Origin: Bacteroidia bacterium
GTDB taxonomy: Bacteria > Bacteroidota > Bacteroidia > Flavobacteriales > Flavobacteriaceae
Reading direction: 5' to 3'
Assembly: GCA_030427585.1 (NCBI GenBank)
Contig: JAUIBW010000009.1
Span: 1-64,000, forward strand
Length of the DNA stretch: 64,000 nt
Positions 1 to 64,000 of the stretch are shown piece by piece (position 1 is the first letter of the stretch; the number at the start of each line of letters is the position of its first letter). The notes beneath the pieces are model-generated. The model worked only from the letters and a program-made list of their open reading frames with translations, was not told the DNA's origin and searched no databases. The translations under genes and the position numbers were made by a program.

Positions 1-190
1 TGATACCATCACTATTGGGTGTAACTACATTTGGAATAATCTCTGAAGAACCTGCAACATCTGAAATACTGAGTAGCTCTGAATCTATAACACAATCTAA
101 TAAGGTAATCCTAACAAAATAATCACCAATAGTATCTATCTCTATAGAACTTGTACCCTGACCAAAGTGTATTTCCTGATTTTTAAAGCA
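1..190 (-). pseudogene. 5'-truncated fragment of a gliding-motility-associated (CHU_C) surface protein, cut by the left edge
   Basis: Reading leftward on the minus strand from 190, an open frame runs off the window. It encodes a beta-rich stretch (GDYFVRITLLDC) and then PNVVTPNSDGI, which is the usual opening of the gliding-motility-associated C-terminal domain that targets proteins to the type IX secretion system. An in-frame TAG at 191-193 lies directly upstream, and there is no ATG in the visible frame. The upstream DNA in the same frame is not protein-like. This therefore looks like the tail of a large surface protein that has lost its 5' end, or one interrupted by a nonsense mutation or frameshift. 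The call of the domain is fairly firm; the pseudogene status is inferred from about 200 bases only. Confidence 0.5.
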
Positions 191-193
191 CTA

Positions 194-513
194 GCAGATA
201 GTACAGTAAAACGTATAATAACAAAGATTATTCTTACAAATTTATAGGTAAATTTTTCTTCCTAAAAACTATAATGAGTTAATTTTTTTGTTATTTAAAC
301 AATTATTAACTATTTGAAAATCAAATAGTTAATTGATGTTCTGTTTTTTTATAACTAATACATTATAAGTATACTAGCTCCTAAATAGTAAGTATTTGAT
401 GAATTGAAGTGATAGTTTAAGAGTGTTTTTACAAGTATAATGTTACAAGAAATCTAATATAAAAATGATAAATTCACACTCACATATGATAGTAAAATGA
501 ATATTTATGTATT
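194..513. other. AT-rich gene-free stretch with one hairpin
   Basis: No credible coding frame is visible on either strand. The only structure is a perfect inverted repeat at 306-332 with 12-base arms (TTAACTATTTGA and its complement) and a 3-base loop. It is AT-only in most of the stem, so it is a weak terminator candidate at best. Confidence 0.4.
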
Positions 514-552
514 AAAAAAACCCTCGTTTGAGTATTCAATGAGGGTTTTTTT
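514..552 (-). terminator. Rho-independent terminator of the OmpH-like gene
   Basis: The arms AAAAAAACCCTC (514-525) and GAGGGTTTTTTT (541-552) form a perfect stem. The U-run is in the right orientation for the leftward gene ending at 571, and the A-run would let it work in both directions. Confidence 0.85.
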
Positions 553-570
553 AATAGTTTAAAGAGAAAA

Positions 571-1104
571 TTACTCTTTTGTCTCAGTAGTTGTAGTATC
601 ACCTCCATTTAATTCTGCAAGAATCTTATCTGTAAGGTTTAATTCCTCTTTACCATATAGAATATTACTGGTTTCTGTATCTCCGTAGATATAAGTATAT
701 CCATTTTTCTTACCATAATCTTCTATAAAATTCTTCACCTTGCCTATAATAGAGTCTATCTCTGCTTGACTTCCTTGTTGAATCTCTTGCATTTTAGCTT
801 GTTGCTCTCTTTGTAAGCCTTGTTGCTTAACCATTAGCTCTTGCTCTTTCTTTTCTCTATTGGCAGCAGACATAGATTTCATAATATTTTTATATCCTTC
901 TACCTCAATCTGAAATTGTTTTGCCTTTTCTTCAAGTTCTGCACGTACTTCATTATTACGCTTAGTCCATTTTTCTTGAGCTGCTTTCATCTCTTTAAAA
1001 TCAGAAACAACTTTGGTGTTATTTACATAACCCGTTTTCTCTATTTGTTGATTACAAGAAGCTAAAATTAATAATGCACTTGCAACCCATACTATTTTTT
1101 TCAT
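571..1104 (-). CDS. OmpH/Skp-family periplasmic chaperone-like lipoprotein
   Basis: This 177-residue protein starts with a lipoprotein signal (LLILASC, modified Cys near residue 17). A long charged helical region at about residues 35-115 is rich in K, E and Q and contains a QQGLQREQQ segment, as in the tentacle coiled coil of Skp/OmpH. A short C-terminal beta-like part (YTYIYGDTE, ILYG) matches the OmpH family body. Family members hold outer-membrane proteins in the periplasm; the lipid anchor would tether this one to a membrane. It is the last gene of the leftward group and has its own terminator at 514-552. The family is fairly sure; the client proteins are unknown. Confidence 0.75.
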   Translation of the reverse strand: MKKIVWVASALLILASCNQQIEKTGYVNNTKVVSDFKEMKAAQEKWTKRNNEVRAELEEKAKQFQIEVEGYKNIMKSMSAANREKKEQELMVKQQGLQREQQAKMQEIQQGSQAEIDSIIGKVKNFIEDYGKKNGYTYIYGDTETSNILYGKEELNLTDKILAELNGGDTTTTETKE

Positions 1105-1333
1105 TTTTCAAAAATTTAATTCTGAGCAAAAATATCAAAGTTCATGCGATGTTATTCATTATATAGTCGTAAAAAATTATGTATAAGAAAAAACAATAAT
1201 ATAGTTGTTTTTAATAGTTTTTTTATATTAAAACTAAACAAAAATAAAGCGTTTTAAGCTCTTTTTAAAAAAAAGAGATACGAATACGTATGGACTATCA
1301 TAAAAAGAGAAAAAAAGTGTCTAAAAATAAACA

Positions 1334-2185
1334 TTAGTCATTTTTAAGCACATAAATATGTGAAGAATACTCGCCAGATCGTTTTGCTTTAAGATTAGAG
1401 TGTAATCCAATCCAAAAAGCGTTAAAAAAGTTCATTTTACCACTTTTGTATTTTTCTGATAAAAGTGATACATAAAATGAATCAAATTTCATAGGAAGTA
1501 CTTTTTCTAACTTCAAATTTTCTTCCTCAAAAATTTTTTGGATAGAAGTTTTAGAAAAATGCCAAAGATGTCTGGGAACATCATATGCAGCCCAAAAAGA
1601 GTTATACTGCTTTGCATCATATGACTTAAAATTTGGTACTGCTATAATTACAAATCCATTTGGTTTTAAAAGGCGTTTTAATTCTTTGATTTGAAGTTGT
1701 AAATCTGGTATATGTTCTAGAACATGCCACATGGTAATAACATCAAAACTTTTTGAATTCAAATTCGCCGTTTCTGATTTTAAATCAACTCCTTTTTGTT
1801 TTGCTAATGCTTTTGCTTGATGATTTGGTTCTACTCCCTCGATCTTCCAACCTTCATTTTTTGCAATATTCAAAAAATCACCAGTTCCTGCGCCAATATC
1901 TAAAAGTGTACCAGGTTGCTGATTTAACGTAGAAATAAGTTTAACCTTTTTGTTTAAAGAATATGTTTTGACTAAATGGTATAATTTTTCAAAAAGAGAT
2001 CGTTTTGCATCTGTATGAGAAATATAATCTTCACTCTCGTAATATTTACCCAATTCATTTTCATCAGGTTTTGGAGAAGTAACTAACATATCATACTCTT
2101 TATCGTAAAGCAACTGAAACTTTTCTCCAGAAACCGTATGATCTTTGCATTCGATAAAAAAATCTAAGGTATTTTGTTTATTCAT
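1334..2185 (-). CDS. Class I SAM-dependent methyltransferase (Methyltransf_23 type)
   Basis: The protein has 283 residues. The SAM-binding motif I is LLDIGAGTGDFL (about residues 93-104), followed by the acidic strand-2 end GVEPN, and motif FDVITMWHVLEHI with motif post-I LKRLLKPNGFVIIAVPN. After the Rossmann core, SFWAAYDVPRHLWHFS is a signature often seen in methyltransferases of this group acting on small molecules or glycans. The start lies 18 bases after the stop of the upstream lipoprotein gene, so the two are probably cotranscribed with mnmG. The substrate cannot be told from the sequence. Confidence 0.8.
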   Translation of the reverse strand: MNKQNTLDFFIECKDHTVSGEKFQLLYDKEYDMLVTSPKPDENELGKYYESEDYISHTDAKRSLFEKLYHLVKTYSLNKKVKLISTLNQQPGTLLDIGAGTGDFLNIAKNEGWKIEGVEPNHQAKALAKQKGVDLKSETANLNSKSFDVITMWHVLEHIPDLQLQIKELKRLLKPNGFVIIAVPNFKSYDAKQYNSFWAAYDVPRHLWHFSKTSIQKIFEEENLKLEKVLPMKFDSFYVSLLSEKYKSGKMNFFNAFWIGLHSNLKAKRSGEYSSHIYVLKND

Positions 2186-2203
2186 TTATATAGAAAGAAA
2201 AAT

Positions 2204-2701
2204 TTAAAACAATGGTTCTATTTTCATATTATTTTTTATACTTATCAAAAACGATCTGGTTTTATTATAAAACAATGATTTTGTAGAAAGACAATTATCA
2301 CCATTAGCATCTACAATGATAATTTTTACAAAAGTTTCAAGATCTCCTATTTCGTTTTCGGTATCTTCTTTGTTCGATTTATTTATTAAATCACTAACCA
2401 AATTTATTCTAACTTCTCTATCCGTTTCAAAACTTATTTTGATATTAAATTCGGTATCAAAATCATCGAATAGTTTTACATCAAAATCTGACAAATTTTG
2501 ATTGTCGTTTAAACCAAACTGTTTTCGTAATAAACGTTTCGCTTCTTCTGGATACATGTTCGGTTTAAAAAGAAATGATTCTTCATTGAACATGTTTTCG
2601 GTTTCAATTCTAAAATTATCAATCTGTTTTACCTTATGTGTCGTAATACACGAATAAAATGAAAATAAAGTAAAAAATAATATAAACGTATTTTTAATCA
2701 C
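2204..2701 (-). CDS. Hypothetical lipoprotein
   Basis: The 165-residue protein opens with a short signal and lipobox-like SFYSC (Cys about residue 18), so it is likely exported and lipid-anchored. The rest is mixed alpha/beta with no motif that I recognise. It lies between the frameshifted membrane-protein gene and the methyltransferase on the same strand. No function is proposed. Confidence 0.6.
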   Translation of the reverse strand: MIKNTFILFFTLFSFYSCITTHKVKQIDNFRIETENMFNEESFLFKPNMYPEEAKRLLRKQFGLNDNQNLSDFDVKLFDDFDTEFNIKISFETDREVRINLVSDLINKSNKEDTENEIGDLETFVKIIIVDANGDNCLSTKSLFYNKTRSFLISIKNNMKIEPLF

Positions 2702-2756
2702 TAAATTTATTGTATTCTAAAATTAGAAAAATTCACAAGCACCTTCTAACAAAAAA

Positions 2757-2772
2757 TGTTCCACGTGGAACT
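2757..2772. promoter_or_regulatory. parS-like ParB-binding site 1
   Basis: The 16-mer TGTTCCACGTGGAACT matches the palindrome found three more times at 5134-5232 at 15 of 16 positions. The general bacterial parS consensus is TGTTnCACGTGnAACA. The site overlaps the last two bases of the stop codon of the small membrane-protein gene (2771). Confidence 0.7.
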
Positions 2773-3248
2773 ATTCTTTAGATCGATCATAAATTTCTAC
2801 TTCCAAAAGTTCACTTAACTCATTAGCTTTTTTTAAAGCAATATCATAATCATCTTCTTCCAAGATTGTAAAAAACCTATTGTCTTTAAAAAATCTAACC
2901 ACCCACTTTTTAAATCTTGACTCACTTCCATCTTCCTCATTCCTACTTACGAATGAAGCATGAAAAACCGAAATATAGTCAGAGAATTCCAAATTAAGTT
3001 TAGTTCTCCAAAAAACCCATCTATAAAGAATAAAGAGTTTTTCATTTTTAAAGTTTTTAGTGATTCTATATGCAGTAGAAAAACCAGCAAAAAAAAACAC
3101 CAATACAAAAAAATAAGACACTTAAAATTACAGGTAATTTAACAACCAAAAAAGATACTAATGATATCATTGCATAAACAACAATTGTGATAACAGAAAA
3201 TACTTTAACCAATAAAGTTTCTGACTCTCGAATTATGACATAATCCAT
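2771..3248 (-). pseudogene. Small membrane protein interrupted by a one-base frameshift in a T9 tract
   Basis: Two overlapping frames cover this gene. The upstream frame (ATG at 3248, TGATG overlap with the mnmG stop) encodes two hydrophobic helices and ends at 3066. The downstream frame runs to 2771 and continues with a soluble domain (RYRITKNF-like, then a C-terminal LEEDDYDIALKKANELSELLEVEIYD). The frames cross exactly at nine A residues at 3089-3097 (T9 in the coding strand). Removing one T joins IGVFF to FAGFSTAY and yields one continuous protein of 158 residues. The cause may be a real mutation, slippage-dependent expression, or a sequencing error in the homopolymer. The protein family is not recognised. 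Confidence 0.65.
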
Positions 3249-5119
3249 CACCTACCCATATAAACCAAAAGCACAGAAATATCACTTGGTGAAACTCCAC
3301 TAATTCGAGACGCTTGAGAAACAGTTGCCGGTTTAATTTTAGACATTTTTTCTCTCGCTTCAAAAGATAATGATTTTAGTTTTGTGTAATCAAAATTCTT
3401 AGGAATTTTTACATCTTCAAGTCGGTTTAATTTATCTGCATTGTTTTTTTCTTTTTCGATATAACCAGAATACTTAACCTGAATTTCTGTTTGTTCTAAA
3501 ACTTCTTTATCCAAATCATTCTCCTCAATATATGCAGCTACTTTTTCAAGGTGTTTTATATCATCTAAAGTAATTTGAGGTCGAGAAAATAATTTAAATA
3601 ACTTTCCACTCTGGTTAATCGGTGATGTTTTCTTTTCTTCTAAAACAGGGTTTGCCTCCTCTGGAGAAACACTTGTATCTTTAAAAAATTGAACAAAAGC
3701 ACTTGCCTTTTTTTCCTTATCTTCCATTCTTCTCATTCGATCATCTGAAGCCAACCCAATCTCATAAGATTTTGGTGTAAGTCTAAAATCTGCATTATCT
3801 TGTCTTAATAAAGTTCTATACTCTGCACGTGAAGTAAACATTCGATATGGTTCTTCTGTTCCTTTGGTTATAAGATCGTCTATTAAAACACCTATATACG
3901 CTTCACTTCTTTTAAGAATAAAAGACTCTTTTTCTTTCACCTTTAATGCTGCATTTATTCCTGCCATTAATCCTTGAGATGCTGCTTCTTCATATCCAGT
4001 TGTTCCATTAATCTGTCCAGCAAAAAATAATCCGGTAATTAATTTTGTTTCTAATGTATGTGTTAATTGTGTAGGAGGAAAGTAATCATACTCTATAGCA
4101 TATCCAGGTCTAAAAAATTTCACGTTTTCAAAACCCACTACAGATTTTAAAGCTTTAAATTGAACATCCTCTGGCAATGATGTAGAAAATCCATTTACAT
4201 AAACCTCTACAGTGTTCCAACCTTCGGGTTCAACAAATAATTGATGTCTTTCTTTATCAGCAAACCTATTAATCTTATCTTCTATCGACGGACAATATCT
4301 TGGCCCAATACTTTTAATTCTACCATTAAACATTGGAGATCGATCAAAACCTTCTCGCAATAGATCATGTACTTCTATAGAGGTATAAGTCATATGACAT
4401 GATCTTTGTTTAGTAAGTGGTGTAGTTAAATCTGTATAACTAAACTTCTCAGGATTATCATCTCCTGGTTGTTCAATCATTTTAGAATAATCTAAAGATC
4501 TTCCATCTACCCTTGGAGGAGTTCCTGTTTTCATTCTTCCAGCATCAAAACCAAAATTAATTAATTGTTCTGTTATACCAGTTGCTGCTTTTTCTCCAGC
4601 TCTACCTCCACCAAATTGTTTTTCCCCGATATGAATTAATCCATTCAAAAATGTTCCGTTAGTTAGTACAACTGTCTTTGCTCTAACTTCTATTCCTAAT
4701 GATGTTTTGATTCCTTTTATTTCTCCGTTTTCTACCAAAAGACCGCTCACCATTTCCTGGTAAAAATCTAAATTAGGAGTTTGTTCTAACAGCAACCTCC
4801 ACTCTTCAGCAAAACGCATTCTATCACTTTGAACTCTTGGACTCCACATCGCAGGTCCTTTTGACTTGTTCAACATCTTAAATTGAATTGCGGTACGATC
4901 ACTCACGATTCCACTATACCCACCAAGCGCATCTATCTCTCTTACAATTTGTCCTTTTGCAATTCCACCCATGGCAGGGTTACAACTCATTTGCGCAATG
5001 TTCTGCAAATTCATTGTGATAAGCAAAGTGCTACACCCTAAATTGGCAGCTGCAGCTGCCGCCTCACTTCCGGCATGACCTGCACCAACCACTATTACAT
5101 CATACTCCTTTTCAAACAT
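3248..5119 (-). CDS. mnmG: tRNA uridine 5-carboxymethylaminomethyl modification enzyme MnmG (GidA)
   Basis: The 623-residue length matches the family. The FAD-binding motif VVGAGHAGSEAA is at about residues 11-22, followed by the MnmG signature SCNPAMGGIAKGQ near residue 46 and by GPRYCPSIEDKI near 270. With MnmE, MnmG installs the cmnm5 group on U34 of several tRNAs. The C-terminal helical region (LSFEAREKMSKIKPATVSQASRISGVSPSDISVLLVYM) is typical and is needed for MnmE contact. The gene is often close to oriC and parAB in bacteria, in keeping with the parS sites directly upstream. Its stop overlaps the start of the next gene. Confidence 0.97.
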   Translation of the reverse strand: MFEKEYDVIVVGAGHAGSEAAAAAANLGCSTLLITMNLQNIAQMSCNPAMGGIAKGQIVREIDALGGYSGIVSDRTAIQFKMLNKSKGPAMWSPRVQSDRMRFAEEWRLLLEQTPNLDFYQEMVSGLLVENGEIKGIKTSLGIEVRAKTVVLTNGTFLNGLIHIGEKQFGGGRAGEKAATGITEQLINFGFDAGRMKTGTPPRVDGRSLDYSKMIEQPGDDNPEKFSYTDLTTPLTKQRSCHMTYTSIEVHDLLREGFDRSPMFNGRIKSIGPRYCPSIEDKINRFADKERHQLFVEPEGWNTVEVYVNGFSTSLPEDVQFKALKSVVGFENVKFFRPGYAIEYDYFPPTQLTHTLETKLITGLFFAGQINGTTGYEEAASQGLMAGINAALKVKEKESFILKRSEAYIGVLIDDLITKGTEEPYRMFTSRAEYRTLLRQDNADFRLTPKSYEIGLASDDRMRRMEDKEKKASAFVQFFKDTSVSPEEANPVLEEKKTSPINQSGKLFKLFSRPQITLDDIKHLEKVAAYIEENDLDKEVLEQTEIQVKYSGYIEKEKNNADKLNRLEDVKIPKNFDYTKLKSLSFEAREKMSKIKPATVSQASRISGVSPSDISVLLVYMGR

Positions 5120-5133
5120 AACTTTTATTCAAC

Positions 5134-5149
5134 TGTTCCACGTGGAACA
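5134..5149. promoter_or_regulatory. parS-like site 2
   Basis: A perfect TGTTCCACGTGGAACA palindrome, 15 bases upstream of the mnmG start codon in the ybeY-mnmG gap. Confidence 0.8.
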
Positions 5150-5172
5150 TAATTTTATTACTCAAAAACAGT

Positions 5173-5188
5173 TGTTCCACGTGGAACA
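5173..5188. promoter_or_regulatory. parS-like site 3
   Basis: A perfect TGTTCCACGTGGAACA, extended by flanking GT/AC to a 20-base palindrome. It is 39 bases from site 2 and 44 from site 4, giving a tight three-site cluster. Confidence 0.8.
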
Positions 5189-5212
5189 ACTGCCGCCTTT
5201 TATTACTATTTA

Positions 5213-5632
5213 TTAATGTTCCACGTGGAACATTAATAGTTTTTCATTTTCCTTTTCTCTCATGCGTCTTTTCTCTTCCTTTAGCTTATCCTTATACCCA
5301 CAAAAGTGCAGTATCCCATGTATCAAAACTCTTCTCATTTCTTCCTCTTGTGAAACTTTAAATTCGATAGCATTCTCTACTACCCTTTCTGAAGAAATAA
5401 ATATATCACCATTTAGTTGGTCACCTATTGTGTTATCAAAACTTATAATATCTGTAAACGTATCGTGATTTAAAAAATCCTGATTCATCTTAAGTAAATA
5501 CTTATCGTCACATAAGATAAAATTTATTTCCCCTTCTAACTTATTCTCTGATAAAATAACAGCACTAATCCAAGAAGACAATGCAGCCTCATTTGGTAAC
5601 TCAATATTAGTTTCGTAAAAAAAATTAATCAT
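5213..5632 (-). CDS. ybeY: Endoribonuclease YbeY (16S rRNA maturation)
   Basis: The 139-residue protein carries the zinc-site signature HGILHFCGY near residue 105. The final family His (GYDH in E. coli) is replaced by GYKDK, a form that I believe is usual in Bacteroidota. The preceding DIISFD and GDIFIS segments are also typical. YbeY is a single-strand-specific endoribonuclease involved in 16S rRNA 3'-end processing and late 70S quality control. The start codon overlaps the end of the DUF4175 gene by 8 bases. The final codons (Met-Phe-His-Val-Glu-His-stop) are written by parS site 4, so the C-terminal residues are dictated by the DNA site. Confidence 0.92.
   Translation of the reverse strand: MINFFYETNIELPNEAALSSWISAVILSENKLEGEINFILCDDKYLLKMNQDFLNHDTFTDIISFDNTIGDQLNGDIFISSERVVENAIEFKVSQEEEMRRVLIHGILHFCGYKDKLKEEKRRMREKENEKLLMFHVEH
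5217..5232. promoter_or_regulatory. parS-like site 4, inside the 3' end of ybeY
   Basis: A perfect TGTTCCACGTGGAACA. In the ybeY frame it reads TTC CAC GTG GAA CAT within ATG..TAA, so it is both coding sequence and binding site. Confidence 0.8.
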
Positions 5633-8600
5633 TATCTTTCTTGAAATACTCTTGTACCTTTTGTTTATAATTTTGGCGCAAAGGTAATACTTGTCTATTT
5701 AATATTTCAGTAGTATTAAAATATTGTTTTGCCTTCTTTAATTGCTGTGAATTTTGATTACCAAATTGTACTTGATTTGTTTTACTCTCTCTTTTTTCTT
5801 CTTCACCTTGTTCTAATGTAGCGTTTTCTAATTTTAATAACTCATGCTTCAAATTAAGCATTTTAGACAAGGTTCTTTCATTAAATCCTTTCTCTAAAAG
5901 TTCCTGTTCGACCTCTTCCATTTTACGCAATAAACTACTTCCTATTTTATTTCCCTTTCCTTCTTTTCTTATCTTATCTTGCAAAGCATTTCTAAGCTGT
6001 TGCTGTTGTTTGTATATTTCATATAATTCGCCATTCATATCTTCTTTCTGCATCTGTGATTCTCCCTCTCCATTTTTATCATCACCATTTTTTTTGTTTC
6101 CTTCTTTTCCTCCTTTTTCATTTCCCTTCTTACCACTACCTTTATTATCTTTACTTTGTTGTTCTCCTTGCCTATTTCCTTTTTGTTCTCCTTCTTTATC
6201 GCCTTCCTTCTTCCCCTTTTCTGCACCTTCCTCCATCTTCTTATTTAGCTCATCCTGTTTTTTGATAATGTCTGGCAATTGAAATTCGTTAGAACCCTTT
6301 TTACCTTTACTTCCTGCTGCAGACATACTGTTTTGCATCTGATCCAAAGTTCTGCTTAATAAATATGCTAAATCATTTGATCCGGTAACAGTATACTGTT
6401 GATTAGCCGAGCCCTGAACAATCTGATTTTCTGCCAATCTTTCTAATGATTTATCTATATTAAATTCTATATCGGTTAATTTTTGTGTTACTATTTCAGT
6501 TATCTGTGGGGTACGTAATGCCAAAGCATAAAGGCTATCATCTATGTGCATAAAATTCTCTCTTAGTATACTTTGCTTTCTAAGTTTAGACGAATAACTA
6601 GGATTATTAATATCAATACCTTTAAACTGTTTCATTAAACCTTCTTGTCCCATAGAAAAGTCAACGAGATTATCCAAGATCTGTCTTAACATCTCCATAT
6701 CTTCTTGTTGCTGTTCTCCGCCCGCCATTTGCATTTGCATCATCATACCATTGCTCATCTGTTTCATCTTCTGTGCAGCACTTTTTTGGTTTTTCTTAGC
6801 ATCGGATTTATTTTCTTTTTCTAAGTTTTCGCTTGCTTTTTGTTGTTCTTTTTTTATTTCATTCTCATCATCTTTTTTCTGATCCAGGTTCATTGGCTTT
6901 TTTAAATCATCATTTTCTTTCCTAAGTTCTTCCATTTCTTTCTGGAAATTTTCAAACTCTTTATTTAATTCTTCCTGCTTTTCTTTTGTGTTTTCTTCTT
7001 CTTTTTTCTCAGATAATTCTTCTTGTCTTTTGGCCAAATCTTCTAACTCTTTAACCAATTTCTCATGCTTTTCTATCACATAATATCGCTTAGTTAATTC
7101 TAACAATTGTTCCAGATTCTTTTTAAGGCTTTTATTTTCTTTACCTAACTCTTCTAGCTTTTTTGTTAACTCCTCTTTTTGAATCTTATCTGCCAAACGT
7201 TCAATTTCCTCTAAAAGTTTTTCATTCTTTTTTAGTCTTTCTTCATTTCTTTCGAGTCTTTCTTTTAATGCATCCTTGAAGGGCTCTTCTTTTTCTTTAT
7301 TCTCTAATTGATCAAGATTATCTTTTAATTTGTTAGAAAAATCCTGCATCATTTTCTCTTGTTCTTTTTGTCTTTTTAAGAAATTATCAAGCTTTTTCTT
7401 ATCATTAAAATCTAAATTCTTTTTCTCCTTTTGTGTTTTACTTAAACTTTTTAATTCTTCTTCTTGTTCTTTAAACTTGTCTAATGACTTATTCAATCCA
7501 GAAATTGCTTCATTCTGTTTTTTTAACAAAACGTCTTCTTTTTCTACTTTTGTGAGTTGCCTAAAATTGAACACCTGACTTTTTGTACTCTTATAATTAT
7601 GAATCACATCATTATCAAAAACCTCAAAATAAAACTCATAATTACGCCCTTCTACTAAATCAATTCCTTCAGGAAAAGCATATATAAATTCATCAAAAAC
7701 AGTTTTAGTAATAGCCATATCTTTAACCATAATATCTGATGCATTCTCCTGATCATAATACACCAATCGTAGTTTACTTAATCCATAATCATCACTTACT
7801 CTACCAAAAAAATAAACAGTTTGATTATCTACAGAATCTTTTTCAGATTTTAAATTCAACTCTGGATATTGGTCTTTAATTACATTAAGGTTAAACGCTA
7901 AATTATCATGATCTTTTACATTCTGATTAGATGTAGTGATTTGATAATCCAAATTAGAATACACTTGTTTTTGATAAGAAAAATCAGTTCCATTTTTTAT
8001 CAAAGAAATAACAGAATCCTTAGTTTTTAATTCAACTTTATCTGTGTTTCTTGTGTAAACAATCCAATTAACTTTTGTTCCTTCCGGGATAGTTGCATTA
8101 CCAGAACTCTTAAGAACTTCATCTACTTTCTTAGTATATCCAGGGTAATCTAATTTCATTTCAAAATTAAGTAAAGCAGGTATTGGAACAACCGATAAAC
8201 GATGTGGTATCGAATTTACTTCGTTGGCACTTATGATAAATTCTAAAGACTCTTTTGGTTGAATAAACCTATATTCGAACTCACCCAAACCCATATTTTT
8301 TAAAAAATAAACTTCATCATTATATGAAATCGTAGCATTATCAGGAACTATATCACCAGCCGTTCTAACTTTAAGAACAAAATCCTTATTTTCGAAAGCA
8401 TTTAGATCTTTATTAACTATAAAAAATTGAAAAGGTGCTGGCGGTTCATAAGCAACTTCATAATTAACTACCCTTTTATAACTATCAGAAATCCATCTAG
8501 TTTTATTAAAAATCAACAATAGTAGGAATATAGCTACAGGAATTGCTGCATATTTAAGATATTTAGCATTCTTTTTTAAGTTAATAGCCAGCTTAAAAGG

Positions 8601-9014
8601 GATAGGTTTTAGTTCATTTGACTTCTGTTCTATACTTGCAAATAACAAAGTAGATGAATTTTCATTTTCACTTAATTGTAACAAGTTTAAAAGTCTATCA
8701 CTTACTTCTGGAAAATGATTTCCAATTATTGCAGACGCTTCTTTATAATCTATTCCTTTTGTAAGCTTAAATAATTTAGCAATTGGTACTAGTATAAACT
8801 TTACAAACAAACCTAATTCTACCGCAATAAAGAGCCAAAACAATATAGTTCTTCCCAGTCTACTAAGCCACAAAAAATTCTCAACAAGTAGTGTTATTAA
8901 AAAATATAAAACACCAATAGAGAAAAACAGAATAATACCCTTAATGAATTCATTAACATAATATTTTCTTGTAAACTGCTCTAACTTACCTTTTATGAAC
9001 TGAAAATTATCCAT
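5625..9014 (-). CDS. DUF4175-family large membrane-anchored coiled-coil protein
   Basis: The protein has 1129 residues. Three hydrophobic helices lie at the N-terminus (about residues 24-44, 49-71 and 150-172), followed by a beta-rich, probably periplasmic region (about 190-480). A very long Lys/Glu-rich coiled coil spans about 490-720, then a Met/Gln-rich part, and a low-complexity GKKEGDKEGEQ-type linker around 905-985, followed by a final helical region. This architecture matches the DUF4175 proteins of Bacteroidota, whose role is not known. Its stop overlaps the start of ybeY, so it probably heads the ybeY-mnmG transcript. The low-complexity linker generates several spurious opposite-strand frames. 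Confidence 0.75.
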   Translation of the reverse strand: MDNFQFIKGKLEQFTRKYYVNEFIKGIILFFSIGVLYFLITLLVENFLWLSRLGRTILFWLFIAVELGLFVKFILVPIAKLFKLTKGIDYKEASAIIGNHFPEVSDRLLNLLQLSENENSSTLLFASIEQKSNELKPIPFKLAINLKKNAKYLKYAAIPVAIFLLLLIFNKTRWISDSYKRVVNYEVAYEPPAPFQFFIVNKDLNAFENKDFVLKVRTAGDIVPDNATISYNDEVYFLKNMGLGEFEYRFIQPKESLEFIISANEVNSIPHRLSVVPIPALLNFEMKLDYPGYTKKVDEVLKSSGNATIPEGTKVNWIVYTRNTDKVELKTKDSVISLIKNGTDFSYQKQVYSNLDYQITTSNQNVKDHDNLAFNLNVIKDQYPELNLKSEKDSVDNQTVYFFGRVSDDYGLSKLRLVYYDQENASDIMVKDMAITKTVFDEFIYAFPEGIDLVEGRNYEFYFEVFDNDVIHNYKSTKSQVFNFRQLTKVEKEDVLLKKQNEAISGLNKSLDKFKEQEEELKSLSKTQKEKKNLDFNDKKKLDNFLKRQKEQEKMMQDFSNKLKDNLDQLENKEKEEPFKDALKERLERNEERLKKNEKLLEEIERLADKIQKEELTKKLEELGKENKSLKKNLEQLLELTKRYYVIEKHEKLVKELEDLAKRQEELSEKKEEENTKEKQEELNKEFENFQKEMEELRKENDDLKKPMNLDQKKDDENEIKKEQQKASENLEKENKSDAKKNQKSAAQKMKQMSNGMMMQMQMAGGEQQQEDMEMLRQILDNLVDFSMGQEGLMKQFKGIDINNPSYSSKLRKQSILRENFMHIDDSLYALALRTPQITEIVTQKLTDIEFNIDKSLERLAENQIVQGSANQQYTVTGSNDLAYLLSRTLDQMQNSMSAAGSKGKKGSNEFQLPDIIKKQDELNKKMEEGAEKGKKEGDKEGEQKGNRQGEQQSKDNKGSGKKGNEKGGKEGNKKNGDDKNGEGESQMQKEDMNGELYEIYKQQQQLRNALQDKIRKEGKGNKIGSSLLRKMEEVEQELLEKGFNERTLSKMLNLKHELLKLENATLEQGEEEKRESKTNQVQFGNQNSQQLKKAKQYFNTTEILNRQVLPLRQNYKQKVQEYFKKDND

Positions 9015-9115
9015 ATTTTATACCTTCCTTTTTCATTAACCACTAAATCTACAATTTTATTTTTAATAGAATTGTTATATTTATGATAATTCAATCGTCT
9101 AGAACATAAGTTGTT

Positions 9116-10156
9116 ATGAAAGATCTTAAATATATTTGTGCATACACAATACCTTTTATGGCAATTATCGGTATTTGGTTACAAGGAATTTATACTTATC
9201 TAACACCTATATATGCTTTTGGATTGATTCCTATACTAGAATTATTTACAAATTCTTCAACTAAAAACGTAAATGATAAACACAAAATATTACAATCCAA
9301 AAAAAGAATATTCGATTGGATGCTTTACATTAACCTTCCTATTGTTTATGGCCTTCTATTTTATGGTATTTTTACTTGCACCACATCTAATCTAGATACC
9401 TATGAAGTTATAGGTATTATTATTTCATTAGGTATTGTTTTGGGATCAAACGGAATAAATGTCGGACACGAATTAGGTCATCGTTTTACAAACGAACGGT
9501 ATATAGGTAAAGTCCTTCTTCTCCCATCTCTATATATGCATTTTTATATAGAGCATAATTTTGGTCATCACTTAAACGTTGCAACCAAAGAAGATCCCGC
9601 CACGGCAAGATATAACCAACCTATCTATTTATTCTGGATAACTTCAACTATACGGCAATACATAAACGCCTGGAAAATACAATTCAAATTATTAAAACAA
9701 AACAATCAAGCTTTCTTGTCTATAAAAAATGACATGCTTTGCTATTTTTTTATTACTCTTTTATATTTAACAACAGTTACATATTTTTTTGGGTTTTTAG
9801 GATTTCTGGTTGCGTTTTTAAGTGGTGTAACAGGTTTCCTATTACTCGAAACTATTAATTATATAGAGCATTATGGCTTAGTAAGAAGAAAAACCAGCTC
9901 TGGTCGTTATGAACGTGTAAGAGAAATTCATTCATGGAACTCGAATCATACCCTTGGAAGAATTATGTTGTACGAACTAACTCGACATAGTGATCATCAT
10001 CATAGAGCGTCAAAAAAATATCAAATTTTAGATCATCACGATAAAAGTCCTCAATTACCTTTTGGTTATCCTACATCTATGGTGTTATCATTATTCCCTC
10101 CCCTATGGTTTTTGATCATGAATAAACGTGTTCCACGTGAAATGAAAAATACATAA
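9116..10156 (+). CDS. alkB: Membrane alkane 1-monooxygenase (AlkB family)
   Basis: The 346-residue integral membrane protein has all the His motifs of AlkB-type di-iron hydroxylases: GHELGH (about 116-121), EHNFGHH followed by VATKEDPATAR (about 145), the AlkB marker NYIEHYGL (about 248), SWNSNH, and RHSDHHH (about 289). Hydrophobic segments precede and separate these motifs. AlkB hydroxylates the terminal carbon of medium-chain alkanes at the cytoplasmic membrane using rubredoxin electrons. No rubredoxin, rubredoxin reductase or regulator is adjacent, so the partner must be elsewhere. The gene stands alone, divergent from the DUF4175 gene. A relative with another substrate (a fatty-acid-like chain) cannot be excluded. 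Confidence 0.88.
   Translation: MKDLKYICAYTIPFMAIIGIWLQGIYTYLTPIYAFGLIPILELFTNSSTKNVNDKHKILQSKKRIFDWMLYINLPIVYGLLFYGIFTCTTSNLDTYEVIGIIISLGIVLGSNGINVGHELGHRFTNERYIGKVLLLPSLYMHFYIEHNFGHHLNVATKEDPATARYNQPIYLFWITSTIRQYINAWKIQFKLLKQNNQAFLSIKNDMLCYFFITLLYLTTVTYFFGFLGFLVAFLSGVTGFLLLETINYIEHYGLVRRKTSSGRYERVREIHSWNSNHTLGRIMLYELTRHSDHHHRASKKYQILDHHDKSPQLPFGYPTSMVLSLFPPLWFLIMNKRVPREMKNT
10129..10144. promoter_or_regulatory. Degenerate parS-like sequence
   Basis: TGTTCCACGTGAAATG matches the parS 16-mer of this window at 13 of 16 positions and keeps the intact CCACGTG core. It lies in the last codons of the alkane monooxygenase gene (Val-Pro-Arg-Glu-Met). It may be chance or a weak ParB site. Confidence 0.3.
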
Positions 10157-10195
10157 AAACGTAATAAGAATTTCATAGCTTATCCTATAAAATCG

Positions 10196-10226
10196 TTTCC
10201 ATAGCATATTTAAGATTGTATCTTTG
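10196..10226 (+). promoter_or_regulatory. Promoter of gltX
   Basis: A perfect Bacteroidota -7 element TATCTTTG at 10219-10226 has a TTTC (-33 like) 19 bases upstream at 10196-10199. The start codon follows 44 bases later. Confidence 0.6.
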
Positions 10227-10270
10227 CCATTTATTTGTAAAACTTTTTAAAAAGTTCAAAAAACACAATC

Positions 10271-11782
10271 ATGACAAAAGACATTAGGGTACGATTTGCA
10301 CCAAGTCCTACCGGACCCTTACATATAGGAGGTGTGAGAACAGCATTATTTAATTATCTATTTGCCAAGCAACATAATGGAACCTTTGTTCTTAGGATAG
10401 AAGACACCGATCAAAACAGATACGTTCCCGGAGCTGAAGATTATATCAAAGAAGCATTGGATTGGTGTAGTATTCCATTCGATGAAGGACCAGGAAAAGA
10501 TGGAGAGTTTGGCCCATATAGACAAAGTGAACGTAAACATTTATACAAGCAATATGTAGATCAGCTAATAAAAGATGGTCATGCATATTTTGCCTTTGAT
10601 ACCGCAGAAGCTCTTGATAACCATAGAAAGGATCACGAAGCCAATGGAAAAACATTTATTTATAATTGGCATAATAGGGAAAAACTTACTAATTCCCTAT
10701 CCTTATCTGAGGAGGAAGTAGCTACAAAAATTAACTCTGATGAATCCTATGTTATTAGATTTAAGTCTCCTAAAGATGAGATTTTACATCTTACAGATGA
10801 AATTCGTGGCGATATGCGTATCGACACTAATATTCTAGATGACAAAATTTTATTTAAAAGTGACGGAATGCCCACATATCATCTTGCAAATATTGTAGAT
10901 GATCATTTAATGAAAATCACACATGTAATTAGAGGTGAAGAATGGTTACCATCTTTAGCGCTTCATGTTCTTTTGTATCGTGCATTTGGATGGGAAGCCC
11001 CAAGTTTTGCACATTTACCTTTAATTCTAAAGCCTGTAGGTAAAGGAAAACTTAGCAAAAGAGATGGTGATAAAATGGGGTTTCCGGTATTCCCGTTGCA
11101 ATGGGTAGATCCAAAAACTCAAAATATCTCTTCTGGATATCGCGAAGATGGCTATTTACCAGAAGCTGTTGTTAATATGCTTGCTTTTTTAGGATGGAAT
11201 CCTGGTACAGAACAAGAAATATTTTCTTTACAGGAACTAATTAAAGAATTTGACTTAAAACGTGTTAATAAAGCAGGAGCCAAATTTGATCCAGAAAAAA
11301 CCAAATGGTTTCAACAACAACAATTACAAAAAATCGATAGTACAATATTGTCTCAACAATTTGAAACCATTCTATTAGAAAAAAATATTTCTACAACATT
11401 AGATCTAAGTGTTATTATAAATACGATAAAAGAACGGGCTACATTCATTAAAGATTTTTGGGGTCTTAGTCATTTTTACTTTTTATCACCTAGTGAATAT
11501 GATGAAAAAGCTATTAAAAAGGCCTGGAAACAAGATACGCCAGATTTAATGCACGAGTTAACAAGAATACTAAATGACATCTCTGATTTCTCTGAAGATA
11601 ATGTTTCTACTATTGTAAAAGGGTGGATTACAGGAAAAGAAATTGGTTTTGGAAAAATAATGATGCCGCTTCGTATAGCTTTAGTAGGTTCGCTTCAAGG
11701 GCCAGATTTATTTCAAATTGCATCTATGATCGGTAAAAAAGAAACTATTAGAAGAGTAGAAAACGCTATAGAGAAAAATTAA
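10271..11782 (+). CDS. gltX: Glutamyl-tRNA synthetase
   Basis: The protein has 503 residues. The class I HIGH motif appears as PSPTGPLHIGG (residues 11-21) and the KMSKR loop as KLSKR near residue 260. FRLEDTD-like LRIEDTDQ and the C-terminal anticodon-binding helical bundle are present. It charges tRNA-Glu with glutamate. A separate glutaminyl-tRNA synthetase at 13934-15976 suggests that GltX is discriminating and that Gln-tRNA is made directly. It has its own promoter (10196-10226) and terminator (11807-11838). Confidence 0.97.
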   Translation: MTKDIRVRFAPSPTGPLHIGGVRTALFNYLFAKQHNGTFVLRIEDTDQNRYVPGAEDYIKEALDWCSIPFDEGPGKDGEFGPYRQSERKHLYKQYVDQLIKDGHAYFAFDTAEALDNHRKDHEANGKTFIYNWHNREKLTNSLSLSEEEVATKINSDESYVIRFKSPKDEILHLTDEIRGDMRIDTNILDDKILFKSDGMPTYHLANIVDDHLMKITHVIRGEEWLPSLALHVLLYRAFGWEAPSFAHLPLILKPVGKGKLSKRDGDKMGFPVFPLQWVDPKTQNISSGYREDGYLPEAVVNMLAFLGWNPGTEQEIFSLQELIKEFDLKRVNKAGAKFDPEKTKWFQQQQLQKIDSTILSQQFETILLEKNISTTLDLSVIINTIKERATFIKDFWGLSHFYFLSPSEYDEKAIKKAWKQDTPDLMHELTRILNDISDFSEDNVSTIVKGWITGKEIGFGKIMMPLRIALVGSLQGPDLFQIASMIGKKETIRRVENAIEKN

Positions 11783-11806
11783 TTATTATCTATATCGCAT
11801 ATTAAG

Positions 11807-11838
11807 AAGACCATTGTTTTTATAAAACAGTGGTTTTT
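11807..11838 (+). terminator. Terminator of gltX
   Basis: The stem CCATTGTTTT / AAAACAGTGG, with one G-U-type mismatch, is followed by TTTTTTG, 30 bases after the gltX stop. Confidence 0.7.
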
Positions 11839-11912
11839 TGCTTTTAAAAGTTTGTAACATTTCCCTCCTATCCTATACATATAAAGTATAAGATCATTAG
11901 AATTATTATATC

Positions 11913-12080
11913 ATGGGAAAACAATACAAGGTAGTACGTATATCAGAAAATTGGTCTTCAGAAAAACTTAGAGAAAAGATAGAAAATGCTATGAATAAGT
12001 TCTCTAAAGAAGGCTGGGAAGTCGTTGACATTTCTTTTTTAGCAAATACATATATGGCTATGATAACATTTTCAAAATAA
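11913..12080 (+). CDS. DUF4177-like small protein
   Basis: A 55-residue frame from ATG at 11913 to TAA at 12080, too short for many gene callers. It begins MGKQYKVVRISENW and has the pattern of the DUF4177 family: an amphipathic helix (EKLREKIENAMNKFSKEGWEVVDI) in which the GWEVV turn leads into a beta strand, then a final strand (YMAMITFSK). The longer frame on the opposite strand over the same bases lacks protein-like features. It lies between gltX and the SPFH gene on the same strand. The biochemical role is unknown. Confidence 0.7.
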   Translation: MGKQYKVVRISENWSSEKLREKIENAMNKFSKEGWEVVDISFLANTYMAMITFSK

Positions 12081-12150
12081 CAATCAATCATTTACAATTT
12101 ATTAGTACATTGATTTACAGAAAAACTTTTAACTCTTAATATATAAAACA

Positions 12151-13095
12151 ATGGGGCTATTTTTAATTCCAATAGTAATTTTTGGGTTTATCATTCTAAT
12201 TTCAGGAATATTTACCGTAAAACAACAAACCTCTGCAGTCGTTGAACGATTTGGCAAGTTTTTAAGCATAAGAAACTCAGGATTACATTTTAAAATTCCT
12301 ATTTTTGATCGAATCGCTGGACGAATCAATCTAAAAATACAACAACTTGATGTTCTTGTTGAAACCAAAACAAAAGATGATGTATTTGTTCGTCTTAAAA
12401 TATCTGTTCAATTTCAAGTTATTAAAGACAAAGTATATGATGCTTTCTATAAATTAGAAAATCCACACGATCAAATTACGTCTTATGTTTTTGATGTGGT
12501 TCGTGCCGAAGTACCAAAAATGAAACTGGATGATGTTTTTGAACGTAAAGATGATATTGCTATAGCAGTAAAACAAGAACTTAATGAAGCCATGGTAAAT
12601 TATGGATATGATATCATTAAAACGTTGGTGACCGATATTGATCCGGATTTACAGGTTAAAGAAGCTATGAACAGAATTAATGCTGCCGAACGTGAAAAGG
12701 TTGCAGCAGAATATGAAGCTGAAGCTGAAAGAATTAAAATTGTGGCAAAAGCGCGTGCTGAAGCTGAAAGTAAAAGATTACAAGGACAAGGTATTGCTGA
12801 TCAACGTAGAGAAATCGCCAGAGGTCTAGAAGAGAGTGTTGATGTTTTAAATAATGTAGGGATTAATTCTCAGGAAGCTTCTGCATTAATTGTAGTGACA
12901 CAACACTATGATACTTTACAATCTATTGGAGAAGAAACCAACAGTAATTTAATTTTACTTCCTAATTCTCCGCAAGCAGGAAGTGATATGTTAAATAATA
13001 TGATTGCATCGTTTACTGCTTCGAATCAAATAGGAGAAGAAATGAAAAGGCAAAATGCTAAAAAAGGTATTGGAAAAAAAACAGATAATAAATAA
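12151..13095 (+). CDS. SPFH/Band 7 (stomatin-like) membrane protein
   Basis: The 314-residue protein has one N-terminal membrane helix (about residues 3-22) followed at once by a Band 7 domain (TVKQQTSAVVERFGKF to about 180), with the typical INLKIQQLDVLVETKTKDDVFV core. A long Ala/Glu-rich helix (AAEREKVAAEYEAEAERIKIVAKARAEAESKRLQGQGIADQRREIARG) follows, as in stomatin and QmcA proteins. Such proteins form oligomeric membrane scaffolds. No NfeD-type partner or FtsH gene is next to it. It ends at a terminator at 13118-13153. Confidence 0.88.
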   Translation: MGLFLIPIVIFGFIILISGIFTVKQQTSAVVERFGKFLSIRNSGLHFKIPIFDRIAGRINLKIQQLDVLVETKTKDDVFVRLKISVQFQVIKDKVYDAFYKLENPHDQITSYVFDVVRAEVPKMKLDDVFERKDDIAIAVKQELNEAMVNYGYDIIKTLVTDIDPDLQVKEAMNRINAAEREKVAAEYEAEAERIKIVAKARAEAESKRLQGQGIADQRREIARGLEESVDVLNNVGINSQEASALIVVTQHYDTLQSIGEETNSNLILLPNSPQAGSDMLNNMIASFTASNQIGEEMKRQNAKKGIGKKTDNK

Positions 13096-13117
13096 GAAAA
13101 ATATAATTTTAAGTTCC

Positions 13118-13153
13118 AAACCCGGTCAAATTTTATGATCGGGTTTATTTTTT
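13118..13153 (+). terminator. Terminator after the SPFH gene
   Basis: AAACCCGGTC (13118-13127) pairs with GATCGGGTTT (13137-13146), with one internal mismatch, and a T-rich run follows. Confidence 0.75.
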
Positions 13154-13378
13154 TCCTAATGATTAAAAACTATTACTATTTTTCTAAAAAACTTAAAATA
13201 AAGCGTTTTTATACAACCAATGTATAAAAGTGATAAGATTATATTACTCCTTTTTTTTCTTCTCTTATGTCTATTTATATGAATCCATTTTTAATAAAAA
13301 AAAATAATGATTTTTAAGAAATTATAAATATTATTTATACTATAAAAAAATTAGTATCTTTAAGAAAAATTGTTCCCC

Positions 13379-13888
13379 ATGAAAAACTTTTTATTTATTT
13401 TCCTTTTCATTTCCGGAAGTGTTTTTTGCCAAGATATAAATACACTAAAAGAATTTGCATTACGAGATGCAAAAGCTACTTCTAAAGCATCTATTGATAG
13501 AAATTTAAGTACCATACTCAAATATACTCATCCAGAAGTTTACAAAGCTTATGGAGAAAAACAACTAATGGATACAATGGATGAAATTTATAGAACCATG
13601 GATGCTCAAAAAATAAAAATCCTAAGTTCTGAAATAGATGAAGTCACCGAGGTAAAAAAAGAAAACAAAGAATATCACTGTTTAGTTAAAAACACAGTGA
13701 AAATGGACTTTAATGGTAGATTAATTACTCTAAAAAGTTCGTTATTTGGTTTTTATAACAAGAAAAAATCTCAATGGTATTTTGTAGAATCTAATAAACT
13801 TCTAGATGATCCTCAAACCAAAAAACTCTTTCCTGATTTTAAAACAGATATCGAAATTCCTTTAGATGAGCATATTGCAGATAACTAA
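13379..13888 (+). CDS. Hypothetical secreted protein
   Basis: From ATG 13379 the product begins MKNFLFIFLFISGSVFCQ, a clear signal peptide ending in FCQ. A TTG nine bases upstream would only add Phe-Pro and is less likely. A near-consensus -7 element TATCTTTA lies at 13355-13362, so the leader would be very short. The mature part is about 150 residues, helical first and then beta-rich (VKNTVKMDFNGRLITLKSSLFGFYNKKKSQWYFVESNKL), resembling small secreted NTF2-like folds in outline only. It is monocistronic, convergent with glnS. I do not recognise the family. Confidence 0.7.
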   Translation: MKNFLFIFLFISGSVFCQDINTLKEFALRDAKATSKASIDRNLSTILKYTHPEVYKAYGEKQLMDTMDEIYRTMDAQKIKILSSEIDEVTEVKKENKEYHCLVKNTVKMDFNGRLITLKSSLFGFYNKKKSQWYFVESNKLLDDPQTKKLFPDFKTDIEIPLDEHIADN

Positions 13889-13895
13889 AAACTCA

Positions 13896-13922
13896 TAGAT
13901 ACAAAACTAATTTCTGTATCTA
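13896..13922. terminator. Weak hairpin between convergent genes
   Basis: TAGATACA (13896-13903) and TGTATCTA (13915-13922) form an 8-base stem between the secreted-protein gene and the convergent glnS. The flanking A- and T-runs are short. Confidence 0.4.
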
Positions 13923-13933
13923 CAAGTTCTTTT

Positions 13934-15976
13934 TTATATATCATAGTTAGAAGCAACTTCTTTGGCTTCTGATTGTAATACTTCATTCTTATCTTCAAGA
14001 GCTTTGATAACAAAATCTTTTGCTAACTGATCAGGTTGAATTCCTTTATTTTTAAGGATTTCATTTAAGGCAATCATAGTAGCGATACGAGTTCCCGCCT
14101 TTTTTACAGCTGTTTCATAAAGTGGCACAAGTTCCTCTAGTTCTATATTTTTGGCAGCCTCTATAATTTTGATTTTAAGTCCTTCTCTTTTAGCATCTGG
14201 CACATTTGTATACTTTTTCCCTGCTCTCTTTATTTCTTCGATTGGAAGAATTTCTTTTGATTGATTCTGAGGTTCTTTTTTAATATTTTGATGTGTTGAA
14301 ACTGGTTTTACTTTTGCCCAGGTATCTCGTAAACCAACAGTTTTATTAAATACCAAAGCACTAGGGGTACTATCGCTATCCACGTTAAAATATCCTAATC
14401 TTTGAAACTGAAATTGATCTAATGGTTTAGCATTTTTTAGACTAGGTTCTACATAACCTGTTATTATTTTTAAAGAATCTGGGTTTAAAAACTCAACAAA
14501 ATCTTTGTCTTTATGACCATCTGGAGCTTCATCACTAAACAATCGATCATAAATCCTAACCTCTGAAGGAATAGCATGATTTATTGATACCCAATGTAGT
14601 GTACCTTTTACATTGCGTTTTGATTCTTCGGTACCACTCCCCGACTTACTTTTTGCATCATATGTACATTGGATTTCTGTAATATTTCCTTCGGCATCTT
14701 TTATCACTCGTTCCCCTTTAATGATATATGCATTTTTAAGGCGTACTTCTTTTCCTAAAGTTAACCTAAAAAACTTTCTTCCTGCTTCTTCCTTAAAATC
14801 TTCTCTTTCGATATATAATTCGCCAGAAAATGGTACTTTTCTAGAACCCGCAGCTTCATCTTCTGGGTTGTTTTCTGCTTCTAACCACTCTTCTTCTCCT
14901 TTTGGATAATTGGTGATAACAAGCTTAACAGGATCCAAAACAGCCATTACTCTTGGCGCTGTTTTATTAAGATCCTCTCGTACACAGAATTCTAATAATG
15001 ATACATCAATTACATTTTCACGTTTTGCAACTCCTACAGTTTCAACAAACTTTCGTATTGATTTTGGAGTATATCCACGTCTTCTTAATGCCGAGATTGT
15101 AGGCATTCTGGGATCATCCCATCCAGACACTACTCCTTCTTCTACTAATCTGAGTAATTTACGCTTACTCATGATCGTATAGCTTAAATTAAGTCTTGCA
15201 AACTCCCTTTGTTTAGGGCGTATATTCGTACTGTATACTTGATCAAGAAACCAGTCATATAATTTTCTATGTGGTTTAAACTCTAATGAACATAAAGAAT
15301 GTGAGATGTTTTCTATATAATCACTTTCACCATGTGTCCAGTCATACATTGGATAAATGCACCAATCATCTCCTGTTCTGTGATGTGATTTTTTTAATAT
15401 TCTATACATCAAAGGATCTCGCATTAGCATATTTGGATCGGCCATATCGATCTTTGCTCTCACCACATGATCACCTTCATTATACTTACCTTCTTTCATT
15501 TCCCGAAAAAGCTCTAAATTTTCTTCAACAGAACGATCTCTGTATGGGCTATTGGTTCCTGGTTCTGTAGTAGTTCCTTTTTGAGAAGCAATGGTCTCTG
15601 CAGATTGAGAATCTACATAGGCTTTTCCATCCTTAATAAGCTGAACAGTCCAATCGTATAATTGCTGAAAATAATCAGACGAATAACATTCTTTATCCCA
15701 TTGATATCCTAACCATGTTATATCTTCTTTAATTGCATCTACATATTCCTGTTCTTCTTTGGCAGGATTAGTATCATCAAAACGTAGGTTTACCGGTGCA
15801 TTATACCTAAGACCAAGACCAAAACTAATACCTATAGCTTTAGTATGTCCTATATGTAAATACCCATTAGGTTCTGGAGGGAAGCGAAAACGTAAATTTT
15901 CTTTACTCATACCCATTGTAAGGTCCTCCTCTACAATATGCTCTATAAAATTAAGCGGTTTTTTTTCTTCTGACAT
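13934..15976 (-). CDS. glnS: Glutaminyl-tRNA synthetase
   Basis: From ATG 15976 the protein has 680 residues. HIGH is present in PPEPNGYLHIGHTKA (about 34-48), KMSKR as IMSKRKLL near 268, and the two-barrel anticodon-binding region follows. The frame extends 21 bases further upstream, but a perfect -7 promoter element (TAGTTTTG, minus strand, 15995-16002) occupies that region, which supports the start used here. E. coli GlnRS is about 554 residues. The extra C-terminal part (about 590-680), with VPDAKREGLKIKIIEAAKNIELEELVPLYETAVKKAG, looks like an added helical domain. The gene is divergent from folB. Confidence 0.95.
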   Translation of the reverse strand: MSEEKKPLNFIEHIVEEDLTMGMSKENLRFRFPPEPNGYLHIGHTKAIGISFGLGLRYNAPVNLRFDDTNPAKEEQEYVDAIKEDITWLGYQWDKECYSSDYFQQLYDWTVQLIKDGKAYVDSQSAETIASQKGTTTEPGTNSPYRDRSVEENLELFREMKEGKYNEGDHVVRAKIDMADPNMLMRDPLMYRILKKSHHRTGDDWCIYPMYDWTHGESDYIENISHSLCSLEFKPHRKLYDWFLDQVYSTNIRPKQREFARLNLSYTIMSKRKLLRLVEEGVVSGWDDPRMPTISALRRRGYTPKSIRKFVETVGVAKRENVIDVSLLEFCVREDLNKTAPRVMAVLDPVKLVITNYPKGEEEWLEAENNPEDEAAGSRKVPFSGELYIEREDFKEEAGRKFFRLTLGKEVRLKNAYIIKGERVIKDAEGNITEIQCTYDAKSKSGSGTEESKRNVKGTLHWVSINHAIPSEVRIYDRLFSDEAPDGHKDKDFVEFLNPDSLKIITGYVEPSLKNAKPLDQFQFQRLGYFNVDSDSTPSALVFNKTVGLRDTWAKVKPVSTHQNIKKEPQNQSKEILPIEEIKRAGKKYTNVPDAKREGLKIKIIEAAKNIELEELVPLYETAVKKAGTRIATMIALNEILKNKGIQPDQLAKDFVIKALEDKNEVLQSEAKEVASNYDI

Positions 15977-15994
15977 CTGTAATCTAATAAAACA

Positions 15995-16002
15995 CAAAAC
16001 TA
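15995..16002 (-). promoter_or_regulatory. -7 element of the glnS promoter
   Basis: CAAAACTA on the plus strand is TAGTTTTG on the minus strand, a perfect TAnnTTTG. It places the transcript start about 10 bases before the ATG at 15976. Confidence 0.55.
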
Positions 16003-16117
16003 CAAATTCTAATCCTGCCTTGCTATTCTATAAAAATCTTTAATGCAATTATTTTATTAATACTAAAATTCGTTAGAAAAGGGGTATTCTCCCTGCTTAA
16101 ATCATAAAGATTCTTTT

Positions 16118-16125
16118 TACATTTG
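16118..16125 (+). promoter_or_regulatory. -7 element of the folB promoter
   Basis: TACATTTG is a perfect TAnnTTTG only 13 bases upstream of the GTG start of folB, implying an almost leaderless message. It also overlaps the alternative TTG at 16123, which therefore cannot be the start. Confidence 0.55.
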
Positions 16126-16137
16126 CTTAAAAACCCC

Positions 16138-16494
16138 GTGGGATTAATAAAATTAAAAAATATCAAGGTTTATGCTTATCATGGATGCCTTGTAGAAGAA
16201 AAAAAAATAGGGTCTGATTACAGAGTAGATCTAAAAATTAAAGCTGATTTATCTAAGTCTGCAATATCTGATCGTTTAGCAGAAACTGTAGACTACGTTC
16301 ATCTTAATCATATTGTAAAAGAAGAGATGTCTATTCGTTCTAAATTATTAGAACATGCAGCAGAGCGAATTTTAGTTCGTATATTAAATGAATTACCATT
16401 AGTTGATAAAGTTATTGTAGATGTTTCAAAAATTAATCCACCTATTGGCGGAAATGTAGAAATGGTTACTATAACAAGGAGTAAAAAACGATAA
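16138..16494 (+). CDS. folB: Dihydroneopterin aldolase
   Basis: The 118-residue protein begins GLIKLKNIKVYAYHGCLVEEKKIGSDYRVD, which contains the FolB substrate-binding motif around YAYHG and the conserved Glu. The C-terminal VDVSKINPPIGGNVEMVTI is also typical. FolB cleaves dihydroneopterin to 6-hydroxymethyl-dihydropterin and glycolaldehyde in folate synthesis. No in-frame ATG exists near the N-terminus. The GTG at 16138 fits the usual family start and the promoter position. It is divergent from glnS and is followed by tRNA-Cys. Confidence 0.92.
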   Translation: MGLIKLKNIKVYAYHGCLVEEKKIGSDYRVDLKIKADLSKSAISDRLAETVDYVHLNHIVKEEMSIRSKLLEHAAERILVRILNELPLVDKVIVDVSKINPPIGGNVEMVTITRSKKR

Positions 16495-16562
16495 CTTAGT
16501 GTTAAAATTATATGAAAAGCGTTTTATTGTAAAATCATTTAAGAAGTAATCATAAATTTTTT

Positions 16563-16570
16563 TACATTTG
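16563..16570 (+). promoter_or_regulatory. -7 element of the tRNA-Cys promoter
   Basis: TACATTTG (TAnnTTTG) lies 18 bases upstream of the first tRNA base, a spacing expected for a short 5' leader. Confidence 0.55.
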
Positions 16571-16588
16571 CCTTCCAAGCAAAAATTG

Positions 16589-16659
16589 GGTGTCGTGGCC
16601 GAGTGGCTAGGCAGTGGTCTGCAACACCATCTACAGCGGTTCGAATCCGCTCGACACCT
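16589..16659 (+). tRNA. tRNA-Cys (anticodon GCA)
   Basis: A full cloverleaf can be drawn: acceptor stem GGTGTCG/CGACACC, D stem GCC/GGC, anticodon stem GTGGT/ACCAT with loop CTGCAAC (anticodon GCA), T stem GCGG/CCGC with loop TTCGAAT. The discriminator base is U, as is usual for tRNA-Cys. The CCA end is not encoded. Length 71. Confidence 0.96.
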
Positions 16660-16660
16660 C

Positions 16661-16690
16661 AAAAATCCTGTACTTATGTGCAGGATTTTT
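16661..16690. terminator. Bidirectional terminator between tRNA-Cys and the LysE gene
   Basis: AAAAATCCTG (16661-16670) and CAGGATTTTT (16681-16690) are perfect complements with a 10-base loop. The right arm touches the stop codon of the leftward LysE gene. Confidence 0.85.
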
Positions 16691-17385
16691 TATTTAAATC
16701 TGGAATCTGGTGTTATTTTTTCAATTTCGTCCTGAATTCGTTTCTCCATTGTATCTGGTAAAACACCTTTTAAAATAAGAAATACACCAAATACAATCAT
16801 AATAATACTAATAATCCTCTTGATAATGTAGGTTCTTTTTGGGGTTAATTTTCTCTTTAATCTTTTTGCCAACAGCATTTTAAAAAAATCAATAAAAAGA
16901 TATGTGCCGATAACCATTATAAAAAACCATAAAATTCTATTCGTATTCATATCTAATTGTGGTCCTATAACAATAACAACACTTAACCAGAATCCTAATA
17001 CTCCAATATTTATAAAATTAAGTAAGAACCCTTTTATAAATAACATAAAATAATTGTGCTTATTGATAATTTCTACTGTAGTATCTCTAAGTTTATTGTA
17101 GTTTTTTCTTTCCTGAATAAAAGAAATTACACCATATGTAGATAGCAACATCCCACCAAATATAAATAAGGCAGGATCATCTTTTATTTTTTCTAAAATC
17201 TGATTGGTACTAAAATAAGCAATAAGAATAAACACTATATCTGCAAAGATAACTCCTAAGTCTACAGCTAAAGCCGCTCTAAACCCCTTAATAGCTGCTG
17301 TTTCCAGAAGTACAAAAAAAACGGGTCCAATTAAAAAGGCTAATAAAAAACCTAATGGTATAGCTGCTTGAGCATCTTGAAGCAT
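16690..17385 (-). CDS. LysE/RhtB-family amino-acid exporter
   Basis: The 231-residue protein has about six hydrophobic helices. The first region has the family feature IPLGFLLAFLIGPVFFVLLETAAIKGFRAALAVDLGVIFAD, with the conserved GP and the Asp at the end of the second helix. Members export amino acids or related small molecules across the inner membrane. The start is just outside the next gene upstream (18100 to 17423) on the same strand, so cotranscription is possible. The substrate is unknown. Confidence 0.85.
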   Translation of the reverse strand: MLQDAQAAIPLGFLLAFLIGPVFFVLLETAAIKGFRAALAVDLGVIFADIVFILIAYFSTNQILEKIKDDPALFIFGGMLLSTYGVISFIQERKNYNKLRDTTVEIINKHNYFMLFIKGFLLNFINIGVLGFWLSVVIVIGPQLDMNTNRILWFFIMVIGTYLFIDFFKMLLAKRLKRKLTPKRTYIIKRIISIIMIVFGVFLILKGVLPDTMEKRIQDEIEKITPDSRFK

Positions 17386-17422
17386 AGGGTCTAAGCGTAT
17401 TTATTACAAAGTTAAAAACTAC

Positions 17423-18100
17423 TTAGTTAACTTCAACAATTTTTCCGCCTAAAAATTTTTTAGTATCTTTTTGTTTCGGATCCCCATAAATTCTTATAGT
17501 TCCTCCTGCATTAGTATTTGCTTTGACATAATCTTTAGCATTTACTTCTGCTACTCCACCAGCACTAATTTTTACTTGTGTTTTTTTTGTTTCAAGTTCA
17601 CTGCCATAATACTTTCCTCCAGAATTAATAACAACTTCCTGTTCTTTAGCTATACCTTCTAAGTGTACCTCTCCGCCAGTAACCGCTTTAACAAATATTA
17701 TTTCTGTTTCAGCTTTTGCTTGTATAACTGCTCCTTCCTGAGCTCTAAGATCAAGTTTATTTCTATTAAGAATATCTTTTACTTCTACCGTTGACCCCTC
17801 ATTAGCATCAATTTTTCTAAGTTCTTCATAATGAACCAAAACTTCGGTATTACTTTTATCCCACAGATTATCTAAAGACATTCTAATTTTTAAAATAAGA
17901 CCTTCTTGAATAATTTCTACGTCGTATCTCTTATAACCAGTAACTATAACTTTATGTTTATCACTTTTAACAAGAGTTACCTTTATTTTATCAAAAACTT
18001 TTACTTCTGTAAAATAATCTAGATTTTTGGTTTTAACATCTTCTTGTGCCTGTACTAAAGCAACCCATAAAAACACAAAAAGAAATATCAATTTTTTCAT
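17423..18100 (-). CDS. Secreted head-GIN domain (DUF2807) protein
   Basis: The 225-residue protein has a signal peptide (MKKLIFLFVFLWVALVQAQ) and then a repetitive beta-strand body with alternating short strands and Gly turns (VEVKDILNRNKLDLRAQEGAVIQAKAETEIIFVKAVTGGEVHLEG, NAGGTIRIYGDPK). This is the right-handed beta-helix-like head-GIN domain common in Bacteroidota, with the usual ending ...GGTIRIYGDPK. Its role is unknown; an older name is putative auto-transporter adhesin. It sits between rnr and the LysE gene on the same strand. Confidence 0.82.
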   Translation of the reverse strand: MKKLIFLFVFLWVALVQAQEDVKTKNLDYFTEVKVFDKIKVTLVKSDKHKVIVTGYKRYDVEIIQEGLILKIRMSLDNLWDKSNTEVLVHYEELRKIDANEGSTVEVKDILNRNKLDLRAQEGAVIQAKAETEIIFVKAVTGGEVHLEGIAKEQEVVINSGGKYYGSELETKKTQVKISAGGVAEVNAKDYVKANTNAGGTIRIYGDPKQKDTKKFLGGKIVEVN

Positions 18101-18167
18101 CGCCCTATTTTTAAGATTTATATTTCAATTTTGATCTTAAGCAAAATAAACGACACTAATTTTTTGA

Positions 18168-20369
18168 TTATTTTATTTCTTCCTTGTTTCCTAACAAGGT
18201 AAAATCTAAGTGTCTTTTTATAAGATCAGCATTTTTTACTTTTACATATACCTCATTTCCTAATTGGTATACTTTTTTGGTTTGTTGTCCTATAATAGCG
18301 TATTCATCTTGATCAAAAACATAGTGATCATCACTCATGTCTCGCAGACGAATCATACCTTCGCATTTATTACTAATAATTTCTACATAAATTCCCCATT
18401 CGGTAACCCCAGAGATAACTCCTAAAAACTGCTCATCTTCATGATCTTTCATAAACTTTATCTGCATAAACTTTATAGAATCACGTTCTGCACTGGCAGC
18501 TAGATTTTCCATATTACTACTGTGATTACATTTTTCTTCATATTCATCTTCTGCAACAGATTTTCCTTTATCCAGATAATGCTGTAACAAACGGTGTGCC
18601 ATAACATCGGGATATCTTCGTATTGGCGAAGTAAAATGTGAATAATAATCAAATGCTAGTCCATAATGGCCAATGTTATGAGTGGTATATTCTGCCTTAC
18701 TCATACTACGTATCGCTAAAGTATCAACTAAATTTTGTTCTTTTTTACCTTGAACATCTTTTAATAACCCGTTTAACGATTTGGTAGTGGTTTTTCGATC
18801 TCTAAGATCTAATTTATATCCAAATCTCCCAATAATATTTTGTAGTGCTGCTAATTTTTCGTCATTAGGTTCATCATGAACCCTATAAATAAATGTTTTT
18901 TTAGGATTTTGCTTTCCTATGAATTCTGCGACCTTTTTATTAGCTAATAGCATAAACTCCTCAATAAGTTTATTGGCGTCTTTAGAAGTCTTAAAAAATA
19001 CTCCTACAGGTTCGTTATTTTCGTTTAGACTAAACTTTACTTCTACTTTATCAAAAGAAATAGCTCCTTCGCTCATTCGTTTACCTCGCATAATTTTGGC
19101 AAGCTCATCTAATTTAAGTATTGCATAGGCTATTTTTTGATCGGTTTTATATTCTTTTCTGGTAAGCGAAATTTCTGTTGGAATTACATTATCCCGAGTT
19201 TCTATAATATGTTGTGCTTCTTCATATGCAAATCTTGCATCAGAATAGGTCACCGTTCTTCCAAACCATTGGTTTCTAATTTCTGCTTTATCATTTAATT
19301 CAAACACTGCAGAAAATGTATATTTCTCTTCATTTGGTCTTAAGGAACAGGCATTATTAGATAAAACCTCGGGTAACATAGGTACTACCCTATCTACCAG
19401 ATATACAGATGTTGCTCTCTCATAAGCTTCGTCATCGAGTATTGTTCCTGGTTTTACATAATGTGATACATCTGCAATATGAATTCCTACTTCATAATTA
19501 CCATTTTCTAAAACCTGAAATGATAATGCATCATCAAAATCTTTGGCATCTTTAGGATCAATAGTAAACGTAAGAATTTTTCTCATATCCCTACGATTCT
19601 TGATTTCTGATTCCTGAATAGATGTATCTAAAGTGTTAGCATAATTCTCGACTTCCTCAGGAAACTCATAGGGGAGACCATACTGAGCTAAAATAGCATG
19701 TATCTCGGTATTATGTTCTCCTGGTTTACCTAATACTTTTATTACTTTTCCAAAAGGTGAGTCTGCTTTTTCTGGCCAGTCTTCTAGTTTTACTAACACT
19801 TTATCTCCATTCTCAGCATCGGCTATTTTATTCTTGGGTATAAAAATATCAGTATACATTTTGCCGTCTTGCATGCTTACAAAAGCATAATTCTTTTGAA
19901 TATCTATTACACCAACAAACTCACTTCTTTTTCGAGAAATAATCCTCGAAATCTCTCCTTCACTCTTTCCTCTTCGTTTTCTACGATACACATAAACCTC
20001 TACTTCATCCCCGTTTAACGCTTTATTAAGGTTGTTATTTGGAATAAAAATATCATCTTCCAGATCTTTTACAATTACATATCCCGTGCCTTTTGAAGTG
20101 ATTTCTAAAATACCTGTATAGGTATTAATATTGGGTATGATTTTGAATTTTCCTTTATCTACTTCTTCTATCTGTTTTTTAGCAGCGAGCTGAGATAATT
20201 TTTTTATAATCTGGTTCCTACTACTTGCATCATCTACTTTTAATTTTGATGCGATTTGCTTATAATTAAAACTTTTATTTGATTCAGATTTTAATATTTT
20301 AAGTATTTCCTGGGTAATATTCTCTATTTTAGGTGACTTCTTTTTTCTTCTTCTACTCTTTCTTTTCAT
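18168..20369 (-). CDS. rnr: Ribonuclease R (RNB-family 3'-5' exoribonuclease)
   Basis: The 733-residue protein begins with a basic Arg/Lys tail and a winged-helix-like region. Cold-shock domains follow (about 70-220), then the RNB catalytic domain with TIDPKDAKDFDDALS (Asp cluster near residue 278) and HIADVSHYV. A final S1 domain (about 645-720, GVISGVTEWGIYVEI) completes the order known for RNase R. It degrades structured RNA processively and takes part in RNA quality control. The gene faces away from the candidate origin region at 21157-21696. Confidence 0.95.
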   Translation of the reverse strand: MKRKSRRRKKKSPKIENITQEILKILKSESNKSFNYKQIASKLKVDDASSRNQIIKKLSQLAAKKQIEEVDKGKFKIIPNINTYTGILEITSKGTGYVIVKDLEDDIFIPNNNLNKALNGDEVEVYVYRRKRRGKSEGEISRIISRKRSEFVGVIDIQKNYAFVSMQDGKMYTDIFIPKNKIADAENGDKVLVKLEDWPEKADSPFGKVIKVLGKPGEHNTEIHAILAQYGLPYEFPEEVENYANTLDTSIQESEIKNRRDMRKILTFTIDPKDAKDFDDALSFQVLENGNYEVGIHIADVSHYVKPGTILDDEAYERATSVYLVDRVVPMLPEVLSNNACSLRPNEEKYTFSAVFELNDKAEIRNQWFGRTVTYSDARFAYEEAQHIIETRDNVIPTEISLTRKEYKTDQKIAYAILKLDELAKIMRGKRMSEGAISFDKVEVKFSLNENNEPVGVFFKTSKDANKLIEEFMLLANKKVAEFIGKQNPKKTFIYRVHDEPNDEKLAALQNIIGRFGYKLDLRDRKTTTKSLNGLLKDVQGKKEQNLVDTLAIRSMSKAEYTTHNIGHYGLAFDYYSHFTSPIRRYPDVMAHRLLQHYLDKGKSVAEDEYEEKCNHSSNMENLAASAERDSIKFMQIKFMKDHEDEQFLGVISGVTEWGIYVEIISNKCEGMIRLRDMSDDHYVFDQDEYAIIGQQTKKVYQLGNEVYVKVKNADLIKRHLDFTLLGNKEEIK

Positions 20370-20608
20370 TAATGTCTATTCTATATATTTATGATAAAAG
20401 TACAGTTTATCTTTTAACATCTATAATTTTAACTTTAAACTTTTATTAATACGCAAATCATATTACCATCAAACAGCTCTAAAATCCATTATCTGTAAAT
20501 CAAGATATTACATCAAAAAAAAGTATACAAATACAGTTATTTTTCTTAAAATTTACTTAATTTTAGTACACTAGGATTAGATTTTATCCGTTTACTATTT
20601 AATTGGAT

Positions 20609-20788
20609 ATGCACAAAATGAAAAAAATACATAAAATTATATTACTCTTCATACTCATATTTCTATTGGGCATATATTCGTTTACCTTATACATTAATAA
20701 TACAATAGATCATAAAAAAGATACTTTAGAAGGATCAGAAATAAATAGTTCTGTAAAAACCGATCGTGAAGCCAGTCAAATCAATTAA
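20609..20788 (+). CDS. Possible small single-pass membrane protein
   Basis: From ATG 20609 the frame gives about 59 residues: basic residues, a hydrophobic helix (IILLFILIFLLGIYSFTLYI), and a short polar tail. A TTG six bases upstream is also open. It lies alone in the rnr to rpiB region. It has the shape of a real small membrane protein but no family recognition supports it. Confidence 0.45.
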   Translation: MHKMKKIHKIILLFILIFLLGIYSFTLYINNTIDHKKDTLEGSEINSSVKTDREASQIN

Positions 20789-20916
20789 TCTTTTACTATA
20801 AAAAATTATTTATCAATCTAAGAGAAATTGATATTCATTTTGATTCGTATCAATTTGATTGTTACGCTTATTTTGTATCTTGTAGAAATAAAATTATCAA
20901 GGAATAATTTTAAGAA

Positions 20917-21156
20917 ATGAAAGATTTTATTACTATTAAAACATATACATATCCTTTTGAGTATGCTATACTCAAACTACTTCTTGATCAAGAAGGTATT
21001 TCTTATTTCTTCGAAAATGAAACAATGATCGGTGTTTTTCCTTTCTACTCAAACGCATTGGGAGGTATTAATCTAAAAGTTCATCAAAGAGACAAAAATA
21101 AAGTACTTCAGATTATAAGTGATCTTAACACAAATTCTCATCTTAGAATTGTATAA
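20917..21156 (+). CDS. DUF2007-like putative signal transducing protein
   Basis: The 79-residue protein has the compact pattern of DUF2007: an opening strand (FITIKTYTYPFEYAILKLLLDQEGISYFFENE), a Gly-containing strand (NALGGINLKVHQRDKNKVLQIISDL), and no signal peptide. The fold is related to PII-like small regulators by family description only. It is located just before the 540-base non-coding gap. The function is unknown. Confidence 0.7.
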   Translation: MKDFITIKTYTYPFEYAILKLLLDQEGISYFFENETMIGVFPFYSNALGGINLKVHQRDKNKVLQIISDLNTNSHLRIV

Positions 21157-21696
21157 ATCAGTACTTATATTTTCTTTATAGTTTTCAACATATATTAAAT
21201 ATATCTTTTTCTTTTTTAAAAATTTTAAATTAATAGTGATGATTATAATATAGTGTGGATAGCGGTATAACTTTTTTAAGTTTTATTTGTTTTTTAAGTT
21301 AAATTTAATTTTAAAAAAAATATGAACAGGATATCATTATTCTAATTGCTTGAAAATGTTCTAAAAGTCAAATTTAATCAACAGCTGTTAATAGTTAATC
21401 AACATCTTAAATTTTTAATATTATTACGGTAAAACCGCAGTTCATAACATTGACTTAACATTTGAAAACTTAGCTAAAAAAATAGGGTTTAAAATTTTGA
21501 TTTCTTCCTGTTACACTTGTATTCTAATAAAAATTAAAACTACCAAAAAAACTTTATGAATTTTAAGAACTGTTTATTCACATTCAGTGTTAACAGATGG
21601 TTATGAGTTATTAACATTACCGTAATATTGGGTTAAATTATTGTTTTTTTGAAGTTTACTTTTTTTAGATTAAATTATCTTTGCTTAACTAATGAA
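21157..21696. other. Gene-free AT-rich interval with DnaA-box-like motifs: candidate oriC
   Basis: No coding frame of interest lies in these 540 bases. They contain TTATTCACA at 21574-21582, which fits the DnaA-box consensus TTATnCACA, and TGTGGATAG at 21254-21262, which matches the reverse box at 8 of 9 positions. Repeated TTAACA/TGTTAA strings (for example near 21387, 21455 and 21590) and long A/T runs surround them. The interval lies between divergently transcribed rnr and rpiB, about 16 kb from the parS cluster and 4 kb from rnpA. Promoters for rpiB occupy the right end. Confidence 0.45.
21676..21683 (+). promoter_or_regulatory. -7 element of the rpiB promoter
   Basis: TATCTTTG is a perfect TAnnTTTG 13 bases upstream of ATG 21697. 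It lies inside the longer open frame that starts with TTG at 21649, so that upstream start would precede the promoter and is rejected. Confidence 0.6.
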
Positions 21697-22143
21697 ATGA
21701 ACAAAAAAATGAAAGTAGCTATTGGAAATGATCATGCAGGAACTGAATATAAATTTGCAATTGTAGAATATTTAGAATCTGAGGGTATCGAAATTACTAA
21801 CTACGGCACTAATGAAAATAATAGTGTTGATTATCCAGATTTTGTACATCCTGTAGCAAAAGATGTAAACACTGAAAAAGTTAATTTTGGAATTTTAATC
21901 TGCGGAAGCGGAAATGGTGTTGCTATGACAGCTAATAAATACAATAATGTTAGAGCCGGACTATGCTGGACAAAAGAGATTACAGAATTAACTAGACTTC
22001 ATAATGATGCTAATATCATATGTATTCCTGCAAGATTTACATCCCTACCTCAAGCTGTTGAAATGGTAAAAACATTCTTAGCAACAAAATTTGAAGGAGG
22101 TAGACATTTAAATAGAGTTCATAAAATACCAATGTGTATTTAG
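21697..22143 (+). CDS. rpiB: Ribose 5-phosphate isomerase B
   Basis: From ATG 21697 the product is 148 residues; a second ATG at 21709 gives the classic MKVAIGNDHAG start. The active-site features are GNDHAG near residue 8, the ICGSGNGVAMTANK loop near 70 (the Cys base lies in CGSG), and RAGLCW near 90. It interconverts ribulose 5-phosphate and ribose 5-phosphate in the pentose phosphate pathway. It heads a tight run with the CDF transporter (3-base gap) and ElaA gene. LacA/LacB paralogues are less likely from the motifs. Confidence 0.92.
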   Translation: MNKKMKVAIGNDHAGTEYKFAIVEYLESEGIEITNYGTNENNSVDYPDFVHPVAKDVNTEKVNFGILICGSGNGVAMTANKYNNVRAGLCWTKEITELTRLHNDANIICIPARFTSLPQAVEMVKTFLATKFEGGRHLNRVHKIPMCI

Positions 22144-22146
22144 CCT

Positions 22147-23064
22147 ATGGTAAAAATTCATGCCCATACCCATTCATATTCTCATGATACACTTACTGGG
22201 CGTAATTTATTATTTTCTATTCTCTTAAATATTGGGATTACAGTTGCCCAAGTAGTCGGTGGCTTGATTTCCGGTAGTCTTTCTTTATTGTCAGATGCAT
22301 TACATAATTTTAGTGATGTACTTTCTTTACTAGTTAGCTTTTTTGCTAATCGATTAGCAAAAAGAGAAGCTTCTATTAAAAGAACTTTTGGTTTTAAAAG
22401 AGCAGAAATCATGGCAGCGTTTATAAATGCTATTTCATTAGTTGTGATAGCTATTATTCTTGTGTTTGAAGCCATAGAGCGATTACTAAATCCACAAGAA
22501 ATAAGTGCACATGTTGTAATTATTCTTTCTATAGTAGCAATTTTTGGAAATGGACTAAGTGTTTTGCTTTTAAGAAGAGATAGTAAGGTAAATATGAATA
22601 TGAGGTCGGCATATTTACACCTGGTAACAGATTTAATGGCTTCTTTTGCAGTTTTGATAGGGGGATTGTTAATGAAGTTTTATCAACTATTTTGGGTAGA
22701 TAGCTTGTTAACTTTTGTAATTGCAATTTATCTGATTATTGTAGGCTATGATCTCTTAAAAAAATCATTTAAAGTATTAATGTTATATACTCCTGATACT
22801 ATTAAGTTAAAAGAAATAGTAAGAGTAATTAATGCTTTGCCAAAGGTTAAAAGTATACATCACATACATGTGTGGCAACTTAGCGAAGAAGAAACACATT
22901 TAGAAGCGCATGTGGATTTTGATAGTGATATTTTAGTTTCAGAATTTGGAGAAATACTTAGCACTATTGAAAATATACTTTATAAAGATTTTAAAATCAA
23001 CCATGTTACGCTGCAGCCAGAATATGGAAATAAGGATAATAAAGATATTATTGTACAGGATTAA
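22147..23064 (+). CDS. Cation diffusion facilitator (CzcD-type) metal exporter
   Basis: The 305-residue membrane protein has a His-rich N-terminus (KIHAHTHSYSH), about six helices, and the transport-site motifs SDALHNFSDV (about 50-60) and HLVTD (about 157-161). A cytosolic C-terminal domain follows (KVKSIHHIHVWQLSEEETHLEAHVDF). Such proteins exchange Zn or related divalent cations for protons to detoxify the cytoplasm. It starts 3 bases after the rpiB stop and ends 5 bases before the acetyltransferase, so the three genes form one transcript. The metal specificity is not determined. Confidence 0.9.
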   Translation: MVKIHAHTHSYSHDTLTGRNLLFSILLNIGITVAQVVGGLISGSLSLLSDALHNFSDVLSLLVSFFANRLAKREASIKRTFGFKRAEIMAAFINAISLVVIAIILVFEAIERLLNPQEISAHVVIILSIVAIFGNGLSVLLLRRDSKVNMNMRSAYLHLVTDLMASFAVLIGGLLMKFYQLFWVDSLLTFVIAIYLIIVGYDLLKKSFKVLMLYTPDTIKLKEIVRVINALPKVKSIHHIHVWQLSEEETHLEAHVDFDSDILVSEFGEILSTIENILYKDFKINHVTLQPEYGNKDNKDIIVQD

Positions 23065-23069
23065 AAAAT

Positions 23070-23516
23070 ATGGATATCAAATTTAAAGTTAAACGTTTTG
23101 ATGAACTCTCTGGATTAGAAGTATATAAAATTTTGCGCTTACGCGCAGAGGTGTTTATAGTAGAGCAGGAGTGTATCTATCAAGACATTGATGATAAAGA
23201 TCAAAAAGCACTTCATGTGGTGGGATATAAAGACGAAAAGATTGTTGCTTATACACGATTATTCGATGCAGGTGATTATTTTAAGGATACTAGTTTTGGA
23301 AGAGTAGTCATACCTAAAAAAGAAAGGCAGTATGGATATGGTCACAAACTAATTAAAGAATGTGTGAGTGCTATAGAAATATATTTTAAAACCAAAGTAA
23401 TTAAAATATCTGCCCAAACATATTTAAAAAAATTTTACGAAACACATGGTTTTAAACAAATAGGAGAAGAGTATCTCGAAGATGGCATTCCTCATATTGG
23501 TATGGTTAGAGAATAA
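23070..23516 (+). CDS. ElaA-type GNAT N-acetyltransferase
   Basis: The 148-residue protein opens with the ElaA pattern FDELSGLEVYKILRLRAEVFIVEQECIYQDIDDKDQKALHV and contains the acetyl-CoA loop VVIPKKERQYGYGHKLIKE (about 75-93). The C-terminal ISAQTYLKKFYETHGFKQIGEEYLEDGIPHIGM closes the GNAT core. It is a single-domain protein at the end of the rpiB run and is followed by a perfect palindromic terminator. The acceptor is unknown. Confidence 0.88.
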   Translation: MDIKFKVKRFDELSGLEVYKILRLRAEVFIVEQECIYQDIDDKDQKALHVVGYKDEKIVAYTRLFDAGDYFKDTSFGRVVIPKKERQYGYGHKLIKECVSAIEIYFKTKVIKISAQTYLKKFYETHGFKQIGEEYLEDGIPHIGMVRE

Positions 23517-23520
23517 ATAA

Positions 23521-23544
23521 AGGCGCATTAAATTTAATGCGCCT
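23521..23544. terminator. Bidirectional terminator between elaA-like and ctpA-like genes
   Basis: A 24-base perfect palindrome, with 12-base arms beginning AGGCGCATTAAA, followed by TTTATC and preceded by an A-rich run. It serves two convergent genes. Confidence 0.85.
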
Positions 23545-23550
23545 TTATCT

Positions 23551-25173
23551 TTATTTTAAAAGGTCTTCGTACTTATTTTTATTACCCAGTATTTCCTGAC
23601 TTTTAGCTACTTCTGGGTTATGTGTTACATAGTAATTATACAATCCTTCACGATAGAAATAACGTTTAATAATCTCATCTGTTAGTAAATTAACAATTTC
23701 GGTCTTATAAGTGTCTAAGGCTGTTTGTTTAGAAGTATTTATCGAAGCAATAAGAGTGTTATAAGTTGTGATTATGTCTTTATCAAACTTTTCTTTTTTT
23801 GCTATTTCTAATGATTTTTTAAATGATTTTTCGGTTTCAGTCTCAAAATTAAACTCACTTCGTTTTACAAAACTTTTAAAATCTTCATAATCTTTATCTG
23901 TAAATTTAAAATCAGAGGGTTTTTTTAATTGATGAGAATAATAATATTTTGTTCCATATTCAAAAATGGCATCAGATCGCAATAAAGCTGTAGTAATTTC
24001 ACTAAATTTAGAAGTTTCTAATTCAATATCAGGCTGTATACCACCACCATCATACACTGTTCTTCCGTTTCTGGTTTTAAAGGCTTTAAAATCTTGCTCA
24101 TTGATGCGTACAGCATTATTATTTTTATCACGATTCCAATAATCTAATGCCTGAATACATCTTCCACTTGGGGTATAATATCTAGAAATAGTAATTTTTA
24201 ATTGAGTACCATAGGTTAATTTTTTTGGTCGCTGTACTAATCCTTTACCAAAACTTCTCGCACCAATAACTACTCCTCTATCAAGATCCTGAATACTACC
24301 TGCAACAATTTCACTTGCCGATGCACTTCTTCCGTTTACTAATACCACTAAGGGAATCTGGATATCAATAGGTTCTCTCTTTGTAAAATATTCTTTATTA
24401 TATTTTTTAACGACTGATTTTGTAGTAGTGATTAACTCTCCTTTTGGCACAAAAATATTAGTAACATTTATAGCTTCACTTAATAAACCACCAGGGTTAC
24501 CTCTTAGATCTAAAATTACTTTATTAGCTCCTTTGGCTTTTAAATCTTTTAAAGCATCAATAGTTTCACTAGAGGCTTTGTTATTAAATTTTGATAATAC
24601 AATATATCCGGTATTATCGTCTAGCATTGTATAAAAAGGAACAGCATCTACTTCTATTTCTTCTCGTGTTAATACCGTAGTTTTAGTTACTCCCTGTCTT
24701 TTATAGGTAATGTCAACTTTGGTTCCACTGGCTCCTTTAAGAAGTTCTCCTGCATCATCTTTAAAATCGGATACTTTTACATCTCCTATTTGTATAATTT
24801 CATCACCAGCTTTAAGACCAGCTTTATCTGCAGGATAACCTTTATAAGGTTCTATGATAATAATTTTATCTTTTATCGTTTTTACAGAGGATCCAATGCC
24901 TGTATATTCTCCTGCATTACGTATTTTTGAAGCTTCAACATCCTGCTCGTTCCAATATTTAGTATAGGGATCCAAATCATCTAACATGGCTTTGATTGCT
25001 GTATCCATTAATTCTGCAGGATTTGTTTCATCTACATAATTCATGTTTAATTCTTTGAACATAGTAGTGAAAATTTCAATCTGCTTAGCGATTTCAAAAA
25101 AATCTGACTTAAAACTTACTGTAGATAGTAAGATAATTACAGCAGCTACGGGGTAGATAATTCTATTCTTCAT
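23551..25173 (-). CDS. C-terminal processing protease (S41A, CtpA-like)
   Basis: From ATG 25173 the protein has 540 residues with a signal anchor (IIYPVAAVIILLSTVSF). An N-terminal helical region precedes a PDZ domain (about 85-170, GDEIIQIGDVKVSD). The catalytic domain carries the Ser in NGRSASASEIVAG and the Lys in SFGKGLVQ, the S41 Ser/Lys dyad. It probably cleaves exported proteins in the periplasm. The longer frame with eight extra residues is unlikely because the signal peptide would be displaced. rnpA lies 46 bases upstream on the same strand. Confidence 0.92.
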   Translation of the reverse strand: MKNRIIYPVAAVIILLSTVSFKSDFFEIAKQIEIFTTMFKELNMNYVDETNPAELMDTAIKAMLDDLDPYTKYWNEQDVEASKIRNAGEYTGIGSSVKTIKDKIIIIEPYKGYPADKAGLKAGDEIIQIGDVKVSDFKDDAGELLKGASGTKVDITYKRQGVTKTTVLTREEIEVDAVPFYTMLDDNTGYIVLSKFNNKASSETIDALKDLKAKGANKVILDLRGNPGGLLSEAINVTNIFVPKGELITTTKSVVKKYNKEYFTKREPIDIQIPLVVLVNGRSASASEIVAGSIQDLDRGVVIGARSFGKGLVQRPKKLTYGTQLKITISRYYTPSGRCIQALDYWNRDKNNNAVRINEQDFKAFKTRNGRTVYDGGGIQPDIELETSKFSEITTALLRSDAIFEYGTKYYYSHQLKKPSDFKFTDKDYEDFKSFVKRSEFNFETETEKSFKKSLEIAKKEKFDKDIITTYNTLIASINTSKQTALDTYKTEIVNLLTDEIIKRYFYREGLYNYYVTHNPEVAKSQEILGNKNKYEDLLK

Positions 25174-25219
25174 TGATGTTTTCTTTAAATATTGCAAATC
25201 AAGTAAACATATGATGTTG

Positions 25220-25603
25220 CTATTTTGATTTTATTTCTTGTTCGACAAATTTTTGTAATATTCCTTTTATTTTAGATTCTATTAACGAATATTCGGGCAT
25301 TTCTTTACCTGAAAATAAAAACATAAAAGTGAATTGATGAGTAGTGTTGGGTACAATATACTTATTTTTTCTATAACTTTCACGCATTAAACGCTTTATA
25401 CAATTACGATCTACCGCTTTTTTAAAGTTACGTTTGCTAACCGATACGCCGGTCCTGATTTTAATACGCTCTTCAAAATTTGATTTCCTATATACTAATC
25501 TAACGGGATATTTGGATATAGATTTTCCTTCAGAGAAAAGTAATTCTATTTCCTTTTTGCTTTTTAATCTTTCTTTTTTATTAAAAGTAGCCTTCATTGG
25601 CAT
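25220..25603 (-). CDS. rnpA: Ribonuclease P protein component
   Basis: The 127-residue basic protein carries the RnpA signature as RTGVSVSKRNFKKAVDRNCIKRLMRESYR (about 50-80). It binds the RNase P RNA and helps to mature tRNA 5' ends. A start two residues later (25597) is equally possible. In many bacteria rnpA follows rpmH near oriC; here rpmH is absent but the gene is about 4 kb from the candidate origin. It is followed by the S41 protease gene. Confidence 0.93.
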   Translation of the reverse strand: MPMKATFNKKERLKSKKEIELLFSEGKSISKYPVRLVYRKSNFEERIKIRTGVSVSKRNFKKAVDRNCIKRLMRESYRKNKYIVPNTTHQFTFMFLFSGKEMPEYSLIESKIKGILQKFVEQEIKSK

Positions 25604-25637
25604 TAAATGTAGTAAATAGATTTTTTATGGAAGCAAT

Positions 25638-25666
25638 AAAAAAACCGGTACTAAAACCGGTTTTTT
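25638..25666 (-). terminator. Terminator of the M1 peptidase gene
   Basis: AAAACCGGT (25641-25649) pairs with ACCGGTTTT (25656-25664), with A- and T-runs outside. It lies 45 bases beyond the M1 peptidase stop, and upstream of rnpA. Confidence 0.8.
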
Positions 25667-25708
25667 AATAAGACTTTAGTCTATGTGATTTATTCTTATT
25701 AATAACAA

Positions 25709-27538
25709 TTATTCTGAAAAACTATTATTATTAGGGTTTATATCGGCCATAGTATTTGTAATGTCGATTCCAATCGATTTTATTTCAGATTTTGGTTTAG
25801 AGAGATCTAAAGAATAAGTTGGATTGGTCCAAGGCCAATCAGGTAATATAGTTCTTTTCATTGATGGAATTGGGTTTTCCTTTTCCTTCCGCATCACTCT
25901 CAATGGGATATAAAATGACTCTATAGTACTATCTTTATATTCTACATAAAGATCAATAGGCATTGGTATTAATCCAATACGTTCTAAAGTAATTTTGGTA
26001 GTATTATTCTCTTCAACGACATCTTTAATTCCGTAATCGATTGTATTTGTTGTTTGTGTCCAATCCGTTAGATACCAATCTAACTGTATTCCAGACACTT
26101 TTTCTGCTACCCTTTTAAAATCATTAGGAGTAGGATGCTTAAATTTCCATTCATTAAAATATCTTTTAATCGTTTTTGCGAGATTACCTTCTCCAATAAT
26201 ATATCCTAATTGTGAGAGAAAAACAGCTCCCTTAGTATACGCAGAAGCTCCATAAGCAGCATTGTGTGAATAGTGATCTGCTTGAGTAGTCTGTGGTTGT
26301 TCTATACCAGAAGTAGCTAATTGGTAATATCCTTGGTACATACCTCTAAGTGAATTAGGATTATTCTGTTTCATTACATCGTTCATCGCCAGAGTAGAAA
26401 TATAGCTGGTAAATCCTTCATCCATCCACTCATGTTTAGCTTCGTTATTAGCCAGAATATGTTGAAACCATGAATGTGCCATTTCGTGTGCTGTTACACC
26501 AACAAGGCTACCAAAATTTCTTTCTCCTGTAATTAGAGTCGACATGGCATATTCCATACCGCCATCACCGCCTTGTAATACAGAATATTGATCATATGGG
26601 TATTTTCCTATCTTTTCGCTAAAATATTTCATCAACTCTACAGTTTTGGGCTGTAGGTCTTTCCAGTTTTCTATAATTTCTTTTTTGTTTTTATACAAAA
26701 AATGAAGTGTAGGACCATTAGGTACCTTTACAGTATCATGTAAATATTCTGGATCTGCAACCCATGCAAAATCATGAACATTAGGAGCTTTAAAATGCCA
26801 AGAAAGTTTCTTGCCTTTTCTACTCACTTTTGTACCGGGCTCTTCATATCCGTATCCTATTTCTTGTGGATTTTGCAAATATCCAGTACCCCCCAAAATA
26901 TAATCTTTATCAATAGTTATAGTTACATCAAAATTACCCCATACTCCGTGAAATTCTCTTGCAATATAAGGATCTGCATGCCATCCTTCAAAATCATATT
27001 CTGCAATTTTTGGATACCATTGTGTCATTGATAATGCAATACCTTCTTTGTTATTTCTTCCCGAACGACGTATTTGAACAGGCACCTGACCGTTAAACTT
27101 CATAGAAAAAGTAACCTTTTCTCCTGGTGCGATAGGTTTGTCTAATGATACCTCTAAAACAGTTCCTGCTGTTTGATACGTTACTGGCTTTTCGTTTTGT
27201 GTTAGGGAAGAAACTTTTAAATATCCGATTTCTTCGGGAGTAAGTTTACTTATTCTGTTTCCAACCCTGGGATCGGGATCAGGGAGATTGCGAGAACGTA
27301 CGTCCATTTCACTTCCTGGTTGAAAAGCATTAAAATATAAGTGATAAAATACTTGATATAACGTATCAGGAGAATTATTAGAATAGATGAGTTCTTGTGT
27401 TCCTTCATATTGAAAATTTTCAACATTCATATCCACATTCATCGTATAATCTACCTGTTGTTGCCAATATGAAGTATTGTTTTGTGCTGTAACACAAAAA
27501 ATACCAACTAAAAAGCCAAAACCAATTTTTTTAAACAT
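25709..27538 (-). CDS. Secreted M1-family zinc aminopeptidase
   Basis: From ATG 27538 the protein has 609 residues with a signal peptide (FGFLVGIFCVTAQ). The beta-rich N-domain is followed by the gluzincin site HEMAHSWF near residue 350 and the third ligand in EWMDEGFTSY 18 residues later; GGMEYAMSTLI is a variant of the substrate-binding GxMEN loop. Members remove N-terminal residues from peptides in the periplasm. The open frame extends 45 bases upstream into the subtilase 3' end, but the signal peptide sets the start. It follows the subtilase gene with an 11-base gap and is probably cotranscribed. Confidence 0.88.
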   Translation of the reverse strand: MFKKIGFGFLVGIFCVTAQNNTSYWQQQVDYTMNVDMNVENFQYEGTQELIYSNNSPDTLYQVFYHLYFNAFQPGSEMDVRSRNLPDPDPRVGNRISKLTPEEIGYLKVSSLTQNEKPVTYQTAGTVLEVSLDKPIAPGEKVTFSMKFNGQVPVQIRRSGRNNKEGIALSMTQWYPKIAEYDFEGWHADPYIAREFHGVWGNFDVTITIDKDYILGGTGYLQNPQEIGYGYEEPGTKVSRKGKKLSWHFKAPNVHDFAWVADPEYLHDTVKVPNGPTLHFLYKNKKEIIENWKDLQPKTVELMKYFSEKIGKYPYDQYSVLQGGDGGMEYAMSTLITGERNFGSLVGVTAHEMAHSWFQHILANNEAKHEWMDEGFTSYISTLAMNDVMKQNNPNSLRGMYQGYYQLATSGIEQPQTTQADHYSHNAAYGASAYTKGAVFLSQLGYIIGEGNLAKTIKRYFNEWKFKHPTPNDFKRVAEKVSGIQLDWYLTDWTQTTNTIDYGIKDVVEENNTTKITLERIGLIPMPIDLYVEYKDSTIESFYIPLRVMRKEKENPIPSMKRTILPDWPWTNPTYSLDLSKPKSEIKSIGIDITNTMADINPNNNSFSE

Positions 27539-27548
27539 AATAAATGAA

Positions 27549-29255
27549 TTATTTAGACAATTTATCTGCCATAATAAGGGCATTATACAAATTAACCATT
27601 TTACCCGATTTAGATAACCCAGAAAAGCTTCCTACATTAGTTTGCTCTCCACCAATAACTACAGAAGATTTTGTACTTAATCCACTATCCATAAGTATCT
27701 TTTTTACCTGAGGAGCTTTTAAATTAGGGTAATACGATCTAATTAATGCAGCAACTCCCGCTACAGCCGGAGCTGCCATAGAAGTTCCTTGCAGATATTC
27801 GTATGAATTATTAGGTGTTGTTGACCATATTTTAACTCCCGGAGCAAATACATCAACATTGTTTTTACCATAATTAGAGAAATCGGCTACTAAGTTAGAA
27901 CCATAAGCATAATTTAAAGCTCCAATGGTAATAAAATTATCAGCAATTTCAGAACCATTATTAATTTGATCATTAGGATATACTGCTTTTTTATCCAGAT
28001 CTGTTCCTTCATTTCCTGCGGCATTTACAATTAATACATCTTTTGAGGCTGCATAAGTAATAGCATCTCTAACCCATTTAGGATGTGTACTGTAGTATTT
28101 ACCAAAACTAGTATTAATCACTTTGGCTCCGTTATCTACAACATATCGTATTGCAAGTGCAATATCTTTGTCATATTCGTCTCCATTAGGAACCGCTCTA
28201 ACAGCCATTATTTTTACATTTTGTGCTATACCATTCATTCCTTTTCCATTATTCCTCTCTGCAGCGATTATACCAGCAACGTGGGTCCCGTGTTTTATTC
28301 CTTCTTTTTTTGGATCTGGCCCCATAACATTATTGTTCCCATATTTGATATCTGTGATATCATCTACATTATCTCCTACTACAGTTCTACCATCAAATTC
28401 GGGATTTAAGTTATAATTTAATTGATCTGTGAAATGATCAACCCCTTCTTTAAGGTTTTTTATAAAATCAGGTACAGTATCTCCCGGATCCATAAACCCA
28501 AACATTTGGGCAAGAAATGCAACATGTTGTTGCATTTCGGGAGTTTTTGCTTCTACTTTTAAAAGTTCATCTCGAGAATAGTTTTCTTTTCCTAGAGCAT
28601 CTGTAATTGCTTTGTGTGAAATCTTAGATTGCTGAAGAATTTGTTCGTATTGCACTTTTTGAGCAGAATTTTCCTGATATTCTTTTTCAAATTCTGCTTT
28701 AGCCTCAATATACATTTGATATTCTTCATGATCTTCAGCTGGAATCGAAGCTATGGTTTTACCTGTATATTTTGGTTTAAGTTTTTTCATAATTCTTACA
28801 TACTCCAGATTTTCATCTTCAGAATCCCCTAAAAAATTCCACCCATGAATATCATCTATATAACCGTTGTTATCATCATCTTTACCATTGCCTTTGATTT
28901 CTTTTGGATTTGTCCAGATCACTCCATCAAGATCTTCATGTTCTATATCTACTCCACTATCAATAACACCAACAATAACAGTCTTACCTTTTTTGTTTTT
29001 AATAAGAGTATTGTAGGCTTTATTTACACTCATCCCGGGAATGGTATCAGAAACCAAATCGAGCGAATTCCAACCTTTAAGTTGAGCATCAGTTAAATCT
29101 ATATTTTTTAAAGGAATCGTATCAATATTCTCTATAGGTGTGGAAACAATAGTTGGAGCACCACAGCTTAGCAAAATCATAGATAAGGCAATAGTGGTAA
29201 TCATTTTATTAGATGAGGCAATCATTTGATCTTTTATTTTAATTAAATATTTCAT
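27549..29255 (-). CDS. S8 subtilisin-like serine protease, lipoprotein
   Basis: The 568-residue protein has a lipoprotein-type signal (SMILLSCGA, with a possible later start at MIASSNK). The catalytic triad is visible: Asp in VIDSGVD (about 99), His in HGTHVAG (about 320) and Ser in GTSMAAPAVAG (about 488). About 220 residues separate Asp from His, far more than in subtilisin, because of a charged helical insertion (about 120-290). Its first bases overlap the end of the MBL gene by 17, and the M1 peptidase follows. These secreted hydrolases probably act together in protein degradation. Confidence 0.92.
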   Translation of the reverse strand: MKYLIKIKDQMIASSNKMITTIALSMILLSCGAPTIVSTPIENIDTIPLKNIDLTDAQLKGWNSLDLVSDTIPGMSVNKAYNTLIKNKKGKTVIVGVIDSGVDIEHEDLDGVIWTNPKEIKGNGKDDDNNGYIDDIHGWNFLGDSEDENLEYVRIMKKLKPKYTGKTIASIPAEDHEEYQMYIEAKAEFEKEYQENSAQKVQYEQILQQSKISHKAITDALGKENYSRDELLKVEAKTPEMQQHVAFLAQMFGFMDPGDTVPDFIKNLKEGVDHFTDQLNYNLNPEFDGRTVVGDNVDDITDIKYGNNNVMGPDPKKEGIKHGTHVAGIIAAERNNGKGMNGIAQNVKIMAVRAVPNGDEYDKDIALAIRYVVDNGAKVINTSFGKYYSTHPKWVRDAITYAASKDVLIVNAAGNEGTDLDKKAVYPNDQINNGSEIADNFITIGALNYAYGSNLVADFSNYGKNNVDVFAPGVKIWSTTPNNSYEYLQGTSMAAPAVAGVAALIRSYYPNLKAPQVKKILMDSGLSTKSSVVIGGEQTNVGSFSGLSKSGKMVNLYNALIMADKLSK

Positions 29256-30099
29256 GACAAGTAAAAACTTCTTTTAATCGTACCCCTTTTTGGGTGTGTT
29301 GTACTGTTATTATTTCATTATGGGCATCATGTTGCAGGAATAAATACCATCCATTAGTAGCTGCATTATCAAGAAACAGTTTTTTTTCATCCAAGGTTAA
29401 TAAAGGCCTGGTGTCATAACCCATTACGTATGGTAAAGGAACATGACCTGCTGTAGGCAGAAGATCTGCCATAAATACAATCGTTTTGTCTTTATATTCT
29501 ATATGAGGAATCATTTGTTTTTCAGTATGTCCATTAACAAATAGTAGGCCAAAACCTAATTCTGTACTTTTTTGGAACGATGTATCTGACTTGGAAACAA
29601 AATTTAATTGACCACTTTCTTGTATGGGCATGATATTTTCACTTAAAAAAGAAGCTTTTTCTCTAGCATTAGGCTGTGTAGCCCATTGCCAATGTTCTTC
29701 ATTACTCCATATTCGAGCATTTTTAAAAGCTAATTCATATCCTGTTCGGGCTTTATTCCATTGTACTACACCACCACAATGGTCAAAGTGAAGATGAGTA
29801 ATAAAAACGTCGGTAACATCATCTCTGTGAAATCCTTTTGCCTTTAAAGAGGTATCTAAGCTATCATTTCCCCAAAGTGAATAATGACTGAAAAATTTTT
29901 CGGACTGCTTATCTCCCATTCCAGAGTCAATAAGAATTAATCTATTTCCCTCTTCAATCAGTAAGCATCTTGCTGCAATATCAATTAGGTTTTTTTCATC
30001 TGCAGGATTGGTTTTGTTCCATAAAACTTTTGGAACTACTCCAAACATAGCGCCTCCATCAAGTTTAAAATTTCCTGCTTTTATGGGATATAAATTCAT
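29239..30099 (-). CDS. Metallo-beta-lactamase-fold hydrolase
   Basis: The 286-residue protein has the metal motif THLHFDHCGG (about 101-110), a later His in NGHTEKQ and an Asp in FMADLLPT, with the final His in LQHDAHNE. The architecture resembles quorum-quenching lactonase-like and alkylsulfatase-like MBL proteins, but the substrate is not evident. It lacks a signal peptide, in contrast to the two exported peptidases that follow in the same operon. Confidence 0.85.
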   Translation of the reverse strand: MNLYPIKAGNFKLDGGAMFGVVPKVLWNKTNPADEKNLIDIAARCLLIEEGNRLILIDSGMGDKQSEKFFSHYSLWGNDSLDTSLKAKGFHRDDVTDVFITHLHFDHCGGVVQWNKARTGYELAFKNARIWSNEEHWQWATQPNAREKASFLSENIMPIQESGQLNFVSKSDTSFQKSTELGFGLLFVNGHTEKQMIPHIEYKDKTIVFMADLLPTAGHVPLPYVMGYDTRPLLTLDEKKLFLDNAATNGWYLFLQHDAHNEIITVQHTQKGVRLKEVFTCHEIFN

Positions 30100-30362
30100 T
30101 TGTTTATTTTTTAATTGTATCTTTAATTAATATGATTTTTACCAAAAGTTACTTAGATCAACATGTCTAAAACACAAATTATTTCCTGGGTTCAAAAATA
30201 TTTTTAAGATATTTTCTGTATGGCTTATTTTGGTACTAATTAAAAATCTTTGCAAAATAGAAAAAATGGCAGGGATCAAGATTTAATTTTTGGACTTTTT
30301 AACAATAATTCATCATATTGTATACTTGATATCATTTTTTCTAAACGAGTTTCGTAATCTAA

Positions 30363-30644
30363 TCAAGCTTTGACCTCTTTAATACTAGCTAAACGTTCTT
30401 TTCTCATCACCAACAAAGAGCTACTATTACATTCAATATGATAATATGGATTACTCTCTAAAAATAGTACTAACTCATCAGTGAAGAAAAACTTAATCTT
30501 TTCGGGATTTTCTCTTAAAAGGAAGAACCACATAGAAAAATCAGGATGGTCAGAAATTAAAATATCTTTAAATCCTGAAAATTTATATATAGATTCAAGC
30601 AACCCCTCTTTATCCAAAGTAAATTTAGGGACTTCATTTTTTTA
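30363..30644 (-). pseudogene. Probable remnant of an unidentified protein
   Basis: The open frame has no ATG; the first possible start is TTG at 30617, and the frame is already open back to a stop just beyond 30644. It encodes about 90 residues (FKDILISDHPDFSMWFFLLRENPEKIKFFFTDELVLFLESN) with a credible protein-like composition and ends with TGA. The lack of a good start and the neighbouring STAS remnant suggest a 5'-truncated gene, but a TTG-initiated small protein remains possible. I do not recognise the family. Confidence 0.4.
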
Positions 30645-30839
30645 ATTTTATAGTCATAATTGTGGTTCTTACAAAAGTTTGGGCAATAAACTCACCTTTA
30701 GAAAATTAGGTGTCAGAAATTCTAAAAATAAACTTAGGATCATAAATAGAATTATTTATATAATTTATTTTTAAAAAACACAAAATCATGCAAACCAGAG
30801 ACATCATGGCCTTTTTTAGGATTATGTTGCTAGGGAAAA

Positions 30840-31130
30840 TTATTTGTAATATTTTGTAAATCTTTTTGTCTTTTGGTAAGGTTCTATTTTAATTCTTTTA
30901 GAAAAAGGAATCAAACTTCTTATGGCTAAAGGATGTTCTGAAGAAGTACCATGAATATCTAGTCCTGTAATCTCAAAAGACCCTCCTTTTCTCTTAAAAA
31001 TTTCCTGATATCCTAATAAACTCTCTTGTACAGTATAATCTACAAAATCACAGAGAGAAAAATCTATTATAGCATCCTGATTCTCAAGAATTGTATCTAA
31101 TTTTCTTTTTAATCGAGAATAATTAAATAA
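30840..31130 (-). pseudogene. STAS-domain remnant of a SulP-family anion transporter
   Basis: A 96-codon frame with no start codon, opened by a TAA at 31131-31133. It encodes LKRKLDTILENQDAIIDFSLCDFVDYT, then GGSFEITGLDIHGTSSEHPLAIR and a short basic tail. The pattern of a strand IDFS, FVDxTV, GG, and GLDxHxxSSxHPLA matches the C-terminal STAS domain of Bacteroidota SulP transporters. No membrane domain of about 12 helices is present upstream, so the gene is 5'-truncated. The C-terminus looks complete. Confidence 0.6.
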
Positions 31131-31302
31131 TTAAGAAAGCTTGAAACCTTCATTAAGTAATTCGCTCAAAGATTTGTATTGTAATAATTTTTAAGTGGTA
31201 AAATATAAACTTAATTTTTTTAAATCAGAAAATAGTACTTATTTCTGTTATTATTAAAAAAATCCCGATCTTTCTCACGTTAATTTGATTTATAAGCAAA
31301 GC

Positions 31303-33138
31303 ATGTTAGAACTTGCAGGAATAATTATATTAGGGATTTTGGCCCAATGGGTAGCCTGGAAATTTAAAATACCAGCAATTTTACCATTAATTCTTATCGG
31401 GCTTTTGGTTGGTCCTTTTGCTACTTTATTTACTAGTGATGGTACTAAATTAATACAACCTATCTGGAATGGGACAAAAGGTCTTTTTCCTGGTGAGAGT
31501 TTATTTTATTTTGTTTCTTTAGCAATAAGTATTATTCTTTTTGAAGGTGGCCTTACCCTAAGAAGAAATGAAATTCTTAATGTAGGTCCGGTGATTATAA
31601 AATTAATTACAATTGCCGTTATTGTTACTTTTTTTGGTGCAGGATTAGCAGCACATTATATTTTTGGTCTAAGCTGGCCCATTTCTTTCTTATTTTCTTC
31701 ATTGATTATTGTAACTGGCCCTACAGTAATAACTCCGATTTTAAGAAATATTCCTCTTAAAAAGGATGTATCTGCTATACTAAAGTGGGAGGGTATTTTG
31801 ATTGATCCTATTGGTGCATTGGTAGCCGTTTTGGTATTTGAGTTTATTAGAGTCGGTGGTGGCGAAGGATTTACACTAACAGCTTTGATCGAATTTGGAA
31901 AAATTATACTTGTTGGTTTTACATTTGGTTTTACATTTGCGCATGCATTGGCATTTTCTTTAAAGAAAAAAATTATTCCTCATTATCTGCTTAATGTAGT
32001 AACTCTTGCATTAGTACTAGGTGTTTTTGTGTTATCTGATACTTTTGCTCATGAATCTGGATTGCTTTCTGTAGTAATTATGGGTATGGTATTAGGAAAT
32101 ATAAACCTTCCTCATATTAATGAAATTTTATATTTTAAAGAATCTTTAAGTGTACTTTTGATCTCGATATTATTTATTCTTTTAGCAGCAAATATCAATA
32201 TCGAGGATTTACAATTAATCTATAATTGGCAAGCTGCTTTACTTTTTATTATTGTCGTTTTTATAGTGAGGCCAGTAGGGGTATTTCTTAGTTCTTTAAA
32301 CTCAGGACTCAAAACTAACGAAAAACTATTTATTAGTTGGGTAGGACCAAGAGGTATTGTAGCAGCAGGTATTGCATCATTATTTGGATTAAAATTATAT
32401 AAAGAAGGAATTCCTGGAGCAGAGTATATTACACCTCTTGTATTTATGATTGTACTGGGTACTGTTTTACTTAATGCTACTACAGCACGTTTTTTTGCCA
32501 AATTAGTAGGTGTATTTCTTAAAAAATCTGAAGGGATTTTGATTATCGGCGCCTCCAAAATTTCGAGATTGATAGCGGTATATATCAAAAATAATAATCG
32601 TCATGTCGTTTTGGTAGATAGCAATAGAGATAATATAAATAAAGCCAAAGATCTTGGACTAGAAGCGATCGAAGGGAATATTTATGGTGATCAGCTCAAA
32701 GATAATATTGAATTAAACGACATAGGATATCTAATGGCGCTTACTGGTAACAATGATATAAATAAATATGTAATTGATAAGTTTAAAAATCAATTTGGAG
32801 AGCATGGGGCTTTTAGACTAATTACTTCTGAAGAAATGGTCGACCCTAAAAATAACCCTCATGAAGGATTATTTTCTCAAACAGATGATTACTACAAACT
32901 TATTGAACTTGCAGAAAAATATCCTGGAATACAGGAAATAAAAATCCAGGATAAAAAACAGTACAGAACACTCATTGAGTTGACCAAAGAGGATAAAGAC
33001 ATTATTCCGTTGTTTATAAAAGACACTAATAAAGATATTAGAATTATATCCTCTTTTAGCGAAGAAATAGAACAAGTAGAAGAAGGTAGTTTTCTGGCAT
33101 ATATAGGCAAACCCATTGATATCGAGGAAATAAAATAA
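31303..33138 (+). CDS. CPA1-type Na+(K+)/H+ antiporter with TrkA-N domain
   Basis: From ATG 31303 the protein has 611 residues. About 12 hydrophobic helices cover residues 1-400, with the usual GPTVITPIL and DPIGA motifs of NhaP-type transport. A TrkA-N (Rossmann, KTN) domain starts near 413 (GILIIGASKISRLIAVYI), followed by a C-terminal region similar to TrkA-C. Such proteins exchange Na+ or K+ for protons and are regulated by nucleotide binding to the KTN domain. A TTG upstream at 31285 is open but adds only six residues before the ATG. It is monocistronic. Confidence 0.88.
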   Translation: MLELAGIIILGILAQWVAWKFKIPAILPLILIGLLVGPFATLFTSDGTKLIQPIWNGTKGLFPGESLFYFVSLAISIILFEGGLTLRRNEILNVGPVIIKLITIAVIVTFFGAGLAAHYIFGLSWPISFLFSSLIIVTGPTVITPILRNIPLKKDVSAILKWEGILIDPIGALVAVLVFEFIRVGGGEGFTLTALIEFGKIILVGFTFGFTFAHALAFSLKKKIIPHYLLNVVTLALVLGVFVLSDTFAHESGLLSVVIMGMVLGNINLPHINEILYFKESLSVLLISILFILLAANINIEDLQLIYNWQAALLFIIVVFIVRPVGVFLSSLNSGLKTNEKLFISWVGPRGIVAAGIASLFGLKLYKEGIPGAEYITPLVFMIVLGTVLLNATTARFFAKLVGVFLKKSEGILIIGASKISRLIAVYIKNNNRHVVLVDSNRDNINKAKDLGLEAIEGNIYGDQLKDNIELNDIGYLMALTGNNDINKYVIDKFKNQFGEHGAFRLITSEEMVDPKNNPHEGLFSQTDDYYKLIELAEKYPGIQEIKIQDKKQYRTLIELTKEDKDIIPLFIKDTNKDIRIISSFSEEIEQVEEGSFLAYIGKPIDIEEIK

Positions 33139-33256
33139 TTACTTGCTGTTGCATATTTTTAAGATAACAACACGACTTGATTATAAGAGGATGTTACCGA
33201 GTCCAGTTTAATTTTCTTATTTTTGAACTCACTTAACCTAAAAATCGAGAATCAAA

Positions 33257-33685
33257 ATGAAAAAATTTGTGTATGTCGTTGCCTATATCCTTGCCCTGGG
33301 ATTTGCAGCATGTGGAAGCGATGATGATGTAGATTGTGCTAAAGCTAATGTAGACGTATCAGAAGCGGCCGCAGCATATAGTCAAAATATTGGTTCTACA
33401 GAAGCTTGTACTGCATATAAAACAGCAATAGAAGTAGTTTTAAATAATGGTTGTGCTCCCGATGATGAAACCATTAAAGTTTATGAAGAGCAATTAAAAA
33501 TACTGGGAGATTGTAAGTTTGGAGGACAAACTTGCCTAAATTGTACTAATAATGATATTACTCTGCGGGTATGTAGAGGAGAAAACGGAAATGCATTTAT
33601 ACAAGAATTTCACCAGGGAGTATTAACTCCTAGAGATACAGGTGTTCCTTTTGAAAAATATGTAGAACTTTCAGATTGTAAATAA
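33257..33685 (+). CDS. Cysteine-rich secreted lipoprotein
   Basis: The 142-residue product begins MKKFVYVVAYILALGFAACGSDDD; a lipoprotein signal with Cys near 20 and an Asp-rich tail, as in surface-exposed Bacteroidota lipoproteins. The mature part holds several further Cys (VDCAKAN, EACTAY, GCAPD, GDCKFG, TCLNCTNN, VCRG), probably in disulfides. No enzyme motif is visible and I do not recognise a family. It is followed by a strong bidirectional terminator. Confidence 0.65.
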   Translation: MKKFVYVVAYILALGFAACGSDDDVDCAKANVDVSEAAAAYSQNIGSTEACTAYKTAIEVVLNNGCAPDDETIKVYEEQLKILGDCKFGGQTCLNCTNNDITLRVCRGENGNAFIQEFHQGVLTPRDTGVPFEKYVELSDCK

Positions 33686-33713
33686 TTTGATAGTTTCTTT
33701 ATAAAAACCAGAT

Positions 33714-33743
33714 AAAAGGTGATCAAAAATGATCACCTTTTTT
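33714..33743. terminator. Bidirectional terminator
   Basis: AAAAGGTGATC (33714-33724) pairs with GATCACCTTTT (33731-33741), with a 6-base loop. It separates the convergent lipoprotein and EEP nuclease genes. The stem overlaps the 3' end of the latter (stop at 33733). Confidence 0.85.
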
Positions 33744-34788
33744 GTTTAATAAGATATATGTATACCGGAAAATGATCACTATACCCTCCTGTATATGTAG
33801 TATTGATATAACTGCGAAAAGGATATCCTTTATACTTGCCTGTTGGTGTAATCAAATATTCTGGATTGAATATTCCTGCTTTATAATACCGATAAGAAGA
33901 ATAATCGGTATCTAAAAAACTTTTAGAAATAATAATTTGATCAAACAGATTCCATTGATCTCTCCACGCAAGAGACCCCAACCCTTCTTTTGCCAATTTT
34001 GCCATAGGATTGTAAAGACCTTTAATTTCGATATTTTTTCTATGCTGTTTTGCCTTCAGTATTTTTTTTACACTCGAGTCATTCGGGTTATCATTAAGAT
34101 CACCCATCGTGATGATTTTTGCATACGGATCTGTAGCGAATATAGAATCCATTATCTTTTTATTTAATGCTGCTGCTTTTTCTCTCTTATATCTACTTCT
34201 GGCTTCTCCTCCTCTTCTTGATGGCCAATGATTTACAATTATATATAGTAAATCCCCATCTAGATAGCCACTTACTAATAATTGATCTCTTGTAAACAAT
34301 CGTTTAGCAGTATCTTTGTCGTAAATTACCAATTCATGCTTATTGTAGTTTTTCACTTTAAACAAGGCATTTTGGTAAAGTAAAGCCACATCTATACCTC
34401 TTCTATCAGGTGAGTCAAAATGAACAATACCGTAATCTTTAGATCTAAGATTTGGATCATTAATAAGGTCTTGGAGTACTTTTCTGTTTTCTATTTCTGC
34501 AACACCTATAATAGCGGGAGAGTTGATAGCTATACTTTTACCTATTTCAGAGATTGTTCTGGCCATATTTTTTACCTTATGTACATACAGTTTATACGTC
34601 CAATGATCTTTTCCTTTAGGAGTTCTGTCATCATCAAAGGTTATAGGGTCATCTTCGGGATCAAAGAGATTTTCGAGATTATAAAATGCTATAGTATGAA
34701 TCATATACTCCTTTTTTTCTTGTGCAAAAAGAAATGAAGTGAATACTAAAATGAAAACGAGCTTTACACAGATATTTTTTGAAAACAT
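33733..34788 (-). CDS. Secreted endonuclease/exonuclease/phosphatase (EEP) family protein
   Basis: The 351-residue protein has a signal peptide (KLVFILVFTSFLFAQ). The EEP (DNase I-like) core shows FYNLENLFD at about 31-39, the metal Glu in GVAEIENRKVL, VNHWPSRRGG, GDLNDNP, and the terminal SDHFPVYI. Members are metal-dependent phosphodiesterases or nucleases. Its paralogue at 49268-50239 lacks the signal peptide. It is divergent from the TonB-dependent receptor and may supply it with nucleic-acid products (inference from position). The substrate is not proven. Confidence 0.88.
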   Translation of the reverse strand: MFSKNICVKLVFILVFTSFLFAQEKKEYMIHTIAFYNLENLFDPEDDPITFDDDRTPKGKDHWTYKLYVHKVKNMARTISEIGKSIAINSPAIIGVAEIENRKVLQDLINDPNLRSKDYGIVHFDSPDRRGIDVALLYQNALFKVKNYNKHELVIYDKDTAKRLFTRDQLLVSGYLDGDLLYIIVNHWPSRRGGEARSRYKREKAAALNKKIMDSIFATDPYAKIITMGDLNDNPNDSSVKKILKAKQHRKNIEIKGLYNPMAKLAKEGLGSLAWRDQWNLFDQIIISKSFLDTDYSSYRYYKAGIFNPEYLITPTGKYKGYPFRSYINTTYTGGYSDHFPVYIYLIKQKR

Positions 34789-34804
34789 AAGATTGGTTTT
34801 TGTG

Positions 34805-34836
34805 AGATCTCACAGGTTTTAAAACCCGTGAGGTCT
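34805..34836. repeat. Palindromic repeat copy A (degenerate)
   Basis: AGATCTCACAGGTTT and AAACCCGTGAGGTCT form an imperfect inverted repeat of 32 bases. It is the most diverged member of the five-copy family and lies between the divergent EEP and TonB-receptor genes. Confidence 0.8.
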
Positions 34837-34926
34837 GGGATTAATGTTCTCGCACATCTCGATTAAAATCTTAAGATTGTCCTTGAACAAATATTACTTA
34901 TAAATCAATTACAAATATTGGTTTTT

Positions 34927-34949
34927 CCAGTTTCGAAAAATGAAACTGG
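34927..34949. repeat. Second palindromic repeat, copy 1
   Basis: CCAGTTTC (34927-34934) and GAAACTGG (34942-34949) are perfect arms around the loop GAAAAAT. A near copy with the same loop occurs at 40075-40097. Confidence 0.7.
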
Positions 34950-35020
34950 GATAATTTATACTTGCTCTTTATTAATATGTAACTCAGCATCATTTTTTGA
35001 GTTATTTAACTCCATATATC

Positions 35021-37909
35021 ATGAACCATACTCTTTTCGATTCAAAGTATACTATATTGCTACTGCTTTTTTGTAGTATTTTAGGCATACATGCCCAAAA
35101 AACTGGGTTAAAAGGAAAAATTATCGATGCCATTTCTGGTGTAAATCTTGAAAAAGTTAGAGTATCTATTAAAAAAACAAAGATTACTGTACTCACTAAT
35201 ACTTTTGGTGAATTTGATTTTATAGATACTATACTTCCTTTAGGGGAGCAAGTACTTATATTATCGAAAAAAGGATATATAACTAAGCGTTTTCCTATTA
35301 CAATTAATGAAGGAAATGTCCTGGATCTCAAAAAAATAGATTTACATTTTGACTTTAATACCGAACAACGACAAATAGGTACAATTAGCCTTTCGGATCA
35401 CGAATTAGATGAAAATAATGATATATCTTTTAGTGTTTCGGGATTACTTCAATCTACCCGGGATGTATTTCTTACTGCGGCAGCATTTGATTTTAGCTCA
35501 ACTTTTTTTCGCCCGAGAGGTTTAGGAAATGAGAACGGAAAAATCCTGATCAATGGGGTTGAAATGAACAAATTTTCTAATGGAAGACCGCAATGGAGCA
35601 ATTGGGGAGGATTAAATGATGTACAACGTAATCAGGAATTTTCATTAGGAATTTCAGAAAACGACTATACATTTGGAGATCTTTTAGGAACTTCTAACAT
35701 CATTATGAGAGCTTCTAAGTACCGCAAAGGAGGCAAAATATCTTATGCTTTTTCTAACCGTAGTTACCAGGGAAGAGTAATAGGAACGTATAATTCTGGG
35801 GTTACCGCAAAAGGATGGGCCTTCTCTGTATCCTTATCCAGAAGGTATGGAAAAGAAGGTTTTGTTGAAGGAACCTTATACGATTCAAATTCATTTTTTG
35901 TTTCGATTGAAAAAAAATTAGGGAACAAACACAGCTTAAATCTAACAGGTTTTTATACTCCAAACCGTAGAGGAAGATCTACAGCAATTACCAATGAAGT
36001 ATTTAGTCTTAAAGGAAACAAATATAATCCTAACTGGGGATACCTGAACGGAGAAATAAGAAACTCTAAAGAACGGAAAATAGAAGAGCCAGTCTTTATG
36101 TTAAACCATTATTGGGATATATCAAAAAAAACTCATTTACAAACTAATATCGCTTTTCAAACGGGTAAAATTGCTAATAGTAGAATAGACAATGGAGGAA
36201 GTGATTTAATAACTGGTCCAAGCGGTCAACAAACCTATATTGGAGGAGGAAGAAGCGCAGACATCAATCCTGTGCATCCAGATAATATGCCAAGTTCTTT
36301 TTTAGAAGATCCTAATCCAACTCCTCTGGATTATCAAAATGCTTTTTTGGCACAACAACACCTCATCAACAATGGGCAATTAAACTGGGAAGATATATTG
36401 CGGACCAATCAACAAAATGCACAAAAAGGCAATAACTCAACATATATCTTATATGAGGATAGAACAGATGATACCTTATTGAGTGGTAATATGATACTAA
36501 ATAGTCAATTCAATACATACATTACAGTAAATGCAGCAATTGGTTATAAGAATTTAAAGAGTCAAAATTTTGCTGAGGTAACAGATCTTTTGGGTGGTAC
36601 TGGTTTTCTGGATGTTGACATGTTTGCGTTATCTTCAACAGGATTATCTTCTTCCGAATTAGCTAGTAGAGCACAGAGTGATTTGCGCAATCCGAATCGT
36701 ATTGTAGAGGTAGGAGATCGCTACGATTATAATTATGAGATTGAGGCTTCTGCGATTAATGGATTTCTTCAGGGACAATTTAAGTTGAAAAGAGTTAATT
36801 TCTTTTTAGGCGGAACAGTTTCGCAAACATCATATCAAAGAAATGGTTTGTTTGAAAATGGATATTTTCCTGGAAACGATTCCTTTGGAAAAAGTGAAGC
36901 TTTAAATTTCATGAATTATGGAGTAAAAGGAGGAACTACCATTGCGATCAATGGGCATCATTTTATTAAACTTCAAGGGGCTTATTTTAATAAAGCACCT
37001 ACAATTCGTAACGCTTTTGCAAATGCAAGATATAATAATAGTACCATAGCGCAATTAATAGGAGAACATCAGGAAAGTGAAAAAATCCAATCTGTAGATG
37101 GTAGTTATATATTTCGTTCCCCTAAGATCAAAGCCAGATTAACAGGGTATTATTCTAAGATTTTGGATGCTACCAATATTTCTTTCTTTTTTACCGAAGC
37201 TATTTCAGGATCAGATGTAGGGTTTGTTCAGGAAATACTTACCGACATAGATAAACGATATATCGGAGGAGAATTTGGGATCGAATATCAAATCACACCT
37301 ACTATTAAAATTAAAGGAGCAGCGGCAGCCGGTAGTTTTGTATTCGATAATGATCCAGACTTGGTTTTAACTAGTACTAGCGAAGCATTTTCAGATATTG
37401 AAGGGATACAAAGTTTTGGAAAGTCGGCATTAAAAGGATATCACATTGCAGGAGGACCTCAACGGGCAGGGCAGTTAGGTTTTGAGTATCGTGATCCTGA
37501 TTTTTGGTGGTTTGGAGCTACCACAAATTATTTTTCTAACGCGTATATCAACATAAGTCCTTTTGCAAGAACAGCTAATTTTTATCGAGATACTGATGGA
37601 TTACCTTTTAATGATTATGATGAGGATGTTGCAAAACAACTTTTACAACAAGAGCAGTTTAAAGACTATTTCCTTGTAAATGCTATTGGGGGTAAATCCT
37701 GGAGAATTAAGAAATACTATATTGGTTTTTTTGCCTCTATTAATAATATTCTTAATCAAGAATATAAAACAGGAGGATTTGAACAGGCCAGAACTGCAAA
37801 TTACCGACTGGCTTTAGAAGAGTCACAACGGGATACTCCTGTTTATGGGTCAAAATACTTTTATGGGTATGGCACTTCCTACTACCTTAATGTATATGTA
37901 AGATTTTAG
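35021..37909 (+). CDS. TonB-dependent outer-membrane receptor (SusC-like)
   Basis: From ATG 35021 the protein has 962 residues. A signal peptide (ILLLLFCSILGIHAQ) precedes a carboxypeptidase-regulatory-like domain (about 35-115), then a plug region (FSSTFFRPRGLGNENGKILINGVEMN) and a long beta-barrel ending in an aromatic C-terminus (YYLNVYVRF). Such receptors import large or scarce ligands across the outer membrane using TonB energy. It is followed, after a palindromic repeat, by a DUF5689 lipoprotein, a pairing that I consider a receptor-partner arrangement. The ligand is unknown; the EEP nuclease upstream suggests nucleic-acid or phosphate compounds. Confidence 0.88.
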   Translation: MNHTLFDSKYTILLLLFCSILGIHAQKTGLKGKIIDAISGVNLEKVRVSIKKTKITVLTNTFGEFDFIDTILPLGEQVLILSKKGYITKRFPITINEGNVLDLKKIDLHFDFNTEQRQIGTISLSDHELDENNDISFSVSGLLQSTRDVFLTAAAFDFSSTFFRPRGLGNENGKILINGVEMNKFSNGRPQWSNWGGLNDVQRNQEFSLGISENDYTFGDLLGTSNIIMRASKYRKGGKISYAFSNRSYQGRVIGTYNSGVTAKGWAFSVSLSRRYGKEGFVEGTLYDSNSFFVSIEKKLGNKHSLNLTGFYTPNRRGRSTAITNEVFSLKGNKYNPNWGYLNGEIRNSKERKIEEPVFMLNHYWDISKKTHLQTNIAFQTGKIANSRIDNGGSDLITGPSGQQTYIGGGRSADINPVHPDNMPSSFLEDPNPTPLDYQNAFLAQQHLINNGQLNWEDILRTNQQNAQKGNNSTYILYEDRTDDTLLSGNMILNSQFNTYITVNAAIGYKNLKSQNFAEVTDLLGGTGFLDVDMFALSSTGLSSSELASRAQSDLRNPNRIVEVGDRYDYNYEIEASAINGFLQGQFKLKRVNFFLGGTVSQTSYQRNGLFENGYFPGNDSFGKSEALNFMNYGVKGGTTIAINGHHFIKLQGAYFNKAPTIRNAFANARYNNSTIAQLIGEHQESEKIQSVDGSYIFRSPKIKARLTGYYSKILDATNISFFFTEAISGSDVGFVQEILTDIDKRYIGGEFGIEYQITPTIKIKGAAAAGSFVFDNDPDLVLTSTSEAFSDIEGIQSFGKSALKGYHIAGGPQRAGQLGFEYRDPDFWWFGATTNYFSNAYINISPFARTANFYRDTDGLPFNDYDEDVAKQLLQQEQFKDYFLVNAIGGKSWRIKKYYIGFFASINNILNQEYKTGGFEQARTANYRLALEESQRDTPVYGSKYFYGYGTSYYLNVYVRF

Positions 37910-37913
37910 CTTC

Positions 37914-37946
37914 AAACCTCACAGGTCTCTAAGACCTGTGAGGTCT
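37914..37946. repeat. Palindromic repeat copy B
   Basis: The 33-base inverted repeat differs from the consensus mainly in the second base (AAACCTCACAGGTCT ... AGACCTGTGAGGTCT). It starts 5 bases after the receptor stop codon, in the gap before the DUF5689 gene. Confidence 0.9.
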
Positions 37947-37988
37947 ACTTAATAAGAACAATAAACACAACAAAAAATATAATATAAA

Positions 37989-39383
37989 ATGAACACAAAG
38001 AATTTTTTTTGGATTTTAATTGTATCATGTACAATTATGGCTTGCTCACCAGAAGATGGATTTAAAATACCTCCGGTTACCATAGATGAACCACAAATTG
38101 AAGGTACACTAATTACAATTGATGCAATACTCGGTATTTTGGGACAGCAACTTGTAGAAGATGGAGAAAATGCTAAAGTGGTTTTTAAAGACACTAATAA
38201 TTTTATCCAGGGTTATGTAGTATCCAGTGATAAAGCCAGTAATTTTTTTAAAGAATTGGTGATTCAGGATAAATATACCAACCCTTCTGCAGGTGTTCGG
38301 GTATTAATTGATGATAACCCATTATATACTACTTATGAATTTGGACGTAAAGTATACATCAAACTAGACGGTTTATCCCTTGGGATAGAAAATGGGATTC
38401 CAACTCTCGGAATTTCAGAAGGAAATACTATTGGTGCCATCCCCTCTTTTTTTATAGAAGAAGTTGTGATAAGGTCTACAGAAACGGCTGCCATAACTCC
38501 ACTGGAAATCACAATTGAAGATTTTACTGATAAGCTGGTAAACGTATACATCAAAGTAAACAATATTCAGTTTACTAAAAATCTCATTTTAGAAGATAAC
38601 ACCTTTACTTTTGCAGCAGAAAACTATGATAAGTTTGATGGAGAACGTATTGTAGAGAGTTGTGCAACAGGAAGAAATACAATACTAAGTACGAGTACTT
38701 TTTCAGACTTTAAAGGGCTTAAACTACCAAATCAACAAGGAAGTTTTGAAGGAATATTAACTAAAAATTTTTTAGGAAACTCATATAACTTAGTGCTTAA
38801 CGATCCACTAGGGTTAGTATTTGATAATGAAACGAGATGCGACCCTATAGTTTTAGAATGCCCAGTAGTTTCCGAAGGAGCTATAGTAGTATTCGAAGAA
38901 GATTTTACAGATCTCAAAATCGGTGATCTGGAAGATTCAGGATGGACGAATAGTAATATCACAGGAGGAAAGTTAAAGTATAAGACAGGTAATTTTGGCG
39001 AAAATCAATATGCACAAATAACAGGATATAGGTCAAAAGAAAGTTTATATGAAGTATGGTTTATTACTCCTGATATTGATATAAGCACCTCAACAGATGA
39101 GGTTTTACAATTTGATCTTCAGGCAGGATACGATAACGGAAATATCCTTGAGGTTTTTGCCACTGATAATTTTACCGGAGACCCTGCAACTACATCGTGG
39201 ACAAAGCTTGATGCTATGATCCCTAGAGGGCCATTAAATGCTTTTGGCAATTCTATACCAGCAGGACCTATTGGATTATCTTGCTTAGAAGGTACCATTC
39301 GTATAGGTTTTCGGTATATTGGTGGTGATCCCAGAGCCACTACACGATACCATATCGATAATATAAAAATTACCGGAAAATAA
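37989..39383 (+). CDS. DUF5689 surface lipoprotein with choice-of-anchor J domain
   Basis: The 464-residue protein has a lipoprotein signal (LIVSCTIMACSPEDG). The DUF5689 region (about 35-235) includes QGYVVSSDKASNFFKELVIQD and an OB-fold-like strand pattern. The C-terminal half (about 300-464) has VVFEEDFTD...GW, ENQYAQITGYRSKESLYEVWFITPDID and a final HIDNIKITG, as in choice-of-anchor J (jelly-roll) domains. Members are secreted and probably bind ligands at the cell surface next to a TonB-dependent receptor. The ligand is not known. Confidence 0.8.
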   Translation: MNTKNFFWILIVSCTIMACSPEDGFKIPPVTIDEPQIEGTLITIDAILGILGQQLVEDGENAKVVFKDTNNFIQGYVVSSDKASNFFKELVIQDKYTNPSAGVRVLIDDNPLYTTYEFGRKVYIKLDGLSLGIENGIPTLGISEGNTIGAIPSFFIEEVVIRSTETAAITPLEITIEDFTDKLVNVYIKVNNIQFTKNLILEDNTFTFAAENYDKFDGERIVESCATGRNTILSTSTFSDFKGLKLPNQQGSFEGILTKNFLGNSYNLVLNDPLGLVFDNETRCDPIVLECPVVSEGAIVVFEEDFTDLKIGDLEDSGWTNSNITGGKLKYKTGNFGENQYAQITGYRSKESLYEVWFITPDIDISTSTDEVLQFDLQAGYDNGNILEVFATDNFTGDPATTSWTKLDAMIPRGPLNAFGNSIPAGPIGLSCLEGTIRIGFRYIGGDPRATTRYHIDNIKITGK

Positions 39384-39392
39384 GATGTGATC

Positions 39393-39425
39393 AGACCTCA
39401 CAGGTCTTCAAGACCTGTGAGGTCT
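39393..39425. repeat. Palindromic repeat copy C
   Basis: AGACCTCACAGGTCT, a TCA loop, and AGACCTGTGAGGTCT form a perfect 15-base stem. It is 10 bases after the DUF5689 stop and just upstream of the RAYT gene. Confidence 0.92.
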
Positions 39426-39443
39426 AAATTAGAAAATAGAAAA

Positions 39444-39985
39444 ATGAAATACGAACCATTAGTACCTGATACTTATTTTCATATATACAATAGAGGAAAC
39501 AATAAAGAAGATATTTTTAAAGAAGAGCGCAACTATACGTACTTTTTGAGCCTTCTTGAGAAGTATTGTAACGATATCTGCGAAGTTTATGCATATTGCT
39601 TACTGAAGAATCATTTTCATTTAGTAATTAAGACAAATACAGATGTTGAAGGAAGGTTGATTTCACAGAAATTTTCGAATATGTTTAATACCTATGCTAA
39701 AGCGATCAACAAAGCTTATGATAGAAGTGGAAGTTTGTTCAAAGATAGATTTTCAAGAAAGAAAATAGATAATGAAGTATATATGTACATTTAAATCCGG
39801 AACACCACAGGATGGCTTCAGATTTCAGAGCATATCCATTCTCTTCGTATCAAAGTTTTTTATCTTCTAAACATTCCGGGCTCAGTAGGGAGTTTATACT
39901 CTCTTTGTTTGGTGACATACCTAATTTTGAGTATGCACACTTAAATAGAAAAGTAAAAATTGAGGAACATTATACTTTAGAATAG
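39444..39985 (+). pseudogene. REP-associated tyrosine transposase (RAYT), frameshifted
   Basis: From ATG 39444 the frame encodes a Y1/RAYT-type protein: YHIYNRGNN near residue 12, the HuH motif LKNHFHLVIK near 55 and a transposase tail ending KKIDNEVYMYI, then a stop at 39792-39794. In the +2 frame the coding resumes at once: TTA AAT CCG GAA (LNPEHHRMASDFRAYPFSSYQSF) to a TAG at 39983-39985. Family proteins read YIHxNPxxHG here, so the site looks like a deletion of four bases (TTCATT to TT). The palindromes at 39393-39425 and 40009-40041 flank the gene, as in RAYT/REP systems. The protein is probably inactive. Confidence 0.85.
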
Positions 39986-40008
39986 ATTAGTTAAAATATA
40001 GTTATTAC

Positions 40009-40041
40009 AGACCTCACAGGTCTTGAAGACCTGTGAGGTCT
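40009..40041. repeat. Palindromic repeat copy D
   Basis: AGACCTCACAGGTCT, TGA loop, AGACCTGTGAGGTCT. It lies 23 bases after the end of the RAYT reading frame and in the same orientation as copy C. Confidence 0.92.
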
Positions 40042-40074
40042 AGGTAAAATCAAATATAATTACAATTATTTTCT

Positions 40075-40097
40075 TCAGTTCCGAAAAATGAAACTGG
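40075..40097. repeat. Second palindromic repeat, copy 2
   Basis: TCAGTTCC and GAAACTGG flank the same GAAAAAT loop as at 34927-34949. Two positions in the left arm differ. Both copies sit 30-90 bases beyond a member of the 33-base palindrome family. Confidence 0.6.
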
Positions 40098-40187
40098 TGT
40101 GCTGTATCATTGTATATCAATTATTTATTAACTAATACCTATTGTACATGATAAAGGAAACAATGGGTTTTTAAAACATATTATACA

Positions 40188-40889
40188 ATGTCTAAAGAAA
40201 ATTATGACACCAAGTTGGTAGTGTTAGAAGCATTACCACAAGAAGCCGTAAAATCACCAACAATTCCTGTTGATGTCTTTATGCAAGAAGCCGAAAACTT
40301 ATATGTATGGGCAGAAGAAGACAAAGAAACCTTGGTTGCCAAAGGATTAGATTGGCAGGTGTATGGAGAAGATTTGCCCGTTAGAACCGGAGCATGTCGA
40401 TATGCTCAGGCCATTTGGATGAAAGAACGGTATAGTCAGGAAGAAGCTGCCAAAGCCTGGAGAAAAGAGTCCCCCAAGGCTTATGAGTTTAGAAATGACC
40501 TGCTTGCCGATTTGCGTTTTGCCTTTCGTAAGCGATCAGATCTTATAGCCCGTGTACGTGCTATTGCAGATGGAGAAGGTGATGCAGATATGATCCAGGA
40601 TTTAATGGATATTAGTGTATTGGGTAAAGCCAATGCATCAGAGCTGGAAAAAATTAAATATGATCTTCGAAACTTAGAACTGGCTGCACAGAGATCTGAT
40701 ACTCTAGCCGAATTGTTGGCTAAAGCCAATGGGACTACCTTAGATAATTCTAAAGCCAAAGCAATGCGAGATAGAGCCTATACCTATCTTAAGGAAGCAA
40801 TTGATGAGGTTCGGGACACGGGTAAATATGCTTTTAGAAAAGACCCAGAGCGGTATAAGGGGTATATTAGTCAATACAAACGCCGATAA
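40188..40889 (+). CDS. Orphan alpha-helical protein of unknown function
   Basis: The 233-residue protein has no signal peptide and is mostly predicted-helical: LDWQVYGEDLPVRTGACRYAQAIWMKERYSQEEAAKAWRKESPKAYEFRNDLLADLRFAF, then heptad-like ELEKIKYDLRNLELAAQRSDTLAELLAKANGTT, and a basic C-terminus (YKGYISQYKRR). Its DNA is richer in G+C than its neighbours (28 of 60 in 40441-40500 against 20 of 60 in 36001-36060), which suggests transfer. It is directly followed by a GC-rich inverted repeat and a spaced repeat array. I do not recognise the family. Confidence 0.75.
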   Translation: MSKENYDTKLVVLEALPQEAVKSPTIPVDVFMQEAENLYVWAEEDKETLVAKGLDWQVYGEDLPVRTGACRYAQAIWMKERYSQEEAAKAWRKESPKAYEFRNDLLADLRFAFRKRSDLIARVRAIADGEGDADMIQDLMDISVLGKANASELEKIKYDLRNLELAAQRSDTLAELLAKANGTTLDNSKAKAMRDRAYTYLKEAIDEVRDTGKYAFRKDPERYKGYISQYKRR

Positions 40890-40907
40890 TCACAAGCTAT
40901 AACTAAG

Positions 40908-40964
40908 CCCGCGCACAAGGTTAAGGTTTCCGCGCAATTAGGGAGCCTGATCATGTTGCGCGGG
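40908..40964. repeat. GC-rich inverted repeat downstream of the orphan gene
   Basis: CCCGCGCA (40908-40915) and TGCGCGGG (40957-40964) are perfect 8-base arms 41 bases apart, and a third CGCGCA lies between them (40931-40936). A T-rich run (TTTGTTTT) follows. It could be a structured terminator or an RNA element; such GC content is exceptional in this window. Confidence 0.55.
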
Positions 40965-40972
40965 TTTGTTTT

Positions 40973-41210
40973 ACCTCTGCGGGGGAAGCGGCCAATATAC
41001 CGATGGTCGATACAACTAATGCGCGGAAAACCACAATTATGTGATGAAAACATGTAATGTACCGATGATCGATAAAAGTAATGCAAGGATAGTGTACAAA
41101 TTTGCGGGGAGAGCATTTACTATACCGATGGTCGATAAAAGTTGAGAAAGGACAAGATGCTCCTATGTAGTAGCGACAGCAATTAGTATACCAATGAACG
41201 ATATTAAATT
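40973..41210. repeat. Array of four regularly spaced 17-base repeats
   Basis: The core TATACCGATGGTCGATA occurs at 40996-41012, 41058-41074, 41121-41137 and 41187-41203, with periods of 62, 63 and 66 bases. Copies 1 and 3 are identical over the core; copies 2 and 4 differ at two and three positions. A flanking pattern is also shared upstream (TGCGGGG followed by AGC) and downstream (AAAGTAATGC). The intervals between cores are not identical to each other. Confidence 0.8.
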
Positions 41211-41287
41211 GTTTAAACACTTTTTTCTCAAGATATGAAGAATATGTATAAGTAAAAACTCTAAATGCAATACACGACAAAACCTTT

Positions 41288-41320
41288 AGACCTCACAGGT
41301 CTTTAAGACCTGTGAGGTCT
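41288..41320. repeat. Palindromic repeat copy E
   Basis: AGACCTCACAGGTCT, a TTA loop, AGACCTGTGAGGTCT; perfect stem. It marks the right end of the repeat-rich interval. Confidence 0.92.
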
Positions 41321-41440
41321 GATTAAAGATAATTTTTATAAACGGCTGAATTCTATTCAGGTACCCTATTATTTTTTTTCATATTCTTTTGTCGTTAGCT
41401 TTTAACAAAGCATTGTATTTTGCATAAAAAAGCAGAACTA

Positions 41441-42520
41441 ATGGCTAGTATAGAAATCCGTCATTTAAAACTTATTGATACCGTTGCAGAAGTAGGAACC
41501 TTAAAAAATGCAGCAGAAAAACTTTTTCTTACACAATCGGCATTAAGTCATCAACTTAAAGAATTAGAATCTCGTTTAGGCACTCAAATCTTTTATAGAG
41601 TTAATAATCAATTAGTATTTACTACGTCTGGTAAAGAGTTACGAGATGCCAGTAAAGAAATACTCGAACGGTTAAAACAGGCAGAGAGTACTATCCAGGA
41701 AATAGGTCAAGATCATATGAAGGATTATATCCATGGATATTCTCAGGAAGAAACAACTCGATTAAATGACCAGGCTAATTCTATTGCAGAACTTTTGCAC
41801 TGGGACTCAAAATGGAAAGAAGGCTCCCTAATACTTGAAGCGGGTTGTGGTGTTGGGGCACAAACCAAAATTATTGCAAAAAACAACATAGATTCGACTT
41901 TTGTTTCTGTAGACCTGTCTATTGCGTCATTAGAAAAAGCAGAGGTATCAATCAAAGAGCACGATATCAAAAATGTAGAATTTAAGGTTGCCGATTTGTT
42001 AAACTTACCCTTTAAAGACAATCATTTTGATCACATTTTTGTTTGCTTTGTTTTAGAACACATATCCCAACCAAAAGAAGCTATACAAGAACTAAAAAGA
42101 GTTCTTAAACCTGGGGGAACCCTTATGATAATTGAAGGAGATCATGGTTCTGCATACTTTTATCCAAACAGCCTATCTGCGCAAAAAGTGATCCAGGCAC
42201 AAGTAACTTTACAAGAACAAAAAGGAGGGAATGCCAATATTGGCAGAGCACTATACCCATTGTTATTTGATTCTGGATTTAAAAATATTAATATTTCTCC
42301 GAGGCAGGTATATGTTGATGATTCGAAACCCGAATTACTAGATGGGTTTATTAAAAATACGTTTACCGCAATGGTCAAAAGGATTGCAGAAGAAGCACTG
42401 GCAAAGAAAATTATTAGCAAAGAAGAAATGAACAGAGGTATTAATGATTTATATAAGACTGCCAAAGGAGGAGGTACATTTTGCTATACTTTTTTTAAAG
42501 GAATAGCGATTAAAGAGTAA
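41441..42520 (+). CDS. MetR-like LysR HTH domain fused to a SAM-dependent methyltransferase
   Basis: From ATG 41441 (a TTG at 41420 is less likely) the protein has 359 residues. Residues 1-85 form a LysR-type winged helix (IEIRHLKLIDTVAEVGTLKNAAEKLFLTQSALSHQLKELESRLG) that most resembles MetR. The usual periplasmic-binding-fold effector domain is absent. Instead, from about residue 95 (YIHGYSQEETTRLNDQ) there is a complete class I methyltransferase with ILEAGCGVGAQTKIIA, DNHFDHIFVCFVLEHI and LKRVLKPGGTLMIIEGD, as in stand-alone family members. There is no stop or frameshift at the junction. The combination could be a regulator that senses S-adenosylmethionine or a methylation target (inference). 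Confidence 0.85.
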   Translation: MASIEIRHLKLIDTVAEVGTLKNAAEKLFLTQSALSHQLKELESRLGTQIFYRVNNQLVFTTSGKELRDASKEILERLKQAESTIQEIGQDHMKDYIHGYSQEETTRLNDQANSIAELLHWDSKWKEGSLILEAGCGVGAQTKIIAKNNIDSTFVSVDLSIASLEKAEVSIKEHDIKNVEFKVADLLNLPFKDNHFDHIFVCFVLEHISQPKEAIQELKRVLKPGGTLMIIEGDHGSAYFYPNSLSAQKVIQAQVTLQEQKGGNANIGRALYPLLFDSGFKNINISPRQVYVDDSKPELLDGFIKNTFTAMVKRIAEEALAKKIISKEEMNRGINDLYKTAKGGGTFCYTFFKGIAIKE

Positions 42521-42773
42521 TGTTTTAGCCCATTAAACTTCTTATGTGTTCAGATAGAATTAATAGTTAAGCTATAATCGTGGTATTAGGTAATCGTCGA
42601 ATCTGAAATCCTTCGTAATAGATTTGTTTATATGTTTTACCCCGACTCTTCTATACCAGATTATAGCTTATTGATGTTCGATTTTGAACACTTTTATTCG
42701 TCTAAAGAATGTATTTGTCAGCACAATTAGAGTATACAAGGATTATAAAACGCTATCTAGAATAACGAAAAGT
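42521..42773. other. Gene-free gap containing a MITE-like inverted repeat
   Basis: No coding frame is visible. Arms at 42568-42589 (starting TAAGCTATAATC) and 42651-42670 (ending GATTATAGCTTA) are almost perfect complements over 20 bases, enclosing a 103-base element. A terminator for the leftward gene follows at 42774. Confidence 0.55.
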
Positions 42774-42805
42774 AAAAAGGCTGAATTATTTGATTCAGCC
42801 TTTTT
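42774..42805 (-). terminator. Terminator of the lamin-tail/EEP protein gene
   Basis: AAAAAGGCTGAAT (42774-42786) and ATTCAGCCTTTTT (42793-42805) are perfect complements; the U-run is oriented for the leftward gene ending at 42829. Confidence 0.85.
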
Positions 42806-42828
42806 TGATCTGGTATGGTTTTAGGAGA

Positions 42829-45800
42829 TTATTCTTTAATTATCTTTTTGGTTATATTAAGTTTTCCATTTGTACTAGAAGCATGTACTACATAAAATCC
42901 TTTTGTATACCGATCCATATCAATTGATAATTTAGATTGCCCGGCATTAAGTCGTATCGTTTGATTGTATATAGTTTTGCCTGTTACATCAGTAATTAGG
43001 ACATCTACATCTCCTTCAACAAGAGTTTTAAAATCTATAGATAATTGATTTTTAAATGGATTTGGAGAAACAAAAACACCCGTTTCTTCTAATCCAAAAT
43101 CTTCAGGGAGTAATTCACTTTCCAGGGCAGTAGGGTTTTCTGCATAGACCATAGTATTTTTTGTAGTGATATGCTCACCATTTTCAAGGCATACAATTGC
43201 ATCCAGATCATACCCATCTGCAAACCAAGGAAAAATAGATTTGTCACTTGTATCCACAACCTTGATATATTTTGCAGAACGTAAGTTACCTGTTGCAAGA
43301 TCAAATTCACCATCCTGGCAAGTTGTTCCTAAAGAAACAAACTCAATACCATCTTGTGAGGCAAAGACTTCTGCCGATTCTGGATAGTAATTACAAGGGA
43401 TGTTATCAAAGAACCCTGTAGATTCGAATACTGCAAATTCATTGGTGTCTACATTATCAAAAATTTCATTATTTAGTTCTATGGTAATCGATCCACCAAA
43501 TCCTAAACTTACAAAATTAAAATACCTTTTTTCTCTAGGAGTTCCTAAGGCACGTTTAGTTTTACTTCTAAGCCTGGATATTCTTCCACCATCTTTTCTT
43601 TTGCCTTGATTAAAAGCTACTACAGATGCACCCGAACAATTATTGTTTACAAATTCTGGTGCTAGTAAGAATCGTGCAGAAACAGGTAAATGATCTGATG
43701 TAGTAAATGCATAATCATTGTCGTATACATCGTAATGAACAGTTACAGAATTGTCGATATAGGTTTCATTAAGTTCATTGGTTACCATAATATGATCAAT
43801 CATATTTTCTCTAAAAATGAATGATCGCAATCCTGCTTCGCTTAATGCAGAAGATACGATTGTGTAATTAGCAGTATCATCAACATATTCCTGAAAACTA
43901 GAGATGGTAGATGGGATGTCTGCTACGGTTTCATCTACATCGTCATTATAATCTCCCAAAAGAATAACCTTATTGTTTGCAAAATTAGCATCTAACGAAT
44001 CTTTTAATACTTCTACATCATATTTACGCATATCATATCGATTTTGAGGGCCATTACTACTATTTGCCCTGGCATGTAGTGCGATCAAATCAATACGTTC
44101 TGTAACGCCATTAATCGTTACATCTGCTGTCATTAAAAATGGTAATCTTCCACTAGCAAAGAAACGATCTGTTTCGCCAGGATAATCTACAAGTGCAGAT
44201 GCATCACCACCGTTATATAATGGATGAATAGATGTAAACATTGCTCTTGTTTCGACTACAGAAACGGTTTCGGTATTATAAATAAATCCTACTTTTTGTG
44301 ATACTCCTCCTGATCCCGGGCGAGAGACAGCATCAGATAAAATATACTCGTAACCAGGCAATAGGTTTACTAACTCTGCAAATAATGCATCGTCGGCAAT
44401 TTCTTCTACAGCATATACATCTGCTTTTAGCTTTTTAAGTACTGTAGCAGTGCTATCTCTTTGAATTTCATCAGACATAGGGTTTTGGCCTACAGGCGAG
44501 TTGTTTTCATCACCAAACCACTCGATATTCCAGGTTACTACATCAAAAGTGTCTTCTTTAGGAAAACCTACTGTATCTCCCGGTGGAATAAACTCTATCG
44601 CACAAGGGATATCTGAAGCTTTTCTTGGAAGTAGCTGGTAGAATTCTCGAAAACGACCTACTACACCAGTAATTTCAGGACAGGTAACAGGTTGTGCTTT
44701 ACCTACTATAGAAGCAACATCATTATCAATGCGTAGTTCTCCATTTCCGCTGGCATCGGTAAGAGTAAAGTTAGAGTTACCAAATAAGAGATCTCCAGGA
44801 TTTGGGAAAGAGGTATTAAGTACTTTTACCAGTTCTCCCGGATGGTTTGCAATTTCTGCTAAAGTAATCTCTAAAGGAGTGATAGGGTTTTGCGGAAGTC
44901 CGTTATTCACCACTTCAACTACACCGCTTATTTGTATCTGATCATTGAATACAGCTCTAACACCGGTTAGGGTAATAGAATCCCCAACTTTTAAAGCAGC
45001 ATTAGCCTGTACTTGTTCGTCAAAAACAGCAATACCACCAGTGGCATCTTGTATAAATGCAGGACCATTAAAACTATCGGTAACCGTTAATACTCCAGCA
45101 ATAGTTATAGAAGTTCCTTCGGTCGCAGCTCTGGCTTCAGCGATAGAGATTGGATCTCCCGGAACAACAATTACACCGTCGTTATCGGTACCCGGTGTAG
45201 GGGTCTTTGCTACATACGTATCTGTATTACGGGCACCTCCTTGTCCATTAGGACTTCGCTGTAAGGATTCGGCATCTTTGTTTCCGTTGGTATCTTCATT
45301 GATCTGAGGTTGACCTGCATTTAATAACACTAACAGTTCTGCATCATCGGCATCATTAGTATCATATACTATAGCATCAACGATGTTTTCTGTAGTAATC
45401 GCTGTTCCGTTAGGGAAACTCGTGGCATCACCAAAATAAAGCACAACTGCATCTGCACCATTCTGAAATGTATTTCCGGGAACAACAAGACCTACGTTAT
45501 CAACATCTGCATTACCAATAACAAAATACCCTTCTGCATTCGTAGTAAAACCATCTAAATCAATGGCATTATAACTGGTATTATTACTTCCGTTATAATT
45601 TACCAATACGTAACCATTAAGTGAGGTATTTCCGGCTCCACCATCATAGAGTTCGACAAATTCTAAAGCATCAGAACCTTGAGTATCTACATCTAGCTCA
45701 TTAATAATAAGATTAACTATTTCTGTTGCATTTGTATTTGCATTTCCCGGTGTAGGAATTGCCTGTGTATATGTTGAGGTATTTCTTAATCCTCCCGATC

Positions 45801-47439
45801 CATTAGGAAAACGTTGTAGGGAATGAAAGTTCTTATCATTTTTCTCGTCTTCATTTACTTGTGGCTCACCACTATTTAGTAACACCAATAGTTCTGCATC
45901 ATCACTATCATTGGTATCGTATACAATTGCATCTACCAGATTATCTGTGGTAACAACACTTCCGTTAGGAAAATTAGAGGCTGCAGTTTTATAAAGGGCT
46001 ACAGCATCGGCTCCGTTTTGTAACCCATTACCAGGAAATGTAATCCCGACATTAGCAACATCTGCATTACCGATAACAAAATATCCATTAGCATTTGTGG
46101 TAGATCCTGTTAAATCATAGGTAGCATAACTCTGATTATTAGATCCGTTAAAGAATACTAATGTATATCCATCGAGGGATGTGTTTCCGGCTCCGCCATC
46201 AAATAGCTCTACAAATTCTAAAACATCAGATCCATCAGTATCTGCATCAATTTCATTAATTACTAGTACTGCTGTTGGATTAGTATCATCGATAACTACA
46301 TTTTCTCGATTAGGTGTATTAACAGCTTCTCCTGGTTCTGCTATAACAGTAGGGAAACTTGGCAATCCACTTCCATCAAAATCATTTCTTTTCCAATCGG
46401 TGACAGCATCGGTATCTTGACCATTCGGAAATCTTGATGCCCCTCCTACAGTAAATGAGCTTCCATCAAAAGATTGTAATAAGGTAACATTGGCATAGTT
46501 GAGATCAGATGCCCCACCATCGTTAACTCCAACATCATCAATTCGTTCTTCCCAGGGAGTGATATCAAAAACACCATCGTCATCTGTATCAAGGTCTTGC
46601 CCTAAACTACCGGTAAAATTCTTTACCAAAAGAAGAGAGAGTGTGCCGTTTTCATATACATTACTACCAAAAGGAGTAGTGAAATATCCATTAACATCTG
46701 TAGTGCCTAATTGTATTACTTCATCAATAACTCCAGGCGCATTGCTATCTCCTTCGATTTCTAGCAACCAATATTCACTTAAGTCTGTTTCTATACCGGC
46801 TAATACTTCTACAAATTCATCGGTATCTGATCCGGTATGATTACATACAAACTCATTAATTATTGGTATAATAACTGGTGTTCCCAAAAACTGATTAATA
46901 TTTACGGCACCATATGAGTTGGTTGTAGATATTTCCCATGTGAATTCTGTTGCTGATATTCCTGTTCCTGATAACTGTAAAGAAGCTCCAATGGGAGTAC
47001 TGCTCGATTCTGACACACCTATATCAGTACTTGTTAATCCAGATGCAGGGCCATTTGTTGCTGTAATAACACCTTCATAGCTTAAAAACTGAACAACAGC
47101 ATTATTGTTATCAATTAATGCGATCCCATCGGGAGCACCATTTTGTAATCCATTGGTTGGAAGAATTTCTACTATCGTTCCAAAACCATTTTGTTGATCA
47201 GGAATCACTCCCGAAATAGAAATTGTATTATAAACGGTACTATTTGACCCGTTATACAAAACAATACTCCAACCAGAAAGATCGGTTCCTGCTGTTCCAG
47301 CAATTTCTATAGCTTCTTCTACATCTGTACTTGCATTATCATAGTGTATTTCATTAATAAATACAGATTGAGTAAACCCATTCTGAATCCCTAAAAGGCA
47401 GGAAATGACGAATGGAATTAAGAGTAATTTTAATTTCAT
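42829..47439 (-). CDS. Large T9SS-secreted lamin-tail and EEP-nuclease protein
   Basis: From ATG 47439 the protein has 1536 residues: signal peptide (LLLIPFVISCLLGIQNGFTQ); lamin-tail-type repeats (four segments starting with FINEIHYD, IINEFVCN, VINEIDAD and IINELDVD); an OB-fold-like domain (about 765-935, SIAEARAATEGTSITIAG); an EEP nuclease domain near 965 (VVTWNIEWFG, AVEEIAD, HARANSS, GDYNDDVD, SDHLPVSA); a beta-sandwich-like region; and a type A T9SS sorting domain at the end (VFVSPNPFKNQLSIDF). The third and fourth lamin-tail units are near-duplicates of about 220 residues. A frame upstream adds 13 residues and is unlikely. It is probably an extracellular nuclease or phosphodiesterase. 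Confidence 0.9.
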   Translation of the reverse strand: MKLKLLLIPFVISCLLGIQNGFTQSVFINEIHYDNASTDVEEAIEIAGTAGTDLSGWSIVLYNGSNSTVYNTISISGVIPDQQNGFGTIVEILPTNGLQNGAPDGIALIDNNNAVVQFLSYEGVITATNGPASGLTSTDIGVSESSSTPIGASLQLSGTGISATEFTWEISTTNSYGAVNINQFLGTPVIIPIINEFVCNHTGSDTDEFVEVLAGIETDLSEYWLLEIEGDSNAPGVIDEVIQLGTTDVNGYFTTPFGSNVYENGTLSLLLVKNFTGSLGQDLDTDDDGVFDITPWEERIDDVGVNDGGASDLNYANVTLLQSFDGSSFTVGGASRFPNGQDTDAVTDWKRNDFDGSGLPSFPTVIAEPGEAVNTPNRENVVIDDTNPTAVLVINEIDADTDGSDVLEFVELFDGGAGNTSLDGYTLVFFNGSNNQSYATYDLTGSTTNANGYFVIGNADVANVGITFPGNGLQNGADAVALYKTAASNFPNGSVVTTDNLVDAIVYDTNDSDDAELLVLLNSGEPQVNEDEKNDKNFHSLQRFPNGSGGLRNTSTYTQAIPTPGNANTNATEIVNLIINELDVDTQGSDALEFVELYDGGAGNTSLNGYVLVNYNGSNNTSYNAIDLDGFTTNAEGYFVIGNADVDNVGLVVPGNTFQNGADAVVLYFGDATSFPNGTAITTENIVDAIVYDTNDADDAELLVLLNAGQPQINEDTNGNKDAESLQRSPNGQGGARNTDTYVAKTPTPGTDNDGVIVVPGDPISIAEARAATEGTSITIAGVLTVTDSFNGPAFIQDATGGIAVFDEQVQANAALKVGDSITLTGVRAVFNDQIQISGVVEVVNNGLPQNPITPLEITLAEIANHPGELVKVLNTSFPNPGDLLFGNSNFTLTDASGNGELRIDNDVASIVGKAQPVTCPEITGVVGRFREFYQLLPRKASDIPCAIEFIPPGDTVGFPKEDTFDVVTWNIEWFGDENNSPVGQNPMSDEIQRDSTATVLKKLKADVYAVEEIADDALFAELVNLLPGYEYILSDAVSRPGSGGVSQKVGFIYNTETVSVVETRAMFTSIHPLYNGGDASALVDYPGETDRFFASGRLPFLMTADVTINGVTERIDLIALHARANSSNGPQNRYDMRKYDVEVLKDSLDANFANNKVILLGDYNDDVDETVADIPSTISSFQEYVDDTANYTIVSSALSEAGLRSFIFRENMIDHIMVTNELNETYIDNSVTVHYDVYDNDYAFTTSDHLPVSARFLLAPEFVNNNCSGASVVAFNQGKRKDGGRISRLRSKTKRALGTPREKRYFNFVSLGFGGSITIELNNEIFDNVDTNEFAVFESTGFFDNIPCNYYPESAEVFASQDGIEFVSLGTTCQDGEFDLATGNLRSAKYIKVVDTSDKSIFPWFADGYDLDAIVCLENGEHITTKNTMVYAENPTALESELLPEDFGLEETGVFVSPNPFKNQLSIDFKTLVEGDVDVLITDVTGKTIYNQTIRLNAGQSKLSIDMDRYTKGFYVVHASSTNGKLNITKKIIKE

Positions 47440-47710
47440 GACTATTAGTTTATTTGTGTGATTTTTTGCATAATACAAGATATAGTATTAGAATGAGTAT
47501 TACCGTGTCGTGATGTTAAAAAAAAGGTTAAGAAATTTGATTTTATTGTTTTATAACTTTTTACATCTCTAGTGATTTTAGAGAGTGTAATGGCACTATC
47601 AAAAGAAACGTATGATCCATCAATCCCAAAAGGTGTTCTATATATTCATTATCTAAAAACAATACTTCAGCGCATACATTTAAGAATTAATTTTAAAATC
47701 TAAAACAACA

Positions 47711-48448
47711 ATGAAAAATTTTAAGAAAAATGTAGTACTGGCATTATGTATCCTGGGGGTCGTATCATGCGAAAAAACAGAAACAGATACCGAGATACTA
47801 AACATAAAAGAGCAAGAAGGTTTTATAAGTACTACGGGAAATAGTGATACTGCTGTAGCAGATGATCAATCAGAAGGAATTCAGCCAATATTGCATATGT
47901 ATTTTGGACCAGAAGTAAGTGAAGAAGAAGGACTTGCAAAATTTGATAAAGCAATTGCCAAATACCATAATAATAACTTAAAATTAGATTTATTAGATTG
48001 GCCTGGTACACCGCCTTGGTATTATAGAGTATATACGAAAACAGGTACATATGAAGATTCTGGATCATACCATTGTGGTACAGATGGATCGGTACAAATT
48101 TCTATAGATTTTCGTACTAATTTAGGGTTTATCTATCAAAATGATATTGTATTAAATAATCCAGGTGATGATAGAGAAGGAGGTTGGGATGTTTATTACT
48201 TAAGCTTAAACCCCCAAAAAAGTGGAAATACGGTTAATTGGATAGAGATCGCATCAGCCGGAATTAAGTTAAAAGGTAAAGATGGTTGGTTTTTAAAAAG
48301 ACTAACAGTAGTAGCCGATAAAAACGATTATACAAGTTTGAGTTCGAAACCTGAAATCTGGTTAGATAATAATACCAATAATGGATGGGATCTTTTTCAT
48401 ACTAATGATTCTGATACTACAGTGAAAACAGGAAGATATTATCTTTAA
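47711..48448 (+). CDS. Lipoprotein with a possible PLAT/LH2-like domain
   Basis: The 245-residue protein has a lipoprotein signal (ALCILGVVSC). A flexible region follows (to about 85) and then a beta-rich part. YRVYTKTGTYEDSGSYHCGTDGSVQISIDFRTNLG and VNWIEIASAGIKLKGKDGWFLKRLTVVAD resemble the first strands and the W-FL-RI-V strand of PLAT domains, which bind lipids or proteins. I consider the PLAT assignment only moderate. It lies alone between divergent and convergent neighbours, with a terminator at 48587-48608. Confidence 0.6.
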   Translation: MKNFKKNVVLALCILGVVSCEKTETDTEILNIKEQEGFISTTGNSDTAVADDQSEGIQPILHMYFGPEVSEEEGLAKFDKAIAKYHNNNLKLDLLDWPGTPPWYYRVYTKTGTYEDSGSYHCGTDGSVQISIDFRTNLGFIYQNDIVLNNPGDDREGGWDVYYLSLNPQKSGNTVNWIEIASAGIKLKGKDGWFLKRLTVVADKNDYTSLSSKPEIWLDNNTNNGWDLFHTNDSDTTVKTGRYYL

Positions 48449-48586
48449 TCAATCTATAGAAATCCTCGATGACTCTACCTTGTTTCTTATATAAATCTAA
48501 CCAAAAGAAAACTATAGATGAGTTAAATAATAGACAAATATTATATATAACCACATGTTAATCAATAATATTTTCTCATAAAATAA

Positions 48587-48608
48587 AGGCGCCTTAATCA
48601 AGGCGCCT
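48587..48608. terminator. Bidirectional terminator
   Basis: AGGCGCCTT (48587-48595) and AAGGCGCCT (48600-48608) pair perfectly around the loop AATC, between the PLAT-like lipoprotein gene and the convergent lipoprotein gene. Confidence 0.8.
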
Positions 48609-48633
48609 CATTTTAAATTATAAAGGAAAATAT

Positions 48634-49116
48634 CTAGTTATTTACTATTACCGTTTTCCACGATTTACTATAATATTCACCAGTATTTTTGTTATACATT
48701 TGGAATCCGATTCTCCATGTGGCGGTATTGTTATTTCCATATTTCGGAAATTTTGCCGTTACTGTACTGGGTTGGTTATAATACGATTTTTTATGAACCC
48801 AGTTTCCATTAGAGTTACGTACCTGAAAACGTACTTTAAATCGCCTTTCATTACTCTCTACCGCATCTAGTTCGTCTTGAGAGAGAAAATAACTATATGT
48901 TGCATTTTCATAGGCGTTTACATTTCCTGATCCATAAATACCAGGAAGGTATGCACGCATTGTAATTTCTTCACCTTCGAGACCTTCCACAATTTCGACA
49001 TTGTTTTTTTCTAATTCTGATGTTTCATCGGCTTCAGAAAGATCAGATTTACTGCAGGAAAACATTAGAAGTCCTGCACATAAAAAAATTAGGTTTTTAA
49101 AATTTTGTGTTTTCAT
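48634..49116 (-). CDS. Hypothetical lipoprotein
   Basis: From ATG 49116 the protein has 160 residues with a signal ending LLMFSCSKSDL. A longer frame starting at 49191 would bury this signal and cross a terminator stem, so it is rejected. The mature protein has a short acidic linker and then a beta-rich region (VRFQVRNSNGNWVHKKSYYNQPSTVTAKF, NTGEYYSKSWKTVIV). I do not recognise the family. Confidence 0.65.
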   Translation of the reverse strand: MKTQNFKNLIFLCAGLLMFSCSKSDLSEADETSELEKNNVEIVEGLEGEEITMRAYLPGIYGSGNVNAYENATYSYFLSQDELDAVESNERRFKVRFQVRNSNGNWVHKKSYYNQPSTVTAKFPKYGNNNTATWRIGFQMYNKNTGEYYSKSWKTVIVNN

Positions 49117-49168
49117 ATTTAAAATTATTGGTTTATTCGGTGAATATAGATAGAAGTCAAAATAAAAA

Positions 49169-49203
49169 AGTCCGAATAGTTTGAATTTCAAACTATTCGG
49201 ACT
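49169..49203 (-). terminator. Terminator of the second EEP gene
   Basis: AGTCCGAATAGTTTG (49169-49183) pairs with CAAACTATTCGGACT (49189-49203), with a five-base loop and A/T runs on both sides. It lies 65 bases beyond the EEP stop, directly upstream of the hypothetical lipoprotein gene. Confidence 0.85.
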
Positions 49204-49267
49204 TTTTTTAGGTCTTTTACCTGTTTTACCAGGGTTAAAAGACTTTTAAGAAAGTAAACAATACCCT

Positions 49268-50239
49268 CTATGTATTGTGTCTTAACCGTATGTAAACAGG
49301 AAAATGATCACTATATCCTCCTTTATATTGTTTACCTGCATAAGTTCTAAAAGGAGTACCCTTGTAGCGACCTTTGTGGATCTTTAAGAAGTCATCATCA
49401 AAGATGGCAGCGTTAGAAAAACTGTGCTTTCCTTTTGTATATTGATGAAAATTGTGGCTAAAGATTATTTGGTCAAATAAGTTCCACTGGCTTCTGTAAC
49501 TGGTACTACCTCTGTATCGGGTAAGGAGGCGCTCCATCGGATTAAAAAGATCTTGCCGCACCAAATTTTTTATGCTTTCGCTAGAAGGGTCATCATTAAA
49601 ATCTCCCATAATGATAATTTTTGCATTAGGGTTTTGATCAGTAATTTGGTTAATAATCTCACGGTTTTTTTCTGCAGCGGCAATACGTTTATAAGCTGTA
49701 CTTTCTGCACCATCTCTTCTCGACGGCCAATGATTTATTAAGATATGGACTTCTTCTTGATTTAAAGCACCAGTCACCCATAGAATATCACGAGTATAAT
49801 CTCGTTCTCCCATTTCATTATCTACCAAAACAGTAATAGTTTTAGAGTTTTTTACTTCAAAATATTGTTTTTGATATAGTAACCCTACATCAATACCTCG
49901 TTCATCCGGAGAATCATAATGCACAAGACCGTACTCTTTTTGTTTTAAGTGTTTAGAGTTAATAAGATCTTTGAGAACTGTTTTATTTTCTACTTCTGCA
50001 ACACCAACCAAAACAGGAGCTTTTCTTGTTTTTGAAAATCCAATATTGGAAATGGCAGTACCAAGTTTAAATATTTTTTTTTCATATCGTTTTCGATTCC
50101 ATTTTTTTTCAGAATCAGGTAAGAAATCATTGTCCAGGGTTTTTGGATCATCTTTGGTGTCGAATAAATTTTCTAGGTTATAAAATGCTATGGTAAAGTG
50201 ATTTGTGTTTTTTTTACTGAAATAAAATTTATTGGCCAT
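49268..50239 (-). CDS. EEP-family nuclease or phosphodiesterase without a signal peptide
   Basis: The 323-residue protein starts at ATG 50239; a GTG three bases upstream is also open. The motifs match those of the protein at 33733-34788: FYNLENLFDTKDDP, GVAEVENKTVL, DERGIDVGLLYQ, LINHWPSRRDG, GDFNDDPSSE and SDHFPVYIRL. There is no signal peptide, in contrast to the paralogue, so it may be cytoplasmic. It is divergent from hflX, with a TACTTTTG promoter for the latter at 50298. Confidence 0.85.
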   Translation of the reverse strand: MANKFYFSKKNTNHFTIAFYNLENLFDTKDDPKTLDNDFLPDSEKKWNRKRYEKKIFKLGTAISNIGFSKTRKAPVLVGVAEVENKTVLKDLINSKHLKQKEYGLVHYDSPDERGIDVGLLYQKQYFEVKNSKTITVLVDNEMGERDYTRDILWVTGALNQEEVHILINHWPSRRDGAESTAYKRIAAAEKNREIINQITDQNPNAKIIIMGDFNDDPSSESIKNLVRQDLFNPMERLLTRYRGSTSYRSQWNLFDQIIFSHNFHQYTKGKHSFSNAAIFDDDFLKIHKGRYKGTPFRTYAGKQYKGGYSDHFPVYIRLRHNT

Positions 50240-50297
50240 CACATTTAATTTTATAAGAAACCAGCTTTAATGTTGGTTCTCGATTGCATAAATGTTG

Positions 50298-50305
50298 TAC
50301 TTTTG
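50298..50305 (+). promoter_or_regulatory. -7 element of the hflX promoter
   Basis: TACTTTTG fits TAnnTTTG. It lies 57 bases upstream of the hflX start codon. Confidence 0.5.
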
Positions 50306-50361
50306 TACATTTATTTAAAAGCACAATATAATAAATTAAGATATAGAAGATTAGGTAACTA

Positions 50362-51570
50362 ATGTTAGAAAGAGAAAAAATAGCATACGAAAAAACGGTT
50401 CTGATAGGAATCATAACTAAGAATCAGGATGAAGAGAAGCTTGAAGAGTTTTTGGATGAATTAGAATTTCTCACATATACAGCTGGAGGTGAGGTGGTAA
50501 AACGATTTACCCAAAAGATGGATATGCCTAATTCTAAAACGTTTATAGGATCGGGAAAAATGGAAGACGTGCGAATTTATGTAGAACAACATGATATTGG
50601 CACTGTCATCTTTGATGATGAATTATCACCAGGCCAACTTCGTAATATAGAACGTATTCTGAAGGCTAAAATTATAGATCGAACTAATTTGATTCTTGAT
50701 ATTTTTGCTCAACGTGCTCAAACCAGTTATGCTCGTACTCAGGTAGAATTGGCACAGTATCAATATTTATTACCTAGATTAACAGGATTGTGGACTCACC
50801 TGGAAAGACAACGTGGAGGTATTGGGATGCGAGGCCCGGGAGAAACAGAGATCGAAACAGACCGTCGAATTGTTAGGGATCGGATTTCTTTACTTAAAAA
50901 TAAACTGCTTACCATTGATAAGCAAATGGCAACACAACGTGGTAACCGTGGAAAACTGGTTAGAGTAGCTTTAGTCGGGTATACCAACGTAGGCAAATCT
51001 ACACTAATGAATGTGATTGCTAAAAGCGAGGTTTTTGCAGAAAATAAACTTTTTGCTACTCTGGATACTACAGTAAGAAAAGTAGTTATTGGTAACCTTC
51101 CATTTTTACTTAGTGACACTGTAGGTTTTATTAGAAAACTGCCCACTCAACTTGTAGAGAGTTTTAAAAGCACATTAGACGAAGTAAGAGAAGCCGATTT
51201 ATTATTACATGTTGTAGATATTTCTCATTCTCAATTTGAAGATCATATCGAATCGGTGAACAAAATTCTTGATGAAATTGATTGTAGAGATAAACCTACA
51301 ATGATGGTTTTTAATAAAATTGATGCTTATCAACACGAAACAATAGATGAAGATGATTTAACTACAGAAAGAACCGAATCCCATTATACTATAGAAGAAT
51401 GGAAACAAACCTGGATGAGTAGAATAGGAGATAATGCCTTATTTATTTCTGCTATCAAGAAAGAGAATATTGAAGATTTTAAAAAACGAATATATAAAGA
51501 AATACGGAATATACATGTAACCCGTTTTCCTTATAATAACTTTTTATATCCTGAGATTATAGAAGAATAA
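50362..51570 (+). CDS. hflX: Ribosome-associated GTPase HflX
   Basis: The 402-residue protein has the HflX N-domain (GGEVVKRFTQKMDMPNSKTFIGSGKMEDV), the linker signature TQVELAQYQYLLPRLTGLW...RGGIGMRGPGETEIETDRR, and the GTPase motifs G1 GYTNVGKST (about 206-214), G3 DTVGFI and G4 NKID. HflX splits stalled or stressed ribosomes. It is monocistronic, convergent with the DUF3078 gene. Confidence 0.95.
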   Translation: MLEREKIAYEKTVLIGIITKNQDEEKLEEFLDELEFLTYTAGGEVVKRFTQKMDMPNSKTFIGSGKMEDVRIYVEQHDIGTVIFDDELSPGQLRNIERILKAKIIDRTNLILDIFAQRAQTSYARTQVELAQYQYLLPRLTGLWTHLERQRGGIGMRGPGETEIETDRRIVRDRISLLKNKLLTIDKQMATQRGNRGKLVRVALVGYTNVGKSTLMNVIAKSEVFAENKLFATLDTTVRKVVIGNLPFLLSDTVGFIRKLPTQLVESFKSTLDEVREADLLLHVVDISHSQFEDHIESVNKILDEIDCRDKPTMMVFNKIDAYQHETIDEDDLTTERTESHYTIEEWKQTWMSRIGDNALFISAIKKENIEDFKKRIYKEIRNIHVTRFPYNNFLYPEIIEE

Positions 51571-51572
51571 GC

Positions 51573-52598
51573 TCAAAACTCATACTTGAGTCCTAATCCA
51601 ATTACCTCTCGTATCTGAAACCCGCTGGCAGCATTGTCATCATAAATTGCTTGAAACACAAAACTACCTGTAATATATTTATTTACGAGTAAGCTAACAT
51701 TTAATGTATAATCAATATCTACATTGGCAGGATCTTCAATATAGTTAGAGTACAGGCTTAAAAGCTGCTCTAGAGTTATATTTTTTACCAAAGTGTATTT
51801 AGAATACGCGGCAAGAGACCCACCAAACTCAAATCGAGAGCTTTCACCAGCATCTACACCAAAATAGTCACCATCTTCATAATCTGTAACATTAGTAAAT
51901 TCTTTATCTACAAATATCATACGGGATGTGACAGGAGCTATATTAATGTGTAAATTATCATTTTTTTTCCATAACAATCCTGGTCCAATCTGTATAAAAG
52001 CAGGAGAAAAGAAATGAGTTTCTTCTCTACGAATGGTCTCTTCTGTGTCAGGATCTTTGGTAAATTTATATCCTTTATCAAATTGAGATCTAAAATTGAT
52101 AAATAAAGAATAATTCCAGAAACCTTGACCAATTTTTTGACCTAATCGAGTGTTAAATTCAATCCTATCATTGGTTTTACGAGAAAAATCCTCATCCTTT
52201 AAAAAAGTAAGCCCATAATCTGCAATAATTTTATTATCCCAGGTTAGACTATTTTTTTTGTAGTTAAATTCATAGTTTAACGTAACATTTCCGGCAATAT
52301 TAGATGTTCCTCCGCCTTGCCAATCGTAGTTAAATGCAGATTGATTAAAAAGTAAAGCAAAGTTTGCCTTATCTTTCCATCCGACATGTTCTTCTTTTAT
52401 TTTTTTTGGAGTAATTTCTTTTAACTTCTGTTTTAAAACGATAATATTTAGTTCATTTGTGGTGTTTTTTAAAATACTATCAAGAGAACGTTTTAAATTA
52501 ACTTGAATTGAATCCAGATATTTTGTTTTTTCTTTTTCCTGACCTGAAATTTTTGTTACTAACAAAAGCAGAAAAATAGCTAAAAAAAATCTACTCAT
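51573..52598 (-). CDS. DUF3078 outer-membrane-like protein
   Basis: The 341-residue protein has a signal peptide (FFLAIFLLLLVTKISG), a charged helical stretch (about 20-80), and a barrel-like body with the DUF3078 pattern WKDKANFALLFNQSAFNYDWQGGGTSNIAGNVTLNYEFNYK and LTWDNKIIADYG. It ends in an aromatic residue (LGLKYEF), as in outer-membrane beta-barrels. A paralogue sits at 56973-57923. Its role is unknown. Its stop is 2 bases beyond that of convergent hflX. Confidence 0.82.
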   Translation of the reverse strand: MSRFFLAIFLLLLVTKISGQEKEKTKYLDSIQVNLKRSLDSILKNTTNELNIIVLKQKLKEITPKKIKEEHVGWKDKANFALLFNQSAFNYDWQGGGTSNIAGNVTLNYEFNYKKNSLTWDNKIIADYGLTFLKDEDFSRKTNDRIEFNTRLGQKIGQGFWNYSLFINFRSQFDKGYKFTKDPDTEETIRREETHFFSPAFIQIGPGLLWKKNDNLHINIAPVTSRMIFVDKEFTNVTDYEDGDYFGVDAGESSRFEFGGSLAAYSKYTLVKNITLEQLLSLYSNYIEDPANVDIDYTLNVSLLVNKYITGSFVFQAIYDDNAASGFQIREVIGLGLKYEF

Positions 52599-52968
52599 TT
52601 AATCTTTTGTTGCAAGGGTAGAATGCAAAGATACGGTATGCTTTTAGTTTTTTCAAGCCAATTATTTTTCTATCAAAAAAACAACTTGTAGAAGATTACT
52701 TCTTCATTAGTCTTATACCGGTTTTAATTTGTATTTACTGATCTATTAACATAGACAAGTCAAACCCTTATTATTTGATAATTACATACTATATTAACGT
52801 TAACAGTAGGTTAATGTGTCAAAATCGTATAAAAAGAAAAACCATTTCAAATACTTTTGATATCATGATACATGAATAAACCAAGTAAATAATTAGATCT
52901 TGATGTAACATATTAAATACTCATAGGTCATAGTAAAAACAATATATCAATCAAAAAACTTTTATGTC
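52599..52968. other. Gap between the divergent DUF3078 and tricorn genes
   Basis: About 370 bases, AT-rich, holding the promoters of both divergent genes. A degenerate dispersed repeat copy (TTATACCGGTTTTAATTTG...) lies at 52713-52741. No gene is visible. Confidence 0.45.
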
Positions 52969-55900
52969 ATGAAAAATCTCTCGAAGATTATTACACTGTT
53001 TTTATTGTATTGGCTTCCAAACATAAATTATGGTCAGCTACCTGCAAAAATGATTCAATCTCCCGATGTTTCCGATTCTCATATCTGTTTTACTTATGCA
53101 GATGATTTATGGATTGTAAATAAGCGAGGAGGCACTGCACATCGTTTAACCACTAAGCCGGGTCGGGAAACAATGGGAAAATTTTCTCCAGATGGAAAAT
53201 CTATTGCGTTTAATGCTAATTATGATGGCAACCATGATATATATATAATCCCGGTAACTGGAGGTATTCCTAAACGAATTACAACTCACGGAATGTCTGA
53301 CAATATTAAGGCATGGACCAAAGACGGAAAATTTTTAATCTACACCTCTAGAATGGAAAGTGGTAAACAACGTTTTTCTAAAGCATTTAAAATATCTGTT
53401 AACGGTGGATTACCAATAAGAATACCAATAAGCAAAGTCGAAGAATTAGATCTGCATGTAAACGGCGATCTTATTGCTATGACAGATAAATCAAGACTTA
53501 ACAGAAACTGGAAACGATATCGAGGAGGAATGGCATCTGATATTTATCTTTTTAACCTTAAAACCTTAACATCTGAAAACATTACCAATAACGATAGTAA
53601 TGATGAACTACCCATGTGGAATAATGATGACCTTTATTATCTTTCGGATAAAGACACTTCAAAAAAGTTTAATATCTGGAAATATAATTTACAATCAAAA
53701 CAACATGAGCAAATTACATCTTTTAAAGAATTTGATATTGAACGCCCGTCTATAGGAAAATCTGAAATCGTTTTTGAAGCTGGAGGAGCACTATATCTTT
53801 TGGATATAGCAACAAAAACAACAAAAGAAATATCTATAAGTGCTATAGGGGATTTTATAGGGTTAAAACCTCAGGTAAAGAAAGCAGAAAAATATATTCA
53901 TAGTGTAGGTATTGCACCAGATGGCAACAGAATTATTGTAGGTGCTAGAGGAGATATCTTTTCTGTACCTAAAAAAGATGGAATTACTAAAAACCTAACA
54001 CGCACAAGTGGTATTGCAGAGCGTTATCCCAGTTGGTCACCAGATGGAAGATATATTGCATATTGGAGTGATAAAACAGGCGAATATGAATTAATAGTGA
54101 GAGATCTTAAAAATAATTCAGAGAAACAAATCTCAAAGCAAGGTCCGGGATTTAGATACCAACTATTCTGGTCTCCTGATAGTAAAAAGTTAATTTTTGT
54201 AGATCAGGAAATGCATATAAAAATGGCAAATATTACTAATAACACAATTATCAAAATAGATCAGGAAATACAATTGTTTCAAGGGAGGCTATCTGGTTTT
54301 TCTGTGAGTTGGTCAAATGACAGTAAATATATTACCTATGCAAATTCTCACGAAAATGGAAATCAACATATCATTATTTATGATATAGATAAAAAGAAAA
54401 AACACATTATCACTTCTGCTTTTTATGATGATGGTAGCCCTGTTTTTTCTGTCGATAATAAGTATGTCTATTGTACAACGAATAGAAATTTTGACCCAGT
54501 GTATAGTGATTATGATAATAGCTGGGCATACCCTAATGCTACCAAAATAGGAATCATTCCGCTTACAAAAGATGCAGTACATCCTATTGAATTAAAAAAT
54601 GATAAAGTTACCATAAATGAAGGTGACGATAAGAAAGTAGGTACCAAAGACAAGAAGAAAGAAGAAGAAAAGGAAGACCAAAAGATAAAACCAATACGTA
54701 TAGATTTTGATGATATAGAATCCAGAATGATTATTTTACCTGTAGAACTAGGAAATACAGGAGGAATAAGTGCCGCCAAGGGTAAAGTCATTTTCTTGAA
54801 ACACCCCAGAACAGGATCAAAAGATGAAAAATCAGTTTTAAAATATTATGATTTTGAAGAAGATGAAGAAAATACAATCCTAGAAAATGTAGATGATTAT
54901 AAACTTTCGTTTGATAACAATAGTATTTTGGTGTTTAGCGAGGAAAAAATGGGCATTATAGAAGTTGCAAAAGATCAATCTCTAGAAGATCATATAGACA
55001 CCTCTAAAATGGAAATGACCGTTAACCCGAAAGAAGAATGGCGACAAATCTTTACCGATATATGGCGTTTAGAAAGAGATTTTTTCTATGATAAAAATCT
55101 ACACGGGTTGGATTGGGAAGCTATGAAAAAGAAATATGAACCATTGATCGAATATGCAGCAAGTAGAAATGACCTAAACAAAATAACCGGAGCATTAATT
55201 GCAGAACTAAATGCTTCTCATACCTATAGAGGTGGAGGAGATGTAGAATCAAGTGCCAACAAAACTACGGGTTATCTTGGTGTTGACTGGGAAATGGATC
55301 AGGGAAAATACAGAATAAAAAAGATCATTACACCAGCTCCTTGGGATACAGAGGTTAAATCCCCTCTTAGAAAACCGGGAGTAGTTGTTGAAGAAGGTGA
55401 TTATATATTGCGTATTAACGGAATAGAATTGACAGAATATGCAGATCCTTATGTAGCATTAGAAGGAAAAGCAAATGAAACAATAGAAATTACAGTTAGC
55501 AAAACTCCTGATGGCAAAAATAGCAAGCAATATCTTGTACAGCCCATAAAAAGTGAAGCTAGGTTGAGAAATCTTGCCTGGATTGAAGAAATGCGGAAAT
55601 ATGTAGATGAAAAATCAGGAGGAAGAATAGGATATATTTATGTGCCAAGTACAGGAATAGATGGGCAAGAAGAATTGGTTAGAATGTTTTATGCTCAACA
55701 CCATAAAGATGGATTAATCATTGATGAGAGATTTAATAATGGAGGGCAAATACCAGATAGATTTGTAGAATTGTTAAACAGACCATTATTAAGTTATTAT
55801 AAAGTAAGGGAAGGAAAAGATTGGGCTTGGCCTCCAAGAGGGCATTATGGTCCTAAAGCTATGCTTATCAATGGATGGAGTGGTAGTGGAGGTGATGCTT

Positions 55901-56229
55901 TTCCCGATTATTTCAAGAAAAGAAAAATAGGACCGCTTATTGGTACAAGAACTTGGGGAGGACTAATAGGAATTTCGGGATCACCAGAATTAATAGACGG
56001 TGGATATGTAACAGTACCTACATTTAGAATGTATAATCCCGATGGAACCTGGTTTGCAGAAGGACATGGTGTAGAACCAGATATCCATGTTCCAGAAAAT
56101 CCAGGAAAAGATGCTCAAGGTATAGATGTGCAACTGGATCGAGCTATTAGTGAAGTACTGAAAACACTTAAAGAAAATGACAAAAATCCAAAAATCAAAG
56201 TGCCTGCTGCAGAAGATCGTTCTAAGTAA
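52969..56229 (+). CDS. Tricorn-type secreted protease (S41 family)
   Basis: The 1086-residue protein has a signal peptide (IITLFLLYWLPNINYGQ), followed by two beta-propeller regions of TolB/WD40-like blades (about 25-345 and 350-570; FSPDGKSIAFNANYDGNHDIYIIPVTGG, WSPDGRYIAYWSDKTGEYEL). A charged linker (about 555-570) leads to the C1 region, a PDZ domain (about 770-860) and the S41-like core with GWSGSGGDAFPDYFKKRKIGPLIGTRTWGGLIG, the nucleophile Ser being in the GSGGDAF loop. Tricorn-type proteases degrade peptides of 6-12 residues. In this group the protein is exported and may act in the periplasm. It is flanked by two DUF3078 genes. Confidence 0.92.
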   Translation: MKNLSKIITLFLLYWLPNINYGQLPAKMIQSPDVSDSHICFTYADDLWIVNKRGGTAHRLTTKPGRETMGKFSPDGKSIAFNANYDGNHDIYIIPVTGGIPKRITTHGMSDNIKAWTKDGKFLIYTSRMESGKQRFSKAFKISVNGGLPIRIPISKVEELDLHVNGDLIAMTDKSRLNRNWKRYRGGMASDIYLFNLKTLTSENITNNDSNDELPMWNNDDLYYLSDKDTSKKFNIWKYNLQSKQHEQITSFKEFDIERPSIGKSEIVFEAGGALYLLDIATKTTKEISISAIGDFIGLKPQVKKAEKYIHSVGIAPDGNRIIVGARGDIFSVPKKDGITKNLTRTSGIAERYPSWSPDGRYIAYWSDKTGEYELIVRDLKNNSEKQISKQGPGFRYQLFWSPDSKKLIFVDQEMHIKMANITNNTIIKIDQEIQLFQGRLSGFSVSWSNDSKYITYANSHENGNQHIIIYDIDKKKKHIITSAFYDDGSPVFSVDNKYVYCTTNRNFDPVYSDYDNSWAYPNATKIGIIPLTKDAVHPIELKNDKVTINEGDDKKVGTKDKKKEEEKEDQKIKPIRIDFDDIESRMIILPVELGNTGGISAAKGKVIFLKHPRTGSKDEKSVLKYYDFEEDEENTILENVDDYKLSFDNNSILVFSEEKMGIIEVAKDQSLEDHIDTSKMEMTVNPKEEWRQIFTDIWRLERDFFYDKNLHGLDWEAMKKKYEPLIEYAASRNDLNKITGALIAELNASHTYRGGGDVESSANKTTGYLGVDWEMDQGKYRIKKIITPAPWDTEVKSPLRKPGVVVEEGDYILRINGIELTEYADPYVALEGKANETIEITVSKTPDGKNSKQYLVQPIKSEARLRNLAWIEEMRKYVDEKSGGRIGYIYVPSTGIDGQEELVRMFYAQHHKDGLIIDERFNNGGQIPDRFVELLNRPLLSYYKVREGKDWAWPPRGHYGPKAMLINGWSGSGGDAFPDYFKKRKIGPLIGTRTWGGLIGISGSPELIDGGYVTVPTFRMYNPDGTWFAEGHGVEPDIHVPENPGKDAQGIDVQLDRAISEVLKTLKENDKNPKIKVPAAEDRSK

Positions 56230-56254
56230 TTTGTTTGTAAAATAGATATATAAT

Positions 56255-56287
56255 AAAAGCGAGAGGATATTCTTTCCTCTCGCTTTT
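56255..56287 (+). terminator. Terminator of the tricorn gene
   Basis: AAAAGCGAGAGGA (56255-56267) and TCCTCTCGCTTTT (56275-56287) pair perfectly, 25 bases beyond the stop. Confidence 0.85.
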
Positions 56288-56355
56288 ACTTTTTATAAGA
56301 TATGTAGTATCAAAAATGTGTTTGATAAATTAAGGTATATTCGTAATACTGTATT

Positions 56356-56433
56356 ATACCAGTTCTGATTTAAATTTACTCATAAGAAAAATGATGCGGT
56401 TTTATTGAGTAAATTTAGATTGGAAATGGTATT
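56356..56433. repeat. Imperfect 78-base hairpin element
   Basis: The core arms AAATTTACTCA (56372-56382) and TGAGTAAATTT (56406-56416) are perfect complements, and the outer parts (ATACCAGTTCTGATT and its imperfect complement to 56433) continue the stem. A related left-arm copy lies at 52713-52741. Confidence 0.65.
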
Positions 56434-56448
56434 ATTATATGATTTGCT

Positions 56449-56892
56449 ATGGAAAAATTAGAACTGATTAAAGCACAAGAATCGGATAAGGATTTCTTAT
56501 TCAAATTAAGAAAAGCGACAATGGTCGAGCACTTAGAAAAAATGGGAATTTTTTTATCTGATGAAGAGCATTTATCTAGAATAAATTTTCAATTTGATAG
56601 TGCTTATATATTATTAAAATCAAACCAAAAAGCAGGAGTATTGAAGTATATTGAAACAGAACATTCAATAGAAATACTACAAATACTAGTGTTACCCAAA
56701 TATCAAAGTTATGGAATAAGTAAGAGTGTGATTAAAGACCTAATAGAAACTGCTAAAACTTCAAATAAAAATATAACCCTAAAAGTACTAAAAGAAAACC
56801 CAGCTAGATATTTATACGAACGTATAGGTTTTAATACTGTTGATGAGGATAAATATGAATTTCATATGCAATTAGTACCTAATAAAACATAA
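56449..56892 (+). CDS. GNAT-family acetyltransferase
   Basis: The 147-residue protein has a weak GNAT pattern: LLKSNQKAGVLKYIETEHSIEILQILVLPKYQSYGISKSVIKDLIETAK, containing the acetyl-CoA loop (QSYGISKSV, a variant of R/QxxGxG/A), then LKVLKENPARYLYERIGFNTVDED. There are no other domains. It is monocistronic with a terminator at 56916-56950. The acceptor is unknown. Confidence 0.75.
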   Translation: MEKLELIKAQESDKDFLFKLRKATMVEHLEKMGIFLSDEEHLSRINFQFDSAYILLKSNQKAGVLKYIETEHSIEILQILVLPKYQSYGISKSVIKDLIETAKTSNKNITLKVLKENPARYLYERIGFNTVDEDKYEFHMQLVPNKT

Positions 56893-56915
56893 AAATAGAT
56901 AGTAAGCTCAGTAAA

Positions 56916-56950
56916 AAAAAGCATCTTTTATACAATAAAAGATGCTTTTT
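56916..56950. terminator. Bidirectional terminator
   Basis: AAAAAGCATCTTTTA (56916-56930) and TAAAAGATGCTTTTT (56936-56950) form a perfect 15-base stem between convergent GNAT and DUF3078 genes. Confidence 0.85.
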
Positions 56951-56972
56951 TAGGGATTATATTTTCTTGTTT

Positions 56973-57923
56973 CTAAAACCCATAATTTACACCTAAACCA
57001 AATACTTCTCTAATCTGAAAAGCTCCAACAGCATTATCATCATAAATGGCCTGAAAGGTTAGATTCGTAGATAGATATTTATTAATGGTCATCACGATAT
57101 TTGCGGTATAATCGATATCTACATTTTGTGGATCTTCTAAGTAGTTAGAATACAGATTTAAAATGTTTTCCATAGATACATTCTTCATAATTTCAAATTT
57201 GGCATACCCATTAAGTGCTGCACCAAACTCAAAACGAAATGTATCGTTTGCTTCTACTCCAAAGTACCCTCCGGCATCGTTAAAAGCATCTATTGCTGCC
57301 TGGTCATTACCTACATCTGTAAACATATCATGTACAAAAATAAATCGTGCTGTGGCAGGAGCGATATTAACTTTGAGGTTATCACTTTTTTTCCATAATA
57401 AGCCTGGGCCTAATTGTAAATATGCAGGAGAAAAAACACGAGTAGTTTCTGTTCTAATTTCTCTTGTGCCAATAACATTATTTGTATCATCTAATACGGG
57501 CTCTTCTCCATATACATAACCTTTATCAAACTGTGTTCTAAAGTTTAAGAAAAAAGAATAATACCATAATGATTCTTTGATTTGTCTACCCAATAATGAA
57601 TTTAATTCTAAACGATCATTGGTTTTACGTATAAACTCTTGATCTTTAAGCTTGGTAAGCCCATAATCTGCAAGAATTTTATTATCCCAAGTGAGTTTTT
57701 CTTTGCGGTAATTAAAATCATAAGAAAGAGAGAGATTTCCTGCAATATTAGATGTTCCTCCTCCAAGCCACTCTGCATTAAAAGCAGATTGATTTAATAA
57801 AAGACTAATGTTTCCTCCTCTGGTCCATCCTTCTTTAGGAGCTTCGTCTTTTTTTGTTTCTTCTTGTGCAAATAGAATAGTAGAACTAATTAGTAGAACT
57901 ACTGTTAGCAATGTTTTTTTCAT
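56973..57923 (-). CDS. DUF3078 outer-membrane-like protein (second copy)
   Basis: The 316-residue protein has a signal peptide (LLTVVLLISSTILFAQ) and the same DUF3078 body as 51573-52598: GNISLLLNQSAFNAEWLGGGTSNIAGNLSLSYDFNYR, LTWDNKILADYGLTKLKDQEF and a terminal GVNYGF. It lacks the helical stretch of the paralogue. It is the last gene of the leftward SUF-associated group. Confidence 0.82.
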   Translation of the reverse strand: MKKTLLTVVLLISSTILFAQEETKKDEAPKEGWTRGGNISLLLNQSAFNAEWLGGGTSNIAGNLSLSYDFNYRKEKLTWDNKILADYGLTKLKDQEFIRKTNDRLELNSLLGRQIKESLWYYSFFLNFRTQFDKGYVYGEEPVLDDTNNVIGTREIRTETTRVFSPAYLQLGPGLLWKKSDNLKVNIAPATARFIFVHDMFTDVGNDQAAIDAFNDAGGYFGVEANDTFRFEFGAALNGYAKFEIMKNVSMENILNLYSNYLEDPQNVDIDYTANIVMTINKYLSTNLTFQAIYDDNAVGAFQIREVFGLGVNYGF

Positions 57924-58107
57924 TTGATGATAGTTTTAAGGAATTTAATCAGGTTATTTTAAGGATTAAATAATTTATTATTCGGTACAAATAACCAGTG
58001 TAAATTTTTATGCTGGCAAATATATTTTAAGAAACGTTTTTTGCTTTAAAAGTATGTTAGTAGACCATTATTTTTCGACAAAAAACAACATTAACAGATA
58101 AAAGGAT

Positions 58108-58617
58108 TTATTTTCTTTTGTACAGAGGAACAGAAGAACATGCCTCTCCATACATAATACTCTTGGCAACAGGTTGTAATTTTTGGATTAAATTGACATA
58201 AGCTCCATTAGGAACAGGTTTGTTTGTACATCCTTTTATAATAATAAGCTTGTTTTGATATTCTGAGATATCAATAGTATTTATAATCTCTGCATAGAGT
58301 ATAGTTTCGAGGGCTTCTAAAGATCCCACAGCTACCTTTTTTGCAAAAGGCTGTAATGCGCTTGTTAATAAAAGATATGCCCATCCGGGGATAATAGCAT
58401 CTGTAGAACAAGTTAAGGCAACATAGGTATCTTGATATTGACTCCAATCATGATCTAAAACAAGTTTTCTAAAGTCTTTTTCACGTAAAATTAACTCTTC
58501 AAAAAGCCAGTCTTTGATATCAAAAAGAATACGGTTGCCTTTAGGATAATACTCTTCTAAATCAAAAGTGATGAGATTTTTATTATTTGCAACTCTATTT
58601 ATAATTTCATCGGCCAT
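58108..58617 (-). CDS. DUF2480 family protein
   Basis: The 169-residue soluble protein is close to DUF2480 of Bacteroidota: FDLEEYYPKGNRILFDIKDWLFEELILREKDFR at the start, then STDAIIPGWAYLLLTSALQPFAKKVAVGS, and a GCTNKPVPNGAY loop near residue 135. There are Cys residues (ALTCSTDAI, KGCTNK, GEACSS) that could bind a metal or cluster. It belongs to a leftward run with SUF genes, 18 bases after the thioesterase gene. The function is unknown. Confidence 0.8.
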   Translation of the reverse strand: MADEIINRVANNKNLITFDLEEYYPKGNRILFDIKDWLFEELILREKDFRKLVLDHDWSQYQDTYVALTCSTDAIIPGWAYLLLTSALQPFAKKVAVGSLEALETILYAEIINTIDISEYQNKLIIIKGCTNKPVPNGAYVNLIQKLQPVAKSIMYGEACSSVPLYKRK

Positions 58618-58635
58618 TGTATCGTTTATTGTTTG

Positions 58636-59073
58636 TTATTTATACCCTATTTTTTCTGAGAGCCCTATCTTGCTTTTTGCAAAATTTCCGGTTCCAAATG
58701 CAACTTCTTTACCGTTTTCATTGTATAGTATGGATTCTGCAACAAACAGGTTTTTGGATTTAAATTTTATTTTTCCCACTGCTATAATTATCCCCTTATC
58801 GACGGGTCGTATTAGATTAATATTAAAAGAAGTAGTGAGAACAAAAACATCTTTTACAATAGAATTTACTGCAAAAAAAGCGGCATCATCAAGTAGTTTA
58901 AAATATACAGAACCATGTATTGCTCCTAATGCATGAAAATACTTCTCCGAAATTTTAAGTTCAATTTGCGCTAACCCTTCAGAAATTTTAACTGTGGTGG
59001 TATCATAGAGTGCAGTATTAATATTGGCCTGCAAATACATTCTTTCTAATTTATTATAATGATCAGGATTCAT
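58636..59073 (-). CDS. PaaI-type hotdog-fold thioesterase
   Basis: The 145-residue protein shows the hotdog pattern: KYFHALGAIHGSVYFKLLDDAAFFAVNSIV with the catalytic-region HGSV (about 50) and a strand TTSFNINLIRPVDKGIIIAVGKI. Members hydrolyse acyl-CoA or other thioesters. The gene lies between a DUF59 gene and DUF2480 in one run. The substrate is unknown. Confidence 0.82.
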   Translation of the reverse strand: MNPDHYNKLERMYLQANINTALYDTTTVKISEGLAQIELKISEKYFHALGAIHGSVYFKLLDDAAFFAVNSIVKDVFVLTTSFNINLIRPVDKGIIIAVGKIKFKSKNLFVAESILYNENGKEVAFGTGNFAKSKIGLSEKIGYK

Positions 59074-59121
59074 TTTCCTTATTTGTTTTAGAAAGTTATT
59101 TCAAAATGATTCCATTACCAG

Positions 59122-59445
59122 TTACAGCATGCCCAGTTCTAATTTTGCTTCTTCGCTCATCAAATCTTGTGACCATGGGGGATCAAAAGTAAGTTCCATT
59201 TCTACATCGTTTACTGCATCAAGAGACTTTACTTTTTCTCGAATCTCTTCAGGAAGAGACTCTGCGACCGGACAGTTGGGGGAAGTAAGTGTCATTAGGA
59301 TTTTTACATCATAATCCTCATTAACAAAGACATCATAGATTAATCCTAGTTCATATATATCAACCGGAATTTCGGGATCATAAATAGTTTTTAGTACTCT
59401 TACAATCTTTTCTCCTAAATCATTTGTATCTATAGTTTCACTCAT
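59122..59445 (-). CDS. DUF59 iron-sulfur assembly protein (SufT-like)
   Basis: From ATG 59445 the protein has 107 residues. It is a single DUF59/MIP18 domain: IVRVLKTIYDPEIPVDIYELGLIYDV, ILMTLTSPNCPVAESLPEEIREKV with the conserved Cys, and DPPWSQDLMSEEAKLELGML. Such proteins help to mature or transfer Fe-S clusters. A longer frame exists but its first 14 residues have no family match. It lies directly after sufE. Confidence 0.85.
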   Translation of the reverse strand: MSETIDTNDLGEKIVRVLKTIYDPEIPVDIYELGLIYDVFVNEDYDVKILMTLTSPNCPVAESLPEEIREKVKSLDAVNDVEMELTFDPPWSQDLMSEEAKLELGML

Positions 59446-59495
59446 TTTTCTAGTTTTAATATTACTTTGACAAGCATTGTACGACAAAAATTGAT

Positions 59496-59918
59496 TTAAT
59501 TCAATTGTGTTTGATAAGCAATAGCATACATTTTTAACTGTTTAATCATACTTACCAAACCATTGGCACGTGTTGGCGATAAATGCTCTTTTAAGCCAAT
59601 TTCATCGATAAAATCGGTATCAGCTTCAATAATAGCCGAAGGATGTTGCCCAGAAAAAACACGTATCAATATTGCAATGATACCTTTGGTAATAATGGCA
59701 TCGCTATCTGCAGTAAATTCAACTTTGTCATTTTTCATTTCGGCATGTACCCACACTTTACTCTGGCATCCTTTTATGATATTGTCGTCTGTTTTATATT
59801 TTTCTTCGATAAGAGGTAGTGATTTTCCTAACTCAATCATATATTCATATCGTTGCATCCAATCATCAAACATGCTAAATTCGTCAACAATTTCTTCCTG
59901 AATTTCTTGTATTGTCAT
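59496..59918 (-). CDS. sufE: Cysteine desulfuration protein SufE
   Basis: From ATG 59918 (MTIQEIQEEIVDEFSMFDDW) the protein has 140 residues. The active-site motif IKGCQSKVWV holds the Cys at about residue 51 that accepts the persulfide from SufS. The C-terminal part ends SPTRANGLVSMIKQLKMYA. It overlaps the 3' end of the DUF4377 gene if the longer frame were used, which argues for the start chosen here. sufS is three genes upstream on the same strand. Confidence 0.92.
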   Translation of the reverse strand: MTIQEIQEEIVDEFSMFDDWMQRYEYMIELGKSLPLIEEKYKTDDNIIKGCQSKVWVHAEMKNDKVEFTADSDAIITKGIIAILIRVFSGQHPSAIIEADTDFIDEIGLKEHLSPTRANGLVSMIKQLKMYAIAYQTQLN

Positions 59919-59958
59919 TACGTACAAATTTTCAACAAAAATACAACAAGAATAATTG

Positions 59959-60669
59959 CTATTCAATACTTTCTGCCAATGATAGCATAGTATTAACTAA
60001 TTCTTGTATTTCTTGGGGAGGATATCCATGATCAAAACCATTCGAGACAAAAGTTTTGGTAGAAGAAACGATTTTTAGCTGTGCATGAGGAGCGCCATCG
60101 AAGAGTCTTTTTTCTGTAGGTGCTTTTAAATCACATATTTTATCAATATCTATAGTTTTGAGGAGTGAAGTAATAGTAGCCCAATCTTTTTTTGAGTATT
60201 TTTCCGAGACACTATTCTCTAAGTTTCTATCGATAGTTTTTTCAATACGGTCTTTATTAATTTTGATTTGAAAAAAAGAACCTCTAGAGAGTGCTTGATA
60301 TTCGATATCGACTATGTTGCCCTGAGGTTTTTTATGCTTTGCAGGGATGTTTTGAGCTACAGATTGATTCTTTTCTTTTGATATTATTTTGACTAGACTA
60401 TAATGTAATGAAGAACCATCAGCCAGAGGGTTTTCTATTTTGGTAACAGTAACTACAATTTCATAATTATATCCTTCTTCATACTTGAAACCCTCAATTG
60501 TATCATAAAAATAAGTCCATTTATCGTTTGGATCTTCTTTATACAACATGCATTTTTGAGGACCAACACCAACACAATCTACCAAAGTATTTGCTATAAA
60601 TACACGTTTAGTTTCCTTACATGAAGAAAACAAAATAGCGATACCCAATAAGAAAAAAAACTTATTCAT
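59959..60669 (-). CDS. DUF4377 lipoprotein
   Basis: The 236-residue protein has a lipoprotein signal (LLGIAILFSSCKET). The N-terminal half matches the DUF4377 pattern: VDCVGVGPQKCMLYKEDPNDKWTYFYDTIEGFKYEEGYNYEIVVTVTKIENPLADGSSLHYSLVKII. Beyond about residue 120 there is a second region (WATITSLLKTIDIDKICDLKAPTEKRLFDGAPHAQLKI) that I do not recognise. It sits between sufE and a beta-helix lipoprotein, in a place normally held by SUF genes. The function is unknown. Confidence 0.75.
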   Translation of the reverse strand: MNKFFFLLGIAILFSSCKETKRVFIANTLVDCVGVGPQKCMLYKEDPNDKWTYFYDTIEGFKYEEGYNYEIVVTVTKIENPLADGSSLHYSLVKIISKEKNQSVAQNIPAKHKKPQGNIVDIEYQALSRGSFFQIKINKDRIEKTIDRNLENSVSEKYSKKDWATITSLLKTIDIDKICDLKAPTEKRLFDGAPHAQLKIVSSTKTFVSNGFDHGYPPQEIQELVNTMLSLAESIE

Positions 60670-60697
60670 ATTTTTACATTATACAATTATAAAACAA

Positions 60698-61816
60698 TCA
60701 TTCTGTAATAGTAGAGTTGGTAACTGTAATATTTGTATCTGCATGTGCAGAAATTCCGGGGTATGAAGGGTACCATGAACCACCAGTATTATTCTGGATA
60801 GTGGATGTATCAATAACAATATCTCCAGAATGGTCATTAGTAACAAAAAAGACAGCAGCACCAAAGTCATTGACTTCGTTCTCTTCTATGAGAGATCCAA
60901 GAAGAGAAAGAGTCATAGTGTTTCCATCATTATATATGGCTCCGCCACTTCCTCCTCCGGGAGTTCCCGGTTGAGCTGGGTTACCTCCATTCCCGACGGC
61001 TCTGTTATGAGAGAAAAGACTGTTAATAATAGTCCAGGATACTCCAATACTACTTATAGCACCACCATTTGATCCTGAGTTTCCATAGTTTTCTTTTCCT
61101 CCAAAAGTGCTATTTACAATAAATACGGGTTGATTATTATATTGACTAAATACCCGAATAGCTCCTCCGCCCACATCAGGGCCTATACTGATACAGGTAT
61201 TATTAAAAAATCTACAGTTCACAACTTTAAAACGACCACCTCGTACCCAAATTGCTCCTCCTCCATCATATTCTGTTTCATTTGTAGAATTTCCATTTGT
61301 AAAAGTGATGTTCTGAACTGTTAACGTAGGATTATCCTGATTTTGGCAATGATCGGTAGTCCATACCTGATCTGGATCACAGGTATTCATATAAAGTATT
61401 CTTGTTTGATTGTTGCCACTTAGGGTGATAAGACCACCGCCGTCGATTACAACATTAGGGTTAGCATTATTAAAAACTTTTGCGGGGGAACTAAGCGTTA
61501 TGGTTATAGGATTGGGACCACAATTAAAAACAATTTTACCTCCTTTGGCAACAGCATCAATAAACACCTGAGCAGTGCAACTTTCGGGAGTGCCGTCACC
61601 GATTACAATATCAGGATTAGAAACATTTTCTAAAGATGCCTGTGTTGGTATAGGGTAGGACCCATTAGGATTTCCTGCAGGAATTCCGTCAAATGGATCA
61701 CCAAGTGGATTATCGATTGTTACTATGTTATCATCGCTATTGTTACTGCAAGACCCTAAAAGAAATAATAAGGACAGGAAAACACAGTATTTTTGATAAA
61801 GGTGATTTATTCCCAT
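60698..61816 (-). CDS. Right-handed beta-helix lipoprotein
   Basis: From ATG 61816 the protein has 372 residues with a lipoprotein signal (FLSLLFLLGSCSNN). Its body is a run of short strand-turn repeats with Asn/Gly turns (NPNVVIDGGGLITLSGNNQTRILYM, GGGAIRVFSQYNN, GGAISSIGVSWTIINSLFSHNRAVG, GGAIYNDGNTMTLSLLGSLIEENEV), the form of right-handed parallel beta-helix and polymorphic outer-membrane-like proteins. No catalytic residues are clear. It lies between sufS and the DUF4377 gene on the same strand. Confidence 0.8.
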   Translation of the reverse strand: MGINHLYQKYCVFLSLLFLLGSCSNNSDDNIVTIDNPLGDPFDGIPAGNPNGSYPIPTQASLENVSNPDIVIGDGTPESCTAQVFIDAVAKGGKIVFNCGPNPITITLSSPAKVFNNANPNVVIDGGGLITLSGNNQTRILYMNTCDPDQVWTTDHCQNQDNPTLTVQNITFTNGNSTNETEYDGGGAIWVRGGRFKVVNCRFFNNTCISIGPDVGGGAIRVFSQYNNQPVFIVNSTFGGKENYGNSGSNGGAISSIGVSWTIINSLFSHNRAVGNGGNPAQPGTPGGGSGGAIYNDGNTMTLSLLGSLIEENEVNDFGAAVFFVTNDHSGDIVIDTSTIQNNTGGSWYPSYPGISAHADTNITVTNSTITE

Positions 61817-61958
61817 GGTTAATTGATCAGAGTTGGGTTCTAACACTGGGAACGGATTATTGTTATAATTATTGTTTGTTTAACACGAAACAACACAATG
61901 AATTAACAAGATTTTGTTTAATATACTAATACGTTTTACAAACTGAATTTTCAAGAAT

Positions 61959-63173
61959 TTAAGAAAGCATCATCTTAGCTTTTTTAACGGCTTCGACCAA
62001 AGCATCGATTTCTTCTTTAGTATTATAGAATGAAAAAGAAGCACGAACTGTTCCTGGTATTTTATAAAAATCCATAATGGGTTGTGCACAATGATGTCCC
62101 GTGCGTACTGCAATACCAAGTTTATCTACAATAGTTCCTACATCATAGGGGTGAATATTATTTAAATTAAAAGAGATAACGGAAGTTTTGTTTTTAGAGG
62201 TTCCATAGATTTTTAGCCCTTCAATTTCTAATAATTTTTGTGTTCCGTATTCAAGAAGTTCATTCTCATACGTTGCAATATTGTCAAAACCAATACTATT
62301 CATATAGTCAAGTGCTACTCCAAAAGCGATACCACCACAGATATTGGGAGTTCCGGCTTCGAACTTATGCGGTAACCCGGCATAGGTGGTTTTTTCAAAA
62401 GTGACTTGTTCGATCATTTCACCACCACCTTGATAAGGAGGCAGTTTGTTTAACCAATCTTCTTTTCCGTAAAGCATACCTACTCCTGTGGGTCCGCAGA
62501 GTTTGTGTGCCGAGGCAACATAAAAATCTACATCCAAAGCCTTAACATCTGGTTTAACATGAGGGCAAGCTTGCGCACCATCGACCAATACAGCTGCACC
62601 TACACGATGTGCTTTTTCAATAATTTTTTCAATAGGGTTTATAGTTCCTAATGCGTTAGAGATATGATTTGTAAAAACAAGTTTAGTTCTATCAGAAAGT
62701 AATTGATCATATATGTCCATTACTAATTCACCATCTTCATTCATCGGGATGACTTTAAGGATAGCACCAGTACGTTCGCATAACATTTGCCATGGTACAA
62801 TATTAGAATGATGCTCTAAAGCCGAAACAATAATTTCATCATCTTTAGAAAGAAGGGAGGTAAAGCCGGTAGCAATAATATTAATACTATGCGTTGTTCC
62901 TGAAGTTAAAATGATCTCATGAGCGTGTTTTGCACCAAAATGCTCCTGTATTTTCTTACGAGCGATCTCATATGCGTCTGTTGCTTCTTGTGATAAAGTG
63001 TGAACACCACGATGAATATTCGCATTGTAGCTACTATAATAATTTACAATAGTATCTATAACTACCTGCGGTGTTTGAGATGTGGCCGCATTATCAAAAT
63101 ATACCAAAGGTTTTCCGTTTACTTCTCTGGTAAGTATTGGGAAATCGTCTCGTATTTTCTGTACATCTAGCAT
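61959..63173 (-). CDS. sufS: Cysteine desulfurase SufS
   Basis: From ATG 63173 the protein has 404 residues. The PLP-binding Lys is in SAHKLCG (about 220), the active-site Cys in RTGHHCAQP (about 361), and group II features such as YFDNAATSQTP and NANIHRGVHTLS at the start match SufS. It removes sulfur from cysteine as a persulfide for Fe-S assembly, passing it to SufE. sufBCD are not in this window and may lie elsewhere or beyond the right edge. Confidence 0.95.
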   Translation of the reverse strand: MLDVQKIRDDFPILTREVNGKPLVYFDNAATSQTPQVVIDTIVNYYSSYNANIHRGVHTLSQEATDAYEIARKKIQEHFGAKHAHEIILTSGTTHSINIIATGFTSLLSKDDEIIVSALEHHSNIVPWQMLCERTGAILKVIPMNEDGELVMDIYDQLLSDRTKLVFTNHISNALGTINPIEKIIEKAHRVGAAVLVDGAQACPHVKPDVKALDVDFYVASAHKLCGPTGVGMLYGKEDWLNKLPPYQGGGEMIEQVTFEKTTYAGLPHKFEAGTPNICGGIAFGVALDYMNSIGFDNIATYENELLEYGTQKLLEIEGLKIYGTSKNKTSVISFNLNNIHPYDVGTIVDKLGIAVRTGHHCAQPIMDFYKIPGTVRASFSFYNTKEEIDALVEAVKKAKMMLS

Positions 63174-63251
63174 ATTAATTTCTTTCTGCAAAAGTAGTAA
63201 GTATTTCTAATTAGGATTGTTTATTTTTAGAATGATTTAACCCTTTTTATA

Positions 63252-64000
63252 ATGAAACGACTTAAAAAAGTTATTGGGATTACATTTCTTATTCTGTTTA
63301 TAGGAATTTGTATTGTATTTGTAATGAACTATCCAAAGCTTACAATTTTAACAGGATATTCTGCAAAGCATATGAATTCATCGGTTTTTATTGCAAATCG
63401 AAACGTAGAATATACAGACAGACATGACAATAATTTTGCTCCAGTTCACTTGGCAGATGATGAGGTAAATTTGAAAAACAAAACGTCTGTCGCCTCTGTT
63501 TTTGGACTTAAAGAGAGAAAGGCGATTTATAGAGAAGGCTTAGGTAGTGTTCTCATTGATGATGATTTTGATGAAAAGACACCTGTTTTAACACCGCATA
63601 GAACTAAAACAGAAACAGGACTGCCATATCCATATGGCGAATTAGAACAAAAAGACACAATTTTTACTACTGTTGATTATGATAAGCTGAATAGAACTGT
63701 TGCTTCAATCTTTGATTCTGATGGAGAGTATGTAAAGAAAACAAGAGCTGTTCTTGTACTTTATAAAGATCAGATTATTGCCGAGAAATATATAGAGGGA
63801 TTATATAAAGATTCTAAGTTGCCAGGATGGTCTATGACCAAAAGTATTCTTAGTACGGTTTATGGAGTGTTACAAAAACAAGGAGCTATTAATATACATG
63901 ATAACGCTCCGGTATCTGAATGGCAAAATGACACAAGAAAAGAGATAACAATTAATAATCTTTTACAAATGAATTGTGGGTTAGAATGGGATGAGGACTA
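63252..64000 (+). CDS. Class C beta-lactamase-family serine hydrolase, partial (right edge)
   Basis: The frame opens at ATG 63252 and is still open at the window end, giving about 249 residues. It begins MKRLKKVIGITFLILFIGICIVF, a membrane anchor or signal. The catalytic SxxK motif is GWSMTKSILST near residue 195, in the context typical of the beta-lactamase/penicillin-binding family of serine hydrolases, and NNLLQMNCGLEWDED follows at the edge. The second motif (YxN) and the KTG region are not in the window. It is divergent from sufS. The substrate is unknown. Confidence 0.8.
   Translation, partial: MKRLKKVIGITFLILFIGICIVFVMNYPKLTILTGYSAKHMNSSVFIANRNVEYTDRHDNNFAPVHLADDEVNLKNKTSVASVFGLKERKAIYREGLGSVLIDDDFDEKTPVLTPHRTKTETGLPYPYGELEQKDTIFTTVDYDKLNRTVASIFDSDGEYVKKTRAVLVLYKDQIIAEKYIEGLYKDSKLPGWSMTKSILSTVYGVLQKQGAINIHDNAPVSEWQNDTRKEITINNLLQMNCGLEWDED

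Follow-up and report, generated by a model that had tools for sequence, protein, structure and literature searches.

A probable REPtron-like locus with untagged, REPIN-like palindromes in Aquimarina and a proposed RAYT-driven mechanism

Palindromes and a broken RAYT gene in the window

Does the gene for a REP-associated tyrosine transposase (RAYT) mobilise the palindromes that surround it in the DNA of a marine bacterium? The window analysed here is the whole stretch of DNA, 64 kb in length. The original prediction had placed palindromes at 34805, 37914, 39393, 40009 and 41288, with varying spacers and almost identical stems in the last four. All five positions are correct, the spacers vary as described (CTA, TCA, TGA, TTA) and four palindromes are near-perfect, only the one at 34805 being degenerate. 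With at most three mismatches to AGACCTCACAGGTCTNNNAGACCTGTGAGGTCT, four matches were found in the window (37914, 39393, 40009, 41288) and none in any of 100 shuffles; copy A lies outside this set and was recognised by reading. The features are as follows:

34805..34836, no strand: degenerate palindrome (copy A) of 32 nt, flanked by divergent genes
37914..37946, no strand: palindrome copy B, one mismatch, 4 nt past the stop of the upstream 970-codon ORF
39393..39425, no strand: palindrome copy C, bordering the RAYT unit on the left, immediately upstream of the RAYT start codon
39444..39986, plus strand: RAYT-type Y1 transposase of Aquimarina, broken (Pfam, NCBIfam, orthologue comparison)
40009..40041, no strand: palindrome copy D, bordering the RAYT unit on the right
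40042..41287, no strand: palindrome-bounded insert carrying a 233-aa gene, between copies D and E
40188..40889, plus strand: 233-aa gene, no Pfam or NCBIfam match
41288..41320, no strand: palindrome copy E, bordering the insert on the right

Copies C and D do flank the RAYT gene as predicted, but the gene is broken in the window. It comprises 116 codons with a stop at 39792-39794, while the C-terminal part runs on in another frame to 39986. Compared with three orthologues (G018, G063, G064) it lacks 19 bp, so that the frame shifts immediately before the catalytic-tyrosine motif, although this deletion may be an assembly error. The broken RAYT is therefore unlikely to mobilise anything now, the palindromes included. 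The unit occupies the same place in the genome of the window (G000) and in G018, G063, G064 and G024; intact, syntenic and palindrome-flanked orthologues are present in G018, G064 and G024. The window RAYT matches PF01797 with 28.7 bits (cut-off 23). For NCBIfam REP_Tyr_transpos (cut-off 80 bits), the window piece with 24.1 and an intact relative (L033) with 50 bits are both below the cut-off. Residues H57, H59, Y120 and N124 are invariant among 50 aligned relatives, and the predicted structure of the G018 orthologue (pLDDT 92.8) has its best PDB match in 4er8 (E 3e-8), which is TnpAREP bound to a REP hairpin.

In G018 and G063, a single palindrome replaces copy D, the insert and copy E, and the 233-aa gene is absent from G064 too. 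A paralogue of this gene, in two frames, adjoins another palindrome copy elsewhere in G000 (L245 on C10). Copy B follows an ORF with a CarboxypepD_reg-like domain that scores slightly below the cut-off; its site is occupied in G018 and G063, part-decayed in G064 and reduced to the 8-nt AGATCTCA in G024, and since these 8 nt are retained, a clean empty site was rejected. In G058 the RAYT unit lies on the opposite side of a DUF5689 gene, and in the sister species G009 the RAYT block was lost with its palindromes. G024 carries a 6.7-kb block which ends at palindromes and whose terminus repeats about 170 bp that precede palindrome C.

The last observation bears on a purely local origin, in which the cluster of five copies in 6.5 kb would have arisen by segmental duplication or inter-palindrome recombination with no special enzyme. 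The 170-bp repeat is in favour of it, as is the fact that both the D-E insert and the G024 block end at palindromes. We nevertheless consider this origin very improbable, because dispersed copies with unrelated flanks (34 examined) occur on many contigs and because it leaves the left-right agreement of the palindrome cores and their association with the RAYT tree, both described below, unexplained.

Build and dispersal of the palindromes

The original prediction had described one long stem. The palindrome itself was confirmed, but each 33-mer is better read as two inverted 15-nt mini-hairpins separated by a 3-nt spacer, with stems of about 5-6 bp and loops of 3-5 nt; the loop is the core pentamer, TCACA in the window. 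This reading, which replaces one long hairpin as the sole unit, is based on the co-variation within half-stems. Among 54 distinct halves, 90% of the half-stem cells are paired, compared with 80% (maximum 85%) after shuffling, and 0 of 2000 shuffles reached 90%. Pair 3-13 co-varies across the same halves (A-T in 35, C-G in 17). The element is thus compact and REPIN-like but lacks the GT[AG]G tag of REPs, of which no conserved instance was found at the ends or flanks of 34 copies.

The palindrome is not confined to this segment; the original prediction had named such confinement as a refutation of the mobilisation link. In the 5.08-Mb genome we counted 25 copies of the 33-mer (up to three mismatches) and 33 copies of the 27-nt core (up to two mismatches), with 0 matches in both controls (for the 33-mer, the reversed pattern). 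Copies are located on many contigs, and the flanks differ among the 34 copies examined. By a simple ORF test 32 of these 34 do not lie inside an ORF, although at least one of the 32 (L001) overlaps a gene end; the two exceptions include copy C, situated within an upstream extension of the RAYT frame. Presence and absence of palindromes differ between species, cases that can also be read as deletions, and no target-site duplication was seen.

Intergenic hairpins of this kind might instead be functional RNA or DNA signals under host selection, such as terminators, mRNA stabilisers or protein sites, with the RAYT carrying two of them by chance. In line with this, the 33-mer folds as a very stable hairpin (RNA -26.6 kcal/mol, z -6.5) and several copies are located directly past stop codons. 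However, the stem is not followed by a run rich in T (over the next eight positions, T in 4, 8, 16, 23, 12, 11, 14 and 11 of 34 copies), and no Rfam family reached the gathering score in 34000-42600. Since the T-run is absent, and since copies occur between divergent (4/34) as well as convergent ORFs (9/34), they are not simple intrinsic terminators, and this candidate was rejected. The general host-signal explanation seems improbable also because, as shown in the next section, the core follows the RAYT lineage and the density of palindromes is 36-fold higher next to RAYTs.

Association of palindrome cores with RAYT lineages

Within a set of 66 genomes of the genus, the cognate RAYT clade is found in 9 of 12 genomes with at least five TCACA copies and in 2 of 54 others (Fisher p 3e-7). 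Two genomes, G005 and G053, were assigned to the TCACA clade on the basis of 65 and 70% sequence identity, no matching palindromes being read beside their RAYTs. Five or more TCACA copies without a cognate RAYT, which speak against the link, occur in three genomes: G009 (37 copies), G036 (27), in which the sole RAYT is truncated and related to the TTCAA one, and G034 (5). The 37 copies of G009, retained elsewhere in its genome, are also the maximum of the set (up to one mismatch). The genome of the window contains two RAYTs of the clade, of TCACA and TTCAA type, and, among four palindrome types searched, exactly the matching two: 28 TCACA and 16 TTCAA, against 0 TGTCA and 0 CCAAA. The genus counts of the three minor types are circular in part, since the flanking palindromes that typed the RAYTs were counted as well; CCAAA in G004 and G028 consists solely of such palindromes. 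CCAAA in G031 (16) and TGTCA in G051 (8) occur without a matching RAYT.

These numbers are also relevant to an IS-like transposon of the order palindrome-RAYT-palindrome, for which solo copies would be excision footprints or miniature derivatives. The same palindrome bounding the RAYT on both sides, the displaced unit of G058 and the joint loss of block and palindromes in G009 speak for such an element. But none of the 66 genomes has more than one full-length copy of any RAYT type (G058 has a fragment in addition), the unit is at the same place in five genomes, only two of the 28 TCACA copies (up to one mismatch) in G000 are at its one cognate RAYT, and the G009 junction can also be read as a deletion at a 3-bp GAT repeat. 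We therefore regard a transposon of this type as unlikely.

Palindromes of the same build were found at RAYT loci elsewhere. The 164 loci analysed remain from 179 after removal of 7 duplicates and of 8 that did not match the family at the threshold; up to eight candidates per genome were scored in the family search, so that counts are lower bounds. The own genome has further PF01797 proteins (C44, C37, C25, C6, C39) besides those surveyed for flanking palindromes. By the applied rule, palindromes were readable on both sides in 76 loci, on one side only in 51 and on neither in 37. The two sides have a core pentamer in common in 72 of the 76, and the commonest pentamer is equal left and right in 57 (shuffled mean 8.4, maximum 18). 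At least one strong palindrome lies within 250 nt in 108 of the 164 loci, the density being 2.2 per kb up to 250 nt from the RAYT and 0.06 per kb beyond 600 nt.

The core changes with the RAYT lineage. On a tree of 109 rows, from which four loci with disagreeing sides, loci without pentamer and short matches were excluded, the pentamer requires 19 changes (87 rows without singletons, 11 states; shuffled mean 55, minimum 48) when TGCAA and TACAA are merged and 26 when they are not. With all 33 states in 109 loci, some of them perhaps misread by the applied rule, 41 changes are needed (shuffled mean 77, minimum 70). The tree was built quickly, and 35 of its 106 inner branches are unresolved; the shuffles keep the relatedness among rows. 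The original prediction is therefore supported in part: the link between RAYT and palindrome is borne out by genome-wide dispersal, genus association and lineage co-variation, and mobilisation by the RAYT is inferred.

Taken together, we regard the locus as probably REPtron-like, with an untagged, REPIN-like repeat family and a RAYT-driven mechanism. The nuclease, a single-copy HUH/Y1 enzyme of TnpAREP fold that is inherited vertically and whose gene lies between two palindrome copies, would recognise single-stranded hairpins, probably by the loop pentamer, and cut beside them. Elements would thereby be copied or moved into intergenic DNA, and occasionally a neighbouring gene between two copies may be carried along. 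Where the nuclease has decayed (window) or been lost (G009), the palindromes would persist as a slowly eroding population.

Relation to known systems and significance

In this family, as in the REP/RAYT REPtrons and REPINs of gammaproteobacteria, the gene of a single-copy HUH/Y1 nuclease lies between hairpin repeats that are also dispersed over intergenic sites, repeat and enzyme co-vary, and the hairpins form inverted pairs. The palindromes are short, multi-copy and extragenic (32/34), and half-stem co-variation and folds show two inverted units in one hairpin. The HUH motif, single tyrosine and TnpAREP fold are present in relatives of the broken window copy, and cognate repeats are on both sides in the window as in the 72 of 76 loci elsewhere. 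In contrast to gammaproteobacterial REPs, two 15-nt hairpins and the spacer form one 33-nt palindrome, and there are tens of copies, not hundreds: 33 in the own genome and at most 37 across the 66, compared with usually more than 100 REPs according to the text consulted of PMC2817692. The intact orthologues, with 50 against 80 bits, also differ from RAYTs as defined by NCBIfam. Several near-identical transposase copies, as known from IS200/IS605, were not found among the 66 genomes.

TIRtrons likewise contain a RAYT-like gene (TIRYT) between inverted repeats that are not related to GTAG repeats; some of these are self-complementary and some belong to dispersed families, as far as described in the consulted parts of PMC3733652 (Di Nocera 2013). 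The motif GGGGWSAS given there is absent from the TCACA palindrome by reading, and those parts mention neither lineage-wide co-variation nor a double-hairpin build. When the protein alignment of the window clade was compared with a table and text of PMC6006769 (Quentin 2018), its core resembled TnpAY1 subclass 2.1 (RAYT group 1), which is equated there with TIRYTs: both have NH[YF]H, Y[IV]HLNP, Phe instead of Trp and a HuH-Y spacing of 63 (58-67 being not enlarged). In the wider RAYT set different residues precede N (L, T, K, Q). The C-terminal, DnaA_C-like HTH domain of subclass 2.1 and TIRYTs has no Pfam match in the intact 188-aa orthologue. The same text reports no REP-like sequences beside subclass 2.1 genes, although TIRYTs have inverted repeats. 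Subclass 2.6 (RAYT group 5) is from the same phylum, Bacteroidetes, with atypical secondary structures that lack a tag and occur both beside the gene and at other genomic sites, but was rejected, since NH[LIV]H, WQ, YIH[QN]NP and a spacing of 82, as listed in that text, are not those of the clade.

The second RAYT of the genome, of TTCAA type, is fused in frame to hemF with a palindrome-encoded linker, and 19 RAYT-hemF fusions were seen. A comparison of the RAYT-HemF protein with plasmid records gave 61 matches; none extends over 80% of its length, and the five matches listed cover the HemF part only. No description of the palindrome family or of the fusion was found in openly licensed literature (titles, abstract starts and best-ranked matches).

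From sequence, RAYT and palindrome core look like a naturally varied enzyme-target code. It is possible, though we put it forward tentatively, that flavobacterial RAYTs of a group thought to be REP-less carry a natural recognition code in a 33-nt double hairpin, with a loop pentamer rewritten together with the nuclease many times, and with orthogonal pairs that occur side by side in one genome, can delimit inserts of gene size and were built into a host gene (RAYT-HemF, palindrome linker). RAYT recognition of REPs was worked out in vitro for three enzyme-repeat pairs, and a loop base matters in REPs of S. maltophilia (PMC8266576, in the parts consulted). With the present study, REP-like repeats are placed beside a RAYT group reported to have none. 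Dozens of enzyme-hairpin pairs, matched by nature and with a variable loop of five letters, are available in this family; one genome contains two different pairs, and one species, G009, has just lost the enzyme. Therefore, both the reading of the loop by particular residues and RAYT-free movement of REPs become directly testable.

Palindromes and RAYT gene in the window and its closest relatives

The original prediction placed five palindromes around a gene for a REP-associated tyrosine transposase (RAYT, a Y1 nuclease), and all five positions were borne out by the sequence:

34805-34836: palindrome A, a decayed copy of 32 nt
37914: palindrome B, 33-nt inverted repeat
39393: palindrome C, 33-nt inverted repeat
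39444-39986, forward strand: RAYT gene
40009: palindrome D, 33-nt inverted repeat
41288: palindrome E, 33-nt inverted repeat

A search of the window allowing three mismatches recovered four of the five, compared with none in 100 shuffles. The window comes from contig 13 of the source genome, G000 (5.08 Mb, 62 contigs), and copies are spread over that whole genome: 25 for the 33-mer (up to three mismatches) and 33 for its 27-nt core (up to two), with reversed controls giving zero in both cases. Each arm contains a variable core of five letters (pentamer), which is TCACA in the window family. Of four palindrome types searched in G000, TCACA (28 copies) and TTCAA (16 copies) were present and the other two absent; the two RAYTs of this clade in G000 are of the same two types, TCACA in the window and TTCAA on contig C47. 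Palindromes A and D are each followed by similar DNA (about 34905-34950 and 40058-40097) that contains a short hairpin-like element (TTTCGAAAAATGAAAC-like).

The gene between C and D matches Y1_Tnp (PF01797) and scores below the cut-off of the NCBIfam RAYT model. It lacks 19 bp relative to the orthologues of the same-genus genomes G018, G063 and G064, as assembled, and the gap shifts the frame just 5' of the catalytic tyrosine motif. The gene is broken in the assembly as given; the gap may be an assembly error. In these three genomes and in G024, syntenic orthologues lie between a DUF5689 lipoprotein gene and a LysR/methyltransferase gene, with a palindrome on either side. They are open across the whole profile in G018, G064 and G024, and the G063 copy diverges from it near the C-terminus. 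Because the same place and the flanking palindromes recur in four relatives, the window-clade RAYT looks vertically inherited and unlike an insertion sequence in its behaviour. At 41420-42520 of the window, a single, unusual-looking ORF fuses a LysR-type HTH domain to a SAM methyltransferase domain.

G009 groups as the sister of G000 with support of 100/100, and the two gene stretches compared are 95.7% identical. It is devoid of the entire block from just 5' of palindrome C to just past palindrome E, and the junction is at a 3-bp GAT repeat. Since the RAYT is present at that locus in G018, G063, G064 and G024, a single loss suffices to explain its absence. The profile search of G009 gave no RAYT match at E <= 1e-8, and its 37 TCACA-type palindromes are the highest count among the 66 genomes compared in the genus. 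The repeats persist though the enzyme gene is broken in G000 and gone in its sister.

Association of palindrome types with RAYTs

Within the genus, 30 of the 66 genomes contain TCACA-type palindromes, and 19 of the 66 encode a RAYT of this family (profile search, E <= 1e-8). A TCACA-clade RAYT is carried by 9 of the 12 genomes with at least five copies versus 2 of the remaining 54 (p = 3e-7).

Other palindrome types in the 66 genomes: genomes carrying the type; copies present with a type-matching RAYT; copies present without one. The comparison is partly circular, since RAYTs were typed by adjoining palindromes, except a truncated RAYT of G036, typed by likeness to that of G000.
TGTCA: 12/66; 4/4; 8/62
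TTCAA: 6/66; 2/2; 4/64
CCAAA: 4/66; 3/3 (2 of the 3 have no copies except the RAYT-flanking, type-defining ones); 1/63

The proposed link between palindromes and RAYTs holds as an association across genomes; families without a matching RAYT speak against a tight one, namely TCACA in G009, G036 and G034, TGTCA in G051 (8 copies) and CCAAA in G031 (16 copies). In G058, a stop-containing RAYT fragment (C15:58379-58803) is flanked by two TGTCA palindromes, and a full-length TGTCA-type RAYT is encoded elsewhere.

A profile built from 17 RAYTs was run on 397 genomes of the same taxonomic family, which represent 237 genera; at E <= 1e-25 it found RAYTs of this family in at least 59 genomes from 46 genera. 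Among the best 80 of 561 confirmed loci in named genomes, titles are mostly Bacteroidota, with a few Chlorobiota, Chloroflexi and Methylobacter, and many MAGs. Removal of duplicates and non-matches reduced 179 loci to 164, in which palindromes were read mechanically (pentamer between CC and GG within an arm) on both sides of the RAYT in 76, on one side in 51 and on none in 37. Left and right palindromes have a common pentamer in 72 of the 76 two-sided loci. Within 250 nt of a RAYT the density of strong palindromes is 36 times that found beyond 600 nt. When pentamers were mapped on a quick tree of 109 RAYTs, 19 changes account for 11 recurring pentamer states (87 rows), compared with a mean of 55 and a minimum of 48 for shuffled labels; TGCAA and TACAA were merged here because some elements carry one in each arm, and unmerged the count is 26. 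Such unlike arms, giving a G-T wobble or mismatch in the long stem, were seen at loci L083, L085, L122, L185 and L195. At L129 a palindrome of different type (AACTTTTCCAAAGTT...) lies inside the RAYT coding sequence.

Architecture of the palindromes and segments between them

For most types, a small dyad makes up each single arm (AGACC-n5-GGTYT, AACCC-n5-GGGTT and others). Across 54 distinct halves of 15 nt, pairing is seen in 90% of the half-stem cells versus 80% with the 3' letters re-dealt, and none of 2000 shuffles reached 90%; the second (81%) and fourth (80%) pairs are the loosest. Because half-stem letters pair above shuffles and pair 3-13 is either A-T (35 halves) or C-G (17), the 33-mer is most readily interpreted as a pair of inverted mini-hairpins with a 3-nt spacer, in which the variable pentamer would form each loop. 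The window element as a single strand is predicted to fold into one 15-bp hairpin (DNA, -16.5 kcal/mol; lone half, -3.7). The loop reading fits published work on S. maltophilia (PMC8266576), in which a REP whose stem is perfect and whose loop has 3 nt is recognized through a loop base.

Three palindrome sites were compared, picked since match lengths hinted at absence; judged by those lengths, the relatives have a palindrome at many further sites. At L247 the palindrome is present in G000 and G009 and missing in G063, at L254 present in G000 and G063 and missing in G064, and at L001 present in G000 and G018, reduced by one arm in G009 and missing in G064. No target duplication was seen at these three sites. 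The L001 palindrome (1501-1533; G000:C4:209940) lies right where a gene ends and, judging from the sequence, provides its stop codon; the G064 gene terminates without it.

The D-E insert contains a gene of 233 aa. In G018 and G063 one palindrome occupies the place of the insert, and the gene is absent from G064 as well. The insert shares 83% DNA identity with a stretch on G000:C10, the similarity starting at a palindrome in both places, with none found to the left of it. The homologue of the 233-aa gene in G017 (L051) has a matching stretch without palindrome, and in G058 the RAYT unit lies on the opposite side of the DUF5689 gene. From these and the presence/absence cases, palindromes seem to delimit segments that move or recombine, although ordinary recombination may also account for them. 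Several repeats of a TACCGATGGTCGATAAAAGT-like motif occur in the insert (about 41000-41200). In G024 (L064, window direction, 10357-17106) a 6.7-kb block lies between two palindromes, and at its end is a repeat of the ~170 bp immediately 5' of palindrome C.

RAYT-HemF fusions and relation to known systems

In G000 the open frame of the TTCAA RAYT crosses the right palindrome and runs on into hemF, giving 486 aa counted from the start of the RAYT. The hemF part matches PF01218 (E = 2e-133) and scores above the cut-off of the NCBIfam oxygen-dependent coproporphyrinogen oxidase model. The fetched flanks of 36 RAYT loci (35 after removal of a duplicate) contain a hemF match, at distances from directly adjacent up to about 1.6 kb, and both genes form a single open frame in 20 of the 36 (19 of 35):

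L056, 1507-2967 (G000:C47): RAYT-HemF fusion of the source genome, in frame
L088, L091, L095, L097, L099, L100, L103, L105, L107: other RAYT-HemF fusions
L109, L111, L112, L113, L121, L122, L125, L210, L222: remaining RAYT-HemF fusions

Both histidines and the tyrosine are kept in 18 of 19 fusions. The coding linker is usually palindrome-like sequence, with GF[EKQ]N in 16 of 19 (e.g. DLSGFENLTGL, the palindrome's translation). The 17 fusions placed in the RAYT tree fall into a single clade of 36 rows (SH-aLRT 85) that includes unfused members. Among the papers listed by a literature search, none described such a fusion.

Among PDB entries, the predicted fold of the G018 orthologue (pLDDT 92.8) is matched best by TnpAREP with a REP hairpin (4er8). 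In its core motifs (NH[FY]H, Phe in place of Trp, Y[VI]HLNP) and its spacing of 63, the window clade agrees with subclass 2.1 in the motif table of PMC6006769, a subclass beside which that paper reports no REP-like sequences and which it tentatively equates with the TIRYTs of PMC3733652. Subclass 2.6, a Bacteroidetes group with atypical structures, was ruled out by its differing core motifs in the same table. A Pfam search of the window-clade RAYT did not find the HTH domain of subclass 2.1. In contrast to canonical REPs, the window family lacks the REP tag. We therefore file the locus as one that would work like a REPtron without REP tag, a variant of a known system.
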